Assembly: GCF_900166655.1 (NCBI RefSeq)
Contig: NZ_FVZB01000005.1
Span: 687,001 to 751,000 of the forward strand
Origin: Halobacillus hunanensis
Lineage (GTDB): Bacteria > Bacillota > Bacilli > Bacillales > Halobacillaceae
Length of the DNA stretch: 64,000 nucleotides
Reading direction: 5' to 3'
The notes beneath the pieces are model-generated. The model worked only from the letters and a program-made list of their open reading frames with translations, was not told where the DNA came from and did no database searches. Below are positions 1 to 64,000 of the stretch, one piece after another. Numbering within the stretch: the first letter of the stretch is position 1; every line of letters starts with the position of its first letter. The position numbers were made by a program, and so were the translations under genes.

Positions 1-453
1 GATCGCTTCTCTAAAGGATTCCTCCATCGACGTATACATCTCTTCTTCTGCTTGTTGAATCGATATCAATTGCTCCTTCGAAAGCATGTTCTTGGCACCA
101 TGAATAAAACGCTCTGTATCTAAATCAACCGATACAGATAAATAGGCCTCCGCTACATTCAGCAGTCTTGTTCGAAAAGGCTTGTCTTCACTCAGGAGTT
201 GAAGCGTAAGGTTTCGAATACGGTGCATCAGCCTAATCATCGTCTCTGTATAAAGCTCGGATTTGGTTTTGTAATAATAGTACACCGATGCTTTCGTCAC
301 ATTACAAGCCTTCGCTACATCATCCATCGATACATCTTGATAGCTATTCTCGAGGAAAAGCTGTGATGCCTTGGTTAGAATGAGTTCATTTGTTGGCTGT
401 TTGTCTTTATGGTGGGGAGGACGTCCTGGGGAACGATTCGTTTGTTTCTCCAT
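1..453 (-). CDS. TetR/AcrR family transcriptional regulator (C-terminus off the window)
   Basis: The minus strand reads open from an ATG at 453 to the window edge (151 codons, no stop), so the protein is 3'-truncated by the window. Residues about 18-65 form a TetR-type helix-turn-helix: a segment with DVSMDDVAKACNVTKASVYYY is preceded by an N-terminal SPGRPPHHKD basic arm. The rest is a helical ligand-binding domain without a recognisable signature. The Shine-Dalgarno AAGGAG lies about 7 nt upstream of the ATG. The gene is divergent from the MMPL exporter at 619, the usual arrangement in which a TetR repressor controls the pump. The ligand cannot be read from the sequence. Confidence 0.9.
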   Translation of the reverse strand, partial: MEKQTNRSPGRPPHHKDKQPTNELILTKASQLFLENSYQDVSMDDVAKACNVTKASVYYYYKTKSELYTETMIRLMHRIRNLTLQLLSEDKPFRTRLLNVAEAYLSVSVDLDTERFIHGAKNMLSKEQLISIQQAEEEMYTSMEESFREAI

Positions 454-525
454 CTTTAATCTCCTTATATGGAAGGTCATGTTTAGTATAACACACGAGG
501 TTTGTTGAAAAGAACTAGCAAACTT

Positions 526-554
526 TTGATAATTAACTGTCTAGTATATATAAT
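526..554 (+). promoter_or_regulatory. Sigma-A promoter of the MMPL exporter gene
   Basis: TTGATA at 526-531 and TATAAT at 549-554 are separated by 17 bp. The promoter lies between the divergent TetR and MMPL genes, about 65 nt upstream of the exporter start. The AT-rich partial palindromes around it are the likely place for a TetR operator, but no clear operator was assigned. Confidence 0.7.
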
Positions 555-618
555 TTAGGGTACACATATATAAGTTATAAAATACATGTGGATATGGTAA
601 AAAGAGAGGGAGATTCTT

Positions 619-2871
619 TTGAAAAAATCACTTATTACTCAGTGGGGTCAAATCGTGGCTGGTTCGAAAACGCGTTGGCTGACGATTATGATTTGGCTGT
701 TGCTGGTTGTAGTTTTATCGTTTATTTGGCCGCAAGTTAATCAGGAAGAAACCAATTCAAGCCAATTGCTGCCTGATGATGCCATGTCGGTTGTGGCTTC
801 TGACATTTCATCTGAGCAGTTTTCTAATAATTCAGGAGTACCCCTGTTAATGGTTTGGTATCGAGATGGGGGGCTTGAGAAAAAAGATTATGAAACGATT
901 CAGGACATTTATATGACTCTGGAGGAGGATCCGGTAAGCGAACAGAAGCTGATTCCACCGTTTGCGAAGGCCCCTCCGCAAGCACTGATGGGAGCAAGTT
1001 CTGAAGATGGGGCAGCGCTGACAACTCCGGTCTTTTTTGAAAAAGGGACGTCAACGGAATCCTTACAGCATGCTTTGGATCAATTACAGGAGAGAATTAT
1101 CGATCAGACAGGGGAGGCGACTTTTCAAGAGGACCTCTCAGAAGATGGGCTCCACGTACGTTTTACAGGACCAGTGGGCATTCAGACTGATGCTACAGAG
1201 TTATTTAGTAATGCCGATGTGACATTGTTAATTGCAACGGTCGGAATAGTTTTAGGGCTGTTGATTATTTTATATCGCTCTCCGATCCTTGCACTGGTTC
1301 CGCTTGTTGCTGTAGGAGTAGCTTACGGCTTAATCAGTCCATTACTCGGATTTATGGCCGATCAGGGATGGATTGTGGTCGATTCCCAGGCCATTTCGAT
1401 CATGACTGTCTTATTATTTGGGGCGGGGACAGACTACTGCTTGTTTCTGATCTCCCGTTATCGAGATGAATTACGTTTTGAAGCAGATAAGAAAATCGCC
1501 TTGCAAAAAGCGGTTAGCGGGTCAGGGGGCGCAATTATGGTCAGTGCCTTAACAACGCTCACTGGACTGTTAACATTAGGATTAGCTTACTATGCTTCTT
1601 ATGACCGCTTTGCCGTGCCGTTTAGCTTATCGATCCTCGTGATTGGTATTGCAGCCTTAACGTTGCTGCCAGCAATTTTAGCAATTTTAGGCAGGGTGGC
1701 CTTCGTTCCATTTATCCCTCGTACGGAAGAAATGATACAGAAGCGGGAACGTAAGAAAGGGAAGTCCTTGCGCCGCCCGCAATCAACTGGTCCTATTAAC
1801 CGAGCAATTGGGCGTTGGGCTACAGATAAACCTTGGGTCATTATCATTTCGTGTACGATTTTGTTAGGAGGTCTGGCACTGTTTGTACCGAAAATCGATT
1901 ATTCGTATGGCTTGCTGGATGCCTTCCCGGAGGATATGCCTTCACGTGAAGGATTCTCCATCATTGCCGATCATTATTCACCTGGGGAGGTGGCCCCTGC
2001 CGAAGTGATTGTGGAGACAGAAGGGGAAGGGGCGAATGTGAAAGAGACATTGAGCTCGCTTTCTGTTGTGGATTCGGTTAGTGACCCCGTGAAAGGATCT
2101 GAAAATTCATCACTTCTGAAATATGAAGTTACCTTATCCACTGACCCCTACTCGGAAACAGCTATTGAGTCTATTCCGGATATGAAGAGCGAGGTAGCAG
2201 CTGCTCTTGAGGAAGCAGGAATAGAGAATGCCGCCAATAACGTGTGGATAGGAGGGGAAACCGCTGGACTTTATGACACGAAACAAATAACGAAACGAGA
2301 CCAGTCCGTGATCATCCCGGCTGTGTTGATCATCATAGCATTACTGCTGGTTGTTTATCTGCGCTCGATTGTAGCCATGATCTATTTACTAGCAACCGTA
2401 GTGTTATCATATCTTGGTGCTTTAGGATTAGGATGGCTGATTATCGATTACGTTTACGGAGCAGATGGGATGTCAGGATTAATCCCGCTTTATGCATTCG
2501 TATTTCTAGTTGCCCTGGGCGAAGACTATAACATTTTTATGGTCTCAAGCATTTGGAAAAAGCGTCATCACATGCCGCTTAAACAGGCTATACGTGAAGG
2601 GGTAAGTGAGACGAGCGGCGTTATAGGTTCAGCAGGACTCATTTTGGCAGGCACATTTTCGGTGCTTGCTGTACTGCCGCTTCAGGTATTGGTTCAATTT
2701 GGGACAGTGACGGCTATCGGCGTTCTCCTTGATACGTTTATTGTCCGACCATTACTGGTTCCTTCTCTCACCGCCGTATTAGGAAGGTTCTCATTCTGGC
2801 CGGGTAAACTGTGGAAGTTGAAGGATCATAAAGAAAACCTGGTTCAAAAAGAAGAGCAGACTAGTGAGTAA
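619..2871 (+). CDS. ydfJ: MMPL/RND family membrane transporter (YdfJ-like)
   Basis: A 750-residue protein with the duplicated RND/MMPL plan: one TM helix near residues 20-40, an extracytoplasmic domain to about 195, five to six TM helices to about 365, then a second extracytoplasmic domain and TM bundle. The charged Asp-Tyr pairs expected in the proton-relay helices are visible as GTDYCLFLISRY (about 272) and GEDYNIFMVSSIW (about 633). The start is TTG at 619 after AGAGAGGGAG; no ATG fits as well. It is probably a proton-driven exporter of lipids or hydrophobic drugs, as inferred for B. subtilis YdfJ. The divergent TetR gene probably regulates it. The substrate is unknown. Confidence 0.9.
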   Translation: MKKSLITQWGQIVAGSKTRWLTIMIWLLLVVVLSFIWPQVNQEETNSSQLLPDDAMSVVASDISSEQFSNNSGVPLLMVWYRDGGLEKKDYETIQDIYMTLEEDPVSEQKLIPPFAKAPPQALMGASSEDGAALTTPVFFEKGTSTESLQHALDQLQERIIDQTGEATFQEDLSEDGLHVRFTGPVGIQTDATELFSNADVTLLIATVGIVLGLLIILYRSPILALVPLVAVGVAYGLISPLLGFMADQGWIVVDSQAISIMTVLLFGAGTDYCLFLISRYRDELRFEADKKIALQKAVSGSGGAIMVSALTTLTGLLTLGLAYYASYDRFAVPFSLSILVIGIAALTLLPAILAILGRVAFVPFIPRTEEMIQKRERKKGKSLRRPQSTGPINRAIGRWATDKPWVIIISCTILLGGLALFVPKIDYSYGLLDAFPEDMPSREGFSIIADHYSPGEVAPAEVIVETEGEGANVKETLSSLSVVDSVSDPVKGSENSSLLKYEVTLSTDPYSETAIESIPDMKSEVAAALEEAGIENAANNVWIGGETAGLYDTKQITKRDQSVIIPAVLIIIALLLVVYLRSIVAMIYLLATVVLSYLGALGLGWLIIDYVYGADGMSGLIPLYAFVFLVALGEDYNIFMVSSIWKKRHHMPLKQAIREGVSETSGVIGSAGLILAGTFSVLAVLPLQVLVQFGTVTAIGVLLDTFIVRPLLVPSLTAVLGRFSFWPGKLWKLKDHKENLVQKEEQTSE

Positions 2872-2902
2872 CATGGTTGTTTAGAGAATAAGACATCAAG
2901 AA

Positions 2903-2938
2903 AGAGCACGCCTTAGAAAAAGGTGTGCTCTATTATTT
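2903..2938 (+). terminator. Rho-independent terminator after the MMPL gene
   Basis: A 10-bp stem (AGAGCACGCC with GGTGTGCTCT, one G-U pair) and a 9-nt loop are followed by TATTATTTT, 32 nt after the stop codon. Confidence 0.85.
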
Positions 2939-3151
2939 TGCAGCAGCTATAAATGTCAAAAGTTGTCGTACAAACACGATAGTATTCAGAATTTTCTGCA
3001 TTAATTGTAGTTAATTATAAAAACTTGTGATAAAATGTAGGAAGAAAATATTGATTAGGAAATACTGAAAGGCAGTTAAGCGACTTTTCCGAACCTCCAT
3101 TTTATGAAGATGACTCAGCTTTTCTTATTTCAATAAGGGAGGGAACTTACA

Positions 3152-3394
3152 ATGAGTTTTAAGGTAATCGCATGGTATAATGAAAGAACAGAAATAACCT
3201 TTCTGCAAAACTCTGGTGAGTATAGGAATGAAGTACATTTTGAAACTAAGGAAGATGCTGAAGCATTCATCCAGCTCATAAAAAACAATGGGTTTTCCCG
3301 TGAAAACTTCCGCTTTAAGATCAAACCCTATGAGCAGAACTTTTTTATAAAAGAAAGCGGGAAGTATCGGGAAAAATATAAGCCATTGCTGTAA
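3152..3394 (+). CDS. Small conserved-looking hypothetical protein
   Basis: An 80-residue protein with a good ribosome site (AAGGGAGGGA) 8 nt upstream of ATG. It has no signal peptide or TM segment. Its composition is mixed charged/aromatic, with alternating beta-like segments around KVIAWYNERTEITFLQN and a KEDAEAFIQLIKNNG helix, suggesting a small alpha/beta fold. I do not recognise a family. It is monocistronic, with roughly 280 bp of non-coding sequence upstream that includes an extended -10-like TGTGATAAAAT near 3027. Confidence 0.65.
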   Translation: MSFKVIAWYNERTEITFLQNSGEYRNEVHFETKEDAEAFIQLIKNNGFSRENFRFKIKPYEQNFFIKESGKYREKYKPLL

Positions 3395-3423
3395 AGTCTC
3401 GTAAGAAGAAAAATCCCAAAAGT

Positions 3424-3642
3424 TCACGTATGCAGGAGAAAATAAGTATCTTCCATGCCTTTAAATGTGTAGACAAGCTTACGATGATTAGGATGGTAAT
3501 ACACAATCATATAATCTCCAGAAGGGTCTGCTATCTTTTTACCTTTAGGTAAATGTGACAGTTCAGTGATTGCTACCTCATGAACGTTAATGAAATCTTT
3601 GAGGGCATGAGACATTTGTTGTGTTAAGTTCAAGATTATCAC
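3424..3642 (-). CDS. Small hypothetical protein (72 aa or slightly shorter)
   Basis: A 72-residue reading frame starting with GTG at 3642. That GTG is itself part of the AAAGGTG ribosome site, so the TTG at 3633 (6 nt spacing) is the likelier start. The protein has a helical N-terminus (TQQMSHALKDFINVHEVAI) and a beta-rich C-terminus with YMIVYYHPNHRKLVYTFKG. No membrane segment or known motif was recognised. It faces the 80-aa gene convergently, 29 bp apart. Function unknown. Confidence 0.55.
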   Translation of the reverse strand: MIILNLTQQMSHALKDFINVHEVAITELSHLPKGKKIADPSGDYMIVYYHPNHRKLVYTFKGMEDTYFLLHT

Positions 3643-3948
3643 CTTTACTAAGAAGTTAATTATTCATTATGTTCCCGGAGTGTCGTCTTTTGCGAGGTGT
3701 TCCATCTTCTCCAAGTCTGTCCTATTAATAGGTAATATTGATGACCTCCTCTTTGCTCCGTTTTAGACCGCGATTTCAGCAGTAATGTAACGACAGCATG
3801 TTAGCTAGTTACTGTTCTGCTTATCTATTCCCGTTCCATTTTGTTGTAAACCCATTACAGGAGAGAGGTCATTAACATCTCTTTAACTTTCTATAGAGGC
3901 CAACGAAGCCGCAGGTCAATAACCTTACGTAATGATCAGGGAGGTGAT
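3643..3948. other. Gene-free stretch with one possible micro-ORF
   Basis: No ordinary gene is visible. On the minus strand a strong ribosome site (AAAGAGGAGG, about 3745-3755) is followed at normal spacing by a 23-codon frame (3667-3738) ending ...EHLAKDDTPGT-stop. Its codon at the expected start position is ATA, so it is not called as a gene. Plus-strand sequence just before 3949 carries the ribosome site of the next gene. Confidence 0.4.
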
Positions 3949-4395
3949 ATGTTGACATTTCGATCCGAAATAGATTCGATGTTTGCAGCGATCACAACGG
4001 TAGTCCTTCTTATCATTGGAATTGTCTTTTTGGTTCCATATGTCTTCGATGAATCCACGCATACCTTTACTTTTACCTTAGTATGGTTATCATTATTTTT
4101 TCTTACCATGGCGTTTATTTTATGGGTCTCTTTTTCTATAAAATATATATTTCATGATGATTATTTGCATGTGAAAGGCGGACCATTCTTTAGCAAAATT
4201 CCGTATGACGAGATTACCAGAGCAGCCCCTACGAAAGATATATACACAGGGTATCGAATACTGTCTTCCAGCAATGGGCTTGAAGTCCATTATAAATCTG
4301 GAGTCCTCGGGAGTGTGAAGATTTCTCCGAGAGATAGACATAGGTTTCTTTCTGAGCTTAGGAAGCATTGTCCCGAGGCTGATATTTATGATTAA
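3949..4395 (+). CDS. Membrane-anchored bacterial PH-domain protein (YyaB-like)
   Basis: A 148-residue protein with two N-terminal TM helices (about 12-32 and 42-62) followed by a cytoplasmic domain that looks like the bacterial pleckstrin-homology/YyaB-type fold: YIFHDDYLHVKGGPFFSKIPYDEITRA, then GLEVHYKSG and KISPRDRHRFLSELR. The ribosome site GGGAGGTGAT abuts ATG 3949; the next codon is TTG, which would give better spacing, so the start is uncertain by one codon. The role is unknown; proteins of this kind occur singly in many Bacillaceae. Confidence 0.75.
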   Translation: MLTFRSEIDSMFAAITTVVLLIIGIVFLVPYVFDESTHTFTFTLVWLSLFFLTMAFILWVSFSIKYIFHDDYLHVKGGPFFSKIPYDEITRAAPTKDIYTGYRILSSSNGLEVHYKSGVLGSVKISPRDRHRFLSELRKHCPEADIYD

Positions 4396-4525
4396 GAAAA
4401 ACGGAGTTGCAGTCAATGAGACTAATCAATTGTATTGGATATCCACCTTTGCTAAAATAAATGAATTCGAATGGAAAAGGTATTCATTTAGATAAAAGAT
4501 CGTTAGGAAAGGTGTTTGAGGATTC

Positions 4526-5734
4526 ATGCTGCATAATCCAACAGGCAAAGAACGCATAGGGTTGGCCTTGCTTCTCGGTATGCTTGGGATATTAGGTCCC
4601 CTTAATATTGATATGTATTTACCAAGCTTTCCAGCGATTGCTGAAGACTTCGGGGCTAGCGCTTCACTTGTTCAGCTCAGTTTAACTGCCTGTTTAATCG
4701 GGCTTGCGGTTGGTCAATTGGTCGTCGGTCCTATTAGTGATGCACAAGGCAGAAGGAAACCCCTCATGATTTTCATTTTCTTATTCGCGTTAGCATCCCT
4801 TTTCTGTGCGTTGGCACCGAATATTATAACGTTAGTGGCAGCTCGTTTCCTGCAAGGGTTCACGGCTTCAGCTGGAGTGGTTCTTTCTCGCGCTGTCGTT
4901 CGCGACGTGTTTACTGGAAGAGAGCTTACGAAGTTCTTTGCACTGTTAATGGTGATCAATGCAACGGCTCCAATGATTGCCCCCATGACTGGTGGAGCTA
5001 TTTTGCTTTTACCATTCGCTACATGGAATACGATTTTCTACTTTTTATGTATTCTCGGACTGATCATTGTTTCAGTCATTGCTTTAAAATTACCCGAAAC
5101 CTTGCCATCTGAGAAGCGAATTCCAAGCTCGATTGGTCATTCTTTCCATACCATTGGCAGTTTACTAAAAGATCGTTCGTTTATCGGTTACGCCTTGACG
5201 ATTGGCTTTATTCACGGCGGCAGCTTTGCTTATGTATCAGGAACGCCTTTTGTCTACCAGGGAATATATGACGTATCGCCCCAAGTATTTAGTATTCTAT
5301 TTGGTATTAATGGTCTGGCGATCATTAGCGGGAGTTTTATCATCGGACGCCTGGGTGGAATCATTCATGAGCGAAGTTTGCTCAGGACAGCTGTCATTAT
5401 AGCTGTGGGTGCTACCTTCTTCCTGCTTATTATGACGATCATTGAAGGACCGTTAGCCATGCTTGTGATTCCGATTTTCATTTACATGACATCTATGGGA
5501 ATGGTTCTAACAAGTACCTTTACGCTTGCCATGGAAAAACAAGGGCACCGGGCAGGAAGTGCAAGTGCTGTTTTAGGGATGCTTCCGTTACTATTTGGGT
5601 CAATGGTTTCTCCACTTGTCGGTATCGATGAAACAACAGCTGTACCGATGGGGGCCGCTTTATTTATTACCGCTTCCATAGGTTCTGTAGCCTTTTTTAC
5701 AATGACCACAAAGAGTCAACAGGCAGAAGCATAA
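4526..5734 (+). CDS. Bcr/CflA subfamily MFS multidrug efflux transporter
   Basis: A 402-residue, 12-TM major facilitator. The first helix pair carries the Bcr/CflA signature (GPLNIDMYLPSFPAIAEDF) and the loop 2-3 motif appears as GPISDAQGRRKPL (about residues 68-80). A further motif-C-like segment with RAVVRDVFTGREL follows TM4. Length is normal for the family. The ribosome site is TGAGG 4 nt before ATG, weaker than for its neighbours. It is predicted to exchange drugs or other small molecules for protons; chloramphenicol, bicyclomycin or sulfonamide-type substrates are known for relatives, but this substrate is not predictable. A shared hairpin follows the gene. Confidence 0.9.
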   Translation: MLHNPTGKERIGLALLLGMLGILGPLNIDMYLPSFPAIAEDFGASASLVQLSLTACLIGLAVGQLVVGPISDAQGRRKPLMIFIFLFALASLFCALAPNIITLVAARFLQGFTASAGVVLSRAVVRDVFTGRELTKFFALLMVINATAPMIAPMTGGAILLLPFATWNTIFYFLCILGLIIVSVIALKLPETLPSEKRIPSSIGHSFHTIGSLLKDRSFIGYALTIGFIHGGSFAYVSGTPFVYQGIYDVSPQVFSILFGINGLAIISGSFIIGRLGGIIHERSLLRTAVIIAVGATFFLLIMTIIEGPLAMLVIPIFIYMTSMGMVLTSTFTLAMEKQGHRAGSASAVLGMLPLLFGSMVSPLVGIDETTAVPMGAALFITASIGSVAFFTMTTKSQQAEA

Positions 5735-5792
5735 AGGTTTTAAAAGAGAGGGAGATCTTCCTGCTGGATGGTCCAGTTCCTTTAACAGAAAA

Positions 5793-5832
5793 GAGTGAGA
5801 ACAGAACCGGGGCGGTTCAAGTGTTCTCACTC
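5793..5832. terminator. Bidirectional hairpin between convergent genes
   Basis: An 11-bp perfect outer stem (GAGTGAGAACA with TGTTCTCACTC) encloses a second small stem (GAACC/GGTTC). On the minus strand it is followed by TTTTCTGTTAAA, a better U-tract than on the plus strand (CCTTCTCCCC), so it most likely terminates the minus-strand operon ending at 5855. Confidence 0.75.
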
Positions 5833-5854
5833 CCTTCTCCCCCTGACAATCAAG

Positions 5855-6331
5855 TTAGACGGTTTGATAATGATTATCTAAAATAGCTACACCAAGAGCA
5901 AGGTTATCCCACAGTATTTTCTCGACCAGTTCAGTTTTTTCTTCATGGCAATGAACGATGAGAATGAGCTCAGACGTTTTTCCCCTTAATTTCCTTTGTT
6001 CTTTACGTTTCTTTGTGTTGAACCATAAACTAATTAAAACCCCTATAACGAATCCAATTATTGCTGCAATAATCCCCCAGACAATCGGTCCCCAAGCCAA
6101 ACGAAATCCTATACTGGCTCCAATCACTGAAAGACCAGTCCCGAGAGCAGCCCCAAGATCAAATAAACTAACCCCATCAGAATGGTGAATGGTGTCAAGC
6201 AGCTTTCTATTTTCTGTCCTATTATTCAGAGGAATAGCCAGGATACTTTCCTTTGGAATCTTTTCCATCTCGAGTGCCGAAAGCGCTAATTCCAAATAAG
6301 TCGAATGCTCAAAGGTAGACATCACATACAT
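5855..6331 (-). CDS. Glycine-zipper membrane protein of unknown function
   Basis: 158 residues. The central part has two tightly packed hydrophobic Gly-rich helices (LGAALGTGLSVIGASIGF and WGIIAAIIGFVIGVLISLWF, about 58-108), followed by a basic patch (KKRKEQRKLRGK) and a soluble alpha/beta end with LILIVHCHEEKTELVEKIL. The N-terminus (LELALSALEMEKIPKESI) resembles a small regulatory-type fold. The ribosome site AGGTGA lies in front of ATG 6331 and overlaps the stop of the upstream gene, so the two are co-transcribed. No family is recognised with certainty. Confidence 0.7.
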   Translation of the reverse strand: MYVMSTFEHSTYLELALSALEMEKIPKESILAIPLNNRTENRKLLDTIHHSDGVSLFDLGAALGTGLSVIGASIGFRLAWGPIVWGIIAAIIGFVIGVLISLWFNTKKRKEQRKLRGKTSELILIVHCHEEKTELVEKILWDNLALGVAILDNHYQTV

Positions 6332-6335
6332 TTAA

Positions 6336-7130
6336 TCACCTGTCTCTTTTATTAAGGGTAAGGGGTAAGTCAAAATTGGGTTTCTGGTAACGATGCATCA
6401 AGAAGTTTCTCTGCTCATTATCAAACAGCTTGTTATTTTCAACAGTGTTGACGTAGGAATCATACATGGCAAAGAAATAAACCGAAGGAATAAACAGCAG
6501 CCACTCCATGTTAAGGACTTCCTTTGCTTCATTAAGGTTTCCTAATACCAGAAAATGAACTGACTCAAGAAAATGGGATAAATAAACGATGGTCACGACC
6601 CAGATCATGAGAAAAAAAGCTGTCACGATTCTATGAATATAAAGCTGTCCTGCACCCGGCATAAAAAACGACCACATTACAGCAATCCAAGGTTTCCTTT
6701 TATCAAGGTAGTTAATTTCCAAAGCCGTAATTTGGAAATTAATAAAACGGGCGTTTTCCCGATCAGCCAAGATATACACTTTATTCATATCAACTGAAGT
6801 TCTGTAGCTGTCCCATATGCCATAAATATAGACAGGTATATAAAGCAGTACCCACCTTGGTTCAAGGATCATTGTAGCCTTATCAAATTCTCTGTTAAAA
6901 GAGTAGATCATGGCCAGGTTGACGTTGGCATTGATGTTTATAATGATCTCCCATAGAACGAGTACATAACCGCGAAGGTATTTAGATAAGAGTAGGTGCC
7001 CAAACCCAGGGAAGGCTGCTGACCACCAGGCGATGATCATTGGGTTTCTCAAATGAATTTGAGTGGTACCGAGTGTGCTGACATATGCCTTGTATCGTCG
7101 TGCTCGATTAGTGTTTTGGTAAGTTTGCAA
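6336..7130 (-). CDS. Multi-pass membrane protein built of two homologous halves
   Basis: A 264-residue protein with about six to eight hydrophobic segments. Residues about 29-123 and 148-240 align with each other: each half opens with a P-W-x-W-S-x-x-x-P-G-x-G-H/Q-L motif and ends with a matching block (LYIPVYIYGIWDSYRTSV in half one, FIPSVYFFAMYDSYVNTV in half two). An internal tandem duplication is therefore evident. The start is TTG at 7130 behind GAGGGGA. It is the first gene of a two-gene unit with the glycine-zipper protein. The AAFPGFGHL/FFMPGAGQL motif recalls TM2-domain-like membrane proteins, but no function is known to me. Confidence 0.7.
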   Translation of the reverse strand: MQTYQNTNRARRYKAYVSTLGTTQIHLRNPMIIAWWSAAFPGFGHLLLSKYLRGYVLVLWEIIININANVNLAMIYSFNREFDKATMILEPRWVLLYIPVYIYGIWDSYRTSVDMNKVYILADRENARFINFQITALEINYLDKRKPWIAVMWSFFMPGAGQLYIHRIVTAFFLMIWVVTIVYLSHFLESVHFLVLGNLNEAKEVLNMEWLLFIPSVYFFAMYDSYVNTVENNKLFDNEQRNFLMHRYQKPNFDLPLTLNKRDR

Positions 7131-7235
7131 AAAAATCTTCCCCTCGTCACTTACAGTTATTCCCTATTTTGCTCAGTTAGCTTCGTATTATTCCTTTTTA
7201 TAAATAGGCGGTCCAAAATCCCGGAAAAAAGGCAA

Positions 7236-8603
7236 TTAGTGCCAAAATAGGACAACAGAACATCCGATGACGATCAGCCATATTAGGGCAGAAGGCAGGC
7301 CAATTTTAAGTAAATCGCGATCCGTAAAATATCCGTAGGAGTAGCTGATTAAGTGTACGGGTGATTGAGTGACTAAGAAAAATCCAGGAATTCCAGTTAA
7401 AAACACAGACATCGCTACAACGAGTGGTGAGAATCCTGCCACGTTTTCACCGATTTGAATGGAAAGCGGAATCATGATTGTCAGGAAACCAAGAATGTTT
7501 ACAAAGATAATCCGAATCAGGGCTGTACATAGAACGAGGGCCAACACAACAAGCATTGCTGATTGTGAGGTCATGGACTCAATTAGGGAGTCAGCAATCC
7601 ATTTAATTGTCCCGGTTTTCACGAGCATCCCTGAGACCATGAGAGTACTGGCGAAAAACAGCATCATATCCCAATTGACGGAAGTTTTGGCTTGCTCCCA
7701 TTTCCATACCCCTATACCGGGCAGAATAGTTAAGACAGCTCCTAACAACCCTATTAGAGGGATAGAAAAACCGTGTAAACTTTGCGTTGCCCATAACAAG
7801 AGCGTTAAACCCATAATTGCTATTATTTTTTTCTCAGGGATACTTAAACTCCCTAACTCTGCTAGACGGTTGTTCAGCAACTGTAGCAAGTGTTGTTTCT
7901 CAATGTTTTCGGGTGGAAAGTAATATAAAAATAGGCACCATAATAAGACGACATATACGAGAATGGGTGGAGCAAAATACAAAATCCATGTTATGTAATT
8001 CAGATCAGTGGAAAGTTCTGAAAAAAGTCCGAACGTGTAGATGGTAGAACTTGCACCTGTGGCAACAAAAGCCCCGGAGATGGCAGCTAAGTAGCTGATG
8101 CCAATAAATAAAGCTGCCCCTAAATTTTTCACCTCACTGAATTCTTTTAAATTTTTTAACAGGCGATCAAGTACTGAAGTGACAAGATTGGCTTTACCTA
8201 CGTTGGAAGGAATTAGGATCGACAGTACAAGCATTAGAATAAAGGAGATCAGAACCAGTGCACGTCCGGAGCCGCGAGAAATTTTCAGCAATTGAAGAGA
8301 GACGCGACTTGCCAGGCCTGTTTCAATAAAAGCATGTGAAATAATGAAGGTTGCAAACAGCAGCCATACGATCTCCGAACTAAAGTAGGCAAGGGTTTCT
8401 GAATAGGTGAAAAAGTGAAATGAAAGCAGCAGAATAAGTAGGAGCGAGCTAAACGCCAATGGAAACACTCGGCCTATCCAGAGGATTTGAATCATCACTA
8501 GGGCAGCTGCAGCCTGAAGTTTGATGTCCATGTGGAATAACGGCAGAAAAAATAGTAAGTATAGCAAGATAGAAAGCGTTACTAACCATGAATTTTTATA
8601 CAT
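7236..8603 (-). CDS. SLC13/DASS-type anion permease
   Basis: 455 residues, about 11-12 TM helices, with two re-entrant-like signature regions typical of the divalent anion:sodium symporter superfamily: SILIPSNVGKANLVTSVL in the first half and a second half with ILGFLTIMIPLSIQIG and SPVHLISYSYGYF. It probably imports dicarboxylates, other organic acids or an inorganic anion with a cation. It neighbours the tricarboxylate operon but is separated from it by a terminator, so it has its own transcription start. The ATG at 8603 has no strong Shine-Dalgarno (AGGAGC 8 nt upstream). Substrate not predictable. Confidence 0.75.
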   Translation of the reverse strand: MYKNSWLVTLSILLYLLFFLPLFHMDIKLQAAAALVMIQILWIGRVFPLAFSSLLLILLLSFHFFTYSETLAYFSSEIVWLLFATFIISHAFIETGLASRVSLQLLKISRGSGRALVLISFILMLVLSILIPSNVGKANLVTSVLDRLLKNLKEFSEVKNLGAALFIGISYLAAISGAFVATGASSTIYTFGLFSELSTDLNYITWILYFAPPILVYVVLLWCLFLYYFPPENIEKQHLLQLLNNRLAELGSLSIPEKKIIAIMGLTLLLWATQSLHGFSIPLIGLLGAVLTILPGIGVWKWEQAKTSVNWDMMLFFASTLMVSGMLVKTGTIKWIADSLIESMTSQSAMLVVLALVLCTALIRIIFVNILGFLTIMIPLSIQIGENVAGFSPLVVAMSVFLTGIPGFFLVTQSPVHLISYSYGYFTDRDLLKIGLPSALIWLIVIGCSVVLFWH

Positions 8604-8625
8604 AAGTGATGCTCCTATAGAAGTG

Positions 8626-8653
8626 AAAAACCACCATGAATCCGGTGGTTTTT
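8626..8653 (-). terminator. Terminator of the tct-tcuA operon
   Basis: AAAAACCACC and GGTGGTTTTT form a 10-bp stem with an 8-nt loop, immediately after the tcuA stop codon. The A-rich left arm gives a U-tract on the minus strand. Confidence 0.85.
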
Positions 8654-8660
8654 CAGCTGC

Positions 8661-10172
8661 TTATGAAGTGGTGTTCGTTGCTTTATTTTGTACATAATTC
8701 GCTGCGGAAGTACCGGCTGTTTTGCCAAAAACAGCTCCTGACATTAATCCGGATCCCCCTGGATAGTTCCCGTAGAAAATCCCGCCTACCATTTCCCCAG
8801 CAGCAAAGAGGCCGGAGATTGGTTCATTCTCCTTATTCAAGACTTCACCTTCTGTATTTACGTGGATGCCTCCGAATGAGAAGGTGATCCCGCAGGTAAC
8901 AGGGAAGGCGTAGAAAGGTCCTTGCTCGATCGGCAGCGCCCAATTGGTCTTAGCTGGAGTGATGCCGGTTGTAGCTTTGCCATCTTTAACGGTGGGATTG
9001 TAGTAGCCATCTTCTACAGCGTTATTATAATCAGCAATGGTGGTTAGAAACTGCTCTTGATTCACATCTAGTTGCCCGACTAATTCTTCTAGCGTGTCAG
9101 CTTGATAATAGGTGGCTTCTTCTAGATTGTATTCTTTACGAAGCATTGGCCGAACTTGCTGATCATAGATTTGGTAGGCGATGTGATCTGGCTGTTTTAG
9201 AATTTCTCGGCCGTATTTTGCGTACGTATAGTTTCTGAAATCTGCTCCTTCATCGACAAATCGTTCGCCTGTTTTATTCAGCATGATACTTAATGGATAG
9301 GAGTGTTTTTTGAAAATATCACCAGGTTTCGTAAAATCGCCTGTCTTTGGAGCATTGTAGTCGGTGCCGATGGAGTGACAGCCTGACCATTCGCCGTATT
9401 TCTGCGCGCCCATAGCAAGCGCCATCGTCAACCCGTCACCTGTATTGTACTCCGTACCGCGCACAATCGCTGCTTCCCATTCTTCGCCAATATGCTCAGA
9501 ACGCATACGTTTATTAGCCTCAAAGCTTCCACAGGCTAATACAACGCCGGATGTTTCTACGTTCGTTTTGTCACTATGTTGTTGAACTATCACCGAAGAG
9601 ATTTGGCCATTTGTTGTCCGCAATTCAACGGCTCGGGAGTCGTACCAAATATTGATCCCAAGCTCTACAGCTCGGGCAAATAACGTGCTCATCAGGCCCA
9701 TCCCGATATTTTTCGTTTTCACAGGAAGGCCGCCCCAGAAATGGTATCGACCTTCTTTTTCAAAAGATTGATTGCTGTAATTGAGTTCGAATTCAACGCC
9801 TTGCTCTCTCATCCAGGAAATGGTTTGATAGGACTGGTTAACGAGATGGCCGGCTAATTCGGGTGTGCTTTTTTTACTTGTAACACGCATGATGTCACCG
9901 TAGTAATCTTGCGTGCTATATTCAGGCATTACAATCTTATCAGCTTCTTCGTCGGTCAGGTCGGGAATCAGTTTTCTAATGTCACTTAATTCGTTGTAGG
10001 CAAATCGAATCGCTCCGTCGGTAAAATACGAGTTGCCGCCACGCTTATGTTCGGGGCCCCGTTCCAGGACGAGAACCTTGGCTCCTGCTTCACGTGCTGA
10101 AATGGCTGCACATAAGGCAGCGTTTCCAGCTCCTACTACAACTAAATCGTAATGGGTATCGTTGGCCATCAT
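8661..10172 (-). CDS. tcuA: FAD-dependent tricarballylate dehydrogenase TcuA
   Basis: 503 residues of the fumarate reductase/succinate dehydrogenase flavoprotein fold. The N-terminal dinucleotide motif is VVGAGNAALCAAISAREAG (about 12-30), followed by LERGPEHKRGGNSYFTDGA and, at the C-terminus, GGIHVNTEGEVLNKENE and AGEMVGGIFYGNYPGGSGL, characteristic of this subgroup. The predicted reaction is tricarballylate oxidation to cis-aconitate, feeding the TCA cycle. It is the last gene of the operon behind a TctABC-type importer. The iron-sulfur/cytochrome partner TcuB known from Salmonella is not encoded nearby. Two adjacent ATGs occur (10172 and 10169) behind GGAGG; the second has the better spacing. 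Confidence 0.88.
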   Translation of the reverse strand: MMANDTHYDLVVVGAGNAALCAAISAREAGAKVLVLERGPEHKRGGNSYFTDGAIRFAYNELSDIRKLIPDLTDEEADKIVMPEYSTQDYYGDIMRVTSKKSTPELAGHLVNQSYQTISWMREQGVEFELNYSNQSFEKEGRYHFWGGLPVKTKNIGMGLMSTLFARAVELGINIWYDSRAVELRTTNGQISSVIVQQHSDKTNVETSGVVLACGSFEANKRMRSEHIGEEWEAAIVRGTEYNTGDGLTMALAMGAQKYGEWSGCHSIGTDYNAPKTGDFTKPGDIFKKHSYPLSIMLNKTGERFVDEGADFRNYTYAKYGREILKQPDHIAYQIYDQQVRPMLRKEYNLEEATYYQADTLEELVGQLDVNQEQFLTTIADYNNAVEDGYYNPTVKDGKATTGITPAKTNWALPIEQGPFYAFPVTCGITFSFGGIHVNTEGEVLNKENEPISGLFAAGEMVGGIFYGNYPGGSGLMSGAVFGKTAGTSAANYVQNKATNTTS

Positions 10173-10181
10173 AATTCCTCC

Positions 10182-11702
10182 TTAGGATGATTTATAGACC
10201 TCATCATCTTGGGTCTTGTTGTTGTTTTTGTTCTTAACTAGTTTGAGAATCAATGGATAAAACAGGGATAGAATGGTCAGGACAAGTAAGGCAATACTCA
10301 CGCCGGATGAGAAGAAGATTCCAAGACTTCCGTTTGAAGACAGCACGGCCATGCGGAAATTCTGTTCCATATCTGCTCCGACAATTAAGGCAAGAACGAG
10401 TGGCGCAATTGGGAAATCCATCACTTTCATCATTAACCCAAACAGCCCAAATACAAGCAGTAAGAAAAAGTCGACCGTTGAATAGCTCAGCGTGTATGTA
10501 CCGATAAAGGCTAACATGACGATGAGCGGGTAGAGCACTTTAGCGGGAGTATCAAGAATTTTGACAAGCAAACCGACAAGCAGAATATTGATGATAATTA
10601 AAGCAATATTTCCAATAAACATGCTGTTCACAAGCGCCCATACCGTATCGGGCTGCTGTTCGAATAAAAGCGGTCCTGGTCTTAGCCCAAGCATAATAAG
10701 GGCACCGAGCATGACAGCTGTTGTCCCGGATCCTGGTATTCCCATGGTCAGCAGCGGAATCATGGCTCCCACTGAGGCAGCGTTGTTGGCTGATTCCGGG
10801 GCGGCTAATCCTTCGACGGCACCTTTTCCAAATTCATCTGGGTTCTTAGAAGTTTGCTTCGCTGTCGTGTACCCAATCATCGAGGCAATCGTTCCACCTG
10901 CTCCAGGGAGAACTCCGACGATGAAGCCGATCGGACCGCTGCGTAAAATCGGCATTCTTGAGCGTTTCCATTGTTCCTTGGAAAACCACACTTTCCCGAC
11001 TTTTTTCTTTTCTTTCTTTTGCTGGTCAATATTTAAAAAGTTATAAAGAACTTCACCAATGGCGTACACCCCAATAATCACGATCAGAAAGTCAATCCCA
11101 TCACTAAAGTGGGGGATGCCCATTGTAAATCGATAGACACCAGTTTGTGTATCAATCCCTACTGTACTTAACGCAAGACCGATCATCATAGCTAGAAACC
11201 CTTTGACCATTTTCCCAATTGAGAGGGCTATGATGGCGGAAAGGGTGAGAAGCATGAGAAGGAAATATTCAGCTGGGCCAAACTTCAAAGCGAAATCTGC
11301 CAGCGGTACAGCAAGGAAAATGAATCCGACTACAGCAATGATCCCTCCAATGAAGGAAGCGACTGCAGAGATCGCTAATGCGGGACCTGCCTGGCCGTTC
11401 TTTGCCATCGGGTAACCGTCAAATGTAGCCGCAATGGCTGACCCATCACCAGGGGTATTGAGAAGGATCGAGCTTCTGGATCCACCATACATAGCTCCGT
11501 AATAAATAGAAGCCATTAAGATAATTGCACTGATCGGGTTCATACTAAATGTAATCGGGATTAACACAGCCACTGCTGTAGCAGGACCCAGACCAGGGAG
11601 CATACCGACAACCGTTCCTAAAAATCCGCCAATAATAATCCACATAATATTCATAGGTTCGAGAGCAATCGAAAGGCCCTCCATAAAGCTGCTTACATCC
11701 AT
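10182..11702 (-). CDS. tctA: Tripartite tricarboxylate transporter large permease subunit TctA
   Basis: 506 residues with about 12 TM helices and the two family hallmarks: GTVVGMLPGLGPATAVAVLIP near residues 29-49 and a similar GVLPGAGGTIASMIGYTTAKQ near 262-282. It is the channel subunit of a secondary, binding-protein-dependent transporter that works with TctB and TctC. It has a good AGGAGGTGATTCAAC site before ATG and lies 9 bp upstream of tcuA, so the two are translationally close. The substrate is inferred to be tricarballylate or a citrate-like acid from the downstream dehydrogenase. Confidence 0.93.
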   Translation of the reverse strand: MDVSSFMEGLSIALEPMNIMWIIIGGFLGTVVGMLPGLGPATAVAVLIPITFSMNPISAIILMASIYYGAMYGGSRSSILLNTPGDGSAIAATFDGYPMAKNGQAGPALAISAVASFIGGIIAVVGFIFLAVPLADFALKFGPAEYFLLMLLTLSAIIALSIGKMVKGFLAMMIGLALSTVGIDTQTGVYRFTMGIPHFSDGIDFLIVIIGVYAIGEVLYNFLNIDQQKKEKKKVGKVWFSKEQWKRSRMPILRSGPIGFIVGVLPGAGGTIASMIGYTTAKQTSKNPDEFGKGAVEGLAAPESANNAASVGAMIPLLTMGIPGSGTTAVMLGALIMLGLRPGPLLFEQQPDTVWALVNSMFIGNIALIIINILLVGLLVKILDTPAKVLYPLIVMLAFIGTYTLSYSTVDFFLLLVFGLFGLMMKVMDFPIAPLVLALIVGADMEQNFRMAVLSSNGSLGIFFSSGVSIALLVLTILSLFYPLILKLVKNKNNNKTQDDEVYKSS

Positions 11703-11715
11703 GTTGAATCACCTC

Positions 11716-12165
11716 CTAAGGTAAGCTGACTCCTAGTAATTCGCTGAAGGCATACCAGGATATAAATGAGAAGCTAATCGTAACGATGATATTAACTAAC
11801 CATTTTTTGTAACCGTTTAAGTAAAAGAGCAGGGCACCTAAATAAATGATGGTCGAAATTAGATAGCCCAGAGGGTTGAAGATAAACGCATAAATCAATC
11901 CAAATAATAATGTGAATCCGATTAATTTCGGTGTTCTTCCAGACAGGATCTGTTTGATTTCCTCATTTTCAACGTGAAGGTTTTTAACCTCTTGTATGAA
12001 ATAAATAACACTAAAAATGAGCATGATGATACTTATTCCTACAGGAAAATACATGGGGGCATCCGGGTTTCCCAGGTTCGCCTTTGGTAAGTTGAGGGAT
12101 GCGATTAAAAAGATAATACTAAACAAGGTAAAAAAAGCAGGCACGCTTATTTTTATTAGTTTCAT
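11716..12165 (-). CDS. tctB: Tripartite tricarboxylate transporter small subunit TctB
   Basis: 149 residues from the ATG at 12165, chosen because it sits behind GAGGTGAGAACGAT; a longer frame reaches 12219 but has no ribosome site. Four hydrophobic helices with the TctB pattern: one at the N-terminus (SVPAFFTLFSIIFLIASL), a charged loop, then three packed helices including FNPLGYLISTIIYLGALLF. The role is the small membrane subunit that pairs with TctA. It lies between tctC and tctA. Confidence 0.88.
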   Translation of the reverse strand: MKLIKISVPAFFTLFSIIFLIASLNLPKANLGNPDAPMYFPVGISIIMLIFSVIYFIQEVKNLHVENEEIKQILSGRTPKLIGFTLLFGLIYAFIFNPLGYLISTIIYLGALLFYLNGYKKWLVNIIVTISFSFISWYAFSELLGVSLP

Positions 12166-12235
12166 ATCGTTCTCACCTCTTTTGCTAGAATTAATGCCCG
12201 CTGCCATACCCTCTGACAACAGGCACTATAGTTGG

Positions 12236-13213
12236 TTAATTAACGAGTCCAGAGTCCTCAACGAGTTGTTTGTATAGATCATGCTGTTCTTGCAAGAAGG
12301 CTTTGGTTTCTTCACTATTTTTATAGAAACCTTCCCAGTCGTTATTTTCGAGAATTTTCTTCCATTCATCTGTTTTAACCATTTTGCTTAATTTTTCATC
12401 CCAATAAGCAATTTCTTCCTCTGTCATGTCTGGAGGCCCCATGATGCCTCTCCAGTGAGGGAAGACCATGTCAACTCCTGCTTCCTTCCATGTTGGAACA
12501 TCTTCAATTCCTTTTACAGGCTTTTCAGAGGAGACAGCTAAAATTTTCAGTTTACCGGCAAGGTGCTGGTCTTTAACTTCTGAAAGGGAAGTGGTAACAG
12601 CATCGACGTGTCCGCCAAGCAAGGCCGTTACTACATCTCCACCGCCTTCATACACCAGAAAATTTAACTGCGAAGGATTTATGCCAAACTCACTGGCTGC
12701 CTGGACGAGTGAAAGGTGGTCATCATTTCCGAGTCCGGGCCCTACACCAATTTTTATTGAGGCAGGATCAGCCTTGGTCGCTTCTAAGAATTCGGACGCA
12801 GTACTGAATTCAGAGTCTGCTGGGACGGCAAGTGCCTGCCATTCAGTTGCTAGTGTAGCGATAGGCGTGAAGTCTTTGTATGTTAGATCACTTTGACCTA
12901 GTAGATTGTTTGTCAAAACGAGGCTTGAATTGACGGCCAGAGAATGAGAATCCTGGGATTTTAAGTATTTCCAGCCAACTTCACCACCGCCGCCTGGTTT
13001 ATTAACGACGTTGATGTTCTGTTTGACCAGCTCTTGTCCTGATAATACTTTTTCAAGAGAACGAGCAGTTAAATCCCATCCGCCGCCTGGTGAAGCAGGG
13101 GCGACGATTTCAATGTTTTGAGTCGGGTAGTCTCCATTTCCTGAAGCACTGCCTGAACAGGCTGTCATGAAGAGGAGAAGTAAGAGAATGGGGATCATAG
13201 CTAACTTTCGCAA
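12236..13213 (-). CDS. tctC: Tripartite tricarboxylate transporter substrate-binding lipoprotein TctC
   Basis: A Bug/TctC-type extracytoplasmic receptor of about 325 residues. It has a lipoprotein signal peptide with lipobox MTAC near residue 20, then IEIVAPASPGGGWDLTARSLEKV, the Gly-rich loop typical of carboxylate-binding TctC proteins, and LGNDDHLSLVQAA. A GTG at 13222 overlaps the AAAGGAG ribosome site, so the TTG at 13213 (8 nt spacing) is the probable start. It is the first gene of the tctC-tctB-tctA-tcuA operon. A cre site lies about 105 bp upstream and the two-component regulator genes lie just beyond it. Confidence 0.88.
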   Translation of the reverse strand: MRKLAMIPILLLLLFMTACSGSASGNGDYPTQNIEIVAPASPGGGWDLTARSLEKVLSGQELVKQNINVVNKPGGGGEVGWKYLKSQDSHSLAVNSSLVLTNNLLGQSDLTYKDFTPIATLATEWQALAVPADSEFSTASEFLEATKADPASIKIGVGPGLGNDDHLSLVQAASEFGINPSQLNFLVYEGGGDVVTALLGGHVDAVTTSLSEVKDQHLAGKLKILAVSSEKPVKGIEDVPTWKEAGVDMVFPHWRGIMGPPDMTEEEIAYWDEKLSKMVKTDEWKKILENNDWEGFYKNSEETKAFLQEQHDLYKQLVEDSGLVN

Positions 13214-13316
13214 TACAAACACTCCTTTAATAGTTTAGTCCCTGTGTACCTGTGCTGCAGCAGAAAGGTGGTGAGAAGGACTGATTAACATCATCGTACC
13301 GTTACCGTTGATCTAG

Positions 13317-13330
13317 TGTAAACGTTTCCA
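13317..13330 (-). promoter_or_regulatory. CcpA cre site upstream of the tct-tcuA operon
   Basis: TGTAAACGTTTCCA matches the catabolite-responsive element core (TGNAANCGNWNNCW). It lies between the response regulator gene and tctC, about 100 bp before tctC. Catabolite repression of the tricarboxylate operon is therefore expected. Confidence 0.75.
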
Positions 13331-13404
13331 AAATAATGTTTTTTTAAAATTTAAAAAACATTTTGTGCGTTTTGTTCACAAAATGTTCATACAACTCTAG
13401 TATG

Positions 13405-14085
13405 TTAACCCCGCCAATAATAACGCCGTTCAGGGCGGCCAACGATGCCGTATACCTGTTCTACCGATGCTTCGTGAATTCCAACCAAATACTCCAGGTA
13501 CCTTCTTGCAGTTGTACGGGAAGCTCCAATGCGTTCTCCGGCTTCTTCTGATGTAATGCCTTCACTCTCTTGCTGAAGGATCTGCTTTATTTTATCGAGT
13601 GTCCTATAATCAATGCCAGTGGGGAGAGAGGGGCCTTTCTGCCTTCTTGGTCCCGGGTTTGAACCAAATACCTCTTGCAACATGGCTTTATTTACTTCAT
13701 TCGTTGACTGAAGGATTTCTTTCTTTTTCTGATAGCGCGCCAGTGAGTCTTGAAATTGTTCGATGGTAACGGGTTTGATTAAGTAGTCCTGCACCCCATA
13801 ATTGATCGCTTTTTCTAAAAAAGCTTTATCTGTTGCAGCTGTGATCATAATGATATCTACGTGAGGATGTTGTCCTCTAATTTTGTGAAGAAGTTCTGTA
13901 CCAAGCTCATCTGGCATATACACATCCAGCAGAAGCAGGTCTACCGTATGGTCATCCAACAATTGCAGTGTTTCCGCAGCATTGCCAGCTTTCCCTATCA
14001 ACTGCATATTTTCTTTTTTCGCCAAAAACTCTTCGTGAATTTGTGCTACCCGAAAGTCATCCTCAGCTATCACTACGCGAAACAT
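13405..14085 (-). CDS. Response regulator of the CitB/DcuR type
   Basis: 226 residues. An N-terminal receiver domain has the acidic pair D9/D10, phospho-acceptor D54 (LLLLDVYMPD), T82 and K104 (YLIKPVT). The C-terminal DNA-binding region is of the CitT/MalR/DcuR class: ITSEEAGERIGASRTTARRYLEYLV forms the helix-turn-helix. It pairs with the kinase gene 17 bp upstream and probably activates the divergence-free tct operon just downstream on the same strand. The ribosome site AAAAGGAGAGG precedes the ATG. The likely signal is an extracellular tricarboxylate. Confidence 0.92.
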   Translation of the reverse strand: MFRVVIAEDDFRVAQIHEEFLAKKENMQLIGKAGNAAETLQLLDDHTVDLLLLDVYMPDELGTELLHKIRGQHPHVDIIMITAATDKAFLEKAINYGVQDYLIKPVTIEQFQDSLARYQKKKEILQSTNEVNKAMLQEVFGSNPGPRRQKGPSLPTGIDYRTLDKIKQILQQESEGITSEEAGERIGASRTTARRYLEYLVGIHEASVEQVYGIVGRPERRYYWRG

Positions 14086-14102
14086 GAAACATCCTCTCCT
14101 TT

Positions 14103-15704
14103 TTAGGTGTTTTTCTTTATATGCTTAGGAAGTATAATGGTAAAAATGGTTCCTTCCTGTGCCCGACTGCTAATTTCGATGGAGCCTTCCAACATGTCTA
14201 CTTCCTCTTTTACATTGGCAAGTCCATATCCACGATCGTTCCCTTTTAGAGAAAACCCTTTCTCAAATATGCGTTCTCCGACACCGTCTTCTAATCCCTG
14301 ACCACCATCTGCTATCTCAAAGATAATGTCGTTCCCAAGGTCTGTAACAAAGAACGAGACATCTTTAGCCGGTTGTGCAGCAACCGCTTCAAATGCATTA
14401 TTGATTAAGTTTCCTAAAACCACAATCAGAGGTGAAAGTTGAATATGCGAAGGTAAAGGGTCCAGCGAACTTCCTTCCTCAATGGTGAAATTGATTTTCT
14501 TCTCAGAGGCTTTGGCAAATTTCCCAAGCAGGATCGCCTGAACTTTCTCATCGCGAATTTCCCTGAAGAACATAGATGTAACCTGCTCCTGAGTATGAGC
14601 TTCATCCTGAATTAATTGAATCGCTTGTTCGTATTTTCCGAGTTGGATCATTCCTAAAATCACATAAAGTTTACTGGTGAACTCATGAGCCTGAGCTCTG
14701 AGATCTTCGGAATACTGTCTGACTTCAGAAATCGCATCAATCATTTTTCGAATTTCAGTTTTATCTCTAAAACTGACAACCGTTCCCGTTCTTTGATATC
14801 CGGAAAAAATAGGGCTGCTATTGACGATGACCGTCTTATCTTTATATTGAAGTTCTTTATTGACGATCCCTTTTTCAGAATGAACCAAATCAAGCAATTG
14901 AGGTGACCTGATCACATCATGGATGTTGTGGTCCTCAATATGGTCCGGAAGGTCAAGGATCTCCCGTGCAGACAGGTTAATCATGGTAATGGTCCCATTA
15001 TGGTCAAAAGCGATCATTCCTTCTTTGACGGACTGTAATACAGCATTTCTCTCTCGATAGAGGGCAGATATTTCAAAGGGTTCAAGCCCGAGGGTGTCTT
15101 TGCGAATACTTCGGGCCAGGAAAATGCTGCCGGCAATTCCGATAAGAAAAACGGTACCTGAGGCCATGATGATTTTTTTAATATCAGCGGCAATCTCTTT
15201 ATGTATCGATTGCATTTGAAATGCCACTGCTACTGCGCCTTCTACTTTTTTATAATCGCCATAATCGATGATGATAGGAGCAATCCCTTTGAGCAATTGA
15301 TCGTCGCCATCCTTTGTCTTCAGGACATAATTGCTTCCGTAAACTAATGCCCGGTAGTGATCTTGAATAGGGACGGCTTCCGTTTTCTTCGGCCCGGCGT
15401 ACCCGTAGATGTCACCATCGCGGTTCACAATATTAATAGCTGAAGCTTCTACTTCATCCCTTATTTGATCAGCTAGGTGATCTATTTCATCTGTTGGTCT
15501 GTCAGACAGGAAAGATTGCTGGATAACCGGCATATAAGAGAGCGTTATTGCGGTTTGAACGGCCAGGTTCTCTGCATTCTCGACATCCTCATTTGATTCC
15601 ATATAAGCCACCATAAAGGTAACAAGGCTAAGAACTAACAGCAGCAGAAAAATAACTAACCCTAATATCTTAACTTGAAGCGACACTCTTAGAAGCTTTT
15701 CCAT
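14103..15704 (-). CDS. CitA/DcuS family sensor histidine kinase
   Basis: 533 residues. TM1 (about 13-35) and TM2 (about 175-195) bracket an extracytoplasmic PAS-like ligand domain. A cytoplasmic PAS domain (NAVLQSVKEGMIAFDHNG) follows, then the family's unusual H-box with phospho-His in LRAQAHEFTSKLYVILGMIQ. The HATPase domain shows VLGNLINNAFEAV (N-box), DGGQGLEDG and GYGLANVKEEV. It is the sensor for the adjacent response regulator. Citrate, malate or related acids are typical ligands of this family; its position beside tctABC-tcuA suggests tricarballylate or citrate. Confidence 0.92.
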   Translation of the reverse strand: MEKLLRVSLQVKILGLVIFLLLLVLSLVTFMVAYMESNEDVENAENLAVQTAITLSYMPVIQQSFLSDRPTDEIDHLADQIRDEVEASAINIVNRDGDIYGYAGPKKTEAVPIQDHYRALVYGSNYVLKTKDGDDQLLKGIAPIIIDYGDYKKVEGAVAVAFQMQSIHKEIAADIKKIIMASGTVFLIGIAGSIFLARSIRKDTLGLEPFEISALYRERNAVLQSVKEGMIAFDHNGTITMINLSAREILDLPDHIEDHNIHDVIRSPQLLDLVHSEKGIVNKELQYKDKTVIVNSSPIFSGYQRTGTVVSFRDKTEIRKMIDAISEVRQYSEDLRAQAHEFTSKLYVILGMIQLGKYEQAIQLIQDEAHTQEQVTSMFFREIRDEKVQAILLGKFAKASEKKINFTIEEGSSLDPLPSHIQLSPLIVVLGNLINNAFEAVAAQPAKDVSFFVTDLGNDIIFEIADGGQGLEDGVGERIFEKGFSLKGNDRGYGLANVKEEVDMLEGSIEISSRAQEGTIFTIILPKHIKKNT

Positions 15705-15951
15705 AAGGACCTCCGTTTTGTAAGTCTGAAGTTGAGCTTTTCTAGTATTCTAGCATATTCAATGATTGATAGTGAGCCCTGAGGAGCGATAAGAAGCAGC
15801 TAAGTTTGAGCAATTGTAATTGGATACAGTCCACTACACTCGGAAGTCATAATCCCGCAAAGTAGGAGAAGGTGAAAATGGATTCATAAGAAATCAGGAG
15901 TGTCATATAGTTTAGATAGAGTACAAATAATTTAGAACCTTCAGAAATCCA

Positions 15952-15981
15952 TTGACACCCATTTTACATCATTGATAATAT
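15952..15981 (+). promoter_or_regulatory. Sigma-A promoter with long leader upstream of the aminotransferase gene
   Basis: TTGACA at 15952-15957 and TAATAT at 15976-15981 with 18 bp between. It points toward the aminotransferase at 16196 and would give a leader of roughly 200 nt containing the hairpin at 16051-16118 and a cre site at 16158. The rest of the 15705-16195 gap holds no recognisable gene. Confidence 0.65.
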
Positions 15982-16050
15982 GTTTTTAAGCGAATCATTA
16001 ACTGTCAAATCTAACAGACTCTATTTATGAAGTAGAGCAATCCTTAGATT

Positions 16051-16118
16051 AGAGCCAGTTATATAGACGGGGAGTTCTATGTGCATTTCTCTGTCCATAT
16101 AGCTGGCTCTTTATTTTC
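16051..16118 (+). terminator. Leader hairpin with U-tract (attenuator or sRNA terminator)
   Basis: An 18-bp stem (AGAGCCAGTTATATAGAC with GTCCATATAGCTGGCTCT, two G-U pairs) encloses a 24-nt loop and is followed by TTATTTTCT. It lies between a good promoter and the aminotransferase start, so it either attenuates the operon or ends a short leader RNA of about 130 nt. I do not recognise a known riboswitch class. Confidence 0.7.
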
Positions 16119-16157
16119 TATCCATAAGTTTTTAAAGTATGGGTGTTTTATCAATGT

Positions 16158-16172
16158 TTGAAAGCGGTTTCT
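16158..16172 (+). promoter_or_regulatory. CcpA cre site before the aminotransferase operon
   Basis: TTGAAAGCGGTTTCT matches WTGNAANCGNWNNCW at every position. It is 24 bp upstream of the ATG and downstream of the leader hairpin, a position where bound CcpA would block elongation. Confidence 0.7.
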
Positions 16173-16195
16173 AGACTAATCTAAACGAGGGAGAG

Positions 16196-17551
16196 ATGAA
16201 AATGAAAGATTTATTCGAGTTGGACAAAAAACATTTTATTCACCCGACATCATCTATTAAGCAGCAGCAAGAGAAAGGTGCCAAATCTATTATGAAACAA
16301 GGAGATGGTGTCTATTTAACAGATACAGAAGGGAAAACGTATATCGATGCCATGTCATCGTTATGGAATGTCAATATTGGGCATGGGAGAAAAGAACTGG
16401 CTGAGGCGGCCAAGCAGCAAATGGAATCGCTGGCCTTTAGTTCGGCGTTTTCCACTTTCAGTAATGAACCAGCTATTCTGCTGGCGGAAAGAATCGCCCA
16501 ACTCGCACCAGAGGGTTTAAATGCGGTGTTTTTCACTTCTGGCGGTTCGGAGTCCAATGATTCAGCCTTCAAATTAATTCGTCACTACTGGAAGATAAAA
16601 GGTGAACCTGAGCGTGACAAAATTATTGCTCTTAAAAAAGGATATCACGGGGTAGCCACTGCTTCTACGAGTGCGACAGGTATCCCTCAGTTTTGGGAAA
16701 TGGCCGGTCTTACGGTTCCCGGTTTTATCCATGCAGAATCTCCTTATGAACGAGGTACGAAACCGTCGATCGATTCCATCCGTGAAGCCATTGAACGAGA
16801 AGGGCGGGAAAATATTGCTGCCTTTATTGCGGAACCGATTCAAGGTGCCGGCGGTGTTTTAGTTCCTCCTGAAGATTATTTTCAAGAAATCCGCCAGTTG
16901 TGTGACGATTATGGCATTTTGTTTGTGGCTGATGAGGTGATTACAGGATTTGGCCGGACCGGAAAGATGTTTGGACTCGAACATTCTGGGGTCATTCCAG
17001 ACATGATGACGTTTGCTAAAGGGGTAACGAGCGGCTATATTCCACTCGGCGGTGTTGTAGTATCGGATGCGATTCATAATGTATTAAAGGAAAAATCACC
17101 AGGTACGCTTTTTCACGGGTTTACATACAGCGGTCATCCAACAGCGGCGGCGGTGGCATTGAAAAACATTGACATCATTGAACGAGAAGGTCTTGTGACT
17201 AACTCAAAAGTGATGGGGAACGAATTGCTAAAAGGGTTCAGGAAAATTAAGAACGAGTTAAACATCGTGGGTGATGTACGTATGGTCGGTTTGCTTGGGG
17301 CGGTGGAACTCGTGGAGGACCCTGCGACGAACAAACGCTTTTCGCCTAATTTGCAAGTCGCGCCTAAAGTGATTGAAGCCCTGCATGAACGTGGGATCAT
17401 TTGTCGGGCAGTTACTTATGACAGCACGGATATCATTTGTTTTGCGCCGCCATTAATTTTGAACAAAGAACAAGTTCAAACAATCGTGGCAAAATTACAT
17501 GATGCGGTATTATCCGTACAGAAGCAGCTTGGTGATCGAGTGTCGTCATAA
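16196..17551 (+). CDS. Class III aminotransferase, omega-amino acid:pyruvate type (copy 1)
   Basis: 451 residues of the PLP fold-type I, class III aminotransferase family. Visible landmarks: substrate-loop LWNVNIGHG (about 57), PLP phosphate site TSGGSESND (about 113-121), KKGYHGVATAS, LFVADEVITGFGRTGK with the cofactor Asp, and Schiff-base lysine K275 in TFAKGVTSGY. Expected reaction: transfer of an omega-amine (beta-alanine, GABA, putrescine or similar) to pyruvate or 2-oxoglutarate. Two in-frame ATGs exist (16196, 16202); the second has better spacing from GAGGGAG. It heads a plus-strand group with an APC permease and a CoA-transferase, and is a paralogue of the gene at 23981. Confidence 0.88.
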   Translation: MKMKDLFELDKKHFIHPTSSIKQQQEKGAKSIMKQGDGVYLTDTEGKTYIDAMSSLWNVNIGHGRKELAEAAKQQMESLAFSSAFSTFSNEPAILLAERIAQLAPEGLNAVFFTSGGSESNDSAFKLIRHYWKIKGEPERDKIIALKKGYHGVATASTSATGIPQFWEMAGLTVPGFIHAESPYERGTKPSIDSIREAIEREGRENIAAFIAEPIQGAGGVLVPPEDYFQEIRQLCDDYGILFVADEVITGFGRTGKMFGLEHSGVIPDMMTFAKGVTSGYIPLGGVVVSDAIHNVLKEKSPGTLFHGFTYSGHPTAAAVALKNIDIIEREGLVTNSKVMGNELLKGFRKIKNELNIVGDVRMVGLLGAVELVEDPATNKRFSPNLQVAPKVIEALHERGIICRAVTYDSTDIICFAPPLILNKEQVQTIVAKLHDAVLSVQKQLGDRVSS

Positions 17552-17592
17552 GTCATTGCTAACTGCAAATTCCAAACTGGGAGGTCATCATC

Positions 17593-19038
17593 GTGCATGA
17601 TCAAAAACTAGTAAAGGTGCTTGGGAATAAAGATGTTCTCGCTCTTGCTTTTGGGGCAATGATTGGATGGGGCTGGGTCGTGACTGCGGGGCTGTGGATT
17701 ACCGAGGCAGGTTCGCTTGGAGCGATCCTTGCTTTCGCTTTAGGAGGGCTTCTCGTTACCTTTGTTGGCCTGACGTACGCCGAGCTAGCTTCAGCTCTCC
17801 CTCTGACTGGAGGGGAGCATGTGTACAGTTTTAAGGCGATGGGCAGGATAGCTTCGTTTGTTACCACGTGGTCGATTATCCTCGGCTATGTATCCGTCGT
17901 TGCTTTTGAGGCAGTGGCCCTGCCAACGGTTTTTGAGTACTTAATTCCAGGTTACAGCCAGGGGCATCTTTACACCATTGCTGGCTGGGACGTGACAGCG
18001 ACGTGGGCGGGAGTCGGTATTTTGGGGTCGATTTTAATTACATGGATTAATTATCGTGGCATAAAATTGACGACTTCGATCACGTTCATTTTAACACTGT
18101 TAATTATCATCGCCGGAATCTTATTAATCACCGGCGGTACAGCGGCAGGTAACGTACAAAATATGCAGCCGCTGTTTAATAAAGGGATGGCTGGATTATT
18201 GACCGTCATTATTATGACGCCATTTATGTTTGTAGGGTTCGATGTGATTCCGCAAGCTGCTGAGGAGATCAATCTTCCGCGCAAGAAAATTGGCCAGCTA
18301 TTAATCTTCTCTGTTCTGCTCGCTGTTACCTGGTATATTCTCGTTATTTTTGGGGTATCTCGGATCATGTCTCCATCAGCTATTCAGGAATCAGCATTGG
18401 TGACAGCCGATGCGATGGCAGCAGCATTTGGAGGCAGTACGCTTATGGGAAACATCCTCGTACTCGGCGGAATCGGCGGGATTCTAACAAGCTGGATCGG
18501 TTTCTATGTTGGAGGCAGCCGTGCTATTTACGCACTTGCGAAGGCGGGAATGCTGCCTAAATCACTGGGGGAACTTCATCCAAAGTACAACACACCATAT
18601 AAAGCGATTCTAGCAATCGGCATACTTTCCACGATCGCGCCATTGTTCGGCCGGCCCGCTCTCGTATGGTTAGTTGATGCGGGCGGGTTAGGACTAGTCG
18701 TGGCCTGGTTGATGGTAGCGGTCTCCTTTATCATCCTTCGGAAAAAGAGCCCTGACATGCATCGCCCATTCCGTTTGCGGGGAGGAACTACAATCGGCTG
18801 GATAGCTGTACTCATGTCGCTTGGCGTATGTGTGCTCTACATGCCAGGTATGCCTTCAGCCCTCATTTGGCCTTATGAATGGATTATCGTTCTCTCCTGG
18901 ATGGTGCTCGGAGCGGTTCTCTATAACATTTCAATCGCGAGATATGGAACAGAGAACTCTGATCACCATATGAATCAGGAGATAGATCGGGTCCTGAATG
19001 AGGACGATCCACACTCTGACATCTCTCACACAAGTTAA
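17593..19038 (+). CDS. APC family amino acid/amine permease
   Basis: 481 residues and about 12 TM helices. TM1 contains LAFGAMIGWGWVVTAGLW, the unwound glycine-rich substrate-binding helix of the amino acid-polyamine-organocation family, and the TM6 equivalent reads PFMFVGFDVIPQAAEEI. The start is GTG at 17593 behind GGGAGGTC. Placed 41 bp after the aminotransferase, it probably imports that enzyme's substrate, an amino acid or amine. The C-terminal tail is hydrophilic and acidic (VLNEDDPHSD). Confidence 0.87.
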   Translation: MHDQKLVKVLGNKDVLALAFGAMIGWGWVVTAGLWITEAGSLGAILAFALGGLLVTFVGLTYAELASALPLTGGEHVYSFKAMGRIASFVTTWSIILGYVSVVAFEAVALPTVFEYLIPGYSQGHLYTIAGWDVTATWAGVGILGSILITWINYRGIKLTTSITFILTLLIIIAGILLITGGTAAGNVQNMQPLFNKGMAGLLTVIIMTPFMFVGFDVIPQAAEEINLPRKKIGQLLIFSVLLAVTWYILVIFGVSRIMSPSAIQESALVTADAMAAAFGGSTLMGNILVLGGIGGILTSWIGFYVGGSRAIYALAKAGMLPKSLGELHPKYNTPYKAILAIGILSTIAPLFGRPALVWLVDAGGLGLVVAWLMVAVSFIILRKKSPDMHRPFRLRGGTTIGWIAVLMSLGVCVLYMPGMPSALIWPYEWIIVLSWMVLGAVLYNISIARYGTENSDHHMNQEIDRVLNEDDPHSDISHTS

Positions 19039-19147
19039 CAAAAAGTAGTCTTCAATCGTAATTTTGGCACCATAACATGATCAGTTTTTTATAAGAAAAA
19101 ATATTGAGTGCAGTGAAAATTGCACCTTCACATAGGAGTGTCTCGTA

Positions 19148-20332
19148 ATGAAGCAACCATTGGAAGGAATCAAAGTTCTCGATTTGTCACGTGTATTGGC
19201 CGGCCCACTGGGATCCATGCAGCTGGCTGATCTCGGCGCTGAAGTGATCCGTGTCGAAGCCCCTGGAGGCAAAGATGATATTCGCCATTGGTGGCCTTTT
19301 GTTGAAGAAGAAAGCACGTACTATCTATCAGCCAATCGTAATAAAAAATCGATGACCATTAATCTGAAGCAAGAAGAAGGAAAAGCCCTCTTTAAAAAAA
19401 TGGCAGCCCAGGCTGATGTGGTAATTGAAAATTTTAAAACAGGAACGTTGGATCGGCTTGGGTTAGGATATGACACACTGAAACAGCAGAAGGAAGATGT
19501 CATCCTTTGTTCGGTGACCGGTTACGGACAGACTGGTCCTTATAAGCATCTTCCTGGCTATGATCCTGTTATTCAAGCAGTTGGAGGGTTGATGGATATT
19601 ACCGGGGCCCCCGAGGGTGAAGCTACACGGGTGGGGACACCTGTCGTCGATATTATGACCTCCCACTATGTGGCCATCAGTGTGCTGGCGGCTTTAAGGA
19701 AACGTGATCTGACAGGGGAGGGAGAGCATATTGATTTGTCACTTCTTGATATTCAGGTCGCTTCCCTTGGCAACATATCCAGCAGTTACTTGTTAAAAGG
19801 TCATGTTTCTGAGCGAATGGGCAATGCCCATGGCAACATCACCCCATACGAGACATTTCATTGCGCCGACAAGCCGATTATGGTCGCTGCTGGAAATGAC
19901 CGGATGTTTTATCAGCTGGCAGAGGTAATGGGACACCCCGAATGGAAAGGGGACGGAAGGTTTAAGACAAATGCCAATCGAATTGAAAATAGGCAGGAAT
20001 TAAGAGATCTGTTGGAGAAGGAGTTTTTGAAAAGAGGTGCTGATGAATGGGAACAGCAGTTATCCTCTCGTAATATTCCGTGCGGACCTGTGAACAATGT
20101 GCAGCAAGTGTTTGACCATCCGCAAGTCAAAGCGAGAGATATGGTAGAAGTCAATGACCATCCTAAGCTCGGGAAGGTACGCACCGTACGTAATCCCATC
20201 AAATTTAAGCATACGAACATTGAAGCGAAGTCCCACCCTCCTATGTTAGGGGAGCATACGGCTGATTTATTGAAGGAATTTGGCTTATCAGAAAAGGAGG
20301 TTGCTGAACTTAAAAAAAAGGGGTCTATATAA
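19148..20332 (+). CDS. Family III (CaiB/BaiF) CoA-transferase
   Basis: 394 residues. The N-terminus reads PLEGIKVLDLSRVLAGPLG and the catalytic aspartate is D168 in RVGTPVVDIMTSHYVA, the position that forms the acyl-aspartyl intermediate in formyl-CoA transferase. NRNKKSMTINLKQEEG and ENFKTGTLDRLGLGYD are family landmarks. It moves CoA between carboxylic acids; with amine-catabolic neighbours a dicarboxylate such as glutarate or succinate is a reasonable acceptor, as in the SUGCT branch of the family, but this is inference. It sits 109 bp after the permease and 95 bp before the sigma-54 activator. Confidence 0.88.
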   Translation: MKQPLEGIKVLDLSRVLAGPLGSMQLADLGAEVIRVEAPGGKDDIRHWWPFVEEESTYYLSANRNKKSMTINLKQEEGKALFKKMAAQADVVIENFKTGTLDRLGLGYDTLKQQKEDVILCSVTGYGQTGPYKHLPGYDPVIQAVGGLMDITGAPEGEATRVGTPVVDIMTSHYVAISVLAALRKRDLTGEGEHIDLSLLDIQVASLGNISSSYLLKGHVSERMGNAHGNITPYETFHCADKPIMVAAGNDRMFYQLAEVMGHPEWKGDGRFKTNANRIENRQELRDLLEKEFLKRGADEWEQQLSSRNIPCGPVNNVQQVFDHPQVKARDMVEVNDHPKLGKVRTVRNPIKFKHTNIEAKSHPPMLGEHTADLLKEFGLSEKEVAELKKKGSI

Positions 20333-20427
20333 ATGTTTGTTCATGGTCTTTATTTCATCCGTTGAGGTGCCGAAATTCTGGCATTAAAGTGACGAAAATT
20401 GAGCGCATTTTTTAAGGGAACGGGGGT

Positions 20428-21819
20428 ATGGTGATGGCGAATGCGAAAGAAATGCTCCAGGCGATCTTAAGTACCATTGATGAAGGTATTCATGCAGTAG
20501 ATGCAAGTGGAGTGACGATCTTCTATAACCATATCGCTTCAAAGCTCGATGGTTTAGAGAGCAAGGAAGTGTTAGGAAAGCACTTATTAAGTAATTTTCC
20601 TTCCTTATCTACGGAAACAAGTACGTTAATGAAGGTCTGTCAGACAGGGGAGCCTATTTTCAACCAACATCAATCGTACCGTAACATTCGCGGCGTACTC
20701 GTGGATACCGTGAACACATCCTTGCCCATCAAGGTGAATGGTAAGCTAGTCGGGGCTGTGGAAATCGCCAAAGACTTAACGAGAATTAAGCAGTTATCGG
20801 AAAAACTGATCGATTTACAAGCGAGAATCGATACAACAAGCGGGCCGAAGAAGTCCGACAGCAGCAGTACGGGGGCCGTTTTTCACATGACTGATATTAT
20901 TACGAAAGACCCCAGTTTTCTTAAATTGAAATCAAGGGCTGAAAAGGTTGCTTCCACTACGTCACCGGTCTTAATTTATGGCGAAACAGGGACAGGGAAA
21001 GAGCTGCTCGTGCAATCGATTCATAATGCCTCACCGCGCCATAATCAGCCATTTATTGCCCAAAACTGTGCCGCAATCCCTTCTTCGCTGCTGGAAAGTA
21101 TTTTATTTGGTACCGCTAAAGGCAGCTACACAGGAGCCACAGACCGGCCAGGATTATTTGAACTGGCGGATGGAGGTACACTGTTTCTGGATGAACTGAG
21201 CAGCATGCCGCTCGATATTCAGGCTAAGCTGCTCAGAGTGTTGCAGAACGGTGTGATACGAAGAGTCGGCGGGACGAAAGAAAGGGCTTTGAACCTCCGA
21301 ATTATCGCTGCATTGAATGAACCGCCTGAAGTCTGTGTCCGGGAGAAGAGGCTGCGATCTGATCTATATTTTCGACTTAACGTAGTGCCGCTCCACATTC
21401 CAAAGTTAAAAGACAGACGTTGTGATATTCCGCTGTTAGTAGATCACTTTGTGCAAAAGTACAATTTCCAATTTGGCAAGCTCGTAACAAAGGTGGATGA
21501 AAGTGTAAAGGAGATGTTTCACCATTATGAATGGCCGGGAAATGTTCGTGAGTTAGAACATGCGATTGAATCAGCTATGAACATGGTGGAAGGGGATCGG
21601 ATCTTAACGGAGCACTTACCGCCGCATATTACTGAAAATTGTGCTGCGATGCCCCGTCCTCCCTTGCAGCCTCTTAGAAAAGTACTAATGGAAACGGAAG
21701 AACGACTGATCACCCAGGCGCTGCAGCAAACGAACGGCAACATTCAGCAAGCCGCTAAATTGCTGCAAATTCCCCGCCAAACCTTACAATATAAATCGAA
21801 TAAATTGAAGCTGTCGTAA
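20428..21819 (+). CDS. Sigma-54-dependent transcriptional activator (PAS-AAA+-Fis, RocR-like layout)
   Basis: 463 residues. A PAS sensor domain (about 5-120, AILSTIDEGIHAVDASGVT), then an AAA+ domain with Walker A GETGTGKE (185-192), sigma-54 contact loop GSYTGA (232-237), Walker B GGTLFLDEL and the RVGGTKERALNLRIIAA sensor region. The Fis-type helix-turn-helix is TNGNIQQAAKLLQIPRQTLQY at the C-terminus. The contact loop differs from the usual GAFTGA at two positions. It should activate the sigma-54 promoter 129 bp downstream of its stop, sensing an amino acid or amine. Start at 20428 or the ATG at 20434. A terminator follows at once. Confidence 0.92.
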   Translation: MVMANAKEMLQAILSTIDEGIHAVDASGVTIFYNHIASKLDGLESKEVLGKHLLSNFPSLSTETSTLMKVCQTGEPIFNQHQSYRNIRGVLVDTVNTSLPIKVNGKLVGAVEIAKDLTRIKQLSEKLIDLQARIDTTSGPKKSDSSSTGAVFHMTDIITKDPSFLKLKSRAEKVASTTSPVLIYGETGTGKELLVQSIHNASPRHNQPFIAQNCAAIPSSLLESILFGTAKGSYTGATDRPGLFELADGGTLFLDELSSMPLDIQAKLLRVLQNGVIRRVGGTKERALNLRIIAALNEPPEVCVREKRLRSDLYFRLNVVPLHIPKLKDRRCDIPLLVDHFVQKYNFQFGKLVTKVDESVKEMFHHYEWPGNVRELEHAIESAMNMVEGDRILTEHLPPHITENCAAMPRPPLQPLRKVLMETEERLITQALQQTNGNIQQAAKLLQIPRQTLQYKSNKLKLS

Positions 21820-21821
21820 GC

Positions 21822-21848
21822 AACCGCCGGAAATTCGGCGGTTTTTTT
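21822..21848 (+). terminator. Terminator of the sigma-54 activator gene
   Basis: AACCGCCG/CGGCGGTT stem of 8 bp with a 6-nt loop and a run of seven T, starting 3 nt after the stop codon. It separates the activator transcript from the sigma-54 promoter downstream. Confidence 0.9.
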
Positions 21849-21947
21849 ATGTCTTCTAACAAAATCACCTCTTGAATGAAATGTGAATAGTTTACAGTAA
21901 GCTGATTTTTCTTGTGTTATCAAGGTTTTTAACTATAGATCTATGTT

Positions 21948-21964
21948 TTGGCACGTAACTTGCT
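21948..21964 (+). promoter_or_regulatory. Sigma-54 (SigL) -24/-12 promoter
   Basis: TTGGCACGTAACTTGCT matches YTGGCACGNNNNTTGCW with the GG and GC dinucleotides 10 nt apart. It lies directly downstream of the sigma-54 activator gene and points toward the decarboxylase at 22413, leaving a leader of about 440 nt. A palindrome ATAGATCTAT sits at 21935-21944; the activator's own binding sites were not identified with confidence. Confidence 0.85.
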
Positions 21965-22051
21965 TTAGTAAATATGTGAGACTCATAGTTCCATTTTTTC
22001 AATAGGCGCTTTTCGTAAGTTTCGTCGCTCTTTAACCCTGAGGCTGAGAAA

Positions 22052-22184
22052 GGTTGATTTTCACTTCGGGCAGGCGCTTTCCCGGGCAACACTACAGCTT
22101 CCTCGGAAGCAAAAAGTGCTTCCTGCGAGATCTTCAACTGTTGCTTTTCCCTCAGGAGTCGACTGCCCTACGCTTCAATCAACC
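22052..22184 (+). repeat. 133-bp interspersed repeat-like element with 8-bp inverted ends
   Basis: The element is bounded by GGTTGATT (22052-22059) and AATCAACC (22177-22184), exact inverted repeats, with inner complementary blocks GGGCAG and CTGCCC. The interior carries the CTTCCTCGG...CTGCGAG...CTCAGGAGTC series that I associate with a family of structured intergenic repeats in many Bacillaceae genomes; copy number cannot be checked here. It has no open reading frame and lies in the leader between the sigma-54 promoter and the decarboxylase gene. The remaining leader sequence to 22412 shows no gene. Confidence 0.6.
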
Positions 22185-22412
22185 GCCATACCAGCAAAGC
22201 AAATACTAAGACTCCTTTAGAAGAATGAGACCACACAGTGAGATAACTGCAAGTGAGGGAGCTTAGCGTTAGCCCAAGGAAAGCGCAGTGTATTTCCAAA
22301 ACCGTCTAGTACGCCCCAGTTTATTGTTCTGCACCACCAATAATCTTTTTAGAAAACAGCCTTTCATATTAACAAGTGTGCCGGAACTTCGAAAGTGAAA
22401 GGAGAGGGTGAA

Positions 22413-23915
22413 ATGGTGTTAAAAGCTTCAACAGATCATGAAGAATCACATTCATCAATGGATCATACAGCGGCTCCGCTTTATGAGGCGCTTTGCTCGT
22501 ATGAAAAGAGTCAACGAACATCTTTACACGTTCCTGGACATAAGGATGGGCGTGTATTTGACGAAGAAGCTCTAGGTCGGTTTGCGAACATTTTAAAAAT
22601 TGATGCGACCGAATCTGTAGGGATTGATGGGCTTCATCATCCCACTAATTTCATCGCAGATGCCCAAGCGCTAGCTGCCGATGCCTTTGGAGCTGATCAC
22701 ACATTTTTTCTGATTGGCGGGAGTACAGTTGGAAATATCGGGGCTGCCTTAACTTTATGCAGTCCAGGTGATCAAATTATTGTTCAGCGCAATATGCATA
22801 AATCTGTTTTTCACGGGCTGATGGTAGCTGGGGCTCATCCTATTTTTATTGCTCCTTCAATTGAACCAACTACTAAAGTAGCCAAGGTTTCTGATCTTTC
22901 GTATATCGAAAAAGCATTGAAAGAAAATCCTGATGCAAAGGGAGTATGGATTACCAACCCGAATTATTACGGCATGAGTCAAGACATTTCTTCATTAGCT
23001 AAAGCTTGCCATCAGGCAGGCGTTCCTCTTGTCGTAGATGAAGCCCACGGCCCCCACTTCGGTCAGGCGGAAGAGCTCCCGCCATCAGCGCTTTCACAAG
23101 GAGCCGATCTTGTTGTCCAGTCTACTCATAAAATGTTAACAGCGATGACAATGGCTTCCATGCTTCATGTAAAAGGGAACCTTGTGTCTCGTGAGCGGCT
23201 GGGACAGGTGCTCGGAATGATTCAATCGACAAGTCCCTCCTATCCGCTGTTAGCCTCCCTTGATTTAGCGAGACGGTTTTTAGTTATAAAAGGACGATCC
23301 CAAATTAAAAAAACAGTGGAGCGTCTGGAAAAAAGAAGACGGTCGCTTGATTTGGAATTGCAGGCGCTTTCAATATGGGGTGGGAGTCACGCGGTTCATC
23401 ACAGGGATCCATTGAAATGGATTATATCAAGTAAGGATCAGACGATTTCCGGATTTCAATTGCTCGATGAATTTTATGATCTAGACTGTACGGCAGAGAT
23501 TTGCGATCCCAGAAATGTCGGCTTTTTATTTTCTATCGACGAACGCGATGAAGATATCGAGGTCGTGGTCTCTAAGATTAAAGAGATGGATAAAAAGCTG
23601 CAAGCCAGGGATAATGGCAGCCCAGCTGATAAATCTGATATGGTTCTTTTTGAAAAAGAAGGGACCCTTCACAAGCCGGCTTTATCATTGCATGAGGCCT
23701 TTCACAAACCGCGTAAGCAAGCTGACTTACAAGAAGCCGTTGGATGTATATGCGGTGAAATGGTTCTTCCCTATCCACCAGGCATCCCCCTGTTGACGCC
23801 TGGGGAAAAGATTACCGCCGATCATGTCAGTACGATTCGTCGATTGAAGGATATGGGAGCTTATTTTCAAAGCCCCTCTGACGATAGTATGAGATCTTTA
23901 TATGTACTCTGTTAG
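22413..23915 (+). CDS. Orn/Lys/Arg decarboxylase-family PLP enzyme (SpeA/YaaO-like)
   Basis: 500 residues from the ATG at 22413, behind AAAGGAGAGGGTGAA; the GTG at 22395 is inside that ribosome site. Fold-type I layout of the Bacillus-type basic amino acid decarboxylases: LHVPGHKDGR near 40, GLHHPTNFIADAQ, SST-like phosphate site LIGGSTVGN, VVDEAHGPHFG and the PLP lysine K240 in QSTHKML. The C-terminal domain has GEMVLPYPPGIPLLTPGE, also typical. Predicted to decarboxylate lysine, arginine or ornithine to cadaverine, agmatine or putrescine. It is the first gene behind the sigma-54 promoter, which suggests a catabolic rather than housekeeping role. Confidence 0.87.
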   Translation: MVLKASTDHEESHSSMDHTAAPLYEALCSYEKSQRTSLHVPGHKDGRVFDEEALGRFANILKIDATESVGIDGLHHPTNFIADAQALAADAFGADHTFFLIGGSTVGNIGAALTLCSPGDQIIVQRNMHKSVFHGLMVAGAHPIFIAPSIEPTTKVAKVSDLSYIEKALKENPDAKGVWITNPNYYGMSQDISSLAKACHQAGVPLVVDEAHGPHFGQAEELPPSALSQGADLVVQSTHKMLTAMTMASMLHVKGNLVSRERLGQVLGMIQSTSPSYPLLASLDLARRFLVIKGRSQIKKTVERLEKRRRSLDLELQALSIWGGSHAVHHRDPLKWIISSKDQTISGFQLLDEFYDLDCTAEICDPRNVGFLFSIDERDEDIEVVVSKIKEMDKKLQARDNGSPADKSDMVLFEKEGTLHKPALSLHEAFHKPRKQADLQEAVGCICGEMVLPYPPGIPLLTPGEKITADHVSTIRRLKDMGAYFQSPSDDSMRSLYVLC

Positions 23916-23980
23916 CTCAACAGGGTATGTTGCGGAGCTGGATTTTTTAGCAAAAACTATATAATCAGGAGGTTTTATCC

Positions 23981-25360
23981 ATGACAGATCAATTATATCC
24001 TGCAAAACAGTCCGAGTTAGAAGAATTAGATAAACGACACTACCTGCATCCGACTACGATTCCTAAAGTTCATGCCGAGCAAGGTCCGAAACTCACTTTT
24101 TCAGAAGGCGAAGGCATATACGTACGGGATTTAAATGGTGAAACCTATATTGACGGGCTTTCCATGCTGTGGAATGTCAACTTGGGACACGGACAGCAAG
24201 AGCTTGCCGAAGTGGCGAAAGAGCAAATGACGAAACTGGCTTTCAGTTCGTCCTTTGCTGGTTATTCCAATGAACCTGCTGTCAGACTGGCTGAGAAATT
24301 AGCAGCGCTTGCACCGGGAGATCTAAATTCCGTTTTCTACACGTCGGGCGGTTCAGAATCGAATGATACAGCCTTTAAATTATCTCGTTTCTACTGGTCG
24401 ATGAAAGGTAAGCCTGAGAAAAAGAAAATTATTAGTATTAAGAACGGTTATCATGGAGTCACGATTGCGGCGCAGACCGCGACGGCGATCCCGCTCTTCC
24501 ATGATTTCGCAGGCTCAAACATTTCAGATGTATTCCACGCTAATCCGCATCTTGTCAATTGTGAACGAGGCGATAAAAATGATCCTCATTATGAAAGTTC
24601 TATTCGAGGTATTGTGGAAAAAGAGGGAGCTGATACAATCGCTGCCGTTATTCTAGAGCCTGTCCAGGGGTCTGGTGGGGTTCACGTTCCTCCAGAAGGA
24701 TATTTGGAAGCGGTACGAGAATTATGTAATGAATACGGAATTTTAATGATAGCGGATGAAGTGATTTGTGGATTCGGACGAACGGGTAAAATGTTCGGCG
24801 TGCAGAACTGGGGTGTTATTCCTGATTTAATGAGCGTGGCCAAAGGGATTTCAAGCGGCTACTCCCAGCTGGGAGCTGTATTGATCAAAGAAAACATTCG
24901 GGATGTGCTCGTCCAGTATGATCAAGTGCTGGCTCATGGTTTTACCTACAGCGGCCATCCGACAGCGTGTGCAGTGGCTATGAAAAATATTGAAATTATC
25001 GAGCGAGACCAAATTGTAGCTAACACGAAGAACATGGAGTTTGAACTTCAGGCAGGATTTGACTTTTTGAAAGATAAACACCCTACCGTCACCAAAACAA
25101 GAGCAGTGGGGTTATTAGCAGGAATTGAACTGTACGCCGACCGCGACCGCGGCATACCATTCGATCCATCGGTTCTTCCATCAGCGGAAGTGGTAGAAGA
25201 ATGCTTCACACGTAAACTAATCTTGAGAGCCCTTTCGTCAAATGTGGGAAGGAATATTGTCGCTATCGCACCACCGCTGATCATTAACAAACAACAAATC
25301 GAAGATATTATCACGATTTTAGACGATTCGATTTCCGTATTCGAAAAAAAGTTTTGTTAA
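23981..25360 (+). CDS. Class III aminotransferase, omega-amino acid:pyruvate type (copy 2)
   Basis: 459 residues, clearly paralogous to the gene at 16196 (shared LWNVNLGHG, FYTSGGSESNDTAFKLSRFYW, ADEVICGFGRTGKMFG). The Schiff-base lysine is K288 in SVAKGISSGY. It lies 65 bp after the decarboxylase with a strong TCAGGAGG site. The natural substrate would be the diamine produced by the decarboxylase, or the amino acid made from it. The two copies differ in the substrate-entry region (around HANPHLVNCERGD here), so they may act at successive steps of one pathway. Confidence 0.88.
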   Translation: MTDQLYPAKQSELEELDKRHYLHPTTIPKVHAEQGPKLTFSEGEGIYVRDLNGETYIDGLSMLWNVNLGHGQQELAEVAKEQMTKLAFSSSFAGYSNEPAVRLAEKLAALAPGDLNSVFYTSGGSESNDTAFKLSRFYWSMKGKPEKKKIISIKNGYHGVTIAAQTATAIPLFHDFAGSNISDVFHANPHLVNCERGDKNDPHYESSIRGIVEKEGADTIAAVILEPVQGSGGVHVPPEGYLEAVRELCNEYGILMIADEVICGFGRTGKMFGVQNWGVIPDLMSVAKGISSGYSQLGAVLIKENIRDVLVQYDQVLAHGFTYSGHPTACAVAMKNIEIIERDQIVANTKNMEFELQAGFDFLKDKHPTVTKTRAVGLLAGIELYADRDRGIPFDPSVLPSAEVVEECFTRKLILRALSSNVGRNIVAIAPPLIINKQQIEDIITILDDSISVFEKKFC

Positions 25361-25393
25361 AAAGGAATCACAGGAAAGGAGCCGGAATGGATC

Positions 25394-26476
25394 ATGAAGA
25401 GGCTGGTACTCCAAGGCACTCCAAAAGAAATAGGCAGGCAGCATGGAAGTCAGGGAAAGGCGGAAGTGTTGAAAAGCTTGCAAACCTACGAAAAACTCTT
25501 TCACGGATATAAAGGCATCAGTTGGGAGGAGGCAAAGACACTTGCCCGTGAGCACTTGCCGGCAATTGAACGATATGACCGTGAGCTGATTGAAGAAATG
25601 GAAGGCGTCGCTGAAGGGGCGGGGGTAGAATTCGACGATATCCTCGCTCTGAACGCCCGTAGCGAAATCGCCTTAGCCAACTATAAAGGGGCCTCCTTCT
25701 CCGATGGCTGCACGGCCATTGCGGTCACGGCTCCGCTTATCACAGAGACGATTATTGGCCAAAATTGGGATTGGAAACCTGACCAAAAACAAAGTCTTCT
25801 GCTGCTCGAAATCCATAACCAGTCAAAACCTGTCATAACAATGGTAACGGAAGGTGGCATCATTGGGAAAATCGGCTTTAATTCTGCTGGGATCGGACTT
25901 TGCTTTAATGCCCTGCTGACAGATAAAAAGTCGAATGAAATCCCCATTCATCTCGGATTGCGGGGGGTGTTAAATTCAAGTTCTCTCCACGAAGCCATAT
26001 CGAAAATTAAAGGCGGTCAAATCGCCGCCGCTGCCAGTTTTATAGTTGGGATTGATGAAGGAAATGGGAAAGGGATGGCATTGAATGTGGAAGTCTCTCC
26101 ACTTGGCATTGATATGGTGGGAGGTGAGGGAGGGAAATTGGTGCACACCAACCACTTAATCTCCCCCATTCTGAAACAGAAGCTTACTGACACAAGTGAA
26201 TTTGTCTTCGATGATTCGATGATCCGCAAGAAAAGGGCAGAACAGTTGATCAATACCAGAATTGCCAGACAGCAGCCTATCGACGAAGCAGTATTCAGGG
26301 AATGGTTCTCAGATTCCTTTAATGCGCCAAATTCTATCGACCATTTTGAAAATATCCGCGCCCCGGAACATCGTCGCATGGAAACTGTGTTCTCTATCAT
26401 TATGAATCTATCACAGCGAAAGGTTTGGCTTTGCGAAGGACATCCTTCTAAGGAAAAGTTTGAAGAAATTCAGTAA
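25394..26476 (+). CDS. C45 (acyl-CoA:6-APA acyltransferase-like) Ntn hydrolase
   Basis: 360 residues of the C45/isopenicillin N acyltransferase-like family. The autocatalytic nucleophile is Cys106 in FSDGCTAIAV; processing would give a short alpha and a long beta chain. Other landmarks are GTPKEIGRQHGSQGKAEV at the N-terminus, GQNWDWKPDQ after the nucleophile and KIGFNSAGIGLCFNALLTD. Such enzymes hydrolyse or transfer acyl groups on amide nitrogen. It lies 33 bp after the aminotransferase in the sigma-54-driven unit, so an N-acylated amine or amino acid is the likely substrate. The start ATG 25394 is preceded by AAAGGAGCCGG. No signal peptide. Confidence 0.85.
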   Translation: MKRLVLQGTPKEIGRQHGSQGKAEVLKSLQTYEKLFHGYKGISWEEAKTLAREHLPAIERYDRELIEEMEGVAEGAGVEFDDILALNARSEIALANYKGASFSDGCTAIAVTAPLITETIIGQNWDWKPDQKQSLLLLEIHNQSKPVITMVTEGGIIGKIGFNSAGIGLCFNALLTDKKSNEIPIHLGLRGVLNSSSLHEAISKIKGGQIAAAASFIVGIDEGNGKGMALNVEVSPLGIDMVGGEGGKLVHTNHLISPILKQKLTDTSEFVFDDSMIRKKRAEQLINTRIARQQPIDEAVFREWFSDSFNAPNSIDHFENIRAPEHRRMETVFSIIMNLSQRKVWLCEGHPSKEKFEEIQ

Positions 26477-26591
26477 GGAACAGCTATTGCCGTTTATCGG
26501 AGGGAGAACGAAAACAAGCTTTCTCCTCCTCTATTAAGAGACGTCTCCATCCATACTTGTCCAAACTCATTGTGAAAAAGGAGAGAAAATT

Positions 26592-27245
26592 ATGGGCCAT
26601 ACTCATCAAAAGCATTCTGATAAACAGATTATTATCCGTAACACCGAACTTGCGGATCTGGATGATGTAGCAGCTTTATCTCAACAAAGCTTTGGTTCAG
26701 AGGTAGCCTTTACCCAGGAACACTTTGCTAGCCAAATTACGCTTTTTCCACAAGGACAAATACTGGCAGAAGTCGAGGGTCGAATCGTTGGAACGTCCTC
26801 ATGCCTGATCGTTAATTTTGACGATTACAAAGGCAAGCACTCTTATGAGGAAATATCGGATCACGGCTATATCCGCAATCACAATCCAGAAGGGGTTAAC
26901 CTTTGTGGGGTAGAAGTCTGTGTTCATCCCGAATACAGACAGCTAAAGCTTGGACGTCGCCTGTATGAAGCTAGAAAAAAGCTTTGTCAGGATTTAAATT
27001 TAAAAAGCATCGTGATCGGCGGCCGGATTCCTCATTACCACAAATACGCAGTTCAAATGTCTGTAGAGGAATACGCGAATCAGGTCATCCAGAGGAATAT
27101 TTATGATCCTGTCATGACCTTTCAATTAAAAAACGGCTTTGTGCTCAATGAGATTATTCCCGGCTACTTACAAGGAGATGAAGAATCTCTGGAATATGCG
27201 ACTTCGATGGAGTGGCATAACGAAGACTATAAGCCTCGGGGATAA
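26592..27245 (+). CDS. Stand-alone GNAT N-acetyltransferase of the YhcX N-domain type
   Basis: 217 residues. A GNAT core runs from IIIRNTELADLDDVAAL through NLCGVEVCVHPEYRQLKLGRRLYEARKKL, which contains the acetyl-CoA pyrophosphate loop (R-x-x-K/G-L-G-R-R-L). Then come GGRIPHYHKYAVQMSVEEYA and YDPVMTFQLKNGF, a block I associate with the GNAT half of YhcX-like proteins, where it is fused to a nitrilase-type amidohydrolase. Here the nitrilase half is missing. Last gene of the sigma-54 unit, with AAAGGAGAG before ATG. It probably acetylates the amine handled by its neighbours. Confidence 0.83.
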   Translation: MGHTHQKHSDKQIIIRNTELADLDDVAALSQQSFGSEVAFTQEHFASQITLFPQGQILAEVEGRIVGTSSCLIVNFDDYKGKHSYEEISDHGYIRNHNPEGVNLCGVEVCVHPEYRQLKLGRRLYEARKKLCQDLNLKSIVIGGRIPHYHKYAVQMSVEEYANQVIQRNIYDPVMTFQLKNGFVLNEIIPGYLQGDEESLEYATSMEWHNEDYKPRG

Positions 27246-27270
27246 GTGCTTATAGTCTGTAACGCTATTT

Positions 27271-27477
27271 TTACGTTAGGGAAGAATCTTTGTCGTTAAG
27301 GCAGAATTTATGATATGAAGGGGCGAATCGATGGCCACTAGGGCCGAATCTTCGAACCCCAAGGTCGAACCTTTGATGAAAAAAGGTAGAGTTACTTCAA
27401 TTTAGGGTCGAACCATTAACGATAAGGGTAGAATTACTTCATTTCAGGGGAGAATCCTTCAAATTTCAAACAGAATA
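27271..27477 (-). repeat. Degenerate intergenic array with 21-bp period, ten units
   Basis: The GAAT/GAAC core recurs at 27284, 27304, 27325, 27346, 27367, 27389, 27410, 27431, 27452 and 27473, spacings of 20-22 bp. Units read like TAGGGTCGAACC with variable tails; on the minus strand the core is RTTCKRCCYTA. Individual units are not identical and no frame is open through them. It lies between the convergent GNAT and peroxiredoxin genes. Confidence 0.8.
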
Positions 27478-27495
27478 CCGCACCGTCCTGGAGAT

Positions 27496-27531
27496 AAAAA
27501 GCCCTGATCCTCCATAGATGATCAGGGCTTT
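27496..27531. terminator. Terminator between convergent GNAT and peroxiredoxin genes
   Basis: AAAGCCCTGATC pairs with GATCAGGGCTTT (12 bp) around a 10-nt loop; A5 on the left and TTTCTC on the right make it usable in both directions, mainly for the peroxiredoxin gene on the minus strand. Confidence 0.88.
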
Positions 27532-27538
27532 CTCATGA

Positions 27539-28045
27539 TTACTTAAAATTTTCACTAATATACTTGATGATCTTTCCAATTTCCTTCGGGTTTGGGCGGC
27601 CGAATGGGCTAGTCTGCCGCTGCTGGTAAAGAAGATTTCCTCTTTCATCTGTTAAGAAATATGCCGGTTCACCATGGGTGCCATGGTCTTCATATGGATC
27701 TTCCGTACCGTGATAGTAGACATCATATTGGGCTAATACTGTCAGGTCGCTATCCGATAATACGGGAAACGTAAACCCGTGCTTATCGACCATCTTTTTC
27801 AGACTCTCAAGATTATCTGTGGAGATAGTGGTTAACTTTACTTTTTTATCATCAAAATGGCTCTTGCTTTCTTCAAATCCTTTTAATTCTTCCATACAAG
27901 CCGGGCACCATGATCCTCTGAAGTAGATGAGTAAATGCCAGTATCCTTCATTGGCCTGTCGATAATCTTCAAAGGTATAATCTTCTCCTGAAACAGCCGG
28001 CAATGTAAAGTTAGGGATTTTTTCCCCTAATTTAAACACGCTCAT
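27539..28045 (-). CDS. Peroxiredoxin-like (AhpC/TSA, redoxin) protein
   Basis: 168 residues, thioredoxin-fold. The N-terminus FKLGEKIPNFTLPAVSGEDYTFEDY is the usual AhpC/TSA entry. The active-site segment is IYFRGSWCPACMEEL with two cysteines spaced as Cys-Pro-Ala-Cys, thioredoxin-like rather than classical 2-Cys peroxiredoxin, and the cis-Pro region is HGEPAYFLTDERGNLLY. Cytoplasmic: no signal peptide. Likely a thiol peroxidase or thiol-disulfide reductase. It has a GGAGG ribosome site, its own terminator, and a 77-bp gap from the thiamine operon upstream. Confidence 0.85.
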   Translation of the reverse strand: MSVFKLGEKIPNFTLPAVSGEDYTFEDYRQANEGYWHLLIYFRGSWCPACMEELKGFEESKSHFDDKKVKLTTISTDNLESLKKMVDKHGFTFPVLSDSDLTVLAQYDVYYHGTEDPYEDHGTHGEPAYFLTDERGNLLYQQRQTSPFGRPNPKEIGKIIKYISENFK

Positions 28046-28122
28046 AAGGAACCTCCTTCAGTTAATAGGATATATAACCCTATACCCGATTTCATAACAT
28101 TTAAATATAGAGTATCTGGTAT

Positions 28123-28899
28123 TTAGTCACCGTAAAATCTGATTGTATTTTGATAGAGCTGTTGATACACCTCATCCAATGCTACCCCTTTTAGTTTGCT
28201 TATGGTCATCATCGATTGATGAATCATTTTTGGGTGAGTAAGTTTATCTTTGAAAATTCCTTCAAATGGCCAGGGTCCATCAGTCTCGACCATCATCAAT
28301 CTTAACGGATACTGTTCGATAAGCTGCTGAATTTCGGATTCATATAAACAGTCAGGGGTGACAGAAATAAAATACTGATTGTTCATCATCCGCTGAATCG
28401 TTGCAGGTGATCCTTTAAACCAGTGGAAGTGAGCTTTATGGAAATCATATTTTTCCAGTAGATCACAAGCGAGATCAGCATCTTCATAAATGGCATGGAG
28501 GATGATAGGTTTGTTAAGCTTAACGGCTATTTGGATGAAGTGTTCAAGCAGATCTACATAAGGCTGTAACTTTAGGGAAGGGGCGTCTTTTCGTAAATAG
28601 TAAGGGAGACCGACCTCTCCAATCGCTGTAATATCTTCTTTGTTTCGATCAATAAGTGAGAATAGCTGCTGTAATTCTTCTTCGTCAGGCAGCTTCTGCT
28701 CCGGGTGAAATCCGATAGCTGGTTTGACTCGCTGATTCTGGTGAGCTAACTGCAAATTCGTTCGTGCCGATGACACGTGGTTCGAAACTGAAATTAAATG
28801 ATCGATATGAAATGTGTTCAGCTCTTTCAAAATTTGCTCTTGTGCTTTATCACTATACATATCGAGATGAACATGGGCATCAATAATACGCTGCGTCAT
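28123..28899 (-). CDS. TatD-like metal-dependent hydrolase in the thiamine operon
   Basis: 258 residues of the amidohydrolase/TatD superfamily. Metal ligands are visible: DAHVHLD (H9, H11), AIGEVGLPY (Glu near 93), ILHA, HFHWF and the ETDGPWPF Asp near 205. Its start ATG overlaps the stop of the ABC ATPase gene (ATGA), so it is translationally coupled to the thiamine-precursor transporter under the TPP riboswitch. DNA-type TatD activity is therefore less likely than hydrolysis of a thiamine breakdown product, the step done by YlmB in B. subtilis. This assignment is inference from context only. Confidence 0.8.
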   Translation of the reverse strand: MTQRIIDAHVHLDMYSDKAQEQILKELNTFHIDHLISVSNHVSSARTNLQLAHQNQRVKPAIGFHPEQKLPDEEELQQLFSLIDRNKEDITAIGEVGLPYYLRKDAPSLKLQPYVDLLEHFIQIAVKLNKPIILHAIYEDADLACDLLEKYDFHKAHFHWFKGSPATIQRMMNNQYFISVTPDCLYESEIQQLIEQYPLRLMMVETDGPWPFEGIFKDKLTHPKMIHQSMMTISKLKGVALDEVYQQLYQNTIRFYGD

Positions 28900-29633
28900 G
28901 AGAATTCCCTCAATTCATTGTAGATTGTTTTTTTCCATTCTAAGAATTCTTGAGTGAGCATTAATGATTCTTCTCTTGGTCGTGTGAAAGGAATCGTAAA
29001 CTCTCTTTGTACATGTGCAGGTTTATTTGATAACACGATAATTCGGTCTGATAGAAACAGAGCTTCCTCGATATTGTGGGTTACAAATAAAATCGAGCGT
29101 TTATAGTGTTCCCAAATTGACAGCAGCCATTTTTGCATTTCCAGTCTGGTAAATTCATCGAGAGCAGAAAAGGGTTCATCCAAACAAATGAGCGATTGTG
29201 GGCTGAGCAAACTTCTTATAAAAGAGGCGCGTTGTTTCATACCGCCTGACAGCTGGCTTGGATAGGCAGCTTCATATCCTCCTAATCCTGCTTTATTCAA
29301 CATCCCCCTGGCTGTTTCCATGTCCCGCTTTCCTGCAATTTCAGCCCCTAGCAGCACATTATCAAGAATTGTACGCCAGGGCAGAAGGGAGGAGCTTTGC
29401 GGCATATAGCTGATGGCACCTCTTTTTCCGGTAATTCGTTGTTCATCAAGATAAATCTCACCTTTTTCAGGCGGATAAAGCCCTCCGATTAAATGAAAGA
29501 GCGTACTTTTGCCACTTCCTGAAGGTCCTAAAATAGAAACAAATTCAGCCTCATTCACGTGAAGGGAGAGGTTGTCAATAATGGATTCAGAACCAAATGA
29601 TTTGGATAATCGCTCAATCGATAACTTAGTCAT
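28896..29633 (-). CDS. thiZ: ABC transporter ATP-binding protein ThiZ (pyrimidine precursor uptake)
   Basis: 245 residues from the ATG at 29633; a longer frame to 29699 lies inside the permease gene and has no own ribosome site. Walker A is GPSGSGKST, the signature is LSGGMKQR, Walker B LICLDEPFSALD, and the H-loop follows in LFVTHNIEEAL. The sequence belongs to the nitrate/taurine/thiamine-precursor type ATPases. It overlaps thiX by 8 bp and the TatD-like gene by 4 bp. Energises uptake of thiamine-derived pyrimidines together with ThiX and ThiY. Confidence 0.88.
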   Translation of the reverse strand: MTKLSIERLSKSFGSESIIDNLSLHVNEAEFVSILGPSGSGKSTLFHLIGGLYPPEKGEIYLDEQRITGKRGAISYMPQSSSLLPWRTILDNVLLGAEIAGKRDMETARGMLNKAGLGGYEAAYPSQLSGGMKQRASFIRSLLSPQSLICLDEPFSALDEFTRLEMQKWLLSIWEHYKRSILFVTHNIEEALFLSDRIIVLSNKPAHVQREFTIPFTRPREESLMLTQEFLEWKKTIYNELREFS

Positions 29634-30399
29634 GCTGCTGGTCACCGCCTTTTGACTGCCATTTCGTAAGGGATTTCTCTGCCTGTGAAATGACTCCAAA
29701 GAATAACAAACTTAACATCATGATGAAGAAAATGGCTACAAATACACGGTCTGTTCGAAAGGAAGAAGAGGCCAATGTCATGTACACACCAATTCCTTCA
29801 TTCGCTCCCAGCCACTCAGAAATAACAGCGCCCATCACACTATAGGTTGCTGAAATTTTTAATCCGGAGAACATGGAAGGGACAGCGTGAGGCCACTGTA
29901 ATTTACGAAAAATCTGCCCGTTTGAGGCACCGGCCATTTTCATATAGTGGATGAGCTCTTGATTGGTTTGCTTTAAACCATCCATCGTGGCAACGGCAAT
30001 CGGAAAAAAGCAGACGAGTACAATCACGATGACTTTTGGAAGCCAGCCAAAGCCAAACCAAATCACAAGAAGAGGAGCGAGCACGATGATTGGAATATTT
30101 TGTGACAGAATGATTAACGGATAAAAGGATTCCCGCAAACTCGGGACCATGTGCAGGATGATGGCTACAAACAGTCCAAAGCTTGTTCCAATGACAAATC
30201 CCAGCAATGACAATTGAATGGTCGAGAACAGGTGATGGGAGTACTGTGACCATCCATGGATGGCTTCCTGCCAAATCAGCGAAGGAGCGGGCAATAGCCA
30301 GTCGGGCACTTCAAAGACACGACTGCTCGCCTCCCATAAGGTTAGCAAAAGGATGAGGACCAACCCTGGTCTCCATCCTCTATGAATCAGCTTATTCAT
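29626..30399 (-). CDS. thiX: ABC transporter permease ThiX
   Basis: 257 residues with six TM helices and the EAA-type cytoplasmic loop MKMAGASNGQIFRKLQWPHAV (about 150-170) of binding-protein-dependent permeases. The upstream gene's stop and this ATG share bases (TAATG), indicating coupling. It forms the membrane channel for the ThiY ligand. Confidence 0.87.
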   Translation of the reverse strand: MNKLIHRGWRPGLVLILLLTLWEASSRVFEVPDWLLPAPSLIWQEAIHGWSQYSHHLFSTIQLSLLGFVIGTSFGLFVAIILHMVPSLRESFYPLIILSQNIPIIVLAPLLVIWFGFGWLPKVIVIVLVCFFPIAVATMDGLKQTNQELIHYMKMAGASNGQIFRKLQWPHAVPSMFSGLKISATYSVMGAVISEWLGANEGIGVYMTLASSSFRTDRVFVAIFFIMMLSLLFFGVISQAEKSLTKWQSKGGDQQHD

Positions 30400-30689
30400 T
30401 AACGATATTTCTCCGTTAGAGCATCCATGGAAGCTCCGTCTGGCTGATAAAGCACTTTAATTTGAGAGATGACGTTACGGGCACCTTTATTAACCATGGC
30501 GTCATTTATCTTTTCAATCAAAGGTAGAATTTCTGATAGGTTGCCTTCAATCGTTGTTTCGAGGGGGTGAACCTCGTAATTCAATCCGGATGCATCGATG
30601 ATCGAAATGGCGTGATCAACATAGGGGATGACGTCTTCTCCGTCTTTCGTTTTCGGTAAGATCTGAATGCTTACAAGTGAATTAGCCAT
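30399..30689 (-). CDS. MTH1187/YkoF-family thiamine-binding protein
   Basis: 96 residues of the small ferredoxin-like thiamine-binding family: SLVSIQILPKTKDGEDVIPYVDHAISIID, then YEVHPLETTIEGNLSEILPLIEKINDAM and RNVISQIKVLYQP. Members bind thiamine or its pyrimidine part in the cytoplasm. Lies between thiY and thiX in the TPP-controlled operon, with an AAAAGGAG site before ATG. Probably a chaperone or buffer for the imported precursor. Confidence 0.87.
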   Translation of the reverse strand: MANSLVSIQILPKTKDGEDVIPYVDHAISIIDASGLNYEVHPLETTIEGNLSEILPLIEKINDAMVNKGARNVISQIKVLYQPDGASMDALTEKYR

Positions 30690-30709
30690 ATATGGGTCTC
30701 CTTTTAAAT

Positions 30710-31705
30710 TTATTTATTTTCAGGTAAAAACTCGTTTGTGAAAGCTTCCTCAGCTTTTAGCTTCTTATCAAGTAAATTATGGTTGTACATCCATTCAGCA
30801 TAGTTCTTCCAGACTTTTATATCCTGTTGCCCCCAACGTTCTGCATCAGCCTGGTATTTAGGAGATAACCATTCCTGGCTGGCACGAACGAGTTCCGGGT
30901 CGAGGTCAGGGACGGCTTCGATTAAGATGTCTGCTGCCTTGTCTGGTTTCTCGATCGCAAACTGATATCCCTTTGATACAGCAGCCATAAAGGCCTCAAC
31001 AGTCTCAGGATTTTCTGCCATCATCTTTTCACTCGTCGTTAAGACAGGAGTATAGTAATCTAGTTTTTTAGAGTAATCGGTTAAGTACATCATGTTCAGT
31101 TTTTGACCACGAAGCTCTGCCTCAATACCTGTCCAGCCATAGTAAATCCACGCGAAGTCCACGTCTCGTTTAACAGCAGTGAAGAAATCAGTATTTCCCA
31201 TATTAATAATGTTCACTTTTTCAACGTCGGCATTATCCTTTTCCATTAATGAAGAGAGTACGGCCTTTTCAACGGGCGCGCCCCAGCCGCCGTATGTTTT
31301 TCCTTCGAAGTCTTCAGGTGATTTGATGCCTTTCTTCTTAGGTGAAGCGAACCCTGAAGTGTTGTGCTGGATGATGGCTCCAATCGACACAACTGGAACG
31401 CCCTGAATCCGAGCTTCTGTTAGTGTTTCCTGTGCACTAATCCCGAAGTCTGCTTTCCCAGAGGCAACGAGCTGGTCTGCCCCGGCTTCTCCAGGCAGCA
31501 TGATTTCAACATCTAAGCCCTGTTCTGCAAAATACCCCTCAGCCTGAGCTACGTACAATCCAGTATGATTCGTGTTGGGCGTCCAATCGAGGACGAGCTT
31601 CACTTCCTGCTTCTTATCTTTGCCGGATGCCGTCCCACTTTCTTCACCACTCGAACAGGCGGCTAATACAAGGAATGTGCTAAAAAGTAATAAAAGCTTT
31701 CTCAT
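30710..31705 (-). CDS. thiY: Thiamine-precursor (formylaminopyrimidine) binding lipoprotein ThiY
   Basis: 331 residues. Lipoprotein signal peptide with lipobox LAAC (Cys about 17), then KLVLDWTPNTNHTGLYVAQAEGYFAEQGLDV, the NMT1/THI5-like fold signature of ThiY, and GKADFGISAQETLTEARI. The family captures N-formyl-4-amino-5-aminomethyl-2-methylpyrimidine, a thiamine degradation product, for salvage. First gene after the TPP riboswitch, with GAGGAGG before ATG. Confidence 0.9.
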   Translation of the reverse strand: MRKLLLLFSTFLVLAACSSGEESGTASGKDKKQEVKLVLDWTPNTNHTGLYVAQAEGYFAEQGLDVEIMLPGEAGADQLVASGKADFGISAQETLTEARIQGVPVVSIGAIIQHNTSGFASPKKKGIKSPEDFEGKTYGGWGAPVEKAVLSSLMEKDNADVEKVNIINMGNTDFFTAVKRDVDFAWIYYGWTGIEAELRGQKLNMMYLTDYSKKLDYYTPVLTTSEKMMAENPETVEAFMAAVSKGYQFAIEKPDKAADILIEAVPDLDPELVRASQEWLSPKYQADAERWGQQDIKVWKNYAEWMYNHNLLDKKLKAEEAFTNEFLPENK

Positions 31706-31775
31706 TCGGTTTCCTCCTCAAAAAAAATCGATATGTTAACGCGAATGTTATGAGAAGCAGGGGCTGTAGAACATT

Positions 31776-31806
31776 AAAAAGCACCCTGGTACCATACCTA
31801 GGGTGC
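31776..31806 (-). terminator. Regulatory terminator of the TPP riboswitch
   Basis: AGGGTGC/GCACCCT stem at 31781-31806 with inner GGTACCATACC loop, followed on the minus strand by TTTTT. It lies between the aptamer and thiY, the standard expression platform for TPP-controlled premature termination. Confidence 0.85.
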
Positions 31807-31838
31807 ATATCTTTATAAACGAAAATTCGTTTCATATG

Positions 31839-31925
31839 TTTCCTACGCTGGTTTAAACCAGATCAGGTTCCAAGGGTCAGTATCTATTACGGATACAATC
31901 TCAACCAGCTGCACTGGTCCCCCTA
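31839..31925 (-). promoter_or_regulatory. TPP riboswitch (THI element)
   Basis: On the minus strand the conserved blocks occur in order: GGGGGACC, CTGGTTGAGAT, GACCCTTGGAACCTGATC, then TGGTTTAAACCAGCG and TAGGAAA. These are the P1-P5 core of the thiamine pyrophosphate aptamer (CUGAGA and ACCYUUxGAACCUGAUC). It controls thiY and the genes after it: repression at high TPP. The rest of the gap to 32109 shows no gene. Confidence 0.95.
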
Positions 31926-32109
31926 CATTCAATCTATTCATTTTTGTTAACACGTTGTCTTTTAAACTGTGCCATAGATGGCGGCAATTATCAAGGAAAT
32001 TGAGATACATAGAAAGCTTGTGTCATAAGAGTTCGTTTATCATCGCTGGCAGTAATAAGTTTATTGGATTCTAAAATCGTTTATATATAATTCAAGGAGG
32101 CGATAGAAC

Positions 32110-32292
32110 ATGAGTAAAGGAAAAGGATATTCAGATAAAGTTAAAGGAGCCGTCAGCAAGGCAAAAGGTGAAATAAAGGATCAAGTTGGAAATGCTGCAG
32201 ATAACAAGAGAATGCAAAATGAGGGGAAGAAAGATAAGTTGAAAGGAACCGCTCAGAACGCTTCAGGTGATCATAAAAACAGAGAAAGATAG
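32110..32292 (+). CDS. CsbD family general stress protein
   Basis: 60 residues, highly charged and disordered-looking, with the CsbD pattern SDKVKGAVSKAKGEIKDQVGNA followed by EGKKDKLKGTAQNASGD. Good AAGGAGG site. In B. subtilis csbD is sigma-B controlled; no convincing sigma-B promoter was found here. Forms a pair with the YflT-like gene 30 bp downstream, just upstream of the gas vesicle cluster. Confidence 0.87.
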   Translation: MSKGKGYSDKVKGAVSKAKGEIKDQVGNAADNKRMQNEGKKDKLKGTAQNASGDHKNRER

Positions 32293-32322
32293 GGTAACCA
32301 TCTTTTCAAGGAGGTTATTAGA

Positions 32323-32667
32323 TTGACAACACCTAAATTTAAAGTATTTCACGACGATGATCAGTTGAGCGCATCCATTGATAAACTTAGAAATAATGGA
32401 ATCAGAGATGAAGACATCTTTATTCTGGATCATGATAATGATCATGACAGGCGAAATAGAAAAGAAACAGATGCCAATAAGATGGGTGTGAAAGTTACGG
32501 GTGTTGGGACAGCCCTTAAAAACGTGTTCCGGGGTAAAGGTGATAAATTAAGATCTAAGATGAGAGAAATTGGATTTGATGCTTCCAAGGCTGAACAATT
32601 GGAAGAGGAATTAGATAAAGGCAAAACATTATTAGTTGTGACAAATCAGGATGAAGTTGAGTTTTAA
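32323..32667 (+). CDS. YflT-like general stress protein
   Basis: 114 residues with the general stress/YflT-type domain: KFKVFHDDDQLSASIDKLRNNGIRDEDIFILDHD, then GVKVTGVGTALKNVF and AEQLEEELDKGKTLLVV. Start is TTG at 32323 behind AAGGAGGTTATTAG. Shares a transcript with csbD and ends at a clear terminator, so it is not part of the gas vesicle operon. Confidence 0.83.
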   Translation: MTTPKFKVFHDDDQLSASIDKLRNNGIRDEDIFILDHDNDHDRRNRKETDANKMGVKVTGVGTALKNVFRGKGDKLRSKMREIGFDASKAEQLEEELDKGKTLLVVTNQDEVEF

Positions 32668-32685
32668 AAAACACCCCACCTCTCA

Positions 32686-32716
32686 AAACCGCTCGAGTAA
32701 TCGGGCGGTTTTTTTG
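32686..32716 (+). terminator. Terminator of the csbD-yflT unit
   Basis: AAACCGCTCGA/TCGGGCGGTTT, 11-bp stem with one G-U pair, GTAA loop and T7. Confidence 0.92.
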
Positions 32717-33018
32717 TGGAAAAAGGTTTTCAGGAACAATTCGCAGCCAATCCGGCTGTCAAAGCAGTCAAATTATCAGAAATGTAACCCAATTGTTATG
32801 TTTGTATTATTACTAAATCCGAACCTTCAAATAAGCTGATTTTATAGCTTTTATTATATTACAACCATAAGGCTATACATAATAATTTGAGAAATACGTG
32901 GAAATATTTGTGATTTATGAAACGGTCAAGGTTTTAAGTGTAGAAAAAGGTGTTATTGTGCACCAAAGCAAACTAAAAAGACGTTTTGAGTGATTAACTT
33001 TTGAAGGGAGAATCACAA
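32717..33018 (+). other. Upstream region of the gas vesicle operon
   Basis: This AT-rich 300-bp stretch holds no gene. It must contain the gvp promoter. A weak sigma-B-like pair (GTTTTA at 32931, GGTGTT at 32949, 12 bp apart) is present but too far from consensus to call. The GvpA ribosome site is GAAGGGAGAAT at 33002-33012. Confidence 0.4.
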
Positions 33019-33279
33019 ATGAGTATCCAAAAAAGTGCAGACAGTTCAAGTCTTGCGGAAGTCATTGACAGAATTCTCGACAAGGGAATTGTGATTGATG
33101 CCTATGCGAGAGTTTCCCTCGTAGGTATTGAAATTCTCACTGTTGAGGCAAGGGTCGTGATCGCGAGTGTAGATACATGGTTACGATATGCCAACGCTGT
33201 TGGCTTACTGCGAGATGAGGTGCAAGAGGAAGGCATGATAGAACGACAAGGTGAGCGTGAGGCTCAATTTAGTTTCTAA
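33019..33279 (+). CDS. gvpA: Gas vesicle major shell protein GvpA
   Basis: 86 residues. The core from [20 protein letters not shown] to RYANAVGLL is the conserved GvpA amphipathic helix-beta-beta-helix rib protein that polymerises into the hollow gas vesicle wall. The ATG at 33019 follows GAAGGGAG; a TTG at 33001 is part of that ribosome site. Residues 1-66 are nearly identical to GvpB at 34353; the tails differ. First gene of the operon. Confidence 0.97.
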
Positions 33280-33329
33280 ATATCTCATAATCAATGCTTG
33301 TCTGGAAAAAGTCGAAAGAAGGTGAAGCT

Positions 33330-33842
33330 ATGGCAAATCAAGAAAAAAGCGAACAGTCATCTAGTCAACACGATGAAAAACAAACAGATCAAAATAAAAA
33401 TACGCAAGATCATGAGCAGCAATCTGCTGAGTCTGCAAACTCTATGAATCTGGCGTTGATTGGCGGGGTTGTCGGCGCCAGCGTGGGACTATTGGCAAGT
33501 CCCGAAACAGGCAAAAAAGTAGCCGGTCGCATTGGGCAATCTGAGGTGCTCAAAGGTGCTGGCAGAGAACTTCGAAGAACCGCACAGGAAATCATAACCG
33601 AGCAGGCTATGATCACCTTAAGGCAGACAGCCGCAGGATACTGGGGTAAATATGAAGGGAAACTTCTCGGTCAAAGCCAGGAAAAAGAGGGAGCAGAAGA
33701 AGATAGAACGTCAGGCGAAGACACAAGTGAACAGGACTATTCAGAACAGTACAAGGAATTGAAAGAGGAAAATAAACATCTAAATGAAAATCTCGAACGG
33801 ATTGAAGAGAAATTAAATGCATTGCTTGAAGCCAAGCAGTAA
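33330..33842 (+). CDS. gvpP: Gas vesicle accessory protein GvpP (YtxH-like)
   Basis: 170 residues from the ATG at 33330 (GAAGGTGAAG site); the longer frame to 33294 has none. N-terminal 40 residues are a Gln/Ser/Glu-rich linker, followed by a glycine zipper LIGGVVGASVGLLASPETGKK resembling YtxH proteins, and a C-terminal Glu-rich coiled coil (QYKELKEENKHLNENLERIEEKLN). Position second in the B. megaterium-type cluster identifies it as GvpP. Role: accessory, not well defined. Confidence 0.85.
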   Translation: MANQEKSEQSSSQHDEKQTDQNKNTQDHEQQSAESANSMNLALIGGVVGASVGLLASPETGKKVAGRIGQSEVLKGAGRELRRTAQEIITEQAMITLRQTAAGYWGKYEGKLLGQSQEKEGAEEDRTSGEDTSEQDYSEQYKELKEENKHLNENLERIEEKLNALLEAKQ

Positions 33843-33872
33843 TCATGACCCACTCTTGGAAGGGGGGATTTA

Positions 33873-34331
33873 ATGAGTGCTAAACCTGTAAAGAAGGCCG
33901 TAGGGAAGGCGGCGAAGAAAGCTATCAATAAAGCGCCTTCCGAATGGAAGCAGAAAGCTAAAGATGAGCTTCAAAATAAAGCAACTGACAAAGTGGAAGA
34001 AAAGGTGCAATCAAAAGTAAATCAAGCTTCAGAGAAATTGGCTGAAGTAAAAGAGAACAATGCCCACAATGTTCACGGAAAAGCCGATGATGCGAAAGAA
34101 AAGGTTCAGGATGTTTTACTTTCTGTGCGAGACAAACTTGGAAACGTAAAAGAAGCAGGGGAAGAATTTCAAAAGAAAATTTCCTCAAGTAATAAGAGTG
34201 ACAGAGTAAAAGGTGCTGAGAACCTTAAAAGCGTCTCGGATATAAAAAGTGCAACAAATATCAAAGGACCAGCCGAAGTAAAAAAATCAACGGATTTGAA
34301 ATCTGTAAATGACATTAAAAAAATAGGCTGA
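33873..34331 (+). CDS. gvpQ: Gas vesicle accessory protein GvpQ with hexapeptide repeats
   Basis: 152 residues, very Lys/Ala/Glu-rich and predicted mostly helical or disordered (KKAVGKAAKKAINKAPSEWK at the start). The C-terminal 36 residues are six hexads of the form [DNE]-[ILV]-K-x-x-x (residues 117-152). Ribosome site GGAAGGGGGG. Position between gvpP and gvpB matches GvpQ of B. megaterium. Function unknown beyond accessory. Confidence 0.82.
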   Translation: MSAKPVKKAVGKAAKKAINKAPSEWKQKAKDELQNKATDKVEEKVQSKVNQASEKLAEVKENNAHNVHGKADDAKEKVQDVLLSVRDKLGNVKEAGEEFQKKISSSNKSDRVKGAENLKSVSDIKSATNIKGPAEVKKSTDLKSVNDIKKIG

Positions 34332-34352
34332 TTACTGAAAGGAGAATGTAAA

Positions 34353-34613
34353 GTGGCTGTACAAAAGACTGCTGATAGTTCAAGTTTAGCTGAGGTTATT
34401 GACCGTATTCTGGACAAAGGTATTGTAATCGATGCGTATGCAAGAGTCTCTGTAGTAGGAATTGAAATCTTGACGGTTGAAGCTAGAGTCGTAATTGCCA
34501 GTGTTGATACGTGGTTACGATATGCTGAAGCCGTTGGTCTGCTTCGAGACGATGTGGAGGAAGAAGGACTTCCTGCTCAGCCGAACGAAAGAAATGCACA
34601 GTTTAGTATTTAA
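34353..34613 (+). CDS. gvpB: Gas vesicle shell protein GvpB (second GvpA-type)
   Basis: 86 residues, GTG start behind AAAGGAGAATG. Same core as GvpA ([40 protein letters not shown]) with a different tail ([13 protein letters not shown]). At DNA level the two copies differ at many third codon positions, so the duplication is old and the protein is under strong constraint. Confidence 0.97.
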
Positions 34614-34689
34614 GAAGAAAGTGTAAGAAGGAGCCCATAGTGACAGTGGGCCCCTTCACTTTTTACTATGAATCACGTGGAGGAAGAGT

Positions 34690-34950
34690 ATGGAAATTAA
34701 AGAAATCATGCAGAATGTGAATGAATTTTTTGCTGAACATGTAGCCCCGCCCCATAAAATTACCTCCGTTGAGAAATCAGAGGAAGAGGGATGGAGGGTT
34801 ACGGTAGAAGTAATTGAAGAAAAGGAATATATGAAGAAGTACGCAAAGGACGAAATGCTTGGAACATACGATGTCCTGATCAATCAAGATAAAGAGGTCA
34901 CCTCCTTTAAGCGTGTTGATATCCGTTATCGGAGTAAGATTGAAAGTTGA
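34690..34950 (+). CDS. gvpR: Gas vesicle protein GvpR (GvpO family)
   Basis: 86 residues of the GvpO/GvpR type: VEKSEEEGWRVTVEVIEEK, then LGTYDVLINQDKEVTSFKRVDI. Clear GGAGGAAG site. Placed between gvpB and gvpN exactly as in the B. megaterium cluster. GvpO relatives in haloarchaea affect vesicle gene expression or assembly; the bacterial role is not settled. Confidence 0.9.
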   Translation: MEIKEIMQNVNEFFAEHVAPPHKITSVEKSEEEGWRVTVEVIEEKEYMKKYAKDEMLGTYDVLINQDKEVTSFKRVDIRYRSKIES

Positions 34951-34976
34951 CAGAGGTGACTGGAGGGAAATCCTAA

Positions 34977-35888
34977 ATGACTGTCCTAAAGGAAAACAAG
35001 AATCATGATTCAAAAGCGCTGATACAGGACGATAAGACGAAGGATCTGTTATCCCGCTCGTTAAAATATTTAAAAGCAGGTTATCCCATTCATTTCACTG
35101 GACCTGCTGGAGCCGGAAAAACTTCCCTGGCACTGGCACTCGCTAAGAAACGAAAACGTCCGGTCATGTTAATGCACGGAAACCATGAACTAAACAACAA
35201 GGATTTAATCGGTGACTTTACCGGTTATACGAGTCAAAAGGTTGTCGACCAATACGTACGCTCTGTTTATAAAAAGGATGAACAGGTGACGGAATCGTGG
35301 AGGGACGGCCGGCTGCTGGAGGCGGCTAAGAACGGTTATACCCTGGTGTATGACGAGTTTACTCGCTCCCGTCCAACGACAAATAATATCTTTCTTTCTA
35401 TTTTAGAAGAAGGTGTGATTCCTTTATATGGATCGAAATTAACGGAGCCTTTCGTTCGAGTGCATCCGGATTTTTCGGTTATTTTCACAAGTAACCCGGC
35501 TGAATATGCTGGGGTTTATGAGACACAGGACGCCTTATTGGATCGCTTGATCACGATTTCGGTGAACGATCAGGATCCTGATCGGGAAGCAGATATTGTT
35601 TCTGGAAAAATAGGAATTGAGAAAAGGGAAGCAAAAGCGATTACGACGCTTGTATCGAGCTTACGTCAGCAGTGCACGAAAGCTGACAGTAATGGACCAA
35701 GTCTGAGATCTTCTCTCATGATTGCCAGGCTCGCTTCAAGAGAAGATATCCCGATAGATGGTGAGAACGAGGAGTTCCAGCAATTGTGTATTGATTTATT
35801 AAGTCATACAGTAAGCCGTTGTCTGGAAACGGACCGCCCGTTGGAAGAGGCTGAAAAATTGATTCTGGATCAGTGTAGTTCAGTATAA
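34977..35888 (+). CDS. gvpN: Gas vesicle ATPase GvpN (MoxR-type AAA+)
   Basis: 303 residues. Walker A GPAGAGKTS near residue 40, Walker B LVYDEFTRSRPTTN, sensor-1 VIFTSNPAEYAG and arginine-finger region QDALLDRLITI. Belongs to the MoxR/CbbQ AAA+ group. In gas vesicle formation it promotes growth of the vesicle from bicone to cylinder. Ribosome site GGAGGGAAATCC. Confidence 0.95.
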   Translation: MTVLKENKNHDSKALIQDDKTKDLLSRSLKYLKAGYPIHFTGPAGAGKTSLALALAKKRKRPVMLMHGNHELNNKDLIGDFTGYTSQKVVDQYVRSVYKKDEQVTESWRDGRLLEAAKNGYTLVYDEFTRSRPTTNNIFLSILEEGVIPLYGSKLTEPFVRVHPDFSVIFTSNPAEYAGVYETQDALLDRLITISVNDQDPDREADIVSGKIGIEKREAKAITTLVSSLRQQCTKADSNGPSLRSSLMIARLASREDIPIDGENEEFQQLCIDLLSHTVSRCLETDRPLEEAEKLILDQCSSV

Positions 35889-35915
35889 AGGTCGATGCCA
35901 GAAGGAGAGAGAACA

Positions 35916-36683
35916 ATGGATGAACAAAATGAAACAGGAATTTATATTTTCTGTGGAATTCAAACCAATCATGACGAGAAGTTTGAAGCAATTGAACTAG
36001 AAGGAGAACAACGGGAAACCTTTACCATTCCTTATAAAGATGCCGCCATGGTTGCGGCTGAAGTCCCAATGAAAATTTACCATCCGAACCGTGAGAACTT
36101 GATGATGCATCAAAACGTGATCTCAAATGTGATGGCTCATAATGATACGGTCATCCCGATTAGCTTCGGCAACGTTTTTCAATCAAAAGAAGATGTCGCT
36201 GTGCTGCTCGAGAACTTGTATCCACAATTTGAAAAGCTGTTCCCCGAAATTAAAGGGAAAATTGAACTTGGCCTAAAAGTCATTGGGAAAAAAGAGTGGC
36301 TTGAATCCAGGGTGAATGATAATCCTGAGGTGGAGGAAATGGCCCAGACGGTTCGCGGCAAATCTGAAGCGGCTGGTTATTATGATCGCATTAAGCTCGG
36401 TGGTGCTGCCCAAAAAATATTTGCAAATATGCAGGATGAAGTGAAATCAAGCATTTATACACCACTAGAAGAAAAAGCTGAAGCAGCCAAGTCCAATGAT
36501 CCAATCGGAGAAAAAATGCTTCTCAATGCGTCTTTTTTAGTAGACCGCGATAAAGAAGAAGCCTTTGACGAAAAGGTCAATGAAGCTCATGAAGAATGGA
36601 AGGACAAAGTTGAGTTCAACTACACAGGTCCATGGCCCGCTTACAATTTCATCGACATTCGTTTGACTGTTGAGGAAACGTGA
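35916..36683 (+). CDS. gvpF: Gas vesicle assembly protein GvpF
   Basis: 255 residues of the GvpF/GvpL family, from the ATG at 35916 behind AGAAGGAGAG (an ATG at 35895 precedes it but lacks a site). N-terminal beta domain GIYIFCGIQTNHDEKFEA, followed by the helical part (REEAFDEKVNEAHEEW-like) and the family's C-terminal TGPWPAYNFIDI. Required for nucleation of GvpA assembly in studied systems. Overlaps gvpG by one base (TGATG). Confidence 0.94.
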   Translation: MDEQNETGIYIFCGIQTNHDEKFEAIELEGEQRETFTIPYKDAAMVAAEVPMKIYHPNRENLMMHQNVISNVMAHNDTVIPISFGNVFQSKEDVAVLLENLYPQFEKLFPEIKGKIELGLKVIGKKEWLESRVNDNPEVEEMAQTVRGKSEAAGYYDRIKLGGAAQKIFANMQDEVKSSIYTPLEEKAEAAKSNDPIGEKMLLNASFLVDRDKEEAFDEKVNEAHEEWKDKVEFNYTGPWPAYNFIDIRLTVEET

Positions 36684-36943
36684 TGCTTCACAAATTGGTG
36701 ACCGGGCCAATGAATGTAGTTAAGAAAGTCGGTGAAAAGGTAAAAGAAGAAGCTGACAAGGAACTCTATGACCTTCCAACCATTCAACAGAAGCTGGTTC
36801 AACTGCAAATGATGTATGAATTAGAGGAAATCCCCGAAGAAGCTTATAAAGAGAAAGAAGCGGAACTTCTACAAAGGTATGAGGTGGCGAAACGTAAAGA
36901 AATGGAACAATGGGAAGAGTTGACGAAGCAAAAGGAAGAGTGA
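36683..36943 (+). CDS. gvpG: Gas vesicle protein GvpG
   Basis: 86 residues from the ATG that overlaps the gvpF stop. Typical GvpG: GPMNVVKKVGEKVKEEADKEL, a QKLVQLQMMYELEEIPEEAY helix and a charged coiled-coil end (EQWEELTKQKEE). Translationally coupled to gvpF; lies 7 bp before gvpL. A small helical assembly partner of the GvpF/L proteins. Confidence 0.92.
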   Translation: MLHKLVTGPMNVVKKVGEKVKEEADKELYDLPTIQQKLVQLQMMYELEEIPEEAYKEKEAELLQRYEVAKRKEMEQWEELTKQKEE

Positions 36944-36950
36944 ATGTAAA

Positions 36951-37757
36951 ATGGATAAGAAGATCTATTTATACGGTTTAATACCAGCAGCAGAAGCAGA
37001 CCAACAACCGCTTCCATCGGTTGAAGGTTTTGACGGGGAAGGGAAACTATACACCTTTCCTATAGATGATATTACCGCGGTCGTTTGTGACCTTGATCCA
37101 AACGAATATGCCGAAGAATCAATTGAACAAAAGATCAATAATGATTTGGAATGGCTGCAGAAGAAAGCATTTCATCATCATGAAGCCTTAACATTACTTT
37201 ATAACAACTATACCGTTATACCCTTGAAATTCTGTACGATTTACAACAGTGAAGAGAGCTTGCAGCAATCCATTAAGTCTAACGGGGATAAGGTTGAAAA
37301 TTCATTTCAATTGCTCAAAGGCAACGAAGAATGGAATTTGAAAATTTACTGTGATGAAGATCAGTTAAAGCAGCAAGTAAGTCAGAACAATACTACTATT
37401 GAAGAAAAACGTAAAGAAATCAAAGAATTACCTCCAGGACGTCAATTTTTTGAGAGGAAGAAGATTGATCATCTCATTGAAAAAGAGCTCGATAAGGAAA
37501 AGGACCGGTTATGTGATCACATTCATGAACAGTTAAAAACCTATGCTGTGCAAGCAGATGTGAAAAAAAACTGGGGGAAGGACGTCACAGGTCTAAAGGA
37601 GAATATGAGCTGGAATAGTGTGTACCTGCTTCCTGTAGCAAAAGTAGAAGCCTTTCTAGCAAAGGTTGAATCCGAGGAGAAAGGATTAGATGGTTCGGGC
37701 TTGCGGCTAGAGGCTTCAGGACCATGGCCAGCTTACCATTTTTCCAGTTTTTCTTGA
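36951..37757 (+). CDS. gvpL: Gas vesicle assembly protein GvpL (GvpF/L family)
   Basis: 268 residues. Shares the GvpF fold: KIYLYGLIPAAEADQQ at the start, HHEALTLLYNNYTVIPLKFCTIY in the middle, a charged helix with KDRLCDHIHEQL and the C-terminal SGPWPAYHFSSFS. Paralogue of GvpF two genes upstream. Interacts with several accessory Gvps in haloarchaeal work and probably organises the assembly complex. Confidence 0.94.
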   Translation: MDKKIYLYGLIPAAEADQQPLPSVEGFDGEGKLYTFPIDDITAVVCDLDPNEYAEESIEQKINNDLEWLQKKAFHHHEALTLLYNNYTVIPLKFCTIYNSEESLQQSIKSNGDKVENSFQLLKGNEEWNLKIYCDEDQLKQQVSQNNTTIEEKRKEIKELPPGRQFFERKKIDHLIEKELDKEKDRLCDHIHEQLKTYAVQADVKKNWGKDVTGLKENMSWNSVYLLPVAKVEAFLAKVESEEKGLDGSGLRLEASGPWPAYHFSSFS

Positions 37758-37775
37758 AATGAGGGGAATGGTTAG

Positions 37776-38054
37776 ATGTCATCATTAAGAGAAACCGTCG
37801 AAAATAAAGAAGTAGGACTCATAGATATATTAGATGTCATTCTTGATAAAGGGGTAGCAATCAAAGGTGATCTGATTATTTCAATCGCCGGGGTTGACCT
37901 TGTGTATTTAGACTTACGTGTTTTAATTGCTTCAGTCGAAACGCTCGTTCAATCTTACGAAAATGATCAAAGTGGTGTAACATCAGACAACTTTGATGAG
38001 CAGAGGAGGGAATTAGTCGATGCAACCGGCCAGCCAAACAAATGGACGGATTAA
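37776..38054 (+). CDS. gvpS: Minor gas vesicle shell-type protein GvpS
   Basis: 92 residues, divergent GvpA homologue: IDILDVILDKGVAIKGDLIISIAGVDLVYLDLRVLIASVETL. GAGGGGAATGG site. Its 3' end overlaps gvpK by 35 bp. The GvpS/J/M-type proteins are minor wall or cap components rather than the bulk shell. Confidence 0.9.
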   Translation: MSSLRETVENKEVGLIDILDVILDKGVAIKGDLIISIAGVDLVYLDLRVLIASVETLVQSYENDQSGVTSDNFDEQRRELVDATGQPNKWTD

Positions 38055-38304
38055 TCTTGATCCGGATCGTGCAGAAGATGGTCTTGCTCAGCTAGTCATG
38101 ACGGTGATTGAGCTATTAAGGCAAATCGTTGAACGACACGCAATGAGACGTGTGGAAGGCGGAACGTTAACAGAAGAACAGGTAGAAGACCTCGGTGTCG
38201 CCTTAATGAATTTAGAGGAAAAAATGGAAGAGTTGAAAGAGGTATTTGGCCTTGAAGCTGAAGATTTAAATATAGATCTTGGTCCATTAGGAAACCTGCT
38301 GTAG
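38020..38304 (+). CDS. gvpK: Gas vesicle protein GvpK
   Basis: 94 residues, a GvpK-family protein: INLDPDRAEDGLAQLVMTVIELLRQIVERHAMRR, then TLTEEQVEDLGVALMNLEEKM. Its own ribosome site (GAGGAGGGAATT) and ATG lie inside the end of gvpS in another frame, a real overlap. Required accessory factor in most gas vesicle systems; mechanism unknown. Confidence 0.93.
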   Translation: MQPASQTNGRINLDPDRAEDGLAQLVMTVIELLRQIVERHAMRRVEGGTLTEEQVEDLGVALMNLEEKMEELKEVFGLEAEDLNIDLGPLGNLL

Positions 38305-38349
38305 CAAGACTTCGAAGAGGTATCAAAATAGGGAGGAGGCACTTAAGTT

Positions 38350-38676
38350 ATGGCAGTTGAACAACCGATGCAATCCAGCACGATCGTCGATGTTTTGGAA
38401 AAAGTATTAGATAAAGGTGTCGTGATTGCAGGTGATATACGCGTTGGAATTGCAGATGTAGAGCTTTTGACAATTAAAATCCGCCTGATCGTTGCCTCGG
38501 TTGATAAGGCCAAGGAAATAGGCATGGATTGGTGGGAAACAGATCCTTACTTGAGCTCAAAGGCTACGGAAAATAACCAGGCACTAGAAGAGGAAAACAA
38601 AAAACTAAAAGAACGACTTGATGCTCTGGAAAGCCAAATGAGTAATAACCGCTGGAATACAGCTGATCAAGAATAA
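38350..38676 (+). CDS. gvpJ: Minor gas vesicle shell-type protein GvpJ
   Basis: 108 residues with a GvpA-like core (STIVDVLEKVLDKGVVIAGDIRVGIADVELLTIKIRLIVASVDKA) followed by a helical tail with EENKKLKERLDALESQM, a coiled coil not present in GvpA. GGGAGGAGG site. Probably a cap or tip component or nucleator. Confidence 0.92.
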   Translation: MAVEQPMQSSTIVDVLEKVLDKGVVIAGDIRVGIADVELLTIKIRLIVASVDKAKEIGMDWWETDPYLSSKATENNQALEEENKKLKERLDALESQMSNNRWNTADQE

Positions 38677-38693
38677 TATAGGAGGGATCGATC

Positions 38694-39533
38694 ATGGCTG
38701 AAAAAACAAAAGAAACCAATAATTCAAACAGCACAAATAAAGGCGGCCCAATTAGACGCGCCGCAACGGGTGGAATTGTCGGCGCAACTGTCGGATATTT
38801 ATCAACACCTAAAAACAGAAGTAAACTCAAAGCTAAAGTTAGCAAAGAAGTCTTGAAGGGGCAGGGTTCGAAGCTTGGAAATATGGCCAAAGACACGTTT
38901 ACGAGTGTGAAAGATTCAGGAATGGAAAAATCAACCCAAGCCTTTCAAAACATGAAATCCTCCACGTCGAACTTGCTGAAGAAAAACCGTGATCCTGAAG
39001 GTTCTGAGGATGAGGAAGAAGAGGAACTGGACACCATGGAAGATGAGGATACTGAACTTGAAATGAGTGAAACAGGGAAAGAAGATCATGAAGATGAAGG
39101 AGAAGAAGGGGATTATGAGCAGCTAAAAGAAGAAAATGAAATGCTTCAGGAACGGCTGCACAGTTTAGAAGAGAAAATGGACAAGTTCCTTGAAATGAGC
39201 AATACCGTTGCTGCTACCTCTGAGGAAGACGAGGAGAAGCAAGAAGAGGATTACGAGGATCAAAGTCAAAGTGAGGAGGAAGAAGACGAGGGAGCAGAAG
39301 AGCAGGAAGAAGAAGTCTCTGAACAAAAAAAGCGTTCATCAAGCAAAAGTAAGAAAAATGAAAAGGATAAGGAAATAGAAGAAGGAAAGGACTCCAAAGC
39401 TAAAAACAATAAGAAGAATAGTGCGAAAAAGTCCGGTGGTACTAAAAAAACAAAAGTAAAGCAAAAAAATAAAGATTCAGATGATGCAGTGGAAGAGACA
39501 GCATTAGCAAGTAATGATGACACTTCTGCATAG
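38694..39533 (+). CDS. gvpT: Gas vesicle accessory protein GvpT (YtxH-like head, acidic/lysine tail)
   Basis: 279 residues. N-terminal RRAATGGIVGATVGYLSTPKNRSKLK glycine segment like YtxH/GvpP, then an extremely acidic stretch (EDEEEEELDTMEDEDTELE), a coiled coil (YEQLKEENEMLQERLHSLEEKMD), another Glu-rich run and a Lys/Ser/Asn-rich tail. Mostly disordered. Position matches GvpT. Its architecture parallels GvpP, suggesting a common origin; function unknown. Confidence 0.83.
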   Translation: MAEKTKETNNSNSTNKGGPIRRAATGGIVGATVGYLSTPKNRSKLKAKVSKEVLKGQGSKLGNMAKDTFTSVKDSGMEKSTQAFQNMKSSTSNLLKKNRDPEGSEDEEEEELDTMEDEDTELEMSETGKEDHEDEGEEGDYEQLKEENEMLQERLHSLEEKMDKFLEMSNTVAATSEEDEEKQEEDYEDQSQSEEEEDEGAEEQEEEVSEQKKRSSSKSKKNEKDKEIEEGKDSKAKNNKKNSAKKSGGTKKTKVKQKNKDSDDAVEETALASNDDTSA

Positions 39534-39561
39534 GCAATCAAGAAATAAAGGAGAGATGACA

Positions 39562-39963
39562 ATGAGTGAAGATACGAAAGATAATATACTGGAATTCTTT
39601 GTAAAGGCTTCAAATAAGCATGGATTTGAACTGGATATTTCCTTACTTGTTAACGGTGCGATTGTTTCCGGGACGATGGTTTCTGCTAAAGAGTATTTCG
39701 AAAATTTAAGTGAATCATTCGAGGACGGCAGCGACCTTTCGCAGGAATTGAGTAATCAGCTTGCTCAAGCAGGTGAATCTGCCGAATCCAATAACGATGG
39801 AGAAGCTCATTTTATTCATTTGAAAAATACACGCGTTTACTGTGGGGACAGCAAACCGACACCTTCAAAAGGAAAAATTCTTTGGAGAGGGAAATTAAGT
39901 GAAGTAGACAGTTTCTTTCTAGGTAAAATCTCTGAACCTAAGAGTACTAACAAAAAATCATGA
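39562..39963 (+). CDS. gvpU: Gas vesicle protein GvpU
   Basis: 133 residues from the ATG at 39562, behind AAAGGAGAGATGACA; an earlier ATG (39556) is too close. Landmarks: ILEFFVKASNKHGFELDISLLVNGAIVSGTMVS and EAHFIHLKNTRVYCGDSKP, an OB-like beta domain. Last gene of the cluster, as in B. megaterium, where GvpU affects vesicle clustering. The transcript ends before the terminator at 40171. Confidence 0.88.
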   Translation: MSEDTKDNILEFFVKASNKHGFELDISLLVNGAIVSGTMVSAKEYFENLSESFEDGSDLSQELSNQLAQAGESAESNNDGEAHFIHLKNTRVYCGDSKPTPSKGKILWRGKLSEVDSFFLGKISEPKSTNKKS

Positions 39964-40069
39964 CCTTTTTTGAAGCACGTAGTTTGTTTGACTCTCTATA
40001 AAAACGTACCGAATCCATTTTAGTGCGTTTCTTTGGATTATGTATTATTATAGGCGAATGTATTGGAAG

Positions 40070-40168
40070 CTTTGACCCTGGGGACACGAATTCGGCCTTA
40101 GCGTCCGGGAATTCGACCCCAGCGCCTAGAGGTTCGTCCCTAACGCTCAAGGATTCTACCTTAGCGCC
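40070..40168 (+). repeat. Degenerate intergenic array with 21-bp period, about five units
   Basis: ATTC/GTTC cores at 40090, 40111, 40132 and 40153 are exactly 21 bp apart; a weaker first unit starts near 40070. Unit form RTTCKRCCYTAGCG, e.g. AATTCGACCCCAGCG and GGATTCTACCTTAGCG. It shares the RTTCKRCCYTA core with the array at 27271. Lies between the convergent gvpU and oligopeptide-binding protein genes. Confidence 0.8.
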
Positions 40169-40170
40169 AA

Positions 40171-40210
40171 AAACCCGAACAAGGAGAGGAGAATCTCCTG
40201 TTCGGGTTTA
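40171..40210. terminator. Bidirectional terminator between gvpU and the oligopeptide-binding protein
   Basis: AAACCCGAAC/GTTCGGGTTT (10 bp) continues into an inner AGGAG/CTCCT stem. A and T runs flank it on both sides. Confidence 0.88.
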
Positions 40211-40233
40211 ACGCTCACAACGTCAAACAGCGA

Positions 40234-41892
40234 TTATTTTCCTTTAATAAATGAGTATTTATAAATATAACCAGATCCCATCGGGTTACGATAAGTCCCT
40301 TTAACGTAAGGCTTCTGCAGTTTAGCAGTACCTGTTTGATAGATTGGCGCGATCACGGCATCCTCTTTAATTAATAACTTTTCAGCTTTTAAGAAAGCTT
40401 CGAAACGTTCCACAGGCTTTTGAGCTAATTCATTATTGGCTCGTTCAATGAGCTGATCATATTCCTCACTTGCATAACCCGTTTTGTTATTGGCGCCATC
40501 CGTCACCCACAGGTTCATAAATGTATTGGCATCAAGGTAGTCAGGCAGCCATACGTAGTTTTGCAGTTCATATTCCATCTCCGAATTGCGTCGTAAGCGC
40601 TCTTTGAATGGAACAGTTTGAACATTAATGGTTAATCCCTCAAGCTGTTCAAGCTGATCTTTGAAATAGGCCGTCATTTTTTTGGCTACTCCCATATCAT
40701 CGCCAAGAAGGTTTAATTCCACTTCCTCAACGCCCAGCTCTTCTTTTGCCTTTTGCCAAAATTCCTTAGCCTTTTCCGGATTATACGGCGCGAGGTTTCC
40801 ATTAATCTCTCGGAAGTCTTTGCCGGACTCTGGGTGTGACACGAATTCCGCAGGCATAGTTCCGCCTATCGGTGTAGCCCCGTTATTTAAAATAACGTTG
40901 GCGACATTTTCTTTGTTAATGATACGCTGAATAGCTTTTCTGGCATTTTTGTTACTCAGTATTTCATTTTCCTGATTCATTTTGATGTATAACAGACTAG
41001 GCTTTCTGATCGTAGAAAATTCCGGGGATGTACTGTACTTATCTACAAATTCAGCTGTTAACCCAGTTCGGTCTAAAGCACCTGATTCATACAAGTTAAC
41101 AGAAGTAGACACCTCTTTTACAACTTTTACATTGATTTTATCGAGCTTGACATTCTCTTTATCCCAGTAATCTTCATTCTTCTCAAGTACCCAGCCTTCG
41201 CCGGGGCTCCATTTAGTCATCTTAAATGGACCATTAGCGAGAAGGGCATCTGATGACAGAGCAAAATCCTCTCCGTGTTTCTCGACAAATTCTTGCTTCA
41301 ATGGCAGAAAGGTTGTAAAAGTCGTCAGTTCTTTAAAGTAAGGAATAGGTTTCTCCAGTTGTACTTCTAAGGTTGTGTCATCTATGGCTTTTACCCCAAG
41401 TTTCTCAACTGGCATTTCTCCTGTAGAGACAGCTTCTGCATTTTTTACAACTCCGTTAAACATGTAAGGTCCGTACTCGGAACCGACTTCCGGGTCTACG
41501 GCACGACGCCAGGAATAAACAAAGTCATGAGCCGTCACAGGGTCACCATTCGTCCATTTAGCGTCTCGCAGTTTAAATGTCCATGTTTTTCCATCTTCAC
41601 TTACCTTATGGCTTTTCGCAATCCCTGGTTCAATTTCAGCATTCTTACCAAATCGATATAAGCCATCCGTTGTTGCAGCAAGCCATTGGAAGGCAACAAC
41701 ATCAGTAGCCATGGATGGATCCATGGTAGGTATTTCACTTGATTCAGAGATGTTCAGAACCTGTTTATTATCGGACTGTTCACTTCCCTCGGGACTTGTT
41801 TCAGAGCTCGAAGACGATGATTCGCCTGAACAAGCTGCCAGAAATGTAATCAACATCAGCAGACTAAATAACAACAACCTAGACATTTTCAC
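40234..41892 (-). CDS. Oligopeptide-binding lipoprotein (OppA/DppE family), orphan
   Basis: 552 residues. Lipobox LAAC (Cys about 21) after a hydrophobic signal, then a Ser/Glu-rich linker. The mature part is a family 5 extracellular solute-binding protein: IPTMDPSMATDVVAFQWL, DPVTAHDFVYSWRRAVDP and ALLANGPFKMTKWSPGEGWVLEKN. It delivers oligopeptides to an Opp-type permease that is not encoded nearby, so it must use components from elsewhere. GTG at 41892 or ATG at 41886 start; the ribosome site is weak (GAGAAG). Confidence 0.9.
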   Translation of the reverse strand: MKMSRLLLFSLLMLITFLAACSGESSSSSSETSPEGSEQSDNKQVLNISESSEIPTMDPSMATDVVAFQWLAATTDGLYRFGKNAEIEPGIAKSHKVSEDGKTWTFKLRDAKWTNGDPVTAHDFVYSWRRAVDPEVGSEYGPYMFNGVVKNAEAVSTGEMPVEKLGVKAIDDTTLEVQLEKPIPYFKELTTFTTFLPLKQEFVEKHGEDFALSSDALLANGPFKMTKWSPGEGWVLEKNEDYWDKENVKLDKINVKVVKEVSTSVNLYESGALDRTGLTAEFVDKYSTSPEFSTIRKPSLLYIKMNQENEILSNKNARKAIQRIINKENVANVILNNGATPIGGTMPAEFVSHPESGKDFREINGNLAPYNPEKAKEFWQKAKEELGVEEVELNLLGDDMGVAKKMTAYFKDQLEQLEGLTINVQTVPFKERLRRNSEMEYELQNYVWLPDYLDANTFMNLWVTDGANNKTGYASEEYDQLIERANNELAQKPVERFEAFLKAEKLLIKEDAVIAPIYQTGTAKLQKPYVKGTYRNPMGSGYIYKYSFIKGK

Positions 41893-42252
41893 TTCTCAAC
41901 CAACCCCCAATTTATGTAATTCATAAAGACAAGTTTTATGGTAGCAGATTTATCTGTAAATTCAAAATTCTAGGAATCTGCAGGGGATTAAAGCTTTAAA
42001 GTCTGTGTGAATTACAATAAGAGGTGCGTTAGGGCAGGTGCATCAAGCGTTTATTAGAGGCCGACAAGATACAAACAGGTGTGAAGTGGTAATAATTACA
42101 ACAATAATTTAATAGGTCATTTGTACTCTTTTTGGGATGGTTAGGGAGTTAACCAATGTTGTATGCCTGTGAAAGAAAGGTGATGGGATATAAATACCTA
42201 TAATCATTGCAAGGTATTTATATCCATTTTTATTGTGAGGGAATTTTATGAC
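41893..42252. other. Gene-free gap with an isolated perfect hairpin
   Basis: No gene is visible. On the plus strand GGATATAAATACCT (42186-42199) and AGGTATTTATATCC (42212-42225) form a 14-bp perfect stem followed by ATTTTTA, terminator-like, although no plus-strand gene precedes it. This could end a small RNA from within the gap. Confidence 0.5.
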
Positions 42253-42294
42253 AAAAAAACTAACTACCGCCACTCTCTCGGGGTAGTTAGTTTT
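42253..42294 (-). terminator. Terminator of the yutJ-like gene
   Basis: AAAACTAACTACC/GGTAGTTAGTTTT perfect 13-bp stem with a run of A before it (U-tract on the minus strand), 60 nt beyond the stop codon. Confidence 0.88.
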
Positions 42295-42354
42295 GAAAAT
42301 TATCAGCTCAACTATATATTTTTCAGAAAAAGGGTGAGTAAGCAGCTTACATTA

Positions 42355-43416
42355 TTAGTGGCGTTTGCTCAACCAAAGCACACCTGACTTTGCTAAACGA
42401 GGTAAACGACCTGTCACAGGCTGCTGCATCATATTTCCGAAGCCATCGGATTTTCCAAGCGATCCCAATGTACCTTTTAACTTAATCTCGGCTGGTTTCC
42501 TCGGTTCTTCTCCTTTGAGTACAGATCCGAGGACCTCAGCAATTTGCTCACCTTGCTGCCCTGCCAGTTGAGCACTTGGTGAATGATAAGATGAAGCACA
42601 GTCCCCAACAACATAAACTTGGGGATGTGTGGGAACTTGATAATAATCATTTAAGATAACTTTTTCTTGTTCATCTTTTTCAAAAGAAAGCTCCCGAACT
42701 AAGTAATTAGGACGAACCCCGGCTGTCCAAATGGTCACATCATTTAAGTAACAGACGCCGTTGTTACAAACACCATCTCGTTCTACGTATTCAACATTGG
42801 AATGGTGAATGACATCGACGTCATTTTTGGCAAACCATTCTTCCACATATTCCTGGATTTTAGAATCAAATGCTTTAAGGACCGATGCCCCGCGGTCGAG
42901 CAGTCTAATGTTAAGGTCTGGTCTGCTTTCTCTTACTTCTGAGGCGACCTCGATACCGCTTAATCCAGCACCGACGATCGTTACTTTCCCATAAGCTTGT
43001 AAATTACCGATTGCCAGTCCGGCACTTCTTGCTTTGCCGAATGTTTGCACACTTTCGGTGAATTCTTGCGCTCCTTCAACGCCATGGTAGTTATCCTCAC
43101 ATCCAAGACCAAGCACTAAATAATCATAGTCAATGGCATCACTCGACTCTTTCATCAAAATTTGCTGATTGTCGATATCAATTTTCTCAATTTCCCCATA
43201 TTCATAATTTACCTGGGCATCCGTCGGGAATTCCATACGTACATCGCGATCAGCAATCGTGCCGGCAGCAATTGTGTAGAATTCCGTCTTTAAGGAGTGG
43301 TAGGGATTCCGATCGACAACCGTGATATGTACATCATCAGGAAGGTTATTAGAAATTAAGTTCATTAATATTTTCAGGCCGCCGTATCCACCGCCTAATA
43401 TAACTAATCTTTTCAT
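42355..43416 (-). CDS. yutJ: Type II NADH dehydrogenase-like flavoprotein (YutJ)
   Basis: 353 residues from the ATG at 43416 (AAAAGTGGGTG upstream); the frame extends to 43467 but without a site. FAD motif ILGGGYGGLKIL at residues 4-15, second dinucleotide motif VTIVGAGLSGIEVASEV near 147-163, and C-terminal VYVVGDCASSYHSPSAQLAGQQG. Belongs to the NDH-2 family: oxidises NADH and passes electrons to menaquinone without proton pumping. Carries a CxNGVCY cysteine pair near 235. Single gene with its own terminator. Confidence 0.85.
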   Translation of the reverse strand: MKRLVILGGGYGGLKILMNLISNNLPDDVHITVVDRNPYHSLKTEFYTIAAGTIADRDVRMEFPTDAQVNYEYGEIEKIDIDNQQILMKESSDAIDYDYLVLGLGCEDNYHGVEGAQEFTESVQTFGKARSAGLAIGNLQAYGKVTIVGAGLSGIEVASEVRESRPDLNIRLLDRGASVLKAFDSKIQEYVEEWFAKNDVDVIHHSNVEYVERDGVCNNGVCYLNDVTIWTAGVRPNYLVRELSFEKDEQEKVILNDYYQVPTHPQVYVVGDCASSYHSPSAQLAGQQGEQIAEVLGSVLKGEEPRKPAEIKLKGTLGSLGKSDGFGNMMQQPVTGRLPRLAKSGVLWLSKRH

Positions 43417-43537
43417 TGTAAACACCCACTTTTTTAATAATAGATCACATTTTTTCTGTCCATTCATCGTAACCGCTTTCGAATATTTCTATCTCAACAT
43501 TACCAAAAATAATAGAAGAAAACTATAGCAAAAACAG

Positions 43538-44383
43538 TTACTTTGTTATAACGATCGCTTGGCTGCCTAACTGCTTCCAGCCTTTAATGAATTGTTCCTT
43601 GTTTACTTTTTGGTTCTTTAAACCGTATGGATTGTTAATATAGAAATTATTTTTATCATAGCCTGTTAGGACCACACTATGTAAGTCAAACGTAACTTCG
43701 ATTTCTCCACTTGGGGTGTCCCATGTGCGAAAACTGTTGACTGGCCCAAACGTTGACGTCACAATCACCCATACTGGAAGTCCCTGATCCAGGTAATGGA
43801 ACAACTTGTCGGGAGCGCTTCCTGTGAAATCAATTAGACGATCTCCGACATAACTTCTGGTCGCGTCAGCAAGCGGCCCATGGTAAATCGATAAACCTGG
43901 TCCATCTTCCATATCCCCTACAAATCCTTTATTAGGATTTCCTTTAAGTCCATTTGAATAGACCAGCGGCACGCGTTTCACTTTTTCAGCTAGTTCATTT
44001 TTCGTAACGGCGATATCGAAATAATTAAGAATCATGGCCATACTCGTTACTTCGCATCCATTGTATAGTCTTGGTGGGTCCATTTGATTGAGGAGTGGAA
44101 CGTCAAGCGGAAAGTCAGGTATGGGTGTGACTTCATCCAGTGCTGTCGATTGATCGGATGTCATCTGTTCTGGCTTGGCAGTTTCTTTGTTATCAACGGC
44201 AGGAGCGGGTGCCTCGTCTTTCTTAGGTTCTGTTTCAGGCTTATTTTCAGGAGGAGCCGTGTTTGGTTTCTCCTCGGTGTATTCTTCCCATTGTGCAAAA
44301 ACAACTCCGTAAATACTGAGCATACTAATGAGAAGCAGGACCATAATTGAATATTTTGCACGCACAATACCTTTCTCCTTCAC
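43538..44383 (-). CDS. Secreted C39-like peptidase domain protein
   Basis: 281 residues. N-terminal hydrophobic signal or anchor (IMVLLLISMLSIYGVVFA, about 13-30), then a long Pro/Glu/Lys linker to about residue 90. The globular domain has papain-like C39 features: VPLLNQMDPPRLYNGCEVTSMAMILNYF with the catalytic Cys, and the His in EVTFDLHSVVLTGYDK, followed by Asn in NNFYINNPYG. It acts outside the membrane; substrate unknown. Relatives occur as YvpB in B. subtilis. Divergent from gdh. Confidence 0.85.
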   Translation of the reverse strand: MKEKGIVRAKYSIMVLLLISMLSIYGVVFAQWEEYTEEKPNTAPPENKPETEPKKDEAPAPAVDNKETAKPEQMTSDQSTALDEVTPIPDFPLDVPLLNQMDPPRLYNGCEVTSMAMILNYFDIAVTKNELAEKVKRVPLVYSNGLKGNPNKGFVGDMEDGPGLSIYHGPLADATRSYVGDRLIDFTGSAPDKLFHYLDQGLPVWVIVTSTFGPVNSFRTWDTPSGEIEVTFDLHSVVLTGYDKNNFYINNPYGLKNQKVNKEQFIKGWKQLGSQAIVITK

Positions 44384-44569
44384 TTATAACAGTATTTATT
44401 TACTCCAAATAACACATTATCAAATTTATTAGATAAACACTAGAAAAACTAATAAACACAAAGATAGTTTTCACAAAGTTCACTTCGAACATTCTTTTGT
44501 TTTAGAATTATTTAAAAGGGAATAGACATAGGAGAAATGACCTGTATTACTTAGAAGGAGGATTTTGTT

Positions 44570-45949
44570 TTGATGAGTGAGAAAATAAACGTAATCGAAC
44601 AATCGTTAAAAGCGCTGCTGGAAGATAAGGACTTTCTTCCCGACTTGAAAGACAAAACGAGAGACCAAGCTTTTAAGTCTTTAGTATCGATCCTTTCGAC
44701 ACCAAACAAGATACATAAGTCGTTCCTAAGGATTGCCTTGGAAAATGGCACGATCGTACGCATCCCTTCTTTTCGTATTCAGCACAACAATACACTTGGT
44801 CCCTATAAAGGAGGGATTCGTTTCCACCCCTCTGTAAATGAAGAGGAAGTTTCCAACCTCGCCAAGCTGATGACACTGAAGAATGCGCTTCACGAGGTTC
44901 CTTTTGGAGGAGGAAAAGGCGGTGTCGTCATTAACCCGAAAGACTACACTCCAAAAGAATTGAATTTAATTTGTAAGAAATTTGTGCAATATAATAATGA
45001 TATCCTCGGGCCTGATAAAGACATTCCGGCACCTGATGTGGGTACGGGTGACCGTGAGATGGATTGGATGATGGCAGAGTATAAGAATACTCACCCGGGC
45101 GAGCCTTATAGAGGGAGTTTTACCGGCAAGAGCATTATAAACGGAGGATCACTAGGACGCCGGGAAGCAACAGGAAAGGGTGTTTATTTTACCTTTCGTT
45201 ACATGATGCACAATTTCCTACACGACAACAAGCAATGGCTTGAGAAAACAGACAATATTTTTGCCAAAACTGCTTTAGACCATGCAAATCGCAAACTGAC
45301 TATGGCTGTTCAAGGCTTTGGAAATCTTGGCTCTGTAGGCGCTCTTGAGGCTTATCAGTGCAAATATTTACAAAATCAGATTGTTGCAGTCAGTGATCAT
45401 AACGTTATGCTCTATAACTCAGACGGACTTGATATCCCTGCGTTAAACACTTATGCCAAAGAGCATGATGGGGAGCTGCCAACGACAGAGGAGGAGCTCG
45501 CTGCCAATGATATTAAAGCGACAGTCCAAAATCGGGATGATTTATTAGAACTTGATGTCGATGTTCTTATGCTTGCTGCCCTGGAAGATCAGATCCACGA
45601 ACGCAATATGGATCAGATTAAGGCGCGAATGATTATCGAAGGCGCGAATGCCCCCATTACAGAAGAGGCAGATGAACACTTAAGCAGTAAGGGTGTATTA
45701 ATCGTGCCGGATATTCTGGCGAATGCCGGCGGGGTTATTGTTTCTTATCTGGAATGGATTCAAGGTCGTGAGACGCAATTTTATAAGGAAGAAGAAATTT
45801 ACGAGCTTCTTTTTGATAAGATGCAGCAAACGATGGACACCATTTTTCCCCAGTTCTTTGGCGACCCTTTTGCACTAAGACAGAACTGTTATATTCATTC
45901 TGTTATGAAGCTATCTACGGTGATGTATCGACAAGGCAAATTGTATTAA
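44570..45949 (+). CDS. Glutamate dehydrogenase (Glu/Leu/Phe/Val dehydrogenase family)
   Basis: 459 residues. The substrate-binding half has the glycine-lysine segments KGGIRFHPSVNEEEVSNLA and PFGGGKGGVVINP with the catalytic lysine; APDVGTGDREMDWM follows. The Rossmann half shows AVQGFGNLGSVGALEA (GxGxxG) and ILANAGGVIVSYLEW. Reversible oxidation of glutamate to 2-oxoglutarate and ammonia. Longer than B. subtilis RocG/GudB (about 424), with an insertion around NFLHDNKQWLEKTDN. TTG start at 44570 spaced 8 nt from AAGGAGG; ATG at 44573 is the alternative. Confidence 0.92.
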   Translation: MMSEKINVIEQSLKALLEDKDFLPDLKDKTRDQAFKSLVSILSTPNKIHKSFLRIALENGTIVRIPSFRIQHNNTLGPYKGGIRFHPSVNEEEVSNLAKLMTLKNALHEVPFGGGKGGVVINPKDYTPKELNLICKKFVQYNNDILGPDKDIPAPDVGTGDREMDWMMAEYKNTHPGEPYRGSFTGKSIINGGSLGRREATGKGVYFTFRYMMHNFLHDNKQWLEKTDNIFAKTALDHANRKLTMAVQGFGNLGSVGALEAYQCKYLQNQIVAVSDHNVMLYNSDGLDIPALNTYAKEHDGELPTTEEELAANDIKATVQNRDDLLELDVDVLMLAALEDQIHERNMDQIKARMIIEGANAPITEEADEHLSSKGVLIVPDILANAGGVIVSYLEWIQGRETQFYKEEEIYELLFDKMQQTMDTIFPQFFGDPFALRQNCYIHSVMKLSTVMYRQGKLY

Positions 45950-45960
45950 AATGATCACAT

Positions 45961-46000
45961 ACCTCTTGGATTCTGAATATAGAAATTCAAGAGGTTTATT
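45961..46000 (+). terminator. Terminator after glutamate dehydrogenase
   Basis: ACCTCTTG/CAAGAGGT 8-bp stem with a 19-nt loop and TTATT, 12 nt past the stop. Confidence 0.75.
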
Positions 46001-46140
46001 ATGATTAATCTTTTTTCAAAGTCTGATTATACTAAGGAGCGAGCTCTATTGTTGACGAAGCATGGTTCACCTTGTATGATCTTATAGGTAACTAATCCGA
46101 CTTTAATAATAGGGATTGAATATAAATAGGAGGGAAATGG

Positions 46141-46956
46141 ATGAAGAAATATGGCGCGTTACTAATTATGTCCTTATTTATACTTATTCTAGCTGCATGC
46201 GGATCAGGTGAGTCTGACAATAGTGGAGACGAAGCAGCAAGTGATCAATCTTTACTCGATCAAATTAAAGAAAAAGGTGTCCTTACGATAGGAACAGAAG
46301 GAACCTATGCTCCATATACATTTCATAATGATCAGGGAGAACTTACTGGCTACGATGTTGAGGTGGCCCGTGAAATTGCCAAACGGATGGGCGTTGAAGC
46401 TGAATTTAAAGAAACAAAGTGGGATGCGATGTTTGCTGGGTTAAACAGTGAACGATTTGATATGATCGCAAACCAGGTGGGGATTAAGCCCGACCGTAAA
46501 GAGAAATACAACTTTTCAATTCCTTATACGTACACATCCGCTGTACTTGTAACTAAAAAAAATAATGAAGAGATTAAAAGCTTTGAAGACCTCGAAGGTA
46601 AGACATCAGCACAGTCTTTAACAAGTAATTACTCAACGATTGCCGAAAATCATGGTGCTGAGATCGAAAGTGTAGAAGGGTTTAACCCAGCTATGCAGCT
46701 GCTTGCGAATGGGCGTGTAGATGCAACCGTAAATGATCGTCTGTCTGTGCTTGATTATTTGAATGAACAAGGGGAAAGCGCACCAGTTCAAATCGTCGAT
46801 AAAAAGGAAGAGGCCTCTGAAACGGCGATGATGTTCCGTGAAAATAACCCTGAGCTCGTAGAAGCTGTAAACGAAGCATTGAAGGGTATGAAAGAAGACG
46901 GAACCTTAGCAGAAATCTCCCAAAAATGGTTTAACGAAGATGTTTCAGTTAAGTAG
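46141..46956 (+). CDS. tcyA: L-cystine-binding lipoprotein TcyA
   Basis: 271 residues. Lipobox LAAC (Cys about 20). The mature part closely follows B. subtilis TcyA: GVLTIGTEGTYAPYTFHND, LTGYDVEVAREIAKRMGVE, MFAGLNSERFDMIANQVG and GKTSAQSLTSNYSTIAE, then MKEDGTLAEISQKWFNED. Captures cystine for the TcyBC transporter. AGGAGGG site. First gene of the operon; no riboswitch was seen upstream. Confidence 0.9.
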   Translation: MKKYGALLIMSLFILILAACGSGESDNSGDEAASDQSLLDQIKEKGVLTIGTEGTYAPYTFHNDQGELTGYDVEVAREIAKRMGVEAEFKETKWDAMFAGLNSERFDMIANQVGIKPDRKEKYNFSIPYTYTSAVLVTKKNNEEIKSFEDLEGKTSAQSLTSNYSTIAENHGAEIESVEGFNPAMQLLANGRVDATVNDRLSVLDYLNEQGESAPVQIVDKKEEASETAMMFRENNPELVEAVNEALKGMKEDGTLAEISQKWFNEDVSVK

Positions 46957-47641
46957 TACATTGCTGAGTCCGGAATCAATTGAAATCCTTAAGAACTCCT
47001 TTCTGCCCTTGTTGAAAGGAGTTCTTGCTTACACGATTCCGCTGTCCTTGCTCTCTTTTTTCATTGGACTGGTTTTAGCCGTGACTACTGCGATTTTTCG
47101 GATATCAGGAATAAAAGTGTTAAGCGGAATTGCACGAGTATATGTATCGATAATTCGTGGAACTCCGCTTCTTGTGCAATTATTTATAGTATTTTTCGGT
47201 CTGGGATCATTAGGTATCGAATTCTTGAAGTTCGATCCTTTTGTAGGTGCCTTAATCGCGTTTTCCTTAAACACGGGGGCGTATGCATCTGAGACGATTC
47301 GTGCTTCGATCCTATCGATTGATAAAGGCCAATGGGAGGCTTCTTCTTCGATTGGAATGTCCAATTTCCAGTCACTAAGACGCGTCATTCTGCCACAGGC
47401 TACCCGTGTTTCGATCCCGCCGTTGTCCAACTCGTTCATCGGCCTGGTGAAAGAGACATCACTTGCTTCGACGATTTTAGTAAGTGAGATGTTTAGAAAA
47501 GCGCAGGAAATTGTGGCCACCACTTATGAGCCATTGCTCGTTTATACGGAAGCAGCCGTGATTTACTGGGTGATTTGTTTCATTCTTTCACTTGTTCAAG
47601 ATCAAATCGAAATACGATTAAATCGCTATGTGAAAACGTAA
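46940..47641 (+). CDS. tcyB: L-cystine ABC transporter permease TcyB
   Basis: 233 residues, five TM helices, HisMQ-type permease with EAA-loop SSIGMSNFQSLRRVILPQATR (about 136-156) and IIRGTPLLVQLFIVFF. It overlaps the end of tcyA by 17 bp, which fits translational coupling; a TTG at 46961 is a shorter alternative start. Works with TcyA and TcyC. Confidence 0.88.
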   Translation: MFQLSSTLLSPESIEILKNSFLPLLKGVLAYTIPLSLLSFFIGLVLAVTTAIFRISGIKVLSGIARVYVSIIRGTPLLVQLFIVFFGLGSLGIEFLKFDPFVGALIAFSLNTGAYASETIRASILSIDKGQWEASSSIGMSNFQSLRRVILPQATRVSIPPLSNSFIGLVKETSLASTILVSEMFRKAQEIVATTYEPLLVYTEAAVIYWVICFILSLVQDQIEIRLNRYVKT

Positions 47642-47653
47642 GGAGATTTATCT

Positions 47654-48391
47654 ATGCTAACCATGGACCATATTTATAAACAGTTTGGTGACCTCGTTGT
47701 ATTAAAGGACATCAGTCTCAATGTTGAACAGGGGAAGGTGGTTGTCATTATCGGACCCTCGGGCTCCGGAAAAACCACGCTGCTGCGGTGCTTAAACGTG
47801 TTGGAACAGCCTGAAAGCGGCTCTGTGACAATCGACCAGCAGACCCTGAACTTTACGAAGAAGCTTACGAAAAAACAAATCCGTGATTTTCGCAAGCAGT
47901 CAGGCATGGTTTTTCAAACGTACAATCTTTTTCCACACTTAAGTGTGATTCAGAACGTGATGGAAGGGCCTGTGACTGTGCAAAAAGTAGATAAAACGAA
48001 GGCTCGTGACAAGGCTGCAGAGTTGTTAACCAAAGTAGGCCTTCAGGAAAAAATGTATGAATACCCATACAAACTTTCAGGAGGACAGCAGCAGCGTGTT
48101 GGCATTGCACGGGCGATGGCGATCGATCCGAAGGTTATGCTGTTTGACGAACCAACTTCAGCCCTTGACCCTGAGCTCGTCGGTGAAGTATTGAGAGTTA
48201 TGAAAGGACTTGCTAACGAAGGAAGAACAATGGTCGTTGTCACTCACGAAATGAAATTTGCGAGAGAAGTGGCCGATGAAGTGATCTTCATGGATGATGG
48301 GGTCATTGTCGAACGAGGGGCTCCTTCTGTGCTGTTTGAGCATCCAAAAGAACAGCGAACCCGGCAATTTCTCAATATCATCAATCAGTAG
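47654..48391 (+). CDS. tcyC: L-cystine ABC transporter ATP-binding protein TcyC
   Basis: 245 residues of the polar amino acid ATPase group. Walker [10 protein letters not shown] (about 33-41), Q-loop [18 protein letters not shown], signature LSGGQQQR, Walker [15 protein letters not shown] and H-loop [18 protein letters not shown] site, 12 bp after tcyB. The stop codon is inside the start of the terminator stem. Confidence 0.92.
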
Positions 48392-48423
48392 GGGCGGCTA
48401 ATTTTGGCTGCCTCTTTTTTTAA
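48390..48423 (+). terminator. Terminator of tcyABC
   Basis: AGGGGCGGC/GCTGCCTCT stem (two G-U pairs) with an 8-nt loop and T8. Confidence 0.82.
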
Positions 48424-48460
48424 GTTTTCTTCAGTGGATTCGATCATGAATTAGATAATA

Positions 48461-48550
48461 AGCTCATAAAAGGTGAAAATTCGCTCATGATTATAAATAA
48501 ACGCTCAGGATTGTAAATCAAGCGCTCACTTTTGCGCCTAAACGCTCACA
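48461..48550 (+). repeat. Degenerate intergenic array with 20-21 bp period, five units
   Basis: The hexamer CGCTCA (first copy AGCTCA) recurs at 48461, 48482, 48502, 48523 and 48543 (21, 20, 21, 20 bp). The tails vary (GGATTGTAAATCAAG, CTTTTGCGCCTAAA). CGCTCA followed by GGATT also appears at the edge of the 40070 array, linking the families. It lies downstream of the tcyABC terminator. Confidence 0.78.
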
Positions 48551-48645
48551 CTAATTTTTTGGAGAGAGTTCGAATCGCTTTACCGCCTAAAGCCATTGAC
48601 TTAAACTAATTGGAATAAGACATACAACAAAAGAGGGATTGTACA

Positions 48646-49713
48646 TTGAAGCCTATACACAGCGATATTTTACAGTTTAGAGGGACACATTATGACTTTG
48701 GCTGCCTGCAAGGTAAGCAGTTGAAAGGTTCGTTGACGGTCAGAAACCGCGAGAAGCAATGGAGCGTAAGAAAGCCCAGGTTTATGGTGGAGGAAGCAGA
48801 AGTCAAAGAGGCGATCACGCGTTTTGCTCCCGGCCTCTGGGAAGAACTCATTGGTTTAAGCGATGCCCTAGAATGGCCGATGGAGCGTGTGATGATGGAA
48901 TTCGGCGGCTACCGGGTCGATTACAAACGCTCGGGCTGCTCCATTATAACAGGGGACGGATATATGATTCGAAATTATGATTATATGCCAAAAACTTACG
49001 AAGGCCGCTACAGTTTCTTTCAGCCGACAGACACGGGTTATGCGATTGCCGGACCTACTCAGCGCATTACGGGTCGAATGGACGGAATGAATGAAAAGGG
49101 GCTGGCGCTTGGCTACAATTTCATGCATCGGAAAAAGCCCGGAGATGGATTTATCTGCTGTGCAATCGGCCGGCTCGTGCTAGAAACATGCGAGACGGTG
49201 GAGGAAGCGGTGGACATGCTGCAGGAGATTCCCCATCGCCATTCGTTCAGCTATACCGTTTTTGACAAGAGTGATCAAACCTTTGTTGTTGAGGCTTCTC
49301 CTCGAGGCGTTAAGGTCCGTCAGGCTAACGTCTGCACAAATCACTTTGAAATCATGACAAAAGAAAACCGCAATCATCTTGTCGATTCCATGAAAAGGAT
49401 GGACGCGATGAACAGCCAGCGCGAACATCTTGCCGGGGCTTATGATGCCTTCCGGTTAATGAATGATACAGATAAAGGCGTTTTTTCAAAACAATACAGA
49501 AATTGGGCAGGAACCATTCATACATCAGGTTATCTTCCAAACGAAATGAAAACCTGGTTCGCGCTTGGTGGGGACGCGGAGCCGGTGGAATTTGATTTCG
49601 CCAAGTGGCTTGATGGGGAAGATCTTAAATTAGAACGGATTCATGGTGAAGTGGATACAGATATTCCGTTTGTTCATCTTGATGAAAGAGCGTACTGGAC
49701 AGGAAGAAAATAA
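48646..49713 (+). CDS. C45-family Ntn hydrolase / linear amide C-N hydrolase (second copy)
   Basis: 355 residues. N-terminal FRGTHYDFGCLQGKQLKG, then the autocatalytic nucleophile Cys98 in YKRSGCSIITGDGYMIRNYDYM, where the RNYD block is the oxyanion/substrate region of choloylglycine-hydrolase-like enzymes, and RMDGMNEKGLALGYNFMHRK. Relationship to the C45 gene at 25394 is remote (shared fold landmarks only). TTG start behind AGAGGGA. Cytoplasmic. Substrate unknown: an N-acyl compound is expected. Confidence 0.85.
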   Translation: MKPIHSDILQFRGTHYDFGCLQGKQLKGSLTVRNREKQWSVRKPRFMVEEAEVKEAITRFAPGLWEELIGLSDALEWPMERVMMEFGGYRVDYKRSGCSIITGDGYMIRNYDYMPKTYEGRYSFFQPTDTGYAIAGPTQRITGRMDGMNEKGLALGYNFMHRKKPGDGFICCAIGRLVLETCETVEEAVDMLQEIPHRHSFSYTVFDKSDQTFVVEASPRGVKVRQANVCTNHFEIMTKENRNHLVDSMKRMDAMNSQREHLAGAYDAFRLMNDTDKGVFSKQYRNWAGTIHTSGYLPNEMKTWFALGGDAEPVEFDFAKWLDGEDLKLERIHGEVDTDIPFVHLDERAYWTGRK

Positions 49714-49730
49714 CCGAGTCAATTTATAGT

Positions 49731-49776
49731 AAAGCAGGAGACACGTTCATGAGCTCATGAACGTGTCTCCTGCTTT
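49731..49776. terminator. 46-bp perfect palindrome, bidirectional terminator
   Basis: The 23-bp arm starting AAAGCAGGAGACACG is followed without a spacer by its exact complement, ending GTGTCTCCTGCTTT. It sits between the convergent C45 and ssuE genes, 17 nt and 4 nt from the stop codons. Confidence 0.88.
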
Positions 49777-49780
49777 GTGC

Positions 49781-50326
49781 TTATAACATTAGCGGAACCT
49801 GTTTTTGAATAATTTGAAGAAAGTAAACGAGCTGTTTCTTCAAGCGTTGTTCACAATCCACATCGATGATTGGATGGGAAGGGCTGGATTTATCAATCTG
49901 ATCGTCCAGTAAATACACACCTTTTAGATTTTGTCCCTTCAATGTAGCCAGCAAAGGTTTAAGTGCATATTCTATGGCGAGTAAATGGGATTTGCTGCCG
50001 CCGCTCATAATGGGAAGAACGGGTGTATCCTTTAACACATCCTGCGGCAATAGATCGATGAGTGCTTTAAGAATGCCAGAGTAGGAGGCCTTATATACGG
50101 GTGAAGCAACGATGACGCCTTTTGCTTGCTGGATCGTTTCCGTAATTTTCTCAATCGCTTCACTGTCATAACGGGCATAAAATAAATCCTCAGGCGAAAC
50201 ATTGCGGACTGAAATTTTAGTCGTAGATAACCCTTCCTCAACGACCAATCTGTCTAGATAATCTAAAACTTTTTCTGATCTTGATTGTTCTGAAGGGCTT
50301 CCTGACAACAACACGATATCACTCAT
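49781..50326 (-). CDS. ssuE: NADPH-dependent FMN reductase SsuE
   Basis: 181 residues, flavodoxin-fold FMN reductase: VLLSGSPSEQSRSEKVLDYL at the FMN phosphate loop, GVIVASPVYKASYSGILKALIDLLP and PIMSGGSKSHLLAIEYAL. Supplies FMNH2 to two-component sulfonate monooxygenases. None of the SsuABCD genes is adjacent. The SAM-I riboswitch upstream places it in the sulfur assimilation regulon. Confidence 0.88.
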   Translation of the reverse strand: MSDIVLLSGSPSEQSRSEKVLDYLDRLVVEEGLSTTKISVRNVSPEDLFYARYDSEAIEKITETIQQAKGVIVASPVYKASYSGILKALIDLLPQDVLKDTPVLPIMSGGSKSHLLAIEYALKPLLATLKGQNLKGVYLLDDQIDKSSPSHPIIDVDCEQRLKKQLVYFLQIIQKQVPLML

Positions 50327-50397
50327 ATAACAACTTCCTTTCCATTAATAATTTAAATGCGCTTCGTTAAAGTGTAAAAAATCTCGATCACACATAT

Positions 50398-50434
50398 AAA
50401 AACCCTCTTTTCTTGTAATGAGAAAAGAGGGTTT
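50398..50434 (-). terminator. Regulatory terminator of the SAM riboswitch
   Basis: AAACCCTCTTTTCT pairs perfectly with AGAAAAGAGGGTTT (14 bp, 7-nt loop), with an A-rich flank giving the U-tract on the minus strand. It lies between the S-box aptamer and ssuE. Confidence 0.9.
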
Positions 50435-50448
50435 AACGGTTCATTCCG

Positions 50449-50560
50449 CTCTTATCTCCCAAGATTTTAAATCTTGCTGGACGGAGCACCTTCCTGACTG
50501 CAGTCAGAGGTTGCTGAAGCTTCACAGGGCCAGATCCCTCAGCTTCTCTGGATAAGAATT
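50449..50560 (-). promoter_or_regulatory. SAM-I riboswitch (S-box) controlling ssuE
   Basis: On the minus strand: TTCTTATCCAGAGAAGCTGAG, then GGGATCTGGCCCTGTGAAGCTTCAGCAACC and, after a variable arm, AAGGTGCT and CCAGCAAGATTTAAA, closing with GATAAGAG. These are the conserved S-box core elements (P1-P4 and kink-turn). A TTGACA box lies at 50605-50600 upstream on the same strand. Repression by SAM is expected. Remaining sequence to 50762 holds the GntR promoter region and no gene. Confidence 0.95.
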
Positions 50561-50762
50561 TTAAATTTGAGTCTAATCGTAATATGAATCCACGGCTATT
50601 GTCAACAAATAATTAGAAAAGAAAATAAATTAGGAAATTGATATACCTTTTCAAGAACATGAAAAGGTTCTAAATAATCATTGAATTCTGAAAAATAACC
50701 CTGTAAACTAAACTGGACCATCCACTTAGTCTGTCCAATAATTTTTCGAAAGGGTCGAGAAG

Positions 50763-51458
50763 ATGAAGGAGTCTCCTATCAGAAAAAAACGCGTCTATCA
50801 TATGATCGTAGAACAAATTAAAGAGTGTATTAAAAGGGGGGAAGTTGTACCTGGGGGGAAATTGCCTTCAGAGAGGACGCTGGCTGCAAAGTTGTCTGTA
50901 TCCAGAACATCTGTGAAAGAGGCATTTAGCGTGCTGGAGTCATCTGGCATCGTTGAAATCAAGCAGGGCAGTGGTGTTTATCTCTTAGAAAATACGATCG
51001 AAGATATTATGAATAAACTACGGGCTCTTATTCGTGGACAGTCGGCTAATATGGTTGAGCTTATGGAATTGCGACAGGCTGTAGAAGTGGATATTGCTTT
51101 TTACGCGGCACATAGAAGAAATCAGCAGGATATTGTAGGATTGGAACAATCCTATCTTCAGCTCGAACAGGCCGTGGTAGCTAATAGTTTGGCTGCCGAG
51201 GAGGATTTGGCTTTTCACATGTACATTGCCAGGATTGCAAGAAATCAATTACTGGCTCAAGTAATGACCATGGTATCTGATCAGGTGTTAATTGGGCTGG
51301 AGGACAGCCGGGCCCGATCGCTGGATATACCAGGGCAAAGCGAACAAATATTACAGGAACATAAGGCGATCTATCAGTCTATCCAAGAGGGTGAACCAAA
51401 TTCTGCAAGTGCAGCGATGAGAGAACATCTTGAAAATGTAAAACAACGGTACTTATAA
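50763..51458 (+). CDS. GntR/FadR family transcriptional regulator
   Basis: 231 residues. N-terminal winged helix-turn-helix (VEQIKECIKRGEVVPGGKLPSERTLAAKLSVSRTSVKEAFSVL) and an FCD ligand-binding domain (about 85-230, with LMELRQAVEVDIAFYAAHRRNQ and FHMYIARIARNQLLAQ). Likely represses its own operon: the Nramp-like permease and 2-hydroxyglutarate oxidase genes follow in the same direction. A TGGACCATCCA palindrome at 50714-50724 is a candidate operator. The FCD ligand is expected to be a hydroxy acid. Confidence 0.88.
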   Translation: MKESPIRKKRVYHMIVEQIKECIKRGEVVPGGKLPSERTLAAKLSVSRTSVKEAFSVLESSGIVEIKQGSGVYLLENTIEDIMNKLRALIRGQSANMVELMELRQAVEVDIAFYAAHRRNQQDIVGLEQSYLQLEQAVVANSLAAEEDLAFHMYIARIARNQLLAQVMTMVSDQVLIGLEDSRARSLDIPGQSEQILQEHKAIYQSIQEGEPNSASAAMREHLENVKQRYL

Positions 51459-51462
51459 TTTT

Positions 51463-51477
51463 TTGAAAACGATTACA
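51463..51477 (+). promoter_or_regulatory. CcpA cre site before the Nramp-like permease gene
   Basis: TTGAAAACGATTACA fits WTGNAANCGNWNNCW at every position. It sits between the GntR stop and the permease ribosome site. Confidence 0.78.
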
Positions 51478-51485
51478 ATGGAGGG

Positions 51486-52769
51486 ATGGTTGTGGGTTCT
51501 GAAGCACATTCTCATGAGCAAATGCATACAGAGGTCCCTAAAGCTCCGACGACGATCGGGGGAAAGTTAAAAACGGTAGGACCAGGGATTGTTACTGCTG
51601 CAACAGGGGTAGGCACTGGTGATCTGGTCGCAGCACTCGTAGCTGGAGTTTCTTTCGGGACAACTTTGATTTGGGCAATCATCATCGGAGCGATTCTCAA
51701 ATTCTTTTTAACAGAAGGAATGGGGCGCTGGCAATTGGCAACAGGAAAGACCATTTTAGAAGGCTGGCGGTCGATGGGAAAATGGGCGACAGGATACTTT
51801 GGTGTTTATTCGATTCTCTGGGGTTTCAGTTATGGGGCGGCAGCCATGACGACGTCTGCCTTAATGATGGTCACTATGTTTCCAATCATGCCATTATGGG
51901 CATGGGCCATCATACATGGAATTGCCGGACTTTTAATTGTGTTGACAGGCCGGTATGACATATTTGAACGAGTGATGACGGTGTTGGTAGGAGTTATGTT
52001 CGTAACGGTAGTGGGGTCAGCGGTCATGATCGCGCCAGACCTTGGAAATATCTTAAGTGGAACAATTCCGCGTTTCGACAGTGGATCATTCTTGCTTGTA
52101 CTGGGATTGCTTGGCGGTGTTGGCGGGACAATCACGATGGCAGCTTATGGCTATTGGATTCGTGAGAAAAACTGGCAAGGGAAATCATGGATTTCTATGA
52201 TGAGGCTTGATACGTCAGTTGCTTATATTATTACAGCGATTTTTACCACATCACTGCTCGTAATCGGTGCGGAATTTTTATACGGAACAGGTGTTGAAAT
52301 CAACGGAGAAGAAGGGCTTGTAACGTTAGGATCGATCTTTAGTTCTGAGTTCGGGAGTGTTGCCCGCTGGTTATTTTTAATCGGTGCATGGTCGGCTGCC
52401 TTTTCATCCTTATTGGGTGTATGGAATGGGGTTCCTTATTTATTCGCTGATTTTATGAGACTTGTCCGCAAACGGAATTTGGACACCCCGGTATCAGAAA
52501 AAGAACCGGCTTACCGCTTTTATTTACTATGGCTGACATTTCCTCCAATGCTGTTGCTCTTTTTTGATAAACCTGTTGGAATTGTCATTGCATACGGAGC
52601 GCTTGGGGCCTTGTTTATGCCATTTTTGGCCATTTCACTATTAACGTTGTTAAATTCTAAACGTGTAGACAAAGTCTATCAGAATGGCTGGATTACCAAC
52701 GCTGTATTAGTTGGGAGCTTGTTGTTGTTTGGGTATCTTGGGGCAGTGGAACTTATCAATTTGTTTTAG
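51486..52769 (+). CDS. Divergent Nramp-fold transporter without the metal-binding motif
   Basis: 427 residues, 11 TM helices of the Nramp/LeuT-like fold. TM1 reads GPGIVTAATGVGTGDLVAAL, where Nramp metal transporters have DPGN (here GTGD at 43-46), and TM6 reads GGTITMAAYGYW, where they have MPH. The known divalent-metal ligands are therefore absent, so manganese transport is doubtful; the operon partners suggest an organic acid such as 2-hydroxyglutarate. Automatic annotation as an Nramp manganese transporter would be misleading. Start ATG 51486 or GTG 51492. Confidence 0.85.
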   Translation: MVVGSEAHSHEQMHTEVPKAPTTIGGKLKTVGPGIVTAATGVGTGDLVAALVAGVSFGTTLIWAIIIGAILKFFLTEGMGRWQLATGKTILEGWRSMGKWATGYFGVYSILWGFSYGAAAMTTSALMMVTMFPIMPLWAWAIIHGIAGLLIVLTGRYDIFERVMTVLVGVMFVTVVGSAVMIAPDLGNILSGTIPRFDSGSFLLVLGLLGGVGGTITMAAYGYWIREKNWQGKSWISMMRLDTSVAYIITAIFTTSLLVIGAEFLYGTGVEINGEEGLVTLGSIFSSEFGSVARWLFLIGAWSAAFSSLLGVWNGVPYLFADFMRLVRKRNLDTPVSEKEPAYRFYLLWLTFPPMLLLFFDKPVGIVIAYGALGALFMPFLAISLLTLLNSKRVDKVYQNGWITNAVLVGSLLLFGYLGAVELINLF

Positions 52770-52787
52770 TAGAGGAGAGGCAGATAG

Positions 52788-53999
52788 ATGATGTATGACT
52801 ATACGATAATCGGTGCTGGAATCGTCGGCTTGTCTGTAGGATTGGAGCTGACAAAACGCTATCCAAATGCTCGGATTTTAATTGTCGAAAAAGAAGCAGC
52901 CATTTCGGTTCATCAAACGGGAAGGAATAGCGGGGTGATTCACTCGGGAATTTACTACAAACCGGGTAGTCTGAAGGCAAGGATGGCCCGTACAGGCAAC
53001 CGGCAGATGGTTAATTTTTGTAAACAACACGGCATAGAGCATGACATGTGCGGCAAATTGATTGTGGCTACGAATCAGGATGAGCTGGCGCTGCTTGAAA
53101 ATCTTTATGCGCGCGGGTTGGAGAATCAGCTGGATGTAGAAAAAATATCAGCTGACGAACTTAAGGAAATAGAACCACATGTGAAGGGGATCGCAGCCAT
53201 TCGAGTTCCAAGTACGGGAATCGTTAATTACCAGCGGGTTGCTCAAGTTTTTGCCGAACAAATTCAGCAAAATGGCGGGGAAATCATATTGAATACAGAG
53301 GTTCAAGATATGACGGATGATACAGATGGAGTTCAGCTTCATACAAACCGTGGAATCCATCAAACCAAGTTCCTCATTAACTGTGGTGGTTTATTCAGTG
53401 ACAGAATCGCCCAAATGGCTGGAATTAAAACGGACATGAGAATTATCCCGTTTCGCGGAGAATATTTTGAGTTGAATCCTGAGAAGCGCCACCTTGTTCA
53501 AAACCTGGTGTATCCCGTTCCTAACCCAGACTTTCCTTTCCTTGGTGTTCATTTTACGAGAATGATGGATGGGCGGGTTCTGATCGGCCCTAATGCTGTT
53601 CTTAGTTTTAAACGAGAAGGGTACAGCAAAACGGATTTTGAAGTGAAAGATTTCATTGAATCGACTACTTACCCGGGATTGCTTAAGCTGGCCAGCAAAA
53701 ATGCTGCCGAAGGGTTAAAAGAAATCTATCGCTCTTATAGTAAAAAAGCATTAGTTAAGGAGATTCAGCGGTTTATTCCTGAAATCGATGAAGAGGATAT
53801 TGTCCCGGGGAAAGCTGGAGTTCGTGCACAGGCACTTGATTCTGACGGGCATTTGATTGATGATTTTATGATGATTCAGGGCCGGCGAATGGTCCATGTA
53901 TGTAATGCACCTTCCCCGGCTGCCACGGCATCGCTCGAAATTGGGCGGGAGATTGTGTCTCGTGTGGAAAAGAAATATCAAGGGACGGCAAGTTACTAA
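52788..53999 (+). CDS. lhgO: L-2-hydroxyglutarate oxidase LhgO
   Basis: 403 residues of the DAO-fold FAD oxidoreductases. N-terminal IIGAGIVGLSVGLELTKRYP (about 7-26), VEKEAAISVHQTGRNSGVIHSGIYY, the LhgO signature, and the C-terminal GKAGVRAQALDSDGHLIDDF with NAPSPAATASLEIG. Oxidises L-2-hydroxyglutarate to 2-oxoglutarate. Lies 18 bp after the Nramp-like gene with AGAGGAGAGG upstream of ATG. Confidence 0.9.
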   Translation: MMYDYTIIGAGIVGLSVGLELTKRYPNARILIVEKEAAISVHQTGRNSGVIHSGIYYKPGSLKARMARTGNRQMVNFCKQHGIEHDMCGKLIVATNQDELALLENLYARGLENQLDVEKISADELKEIEPHVKGIAAIRVPSTGIVNYQRVAQVFAEQIQQNGGEIILNTEVQDMTDDTDGVQLHTNRGIHQTKFLINCGGLFSDRIAQMAGIKTDMRIIPFRGEYFELNPEKRHLVQNLVYPVPNPDFPFLGVHFTRMMDGRVLIGPNAVLSFKREGYSKTDFEVKDFIESTTYPGLLKLASKNAAEGLKEIYRSYSKKALVKEIQRFIPEIDEEDIVPGKAGVRAQALDSDGHLIDDFMMIQGRRMVHVCNAPSPAATASLEIGREIVSRVEKKYQGTASY

Positions 54000-54140
54000 T
54001 GGAACGCTTTGAAAGGCTTTTAGGTAAAATTCTTATTGACGTTTTATCTTAGCTGTTGAAGTTTATCGAAAATTGACAAATCTGATAAACTGAATAGTAG
54101 ACTGAGAAGTGAAAGGCCTTTCAAAGGAGAGAACATCTAC

Positions 54141-55214
54141 ATGAAGAACACACTACGAATCGCCGGCGCTTATGTCGGTATCATTATTGGAGCAGGATTT
54201 GCTTCAGGACAGGAAATTGTCCAATTTTTTACAAGTTTTGGATTGTGGGGGATCGTCGGGGCTGTTATAACGATTGCCTTGTTTGCGTTTATTGGAATGC
54301 AGCTCATACAGCTTGGATCGCATTTACAAGTCTCCTCCCATAAAAAAGTCATTCGACATATTTGCGGAAAATACTTAGGTCCAGTGGTCGATATTACGCT
54401 GACATTCTTTTTGTTTGGGGTGGCCACCATTATGGTCGCAGGAAGCGGTTCGATCTTCGAACAGCAATTTGGCATGTCCCCCTTAGTGGGTAATATCTTA
54501 ATGGTTATTTTATCCACGCTGACCCTTTGTCTAAATACGGACAAGGTGATTTCAGTAATTAGTTTAATCAGCCCGTATATGTTAACTCTTATTATTATCA
54601 TCACCATTTATTCATTCTTTACCAGTAACGCTGAACTATCAGAACTGGAAAGCATTGCGTTAGCCCAGCCATCAGCAGCCTCGCACTGGCTGCTTAGTGC
54701 CCTATTGTATGTCGCCTTTAATATTGCTGTAGGGTTTTCGATGATGACGCTGATTGGTTCTACTTCTAAAGATAGTAGAGTGGCTGGACGAGGGGCAGTA
54801 CTAGGTGGAATTTGCCTTGGCGTTTTAGTTGTTTTGATCAATTTAGGAATCTATGCAAATATCAATCGGCTGCAAGGGGTTGATATGCCGACACTGGCAT
54901 TAGCTTCTGATATATCACCTTTTGTTGGCATCCTGATGTCAATTGCACTGCTTTCTATGATCTTCAATACAGCTGTTGGCATGTTGTATTCATTTACCGC
55001 GCGATTTGTAGAAGCAGATACACCGAAATTCAGAGGTGCGGTAGTCGTCGTAGGGCTTCTTTCCTTTGCGGCAAGTTTAGTAGGATTTACTGACTTGGTC
55101 AGCACCGTATACCCATTGATGGGCTATTTAGGATTCGTCTTGATAGGAGGAGTGGCCATTACTTGGTTACGGTCTAAAAAGCAATCAGCTCCAGTAACTG
55201 CTGAAGAACAATAA
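54141..55214 (+). CDS. ykvI: YkvI family inner membrane protein (APC superfamily)
   Basis: 357 residues, about 10 TM helices. TM1 is IAGAYVGIIIGAGFASGQEIVQFF, the glycine-rich unwound helix of LeuT-fold transporters and the hallmark of YkvI. Function unproven; probably a transporter of an amino acid or amine. A possible sigma-A promoter is TTGACA at 54073 with TAGTAG at 54095. GAAAGGCCTTTC (54111-54122) forms a 12-bp palindrome just upstream of the ribosome site and could be an operator. Confidence 0.85.
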   Translation: MKNTLRIAGAYVGIIIGAGFASGQEIVQFFTSFGLWGIVGAVITIALFAFIGMQLIQLGSHLQVSSHKKVIRHICGKYLGPVVDITLTFFLFGVATIMVAGSGSIFEQQFGMSPLVGNILMVILSTLTLCLNTDKVISVISLISPYMLTLIIIITIYSFFTSNAELSELESIALAQPSAASHWLLSALLYVAFNIAVGFSMMTLIGSTSKDSRVAGRGAVLGGICLGVLVVLINLGIYANINRLQGVDMPTLALASDISPFVGILMSIALLSMIFNTAVGMLYSFTARFVEADTPKFRGAVVVVGLLSFAASLVGFTDLVSTVYPLMGYLGFVLIGGVAITWLRSKKQSAPVTAEEQ

Positions 55215-55300
55215 GTTCTTGCACGTTGTCGCGAAAGAATTTTTTTGCGAGAGTATGATATGAAAATTCGAACATGCATTCAGGAGAGGAATGCTCGGTA

Positions 55301-55338
55301 AGCCGAAGTAATGGATCACCATTTCTTCGGTTTTCCTT
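55301..55338 (+). terminator. Terminator after ykvI
   Basis: CCGAAGTAATGG/CCATTTCTTCGG stem (one mismatch) followed by TTTTCCTTTT. Confidence 0.8.
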
Positions 55339-55368
55339 TTATTTTTCTCCTTACAAAGGGGAAGTTGG

Positions 55369-56433
55369 ATGGAACTATCAGAACAACTCGGAAAGGAAAT
55401 TATTTCAATGCTTTCGGCCTATATTGATGTGCCTATTAACTTGATGGATCCCAGCGGCAAAATTGTCGCAAGTACAGATCAGGGGCGTGTATCACAGTTA
55501 CATGGCGGGGCAAAAAAAGTCATTGAGACCAAGCAGGAACAGATTATACATGAAAGTGATGTAGAAGATCTCTCAAATGTAAAGCCAGGAGTGAATCTGC
55601 CCATTTTTCATCGTGACGAACTGGCGGGGGTAGTAGGGCTTACTGGGAGTCCGGAGGATGTTATGCAGGCAGCTGGTATGACTCGGGGGTCTGTCGAGAT
55701 TGCTCTTGAACAAGTCTATCAACAGCGTCAGGTTTTTTATCAAGAAAGACAGTGGAATAACTGGGTTCAACAGCTGCTTCATCCTATCAAAATGGATGAG
55801 GAGTTTTTAATCCAAGAAGCTACTTATACATTGAATGTGGATGTGAAGCAGAATTGGCAGGTGCTCGTTCTTTGTCTATCAAACCATTTCGAGTGGTGTG
55901 AAAGGATTCGCCAACTTCTTACCTCACAAGGGCAGCACCCCTTATTTGTCGTCCCTCATCAAGAGAATGAGGTGATAGCCGCGTTACCTGATCAGAACGA
56001 TTCTATTATTATAGAAGATATCTTGAAAGAATTACATACAATAGATGTTTCAGCAGGGATCGGTGGAGCCGAATATGGCATAGCCGGGCTGCGTCGTTCT
56101 TATTTTCAGGCTGTAGATGCCATCCATTTAACCGATAAGAAATATTCATATAGTAAAGATGTTCAAATGGAACGGTTGCTGTATCACATTGATCCTGAAA
56201 TTTTAAACGAGGTAACGAAAGGCTATCAGAACCGTTTAAACCAACTTGAAAAAGTGTATAAGGAGACCCTGATCTGTTATTTCGCATCCAATTTAAGGGT
56301 GAATAGGACAGCCGCTGACATGCATATACATCGGAACACACTCGTTTACCGTTTAGAACAAATTCATAAAAAAACAGGCCTGAACCCTAAAGTGTTTAAA
56401 GAAGCGATCATCCTTCAAGCTTTGTTGCTTTAA
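55369..56433 (+). CDS. CdaR family sugar diacid regulator
   Basis: 354 residues. N-terminal diacid-recognition domain (LGKEIISMLSAYIDVPINLMDPSGKIVASTDQGRV, VKPGVNLPIFHRDELAGVVGLTG) and a C-terminal PucR-type helix-turn-helix (YFASNLRVNRTAADMHIHRNTLVYRLEQIHKKTG). Typical of CdaR, which activates glycerate/glucarate catabolic genes. The gene directly precedes the glycerate kinase and GntP genes, its likely targets. Confidence 0.92.
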   Translation: MELSEQLGKEIISMLSAYIDVPINLMDPSGKIVASTDQGRVSQLHGGAKKVIETKQEQIIHESDVEDLSNVKPGVNLPIFHRDELAGVVGLTGSPEDVMQAAGMTRGSVEIALEQVYQQRQVFYQERQWNNWVQQLLHPIKMDEEFLIQEATYTLNVDVKQNWQVLVLCLSNHFEWCERIRQLLTSQGQHPLFVVPHQENEVIAALPDQNDSIIIEDILKELHTIDVSAGIGGAEYGIAGLRRSYFQAVDAIHLTDKKYSYSKDVQMERLLYHIDPEILNEVTKGYQNRLNQLEKVYKETLICYFASNLRVNRTAADMHIHRNTLVYRLEQIHKKTGLNPKVFKEAIILQALLL

Positions 56434-56449
56434 ATTTGTGCATTTGCAT

Positions 56450-56464
56450 AAGAAAACGATTGCA
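56450..56464 (+). promoter_or_regulatory. Candidate cre site before the glycerate kinase gene
   Basis: AAGAAAACGATTGCA fits the cre consensus WTGNAANCGNWNNCW except at the second position. Located between the cdaR-like and glycerate kinase genes. Confidence 0.5.
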
Positions 56465-56552
56465 ATAATCAGTAAATTTAGTGGATACAGCTAATTGTTT
56501 TTCCGCTGTTTTTTCGGTTGAATAGAAGTAACTAAGAATGAAGGAGAGTTCT

Positions 56553-57683
56553 ATGAAGATTGTACTTGCACCTGACTCATTTAAAGGAAGTATTACAGCT
56601 TCTCAGGCTGCTGAAGCTATGGCGAAAGCAATACATTCCCTTCCCTATAACGTAGAGACAATTCTGAAGCCGATGGCCGATGGGGGAGAGGGAACGCTTG
56701 ATGCTTTGTTAAAAGCTACAAACGGTGAAAGAGTTACTTTTTTATGTCACGGCCCTTTAGGTGAACTTTTTGAGAGTCATTATGTAGAGGTAGGGGAAAA
56801 AACCGCCGTCATTGAATGTGCAGCTATTTCAGGACTGCCGATTGTTCCACGTGAAAAAAGAAACCCTGATCTTACAACGACCTATGGTTTAGGAGAAGCG
56901 ATTCTTTATGCACTTGATCGAGGAGCTCAGGAATTAATCATCGGTCTTGGTGGAAGTTCGACGAATGATGGAGGCCTTGGAATGCTTCAGGCTTTAGGGA
57001 TGGAAGCATCAAAGGTAAATGGTGAGCGAGCGGGAATCTTTGGCAAGGATTTGTTTGAGGTGGATTCTATTAACTTGTCCTCTCTCGATTCCAGATTGCA
57101 AGAAGTTTCGATCAAAGTTGCCTGTGACGTTGACAATCCTTTAACGGGAAAGCGAGGAGCCACCTATGTGTACGGTCCGCAAAAAGGTGCCAACCCTGAG
57201 CAAGTCGAAGCTTATGATCATGCGCTTGGAAAATGGGGACAGCTTATCGAACGAGGCCAGGGGCGATCTTTCGCGAATCAATCAGGGGCAGGAGCTGCCG
57301 GAGGTCTCGGATTTGCCTTGCTGGCTATAGGAGCCGAACTGCATTCAGGGGCAAAGCTTGTTTCAGAAGCCATTGGGTTAGAAAAATCCATTGCACAGTC
57401 AGGTCTGGTCATCACCGGAGAAGGACAAAGTGATGTGCAAACATTGTATGGGAAAGCGCCAGGATATGTAGGAAAGCTAGCTGACAAATATGGTAAACCC
57501 GCAATTCTCTTATCTGGAAGCCTTGACGGTGAATTGGACAAAATGAATGGAACTTTTGCCGGTTGTTTTTCGATTGTTCCTGGTCCGAGGTCGCTTGATG
57601 AGTGTATGGAAGAAGGAGAGACTTACCTGTATGAGGCTTGCAGACAATTGGTCTCTTTTTATACAAAATTAATGGAGGAGTGA
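56553..57683 (+). CDS. glxK: Glycerate kinase (GlxK/GarK family)
   Basis: 376 residues from the ATG at 56553 behind AAGGAGAGTTCT; the ATG at 56538 precedes the site. Family landmarks: MKIVLAPDSFKGSITASQAAEAM, KPMADGGEGTLDALLKA, LIIGLGGSSTNDGGLGMLQALG and GAAGGLGFALLAIGAELHSG. Phosphorylates D-glycerate to phosphoglycerate. Lies 4 bp before gntP. Confidence 0.93.
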   Translation: MKIVLAPDSFKGSITASQAAEAMAKAIHSLPYNVETILKPMADGGEGTLDALLKATNGERVTFLCHGPLGELFESHYVEVGEKTAVIECAAISGLPIVPREKRNPDLTTTYGLGEAILYALDRGAQELIIGLGGSSTNDGGLGMLQALGMEASKVNGERAGIFGKDLFEVDSINLSSLDSRLQEVSIKVACDVDNPLTGKRGATYVYGPQKGANPEQVEAYDHALGKWGQLIERGQGRSFANQSGAGAAGGLGFALLAIGAELHSGAKLVSEAIGLEKSIAQSGLVITGEGQSDVQTLYGKAPGYVGKLADKYGKPAILLSGSLDGELDKMNGTFAGCFSIVPGPRSLDECMEEGETYLYEACRQLVSFYTKLMEE

Positions 57684-57687
57684 GAAC

Positions 57688-59040
57688 ATGGAAGGATTCG
57701 GGCTTGTGCTGGTCATCGTCTTAGGCGTAGTGTTTGTTATCTTAGCGACTGCTAAATTTAATCTTCACCCGTTTTTATCTTTACTTTTTGGTGCGTTTTT
57801 TATCGGAATCCTGGCAGGAATGCCTCTGGCTGATGTCGTCGAAGCGATTAATGGCGGTTTCGGCGGACTTATGGGCGGCATCGGACTGGTCATTGTATTT
57901 GGAACAATTATTGGTGTTATTTTAGAAAAATCAGGAGCGGCTTTAAGAATGGCGGAAGTTGTGCTTCGGTTCGTGGGCGAAAAAAGACCGCAGCTGGCGA
58001 TGAGCCTAATCGGCAGTATTGTCAGTGTCCCGGTATTTTGTGACTCTGGGTATGTTATTTTATCGTCACTAAAGAAAGCGCTTGCGAAAAAGACAGGTGT
58101 CACGGTTGCTTCCATGGCCATCGCTCTATCTACTGGCTTATTTGCGACACACACTCTCGTACCGCCCACCCCCGGTCCCATAGCAGCAGCGGGAAACATT
58201 GGGGCGGAAGATTATTTAGGGACCGTGATTTTGTTCGGCTTAATTGTGTCGATTCCAGCGATCATTACTGGTTATATTTGGGCCATGAAAGCCGGCACGA
58301 AAATTCAAATTGAAGACCATGAAGAAGACTATGATTACGATGAAATTATCAAAGGCTTCGGTGAAATGCCATCCACCTTTAAGTCATTTGCTCCAATTAT
58401 TGTGCCGATTCTATTAATCGGTTTTAGTTCCGTTATTACTTTTGCCGGATGGTCAGGAAATCTGTTTGATTTCTTCCTGTTTCTCGGGTCTCCGGTCGTA
58501 GCGTTACTTGTCGGAGTGCTTTTTGCCTTTCTGCTGCTGCCAAAGTTTGACCAGGAAACACTGACGGACTGGGTAGGAGTAGGATTGAAAGATGCTGCAC
58601 CGATTTTATTAATTACGGGAGCCGGTGGGGCGTTCGGTTCGGTAATCAGTTCAACTAGTATTGCTGATTTAATTAAAGGTCTAGCAGGAAGTGAACTATT
58701 TACAGGGGCTCTATTTATCTTCATCCCATTTATCATTGCCGCAGCGCTAAAGAGTGCTCAAGGTTCGTCGACGGCTGCTATTGTCATCACATCCACCTTG
58801 ATCGCGCCGTTGCTGCCCCAGCTGGGAGTCGAAGGGGCTGTTCCGTTATCCCTCGTCGTTATGGCGATCGGGGCAGGGGCAATGTGTGTTTCCCATGTCA
58901 ATGACAGTTACTTCTGGGTCGTGAAGGAGTTTAGCGGCATGTCGATTACACAGGCATATAGAGCACAGACTATGGGGACCCTTCTCCAAGGAATTGTTGC
59001 CATCGTGGTTACTTCGATCTTATGGTTTGTTTTTGTATAA
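57688..59040 (+). CDS. GntP family gluconate/glycerate-type permease
   Basis: 450 residues, 12-14 TM helices of the gluconate:proton symporter family: LHPFLSLLFGAFFIGILAGM, VFGTIIGVILEKSGAALRMAE, SIVSVPVFCDSGYVILSSLKK and THTLVPPTPGPIAAAGNIGA, plus AAALKSAQGSSTAAIVITSTL. The partner kinase suggests glycerate or a related sugar acid as substrate. The GGAGTGAG ribosome site overlaps the end of glxK. Confidence 0.92.
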   Translation: MEGFGLVLVIVLGVVFVILATAKFNLHPFLSLLFGAFFIGILAGMPLADVVEAINGGFGGLMGGIGLVIVFGTIIGVILEKSGAALRMAEVVLRFVGEKRPQLAMSLIGSIVSVPVFCDSGYVILSSLKKALAKKTGVTVASMAIALSTGLFATHTLVPPTPGPIAAAGNIGAEDYLGTVILFGLIVSIPAIITGYIWAMKAGTKIQIEDHEEDYDYDEIIKGFGEMPSTFKSFAPIIVPILLIGFSSVITFAGWSGNLFDFFLFLGSPVVALLVGVLFAFLLLPKFDQETLTDWVGVGLKDAAPILLITGAGGAFGSVISSTSIADLIKGLAGSELFTGALFIFIPFIIAAALKSAQGSSTAAIVITSTLIAPLLPQLGVEGAVPLSLVVMAIGAGAMCVSHVNDSYFWVVKEFSGMSITQAYRAQTMGTLLQGIVAIVVTSILWFVFV

Positions 59041-59087
59041 AACGTATAGCTATACCTCCCTAACGTTTACTAATAGAGTATTAATCA

Positions 59088-59130
59088 AAGGCCAGAGAGA
59101 GGAATTTCACATCCTGTCTCTGGCCTTATT
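59088..59130 (+). terminator. Terminator of the cdaR-glxK-gntP unit
   Basis: AAGGCCAGAGAGA/TGTCTCTGGCCTT, 13-bp stem with one mismatch, 14-nt loop and ATT-rich tail. Confidence 0.85.
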
Positions 59131-59238
59131 GCTTACAAAATGGATGTGTCAGCATCTTCTCCTCAAACAGATAAAGAGAATATCGTGCTTGGAAATGAAT
59201 ACAGTTTGTACAAGAGGGATTAAATTGAGGGGATTAAG

Positions 59239-60063
59239 ATGACACAATATAAAACGGGATTTATTAAGGAGCTAATCGAACGTTCTATACACGATAAAGT
59301 GTTTGATATGGCTGCACAACTGGCCTATTATTTACTGCTTGCATTGCTTCCTTTCTTAATTTTAATGTTCAGTTTGCTAAGCTTTCTGCCTATTTCCGTT
59401 CAATCCGTTTTAAACTTGGTCAAGCCGTTTGCACCACAAGGTTCAATGCAGTTGATTGAGAATAACCTTTATCATGTGCTTGAAGTAACGAGGGGTGACT
59501 TATTATCACTGAGTATGGTGATGACAGTTTGGTTATCTGCTTTAGGAACCAACGCCCTGATCCGTACATTAAACAGTGCTTATCGGGTGGAAGAAAACAG
59601 GTCTGTTATCAAGTCATTACTAGTAGCCATTATGCTTACAGTCGGAATGATTGTCGGTGTTATCATTTCTTTATTGCTATCCGTGTTTGGGAGAGCGATC
59701 GGGTTATATATTTTTAACCACGCTGGGCTATCGACTATCTTTTTACCTGACTGGAATGTATTGCGGTGGACGCTAAGCTTTTTTATTTTAATCGTACTAT
59801 TTGCCTGCTTATATTTTGTGGCTCCAAATGAGAAACTGCGGCTGAGAGATATTATTCCGGGGACGCTATTTGCCACGATTGGGTGGCAGCTGGCATCGCT
59901 TGGTTTTTCGTATTATGTAGGGGTCAGCAATTATTCACTCATCTATGGAAATCTTGGGACCATCGTTGTTCTGATGGTTTGGTTTTATTTATCTTCCTTG
60001 TTGATCCTTCTCGGCGGTGAAATCAATGCCATAGTCAAAAGTGGCAAGATAAGAACAATGTAA
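59239..60063 (+). CDS. YihY/BrkB family membrane protein
   Basis: 274 residues, six TM helices. DMAAQLAYYLLLALLPFLILMFSLL is the entry signature, then WLSALGTNALIRTLNSAYRVEENR and PGTLFATIGWQLASLGFSYYVG. GAGGGGATTAAG site. Despite older names (RNase BN, BrkB) the family is a membrane protein of unknown activity. Monocistronic. Confidence 0.9.
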   Translation: MTQYKTGFIKELIERSIHDKVFDMAAQLAYYLLLALLPFLILMFSLLSFLPISVQSVLNLVKPFAPQGSMQLIENNLYHVLEVTRGDLLSLSMVMTVWLSALGTNALIRTLNSAYRVEENRSVIKSLLVAIMLTVGMIVGVIISLLLSVFGRAIGLYIFNHAGLSTIFLPDWNVLRWTLSFFILIVLFACLYFVAPNEKLRLRDIIPGTLFATIGWQLASLGFSYYVGVSNYSLIYGNLGTIVVLMVWFYLSSLLILLGGEINAIVKSGKIRTM

Positions 60064-60175
60064 CACGAGATTGCTGAGAGATTTCATGCAATTATAGTCA
60101 AAAAATATGCACTTCACCTTGCTCGAGACCATAAACTTGTAACCGAAACCTGATTAACAAATTTTTTGAGAAAGA

Positions 60176-60205
60176 AAGACCGTGCGAATGAAGCTGCACG
60201 GTCTT
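60176..60205. terminator. Terminator between YihY and DinB genes
   Basis: AAGACCGTGC/GCACGGTCTT, 10-bp stem and 10-nt loop between convergent genes; TTGTTT follows on the plus strand. Confidence 0.82.
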
Positions 60206-60211
60206 GTTTGA

Positions 60212-60697
60212 TTAGGATATATTTTGTTTAACCTCTTTCATTTGATCCAGGTGACGCAGTTCGTGCCAGCCAATAAATTCTACCCATTGAACCAGGTTCA
60301 TCTCGCCAAAGATAGGATGCGGGAAAGCACGGTTTTTCAAAATTTCTTCCTCTTTATTGTGGACCAAAAACATTGTGGCTTCCCTGCTTTTCTCCAATCC
60401 TTTCTTGGCATCCTCTAGGGTATTGAGCTCTCCTTTTGGCTGAACAGCTTCAGGTGCAGGGACCTTTTGGCTGCGATTCGTCGTTTGTTGGACAGGTTTC
60501 TCGCTAACTTGTTGTTCGTCGCCTTCTTTTAAAGACTTTCCGATCTGATAAACAACAAGCTGTTCCATTAAGTATAGATGCTCCAGTACTTCAAGAATCG
60601 ACCAGGACTCTTCATTTGGTTTCCTGGATGCTTGCTCATTGGAAATGCTCTCTACGAATTCAAGGACTTCTTGTCTCTTTTCATCTAACCCGTACAT
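60212..60697 (-). CDS. DinB family protein
   Basis: 161 residues from the ATG at 60697 (AGAAAGGACGTATGGA upstream). Four-helix DinB fold: LEFVESISNEQASRKPNEESWSILEVLEHLYLMEQL, with metal-type histidines in EHLY and in GWHELRHLDQMKEV. A Gln/Lys/Pro insertion sits mid-protein. Enzymatic role not assigned; family members are thiol-dependent metalloenzymes. Confidence 0.87.
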   Translation of the reverse strand: MYGLDEKRQEVLEFVESISNEQASRKPNEESWSILEVLEHLYLMEQLVVYQIGKSLKEGDEQQVSEKPVQQTTNRSQKVPAPEAVQPKGELNTLEDAKKGLEKSREATMFLVHNKEEEILKNRAFPHPIFGEMNLVQWVEFIGWHELRHLDQMKEVKQNIS

Positions 60698-60870
60698 TCC
60701 ATACGTCCTTTCTAACATGAGGATGTATTCATTTTACCATATAAAGGGCAGTTGTTTCTCTAAATTAGCCACACTGCTAGATTTACATTTTGGAATATTT
60801 CGGTTCTTATTTTAAACTAGCAGAAGATGGAAAGCCGCCATTCTTATTGCTGAAAAGCGGAACGGTTTTA

Positions 60871-61848
60871 TTATGAAGCAGAAGAAGTAGACTCCTCATC
60901 CTGACTGGGACCCTTTTCATGCTTTTCCTGTTGCTTTCGGAAAATCGTAGCAATGATAGGGCCGGAAATATTATGCCATACACTGAAGATCGCACTGGGA
61001 ACTGCAGCTAACGGGCTAAAGTGGACAGAAGCAAGGGAAGCCCCAAGTCCGGAATTTTGCATCCCCACCTCGATGGAGACTGCGCGCTGTTTTGCAGCAG
61101 GCATTTTAAATAATTTACCCATGCCGTAGCCAAGAAGGTATCCGAGCACATTGTGGAGCACAACGATCGCGAATATGGTCACCCCTGTCTCAGCTAGTTG
61201 ACTTTGGCTGTCACTGATCACCGCAGCTACAATCGCGACAATGGCTGTGACAGAGACGAGAGGTAAGGCTTTTACTCCAGTTTGTACTTTGTTCCCTAGA
61301 AGTGCTTTTACCCCAAGTCCAAGCAAAATTGGGACTAAAACAATTTTGACGATGGACATAAACAACGCCCCTGCTGAGACTGGAAGCCACTGACTGGCAA
61401 ACAACAGTACGAGTACCGGAGTGAGAAGGGGGGCAAGCAAGGTGGAAACCGATGTGATGGATACAGACAAAGCTGTATCGCCTTTAGATAAATACGTCAT
61501 CACGTTCGATGAGGTTCCCCCGGGACAGCACCCTACTAAAATAACCCCAACCGCTACTTCAGGAGATACAGGCAGGATCGTAACCAGTAAGAAAGCGAGC
61601 AAAGGCATGACCGTGAATTGGGCTGCTACGCCAATAGCTACATCCTTGGGCCGGCGAAATACTTCCTGAAAGTCCTGTTTGGATAATGTCAGCCCCATGC
61701 CGAACATAATAATTCCTAATAAGGGTACGATGTAGGGAACGATCCACGTAAAACCTGAAGGAAAAACGAAGGATAAGACTGCAAATAACAGTACCCAAAT
61801 GGCAAATGTGCTCCCCACAAAGCTGCTGATTTTCTCTAATGTTTTCAT
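60871..61848 (-). CDS. Bile acid:sodium symporter (BASS) family transporter
   Basis: 325 residues from the ATG at 61848 behind AAAAGGAGGAAC. About ten TM helices; GCCPGGTSSNVMTYLSKGDTALSVSITSVSTLLAPLLTP and VEVGMQNSGLGASLA-type motifs are the sodium and substrate sites (here SIEVGMQNSGLGASLAS). B. subtilis YocS is the nearest named relative I recognise. Substrate probably an organic anion, not bile acid. Confidence 0.9.
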   Translation of the reverse strand: MKTLEKISSFVGSTFAIWVLLFAVLSFVFPSGFTWIVPYIVPLLGIIMFGMGLTLSKQDFQEVFRRPKDVAIGVAAQFTVMPLLAFLLVTILPVSPEVAVGVILVGCCPGGTSSNVMTYLSKGDTALSVSITSVSTLLAPLLTPVLVLLFASQWLPVSAGALFMSIVKIVLVPILLGLGVKALLGNKVQTGVKALPLVSVTAIVAIVAAVISDSQSQLAETGVTIFAIVVLHNVLGYLLGYGMGKLFKMPAAKQRAVSIEVGMQNSGLGASLASVHFSPLAAVPSAIFSVWHNISGPIIATIFRKQQEKHEKGPSQDEESTSSAS

Positions 61849-62020
61849 ACTGTTCCTCCTTTTCAAACGAATTATTTTCAGATTATACTATATCTTCAGT
61901 TATTTAACTTAGGAAAAATAAGAAAAAAATACAACTAGAAAATAATTGCTGGGTCACAAGGAGGGGAGTAAAGAAGAGCCACCAGCAATAAAGGACCCGG
62001 ACTCTAACGGCTTTGTGAGA

Positions 62021-62911
62021 CTAGGAATGATCGTGTTTTCGTTTAAGAAACGTAGAGAGGGCAGTTGCCCAGTTAAATTCGAGCTGATGGCGCATCGTGT
62101 ATAACATGTCATGGAACACAGGCTGTAATCCATAAAATTCACGAACTCGTTTATATATGTGATCCTTGTTTTCATCTGTATCATAATGAGCAAGTATATC
62201 TTTAGTAAAACACCCTCCGTATGTCCAATAAAAGCCTCCAAAGTCAAATGCCGGATCGGCCCACATAGCGTCAGTGAAATCGATGACCCCAGTCATAATT
62301 TGTTTCTCTTGATCAATCAGCAGGTTAGAGGCTGTTAAATCCCCGTGTACGGTGGTTTTAGAATGCACAGAAGGTGACTGAATAAACTGGCTGAACGTAT
62401 CGGTGATTTCTGCTCTATATAGATCACTAAAGTATGGAAAGAGCTTCTCTTCTATGGAGGAAAGAAGCTTGGCCCAGTGTGTTGTGGTCAGGGAGTCACT
62501 TAACCTTTTGACCAAACTGGGCTGATGTCGTGGGAGACGATGGAGTTTTGTTAAAAAGTCAGCAATCAGCTTTGCATTTGCTGATGTGCAAACATGCGAG
62601 GATTTTACACTTGCTAAAGGCTGGCCAGGAATTTTACGATAGGATACTCCTATTAATTCTTGATTTTCATTATACAATGAGGAATACTTTGGGATTTCCA
62701 ACATAGGATTCGTGTTGTGGAGTGCATGCAGCAGCTCGGCCTCGAGAATTACCTTAGAAGCTACTTCAAGTGTTTTCGGGAAGCGAAATACCGTTTGTTC
62801 ATTCACTATATATAGATCGTTATCCCATCCGTCAGTATTCTTTTGCAGACTGGTGATAGTTTGCCCGCTTAAATGAGACTGGATAAAGCGGCGTTGCTCT
62901 CTAGTGTCCAT
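62021..62911 (-). CDS. Aminoglycoside phosphotransferase/choline kinase-like protein
   Basis: 296 residues of the APH fold. N-lobe lysine region NEQTVFRFPKTLEVASKVILE, catalytic Brenner motif TVHGDLTASNLLID and metal motif GVIDFTDAMWADPAFDFG. A small-molecule kinase; there is no sign that it confers drug resistance and relatives phosphorylate sugars, choline or antibiotics. The start ATG 62911 follows AAAGGGGGAAAATA. Confidence 0.87.
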   Translation of the reverse strand: MDTREQRRFIQSHLSGQTITSLQKNTDGWDNDLYIVNEQTVFRFPKTLEVASKVILEAELLHALHNTNPMLEIPKYSSLYNENQELIGVSYRKIPGQPLASVKSSHVCTSANAKLIADFLTKLHRLPRHQPSLVKRLSDSLTTTHWAKLLSSIEEKLFPYFSDLYRAEITDTFSQFIQSPSVHSKTTVHGDLTASNLLIDQEKQIMTGVIDFTDAMWADPAFDFGGFYWTYGGCFTKDILAHYDTDENKDHIYKRVREFYGLQPVFHDMLYTMRHQLEFNWATALSTFLKRKHDHS

Positions 62912-62928
62912 CGTTATTTTCCCCCTTT

Positions 62929-62958
62929 TAAAAAGAGCAGACCATTATGGTCTGCTCT
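62929..62958 (-). terminator. Terminator of the DAACS symporter gene
   Basis: AGAGCAGACCA/TGGTCTGCTCT perfect 11-bp stem, 3-nt loop and A-rich flank (U-tract on the minus strand). Confidence 0.88.
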
Positions 62959-62972
62959 GAAGATGTGTATAT

Positions 62973-64000
62973 TTAGTTGCTTACGTGACTAATACCTGTT
63001 TCCACGGATTCTTCTGGAAGGCCGTGTTTCTTCTCTGTTTCCGCTACGACAACAGCACAAGCTGCATCACCTGTAATGTTGATAGCTGTACGAGTCATGT
63101 CGAGAAGTCGGTCGATACCGATAATCAGTGCAATACCTTCTACTGGAAGGCTTACCTGGTTAAGAACCATGGCCAGCATGATCAGTCCAACACCCGGAAC
63201 TCCTGCTGTTCCGATACTAGCGAGCACGGCAGTGAGAACGACCATAACTAGTTGAGTAAATCCTAGGTCTGTTCCATAAACCTGTGCAATAAAGATCGTT
63301 GCTACCCCTTGCATGATAGCCGTACCATCCATGTTTATCGTTGCGCCTAATGGCTGCACAAAGCCGCTAATCGGTTTAGGGACACCTAAGTTTTCCTGAG
63401 CCGTTTTCATAGAAACCGGCAGTGTTGAACTACTGCTTGACGTACTAAATCCTACCGTTGCTGCAGGGAAGAAGCCTTTAAAGAAACGGATCGGATTCAT
63501 TTTACCGAGTAAGGATACAGCACCACCATAGACAACAAATGCATGGATGAATAATGCGAGTATGACGACAAGCATATAGGCTGCCATCGCTTTGGCCCCA
63601 TCAAGCCCCATTTCACCGATGGCAGAAGCTAGTAACCCGAAGGCACCATATGGAGCGAATCGCATAATTAAGTTAACAAGGAACATCATAATTTCATTAC
63701 CTTGTTCAATGACTTTCGTTACACCTTCAACCTTTTTACCAAGCATTGTTAACGCAAATCCAATAAAAATGGAAAAGGCAATAATTTGCAGCATATTCCC
63801 TTCGGCCATCGCCTGAATAGGGTTAGTAGGGATTATCCCTGTGAATGTTTCGACAACGGATGGGGCCTGCTGACTTTCGTATTCGGCACCAGAAGTATCA
63901 ATTCCTGAATTTCCAGGTTCAAACAGATAAGCCAGCCCAATAGCAATGGAAATGGCGATCGTTGTAGTGACAAGGAAAAAAGCAATTGTTTTCGTTCCAA
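62973..64000 (-). CDS. Dicarboxylate/amino acid:cation symporter (5' end off the window)
   Basis: The minus-strand frame is open from the window edge (64000) to the stop at 62973, about 342 codons; the ATG at 63809 is internal, as in-frame sequence before it continues the transporter (FFLVTTTIAISIAIGLAYLF). The family serine motif FSTSSSSSTLPVSMKTAQE and NMDGTAIMQGVATIFIAQ mark the DAACS glutamate/aspartate/dicarboxylate:sodium or proton symporters. The N-terminal TM helices lie beyond the window. Confidence 0.9.
   Translation of the reverse strand, partial: GTKTIAFFLVTTTIAISIAIGLAYLFEPGNSGIDTSGAEYESQQAPSVVETFTGIIPTNPIQAMAEGNMLQIIAFSIFIGFALTMLGKKVEGVTKVIEQGNEIMMFLVNLIMRFAPYGAFGLLASAIGEMGLDGAKAMAAYMLVVILALFIHAFVVYGGAVSLLGKMNPIRFFKGFFPAATVGFSTSSSSSTLPVSMKTAQENLGVPKPISGFVQPLGATINMDGTAIMQGVATIFIAQVYGTDLGFTQLVMVVLTAVLASIGTAGVPGVGLIMLAMVLNQVSLPVEGIALIIGIDRLLDMTRTAINITGDAACAVVVAETEKKHGLPEESVETGISHVSN

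Follow-up and report, generated by a model that had tools for sequence, protein, structure and literature searches.

The question raised by this locus is which compound its eight genes degrade and by what means they are switched on. The sequence analysed, hereafter the window, is a 64 kb stretch of Halobacillus hunanensis (contig NZ_FVZB01000005.1, positions 687,001-751,000), and all coordinates are relative to it. Eight ORFs were found at 16196-27245, all open, all on the forward strand and with the same coordinates as in the initial annotation; the ORF check and the profile searches agreed on the gene families named there (Table 1). The annotated range is real, but an RNA leader at 15952-16119, just outside it, had been overlooked. 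In the reading that we consider likely, 16000-27245 serves lysine catabolism in two tiers, and an RNA switch and sigma-54 would control the conversion of lysine to glutarate.

Table 1. Features of the locus in window coordinates. G numbers denote other genomes.
Feature	Position	Strand	Basis or remark
Sigma-A-like promoter	15952..15981	+	TTGACA 15952-15957, 18-nt spacer, TAATAT 15976-15981
Conserved structured RNA, candidate riboswitch aptamer, 62 nt	16000..16061	+	P1 AACUG/CAGUU, P2 AUCUA/UAGAU, P3 CUCUA../..UAGAG
Intrinsic terminator	16051..16119	+	shares P1 3' strand (CCAGUU) in its 5' arm; cannot coexist with P1
AT1, class III amine/omega-amino acid aminotransferase, probable 5-aminovalerate or cadaverine aminotransferase	16196..17551	+	profile search
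APC-family amino acid/amine permease	17593..19038	+	profile search
CoA-transferase family III, nearest succinate-glutarate CoA-transferase	19148..20332	+	profile search
act1, PAS-AAA+-Fis sigma-54 activator	20428..21819	+	motif GSYTGA instead of GAFTGA
Sigma-54 promoter -24/-12 TGGCACGTAACTTGCT	21949..21964	+	pattern search
Dispersed repeat between sigma-54 promoter and decarboxylase gene	22047..22371		absent in G007, G008
Orn/Lys/Arg decarboxylase-fold enzyme, probable lysine decarboxylase	22413..23915	+	profile search and context
Decarboxylase-AT2 junction	23915..23981	+	two NhaC and second activator present there in G007/G008
AT2, class III aminotransferase	23981..25360	+	profile search
C45 autoproteolytic Ntn hydrolase/acyltransferase, Asp-Gly-Cys106-Thr	25394..26476	+	family model
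C45-GNAT junction	26476..26592	+	SSADH-like aldehyde dehydrogenase there in G004, G005, G007, G008
GNAT-fold protein	26592..27245	+	nearest solved relatives are GNAT-like decarboxylases CurA, GphF, SxtA

Co-occurrence in related genomes had been named as the test of the initial annotation, which withstood it: the complete set of eight genes recurs with unchanged order in two genomes, G007 and G008. These relatives have two sigma-54 operons with two activators (the second termed act2), two NhaC-family antiporters and an SSADH-like aldehyde dehydrogenase, located at the two junctions listed in Table 1. The extras, this aldehyde dehydrogenase included, are absent from the window; other aldehyde dehydrogenases are present in the genome (best 48%). 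The gene set formerly described as unusual consists of real genes, but judged from gene order it is a shortened version of these two operons, and a deletion may have placed AT2-C45-GNAT behind the decarboxylase. The missing aldehyde dehydrogenase counts against the two-tier reading. Together with the missing antiporters and second activator, and with the repeat inserted behind the sigma-54 promoter, it would also fit a locus in decay, whose second half had become non-functional through gene loss and the repeat. Given that the eight remaining ORFs are all open, that the sigma-54 promoter is a perfect match and that other aldehyde dehydrogenases are encoded in the genome, decay is regarded as unlikely.

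Sigma-54 control, as previously claimed, was borne out by a promoter and an AAA+ activator which are kept in relatives. The sequence TGGCACGTAACTTGC (21949-21963) is the sole -24/-12 match without mismatch in the 64 kb. When up to two mismatches were allowed, 62 matches were obtained versus a mean of 47.5 and a maximum of 61 in shuffled sequences, hence weaker matches mean little. The promoter is located ~465 nt from the decarboxylase start, a long distance which is due to the dispersed repeat in between. An in-frame GTG is present at 22395, upstream of the 22413 start of this ORF. A -24/-12 match of at least 10/11 was found at 8/8 decarboxylase loci, and the gaps between act2 and AT2 contained a match in 15/16 cases, compared to 0/16 on the reverse strand (L046 and L066 are from the same genome). 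In G007, a second -24/-12-like site is situated at the decarboxylase-AT2 junction; the window junction is without such a site. The act2 protein of G007 has GAFTGA, and the deviating motif of act1 counts against the two-tier reading.

Lysine had been proposed as substrate, and comparison with other genomes supports this. The decarboxylase contains an OKR_DC_1 domain (258.8 bits, cut-off 27); searched against the curated LdcC/CadA model, it scored below the cut-off of 968 (LdcC, 127.4 bits), the window protein being a shorter form. The gene order act1-decarboxylase-permease was found in 5/5 genomes outside the genus. At locus L033, the permease following act1 and the decarboxylase reached 746.7 (cut-off 735) with NF008094, tabulated as amino acid permease, which we take to be the LysP model, and the matching permeases in four other genomes are 81-91% identical to it. 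Judged by these neighbours, the permease is probably LysP and the decarboxylase probably acts on lysine. The top solved relative of AT1 is the amine transaminase 6fyq (728.5 bits).

For the CoA-transferase, the best model was NF052585 (succinate-glutarate CoA-transferase; 371.7 bits, below the cut-off of 750) and the top solved relative was 9br7, a succinate-hydroxymethylglutarate CoA-transferase (341.1 bits). Its orthologue adjoins a glutaryl-CoA-dehydrogenase-like gene in two of four other genomes (G390, G371) and lies among genes of sugar-acid type in the other two (G248, G174; by eye). The H. hunanensis genome encodes an acyl-CoA dehydrogenase which is 78-80% identical to those beside the orthologues in G390 and G371. 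This GcdH-like protein has [FY]RTAxSVHTGL, as in G390/G371, and the motif is absent from the seven other acyl-CoA dehydrogenases of the genome that were aligned (12 were found, four were left out of the alignment). Glutarate, named in the initial annotation as the end product, is supported by this kinship, by the GcdH-like neighbours and by the RNA regulon described below.

The leader at 16000-16119 is a conserved structured RNA. In an alignment (A9) of 28 copies from 25 genomes, 27 of them distinct, changes on both sides were seen in 11/18 pairs; covariation supports P2 (4/6) and P3 (7/7) and is absent from P1 (0/5), which is nearly invariant and has its outermost pair broken in 5/27 copies. 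Of the alignment cells, 93.0% pair versus 84.8% after shuffling and 23-41% when the structures were slid along, and 0/500 shuffles attained any of the five measures. Aptamer and terminator, the latter being the expression platform, exclude each other via the P1 3' strand. With this strand the terminator 3' arm pairs in 24/28 copies according to one pattern, and the remaining four have CCAG...CTGG plus a T run according to a relaxed pattern. P1 is the basis of the switch model, and its lack of covariation counts against that model. For the sigma-A-like promoter, TTGACA is kept in G007 and G008; the pattern matches the window copy, but 6/28 RNA copies overall. No Rfam 15 family was found at gathering score in the leader (whole window searched), nor did the RNA of 20 further loci match one at that score. 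Three sub-threshold Rfam matches (best E 0.48) were rejected as implausible.

A simple P1-P2-P3 hairpin overlapping a terminator would also fit protein-dependent antitermination, in which an antiterminator similar to PyrR, ANTAR or LicT, and not a metabolite, binds the RNA, which then serves as an attenuator. Conservation is found mostly in stems P1 and P2, and fixed unpaired letters are few (A19 and C73 in 27/27 distinct copies, A70 in 26, C50 in 24). Such an attenuator is nevertheless doubtful, because A19 and C73 are invariant although unpaired and no single regulator gene is common to the 20 long loci (by eye). The leader is probably an undescribed switch.

The distribution of the RNA was determined with model R1, built from four near-identical copies, which gave 31 matches in 30/397 genomes of the order (E ≤ 0.1); 22 were kept and nine look false. 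A second model, R2, gave four further copies inside loci L237, L243, L245 and L250 (E 3e-5 to 0.002), and one R2 copy lies directly 5' of the L243 permease gene. Using a list of core genes (AT1, GabT, CoA-transferase, GcdH-like, CsiD, LhgO, caprolactamase-like CapA/B and DUF3870) which was fixed after inspection of the loci and whose references came from the window and the RNA loci themselves, a core gene was found downstream on the same strand in 19/28 copies, within 1.5 kb in 16/28, and after 0/8 weak RNA matches (1.5 kb read per match). Regulon members according to NCBIfam, one copy each, are glutarate dioxygenase GlaH/CsiD (442.7, cut-off 333), L-2-hydroxyglutarate oxidase (593.2, cut-off 299) and 4-aminobutyrate transaminase (625.2, cut-off 506.65). 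The CapA/B and CoA-transferase proteins score below the cut-offs of their best curated models, and the GcdH-like protein of L243 matched acryloyl-CoA reductase best (397.5, cut-off 640), followed by glutaryl-CoA dehydrogenase (378.9, cut-off 470). Within the stretch read, no core gene was found for 9/28 copies: downstream are YtcJ-like genes and/or genes for SSS symporters in four cases, a gene for a DctA-like symporter (by eye) in one, and nothing recognised in four (G082, G121, G226, G412). The genes that follow the 19 other copies belong to a single pathway, 5-aminovalerate/glutarate degradation. The RNA is a candidate ON riboswitch class, with 5-aminovalerate or glutarate as the presumed ligand and activation as the presumed direction. 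On balance, we slightly favour a new riboswitch class for 5-aminovalerate/glutarate, which would coordinate the breakdown of lactams, 5-aminovalerate and glutarate in many bacilli and would, in the lineage studied here, also feed the sigma-54 activator of the decarboxylase. No R2 copy was found in the C45 loci searched (L065-L113, L118, L122-L126, L128); thus, among the loci read, adjacency of the RNA to the C45 module is confined to this locus and those of G007/G008.

C45 scored 266.8 bits with its proenzyme family (cut-off 85); G105, C106 and T107 are invariant in 40 sequences and the autoproteolytic Gly-Cys is present. Acylation by GNAT and deacylation by C45 had been suggested as protection and release. 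This suggestion is tentative, since the nearest solved relatives of GNAT are not amine acetylators but GNAT-like decarboxylases; GNAT is also without the carbon-nitrogen hydrolase domain of longer relatives. In 34/43 loci (some loci are from one genome), a C45 of at least 52% identity is accompanied by a GNAT (40% identity or more) no further than 4 kb away, whereas the count is 0/37 for more distant C45. This pairing would suit an acyl-protected diamine pathway which serves polyamines generally, consisting of AT2-C45-GNAT with NhaC and the aldehyde dehydrogenase and recruited here for cadaverine; it would be Puu-like, with an acyltransferase and C45 replacing gamma-glutamylputrescine synthetase and hydrolase. 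In agreement with it, some C45 loci add Pot-type ABC genes and an FAD oxidase, L096 encodes a PatA putrescine aminotransferase (770.6, cut-off 612), no glutamine-synthetase homologue (gamma-glutamylpolyamine synthetase) was found among the ORFs of 89 loci, and the C45 fold is nearest to isopenicillin N acyltransferase, then to acid ceramidase and N-acylethanolamine acid amidase. With the decarboxylase kinship of GNAT and 9/43 C45 loci without nearby GNAT on the other side, this pathway is a tentative possibility. If GNAT were instead a CoA-thioester decarboxylase of malonyl-CoA type, as its top five Foldseek matches (2ref, 7uci with two chains, 6mfc, 2ree) may indicate, the module would degrade aminopropyl amines via beta-alanine and malonate semialdehyde. 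AT1 and AT2 also score with omega-aminotransferase AptA, the substrate of which is beta-alanine, but both scores (340.9 and 335.8) are below the cut-off of 500, and this function is considered improbable. According to their gene neighbourhood, C45 and GNAT belong to the amine-catabolic module. Their likely substrate is an intermediate in acylated form, either a diamine or an amino acid; this is the weakest part of the model.

In the two-tier reading, transcription from the sigma-A-like promoter would meet the aptamer and then the terminator. The ligand, probably 5-aminovalerate or glutarate, would stabilise P1, and P1 formation would take away the 5' arm of the terminator, whereupon AT1, the APC permease and the CoA-transferase would be switched on, as would act1 if the transcript passes the 95-nt gap. 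In the second tier, act1 and sigma-54 would activate the lysine decarboxylase gene, together with AT2-C45-GNAT in this strain. The decarboxylase would convert lysine to cadaverine, which would be processed via 5-aminopentanal to 5-aminovalerate by an aminotransferase and an aldehyde dehydrogenase encoded elsewhere. The second aminotransferase and an SSADH-type enzyme would yield glutarate via glutarate semialdehyde. Glutaryl-CoA would then be formed by the CoA-transferase and converted to crotonyl-CoA by the GcdH-like protein, which is encoded at another site of the genome.

The E. coli route outlined in PMC6265302 (LdcC/CadA-PatA-PatD-GabT-GabD-CsiD-LhgO) likewise proceeds from cadaverine/5-aminovalerate to glutarate using a decarboxylase, two aminotransferases and aldehyde dehydrogenases. 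In other genomes, the RNA regulon includes CsiD and LhgO, whereas here glutarate would exit through the CoA-transferase and the GcdH-like enzyme under the control of sigma-54 and the RNA leader, and C45 and GNAT are extra. In Bacillus thuringiensis, as reported in PMC4428206, sigma-54 controls lysine (KamR-kamA) and GABA (GabR-gabT) catabolism. A sigma-54 activator and a -24/-12 promoter at amino-acid catabolic genes are common to both, but that account describes lysine 2,3-aminomutase and not the decarboxylase-cadaverine route proposed here. The C45-GNAT module resembles in its logic the Puu gamma-glutamylation pathway of putrescine as presented in PMC9397018 (modify, oxidise or transaminate, dehydrogenate, release), although C45 would stand in the place of PuuD and the 89 loci hold no glutamine-synthetase homologue. 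GNAT is like CurA, GphF and SxtA in fold and best profile match; unlike these, it is free-standing and part of an amine-catabolic operon. A conserved aptamer, a terminator and a one-pathway regulon are shared with transcription-terminating riboswitches (TPP, SAM), from which the RNA differs in matching no Rfam 15 family at gathering score.

If true, a riboswitch responding to an omega-amino acid or C5 dicarboxylate would in our judgement represent a new ligand type, and an RNA sensor would preside over a pathway which, according to PMC6667623, is elsewhere run by proteins, CsiR and GcdR among them. 5-Aminovalerate and glutarate are described as plastics monomers, and the RNA would be a sensor for one of them. 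The C45-GNAT module provides testable candidates for acylated amine catabolism, and the RNA regulon ties DUF3870 and YtcJ-like amidohydrolases, genes of obscure role, to the pathway.

The eight ORFs of the initial annotation, their families and the -24/-12 site were all recovered as described, using ORF calls, profile matches and a pattern search. The site is the only exact match in the whole 64-kb window; at up to two mismatches, 62 matches were found against 47.5 expected, with 61 in the largest shuffle. A single native sigma-54 operon of eight genes was ruled out. In G007 and G008, relatives with all eight genes (G numbers denote compared genomes, L numbers loci fetched from them), the order is AT1-APC-CoA-transferase-act1-decarboxylase-NhaC1-NhaC2-act2-AT2-C45-aldehyde dehydrogenase (ALDH)-GNAT, with two activators, whereas the ORFs of window positions 12000-32000 include no NhaC-like gene, act2 or ALDH. 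In the own genome, the best matches to NhaC2 and ALDH reached only 49% and 48%. Gene loss is the simplest reading for these absences. G004 and G005 carry NhaC2-act2-AT2-C45-ALDH-GNAT, the first half not adjoining. In G008, C45 is interrupted and reads as two separate ORFs.

Coordinates of the features discussed (window, or fetched locus where indicated)
Feature	Sequence	Positions	Strand
Transporter genes and two-component system	window	11716-15704	-
RNA element (P1, P2, P3)	window	16000-16061	
Terminator	window	16051-16119	
AT1	window	16196-17551	
APC permease	window	17593-19038	
CoA-transferase	window	19148-20332	
act1	window	20428-21819	
Exact -24/-12 match	window	21949-21963	
Dispersed repeat	window	22047-22371	
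Decarboxylase	window	22413-23915	
AT2	window	23981-25360	
C45	window	25394-26476	
GNAT	window	26592-27245	
Seeming thiamine-type ABC transporter operon (by eye)	window	28896-31705	
TPP riboswitch	window	31823-31934	-
SAM riboswitch (S box)	window	50449-50558	-
Broken C45 gene	L044 (G008)	1358-2442	
Zinc alcohol dehydrogenase (by eye)	L031 (G007)	4170-5303	
Alanine dehydrogenase (by eye)	L045	13656-14810	
Histone-deacetylase-family gene (PF00850)	L072	3549-4664	
Second RNA copy	L237	1176-1236	
Second RNA copy	L243	6731-6788	
Second RNA copy	L245	8546-8605	
Second RNA copy	L250	8386-8445	

A -24/-12 match of at least 10/11 was present in 15 of 16 act2-AT2 gaps of relatives (one genome counted twice; reverse strand 0/16) and in all eight decarboxylase loci. 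No such match occurs at 23901-24000 of the window and, therefore, AT2, C45 and GNAT should depend on the decarboxylase promoter there. This perfect sigma-54 promoter is separated from its gene by a dispersed repeat, which is absent in G007 and G008 and has ten further partial copies in the own genome (75-92% identity). In act1, GSYTGA replaces the sigma-54 contact motif GAFTGA, which is present in act2 of G007 (L031).

The decarboxylase subfamily is rare: at E ≤ 1e-150, six of the 397 genomes searched hold a member, the own genome among them, and G007 and G008 have it as well. The order act1-decarboxylase-permease was found in all five decarboxylase genomes outside the genus. The L033 permease passes NCBIfam NF008094 (746.7, cut-off 735; table name amino acid permease), which we take to be the model of the lysine permease LysP, and the permeases of the other four genomes are 81-91% identical to it.

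Neighbourhoods of C45 were counted for 80 of 358 confirmed places, 43 loci with C45 at ≥ 52% and 37 below. A GNAT at least 40% identical lay within 4 kb in 34/43 loci of the former group vs 0/37 of the latter. Within the same distance of C45 ≥ 52%, ALDH was found in 25/43, AT2 in 17/43, NhaC2 in 16/43 and act2 in 13/43 loci. Anywhere in the fetched locus, and counted for the ≥ 52% group only, an FAD oxidase cluster occurred in 24/43, Pot-type ABC genes in 22/43 and a PatA-type cluster in 7/43 loci; the L096 members tested gave PotA-type, PotD-type and PatA matches, PatA above cut-off. Judged from these neighbourhoods, the C45-GNAT gene group is an amine-catabolic module. An alanine dehydrogenase directly behind AT2-C45-ALDH-GNAT in L045 (same cluster, c14, in 10 loci) suits pyruvate as amino acceptor. 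The PF00850 gene of L072, 6 kb from a C45 module, is perhaps an acetylpolyamine amidohydrolase.

C45 qualifies as a genuine Ntn proenzyme: Gly-Cys-Thr is invariant in 40 sequences, and the structure model (pLDDT 92.5) is nearest in fold to isopenicillin N acyltransferase, followed by acid ceramidase and N-acylethanolamine acid amidase. A role as gamma-glutamyl hydrolase of a Puu-like pathway was ruled out, as the ORFs of 89 loci include no GS homologue. The acylation assigned to GNAT in the initial annotation stays putative, since both fold (model pLDDT 88.7) and profile place the protein nearest to CurA, SxtA and GphF, which are GNAT-like decarboxylases, with true acetyltransferases behind.

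Best model and best solved relative of the CoA-transferase are of the succinate-glutarate type, the score being below the curated cut-off. Orthologues (66-76%) were found in four other genomes at E ≤ 1e-170 among the 397 searched; G007 and G008 are absent from this match list. In G390 and G371 the orthologue adjoins an acyl-CoA dehydrogenase that shares 78-80% identity with an own-genome counterpart. These dehydrogenases share the motif [FY]RTAxSVHTGL, absent from seven other own dehydrogenases aligned, the arginine of which is presumably that known from glutaryl-CoA dehydrogenase. A PDB search with the own and G390 proteins returned an acyl-CoA dehydrogenase (4l1f) first and glutaryl-CoA dehydrogenase (3mpi) second. 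For the GcdH-like protein of L243, acryloyl-CoA reductase was best and glutaryl-CoA dehydrogenase next, both below cut-off. Sugar-acid-type genes surround the orthologue in G248 and G174 (by eye).

Upstream of AT1, a sigma-A-like promoter is followed by a conserved block and then by a terminator. The leader folds at -43.3 vs -26.1 in shuffles (z -4.4), and the block is 92% identical across the window, G007 and G008, the G008 flanks having diverged. G007 has a zinc alcohol dehydrogenase between a two-component system and AT1 that is not in the window or G008. The leader as a relic of this gene was ruled out, because the RNA follows it in G007 and is present without it in G008. Genes for a tripartite tricarboxylate transporter lie divergent from the operon that the RNA would control, together with those of a CitA/DctS-like two-component system (all by eye); they are possibly a dicarboxylate uptake system.

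Searching 44 family genomes for a 22-nt word (≤ 3 mismatches) gave four more true copies: in G008, two stand before DUF3870-LhgO and a third before a YtcJ-like gene, and the fourth, in G036, likewise precedes a YtcJ-like gene; the reversed pattern gave 3 matches, and two 3-mismatch matches (L199, L203) were false by eye. R1, a covariance model built on four closely similar copies, scored L204, L205 and L198 at 44-47 bits; across 397 genomes of the order it gave 31 matches (E ≤ 0.1), which fall in 30 genomes. Of these, 22 were kept and nine left out by eye because core and terminator seemed absent (L223, L229, L231-L236 and one G233 row without locus), so that the selection is not a pure E-value cut (L223 dropped at 3.4e-4, L230 kept at 0.0122). 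With six copies from earlier searches, 28 copies in 25 genomes formed the alignment A9, from which an antisense match in L031 (E 0.0085) was excluded. A later model (R2) detected, in each of four loci, a second copy within the gene cluster that the first one precedes or immediately behind it. A scan of 20 loci against Rfam 15 left the RNA itself without a match, and the sub-threshold matches in the window leader were all unrelated. Elsewhere in the window, a TPP riboswitch precedes a seeming thiamine-type ABC transporter operon, and a SAM riboswitch scored 91.6 bits.

In A9, which was fitted to the covariance model and thus favours pairing figures, 93.0% of cells are paired vs 23-41% for slid structures. 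Both-side changes affect 11/18 pairs, with 43 such cells vs 12.2 in shuffles (0/500 as high). They fall on P3 (7/7), where, despite this fit, one pair shows AU, GC, CG and GU and its neighbour CG, UA, GC and UG, and on P2 (4/6), with none in the nearly invariant P1 (0/5). Among the unpaired positions, A19 and C73 are identical in all 27 distinct copies, A70 in 26/27 and C50 in 24/27, the rest being more variable. P1 pairs AACUG (5') with CAGUU, which also lies within the 5' arm of the terminator (28/28, two pattern tests combined). In the window leader the terminator fold is the more stable prediction (-43.0 vs -27.0 with the aptamer enforced); P1 would have to be held by ligand or protein for read-through past the terminator. 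On this model the RNA would be an ON switch, the direction expected of genes for catabolism. The lack of covariation in P1, together with the small number of fixed unpaired letters, slightly lowers confidence in a riboswitch and in the overall model of the locus, and raises it for a protein-bound attenuator, which we still regard as rather unlikely. A new riboswitch class sensing 5-aminovalerate or glutarate is the reading we lean towards.

The genes downstream of the RNA bear on its ligand. They comprise AT1 (window, G007, G008, G401, G382, G030), GabT (G150, G246, G214), CoA-transferase with GcdH-like and DUF3870 genes (G246, G136), CsiD and/or LhgO (G150, G351, G086, G391 and twice G008), caprolactamase-like CapA/CapB (G311, G222, G370, G382; CapA seen in G389), YtcJ-like and/or SSS symporter genes (G030, G192, G413, G036, G008) and a DctA-like gene (G188, by eye). 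No recognised catabolic gene follows the copies in G082, G121 and G226 (L252, L226, L230); a very short Cys-rich ORF follows that of L252 (by eye). A core gene, from a list drawn up after the downstream genes had been viewed, follows 19/28 copies (16/28 within 1.5 kb; in five copies the stretch is only about 1.5 kb) vs 0/8 weak matches (1.5 kb each read), which are the omitted R1 matches with loci, were chosen partly on the terminator and so are no independent terminator control. The lactamase would convert valerolactam to 5-aminovalerate, and CoA-transferase with GcdH is a further glutarate-consuming route. In the E. coli pathway, GabT-type enzymes and SSADH lead to glutarate, which CsiD-LhgO consume (PMC6265302). 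In our judgement, the ligand may well be 5-aminovalerate, with glutarate a more tentative candidate and any other compound improbable. If GABA alone were the ligand, the presence of CsiD, LhgO or GcdH would be left unexplained.

In the open-access literature searched, no paper was found that ties an RNA switch to these genes; none of the titles listed describes this locus, and none of the 30 papers listed out of 137 matches brings a riboswitch together with csiD, lhgO or DUF3870. Related systems are the E. coli pathway (PMC6265302), a sigma-54 regulon of B. thuringiensis (PMC4428206) and those of a polyamine review (PMC9397018). Overall, the region is probably a two-tier lysine locus with a candidate riboswitch; the pathway is already known, and its regulation and module appear to be new.
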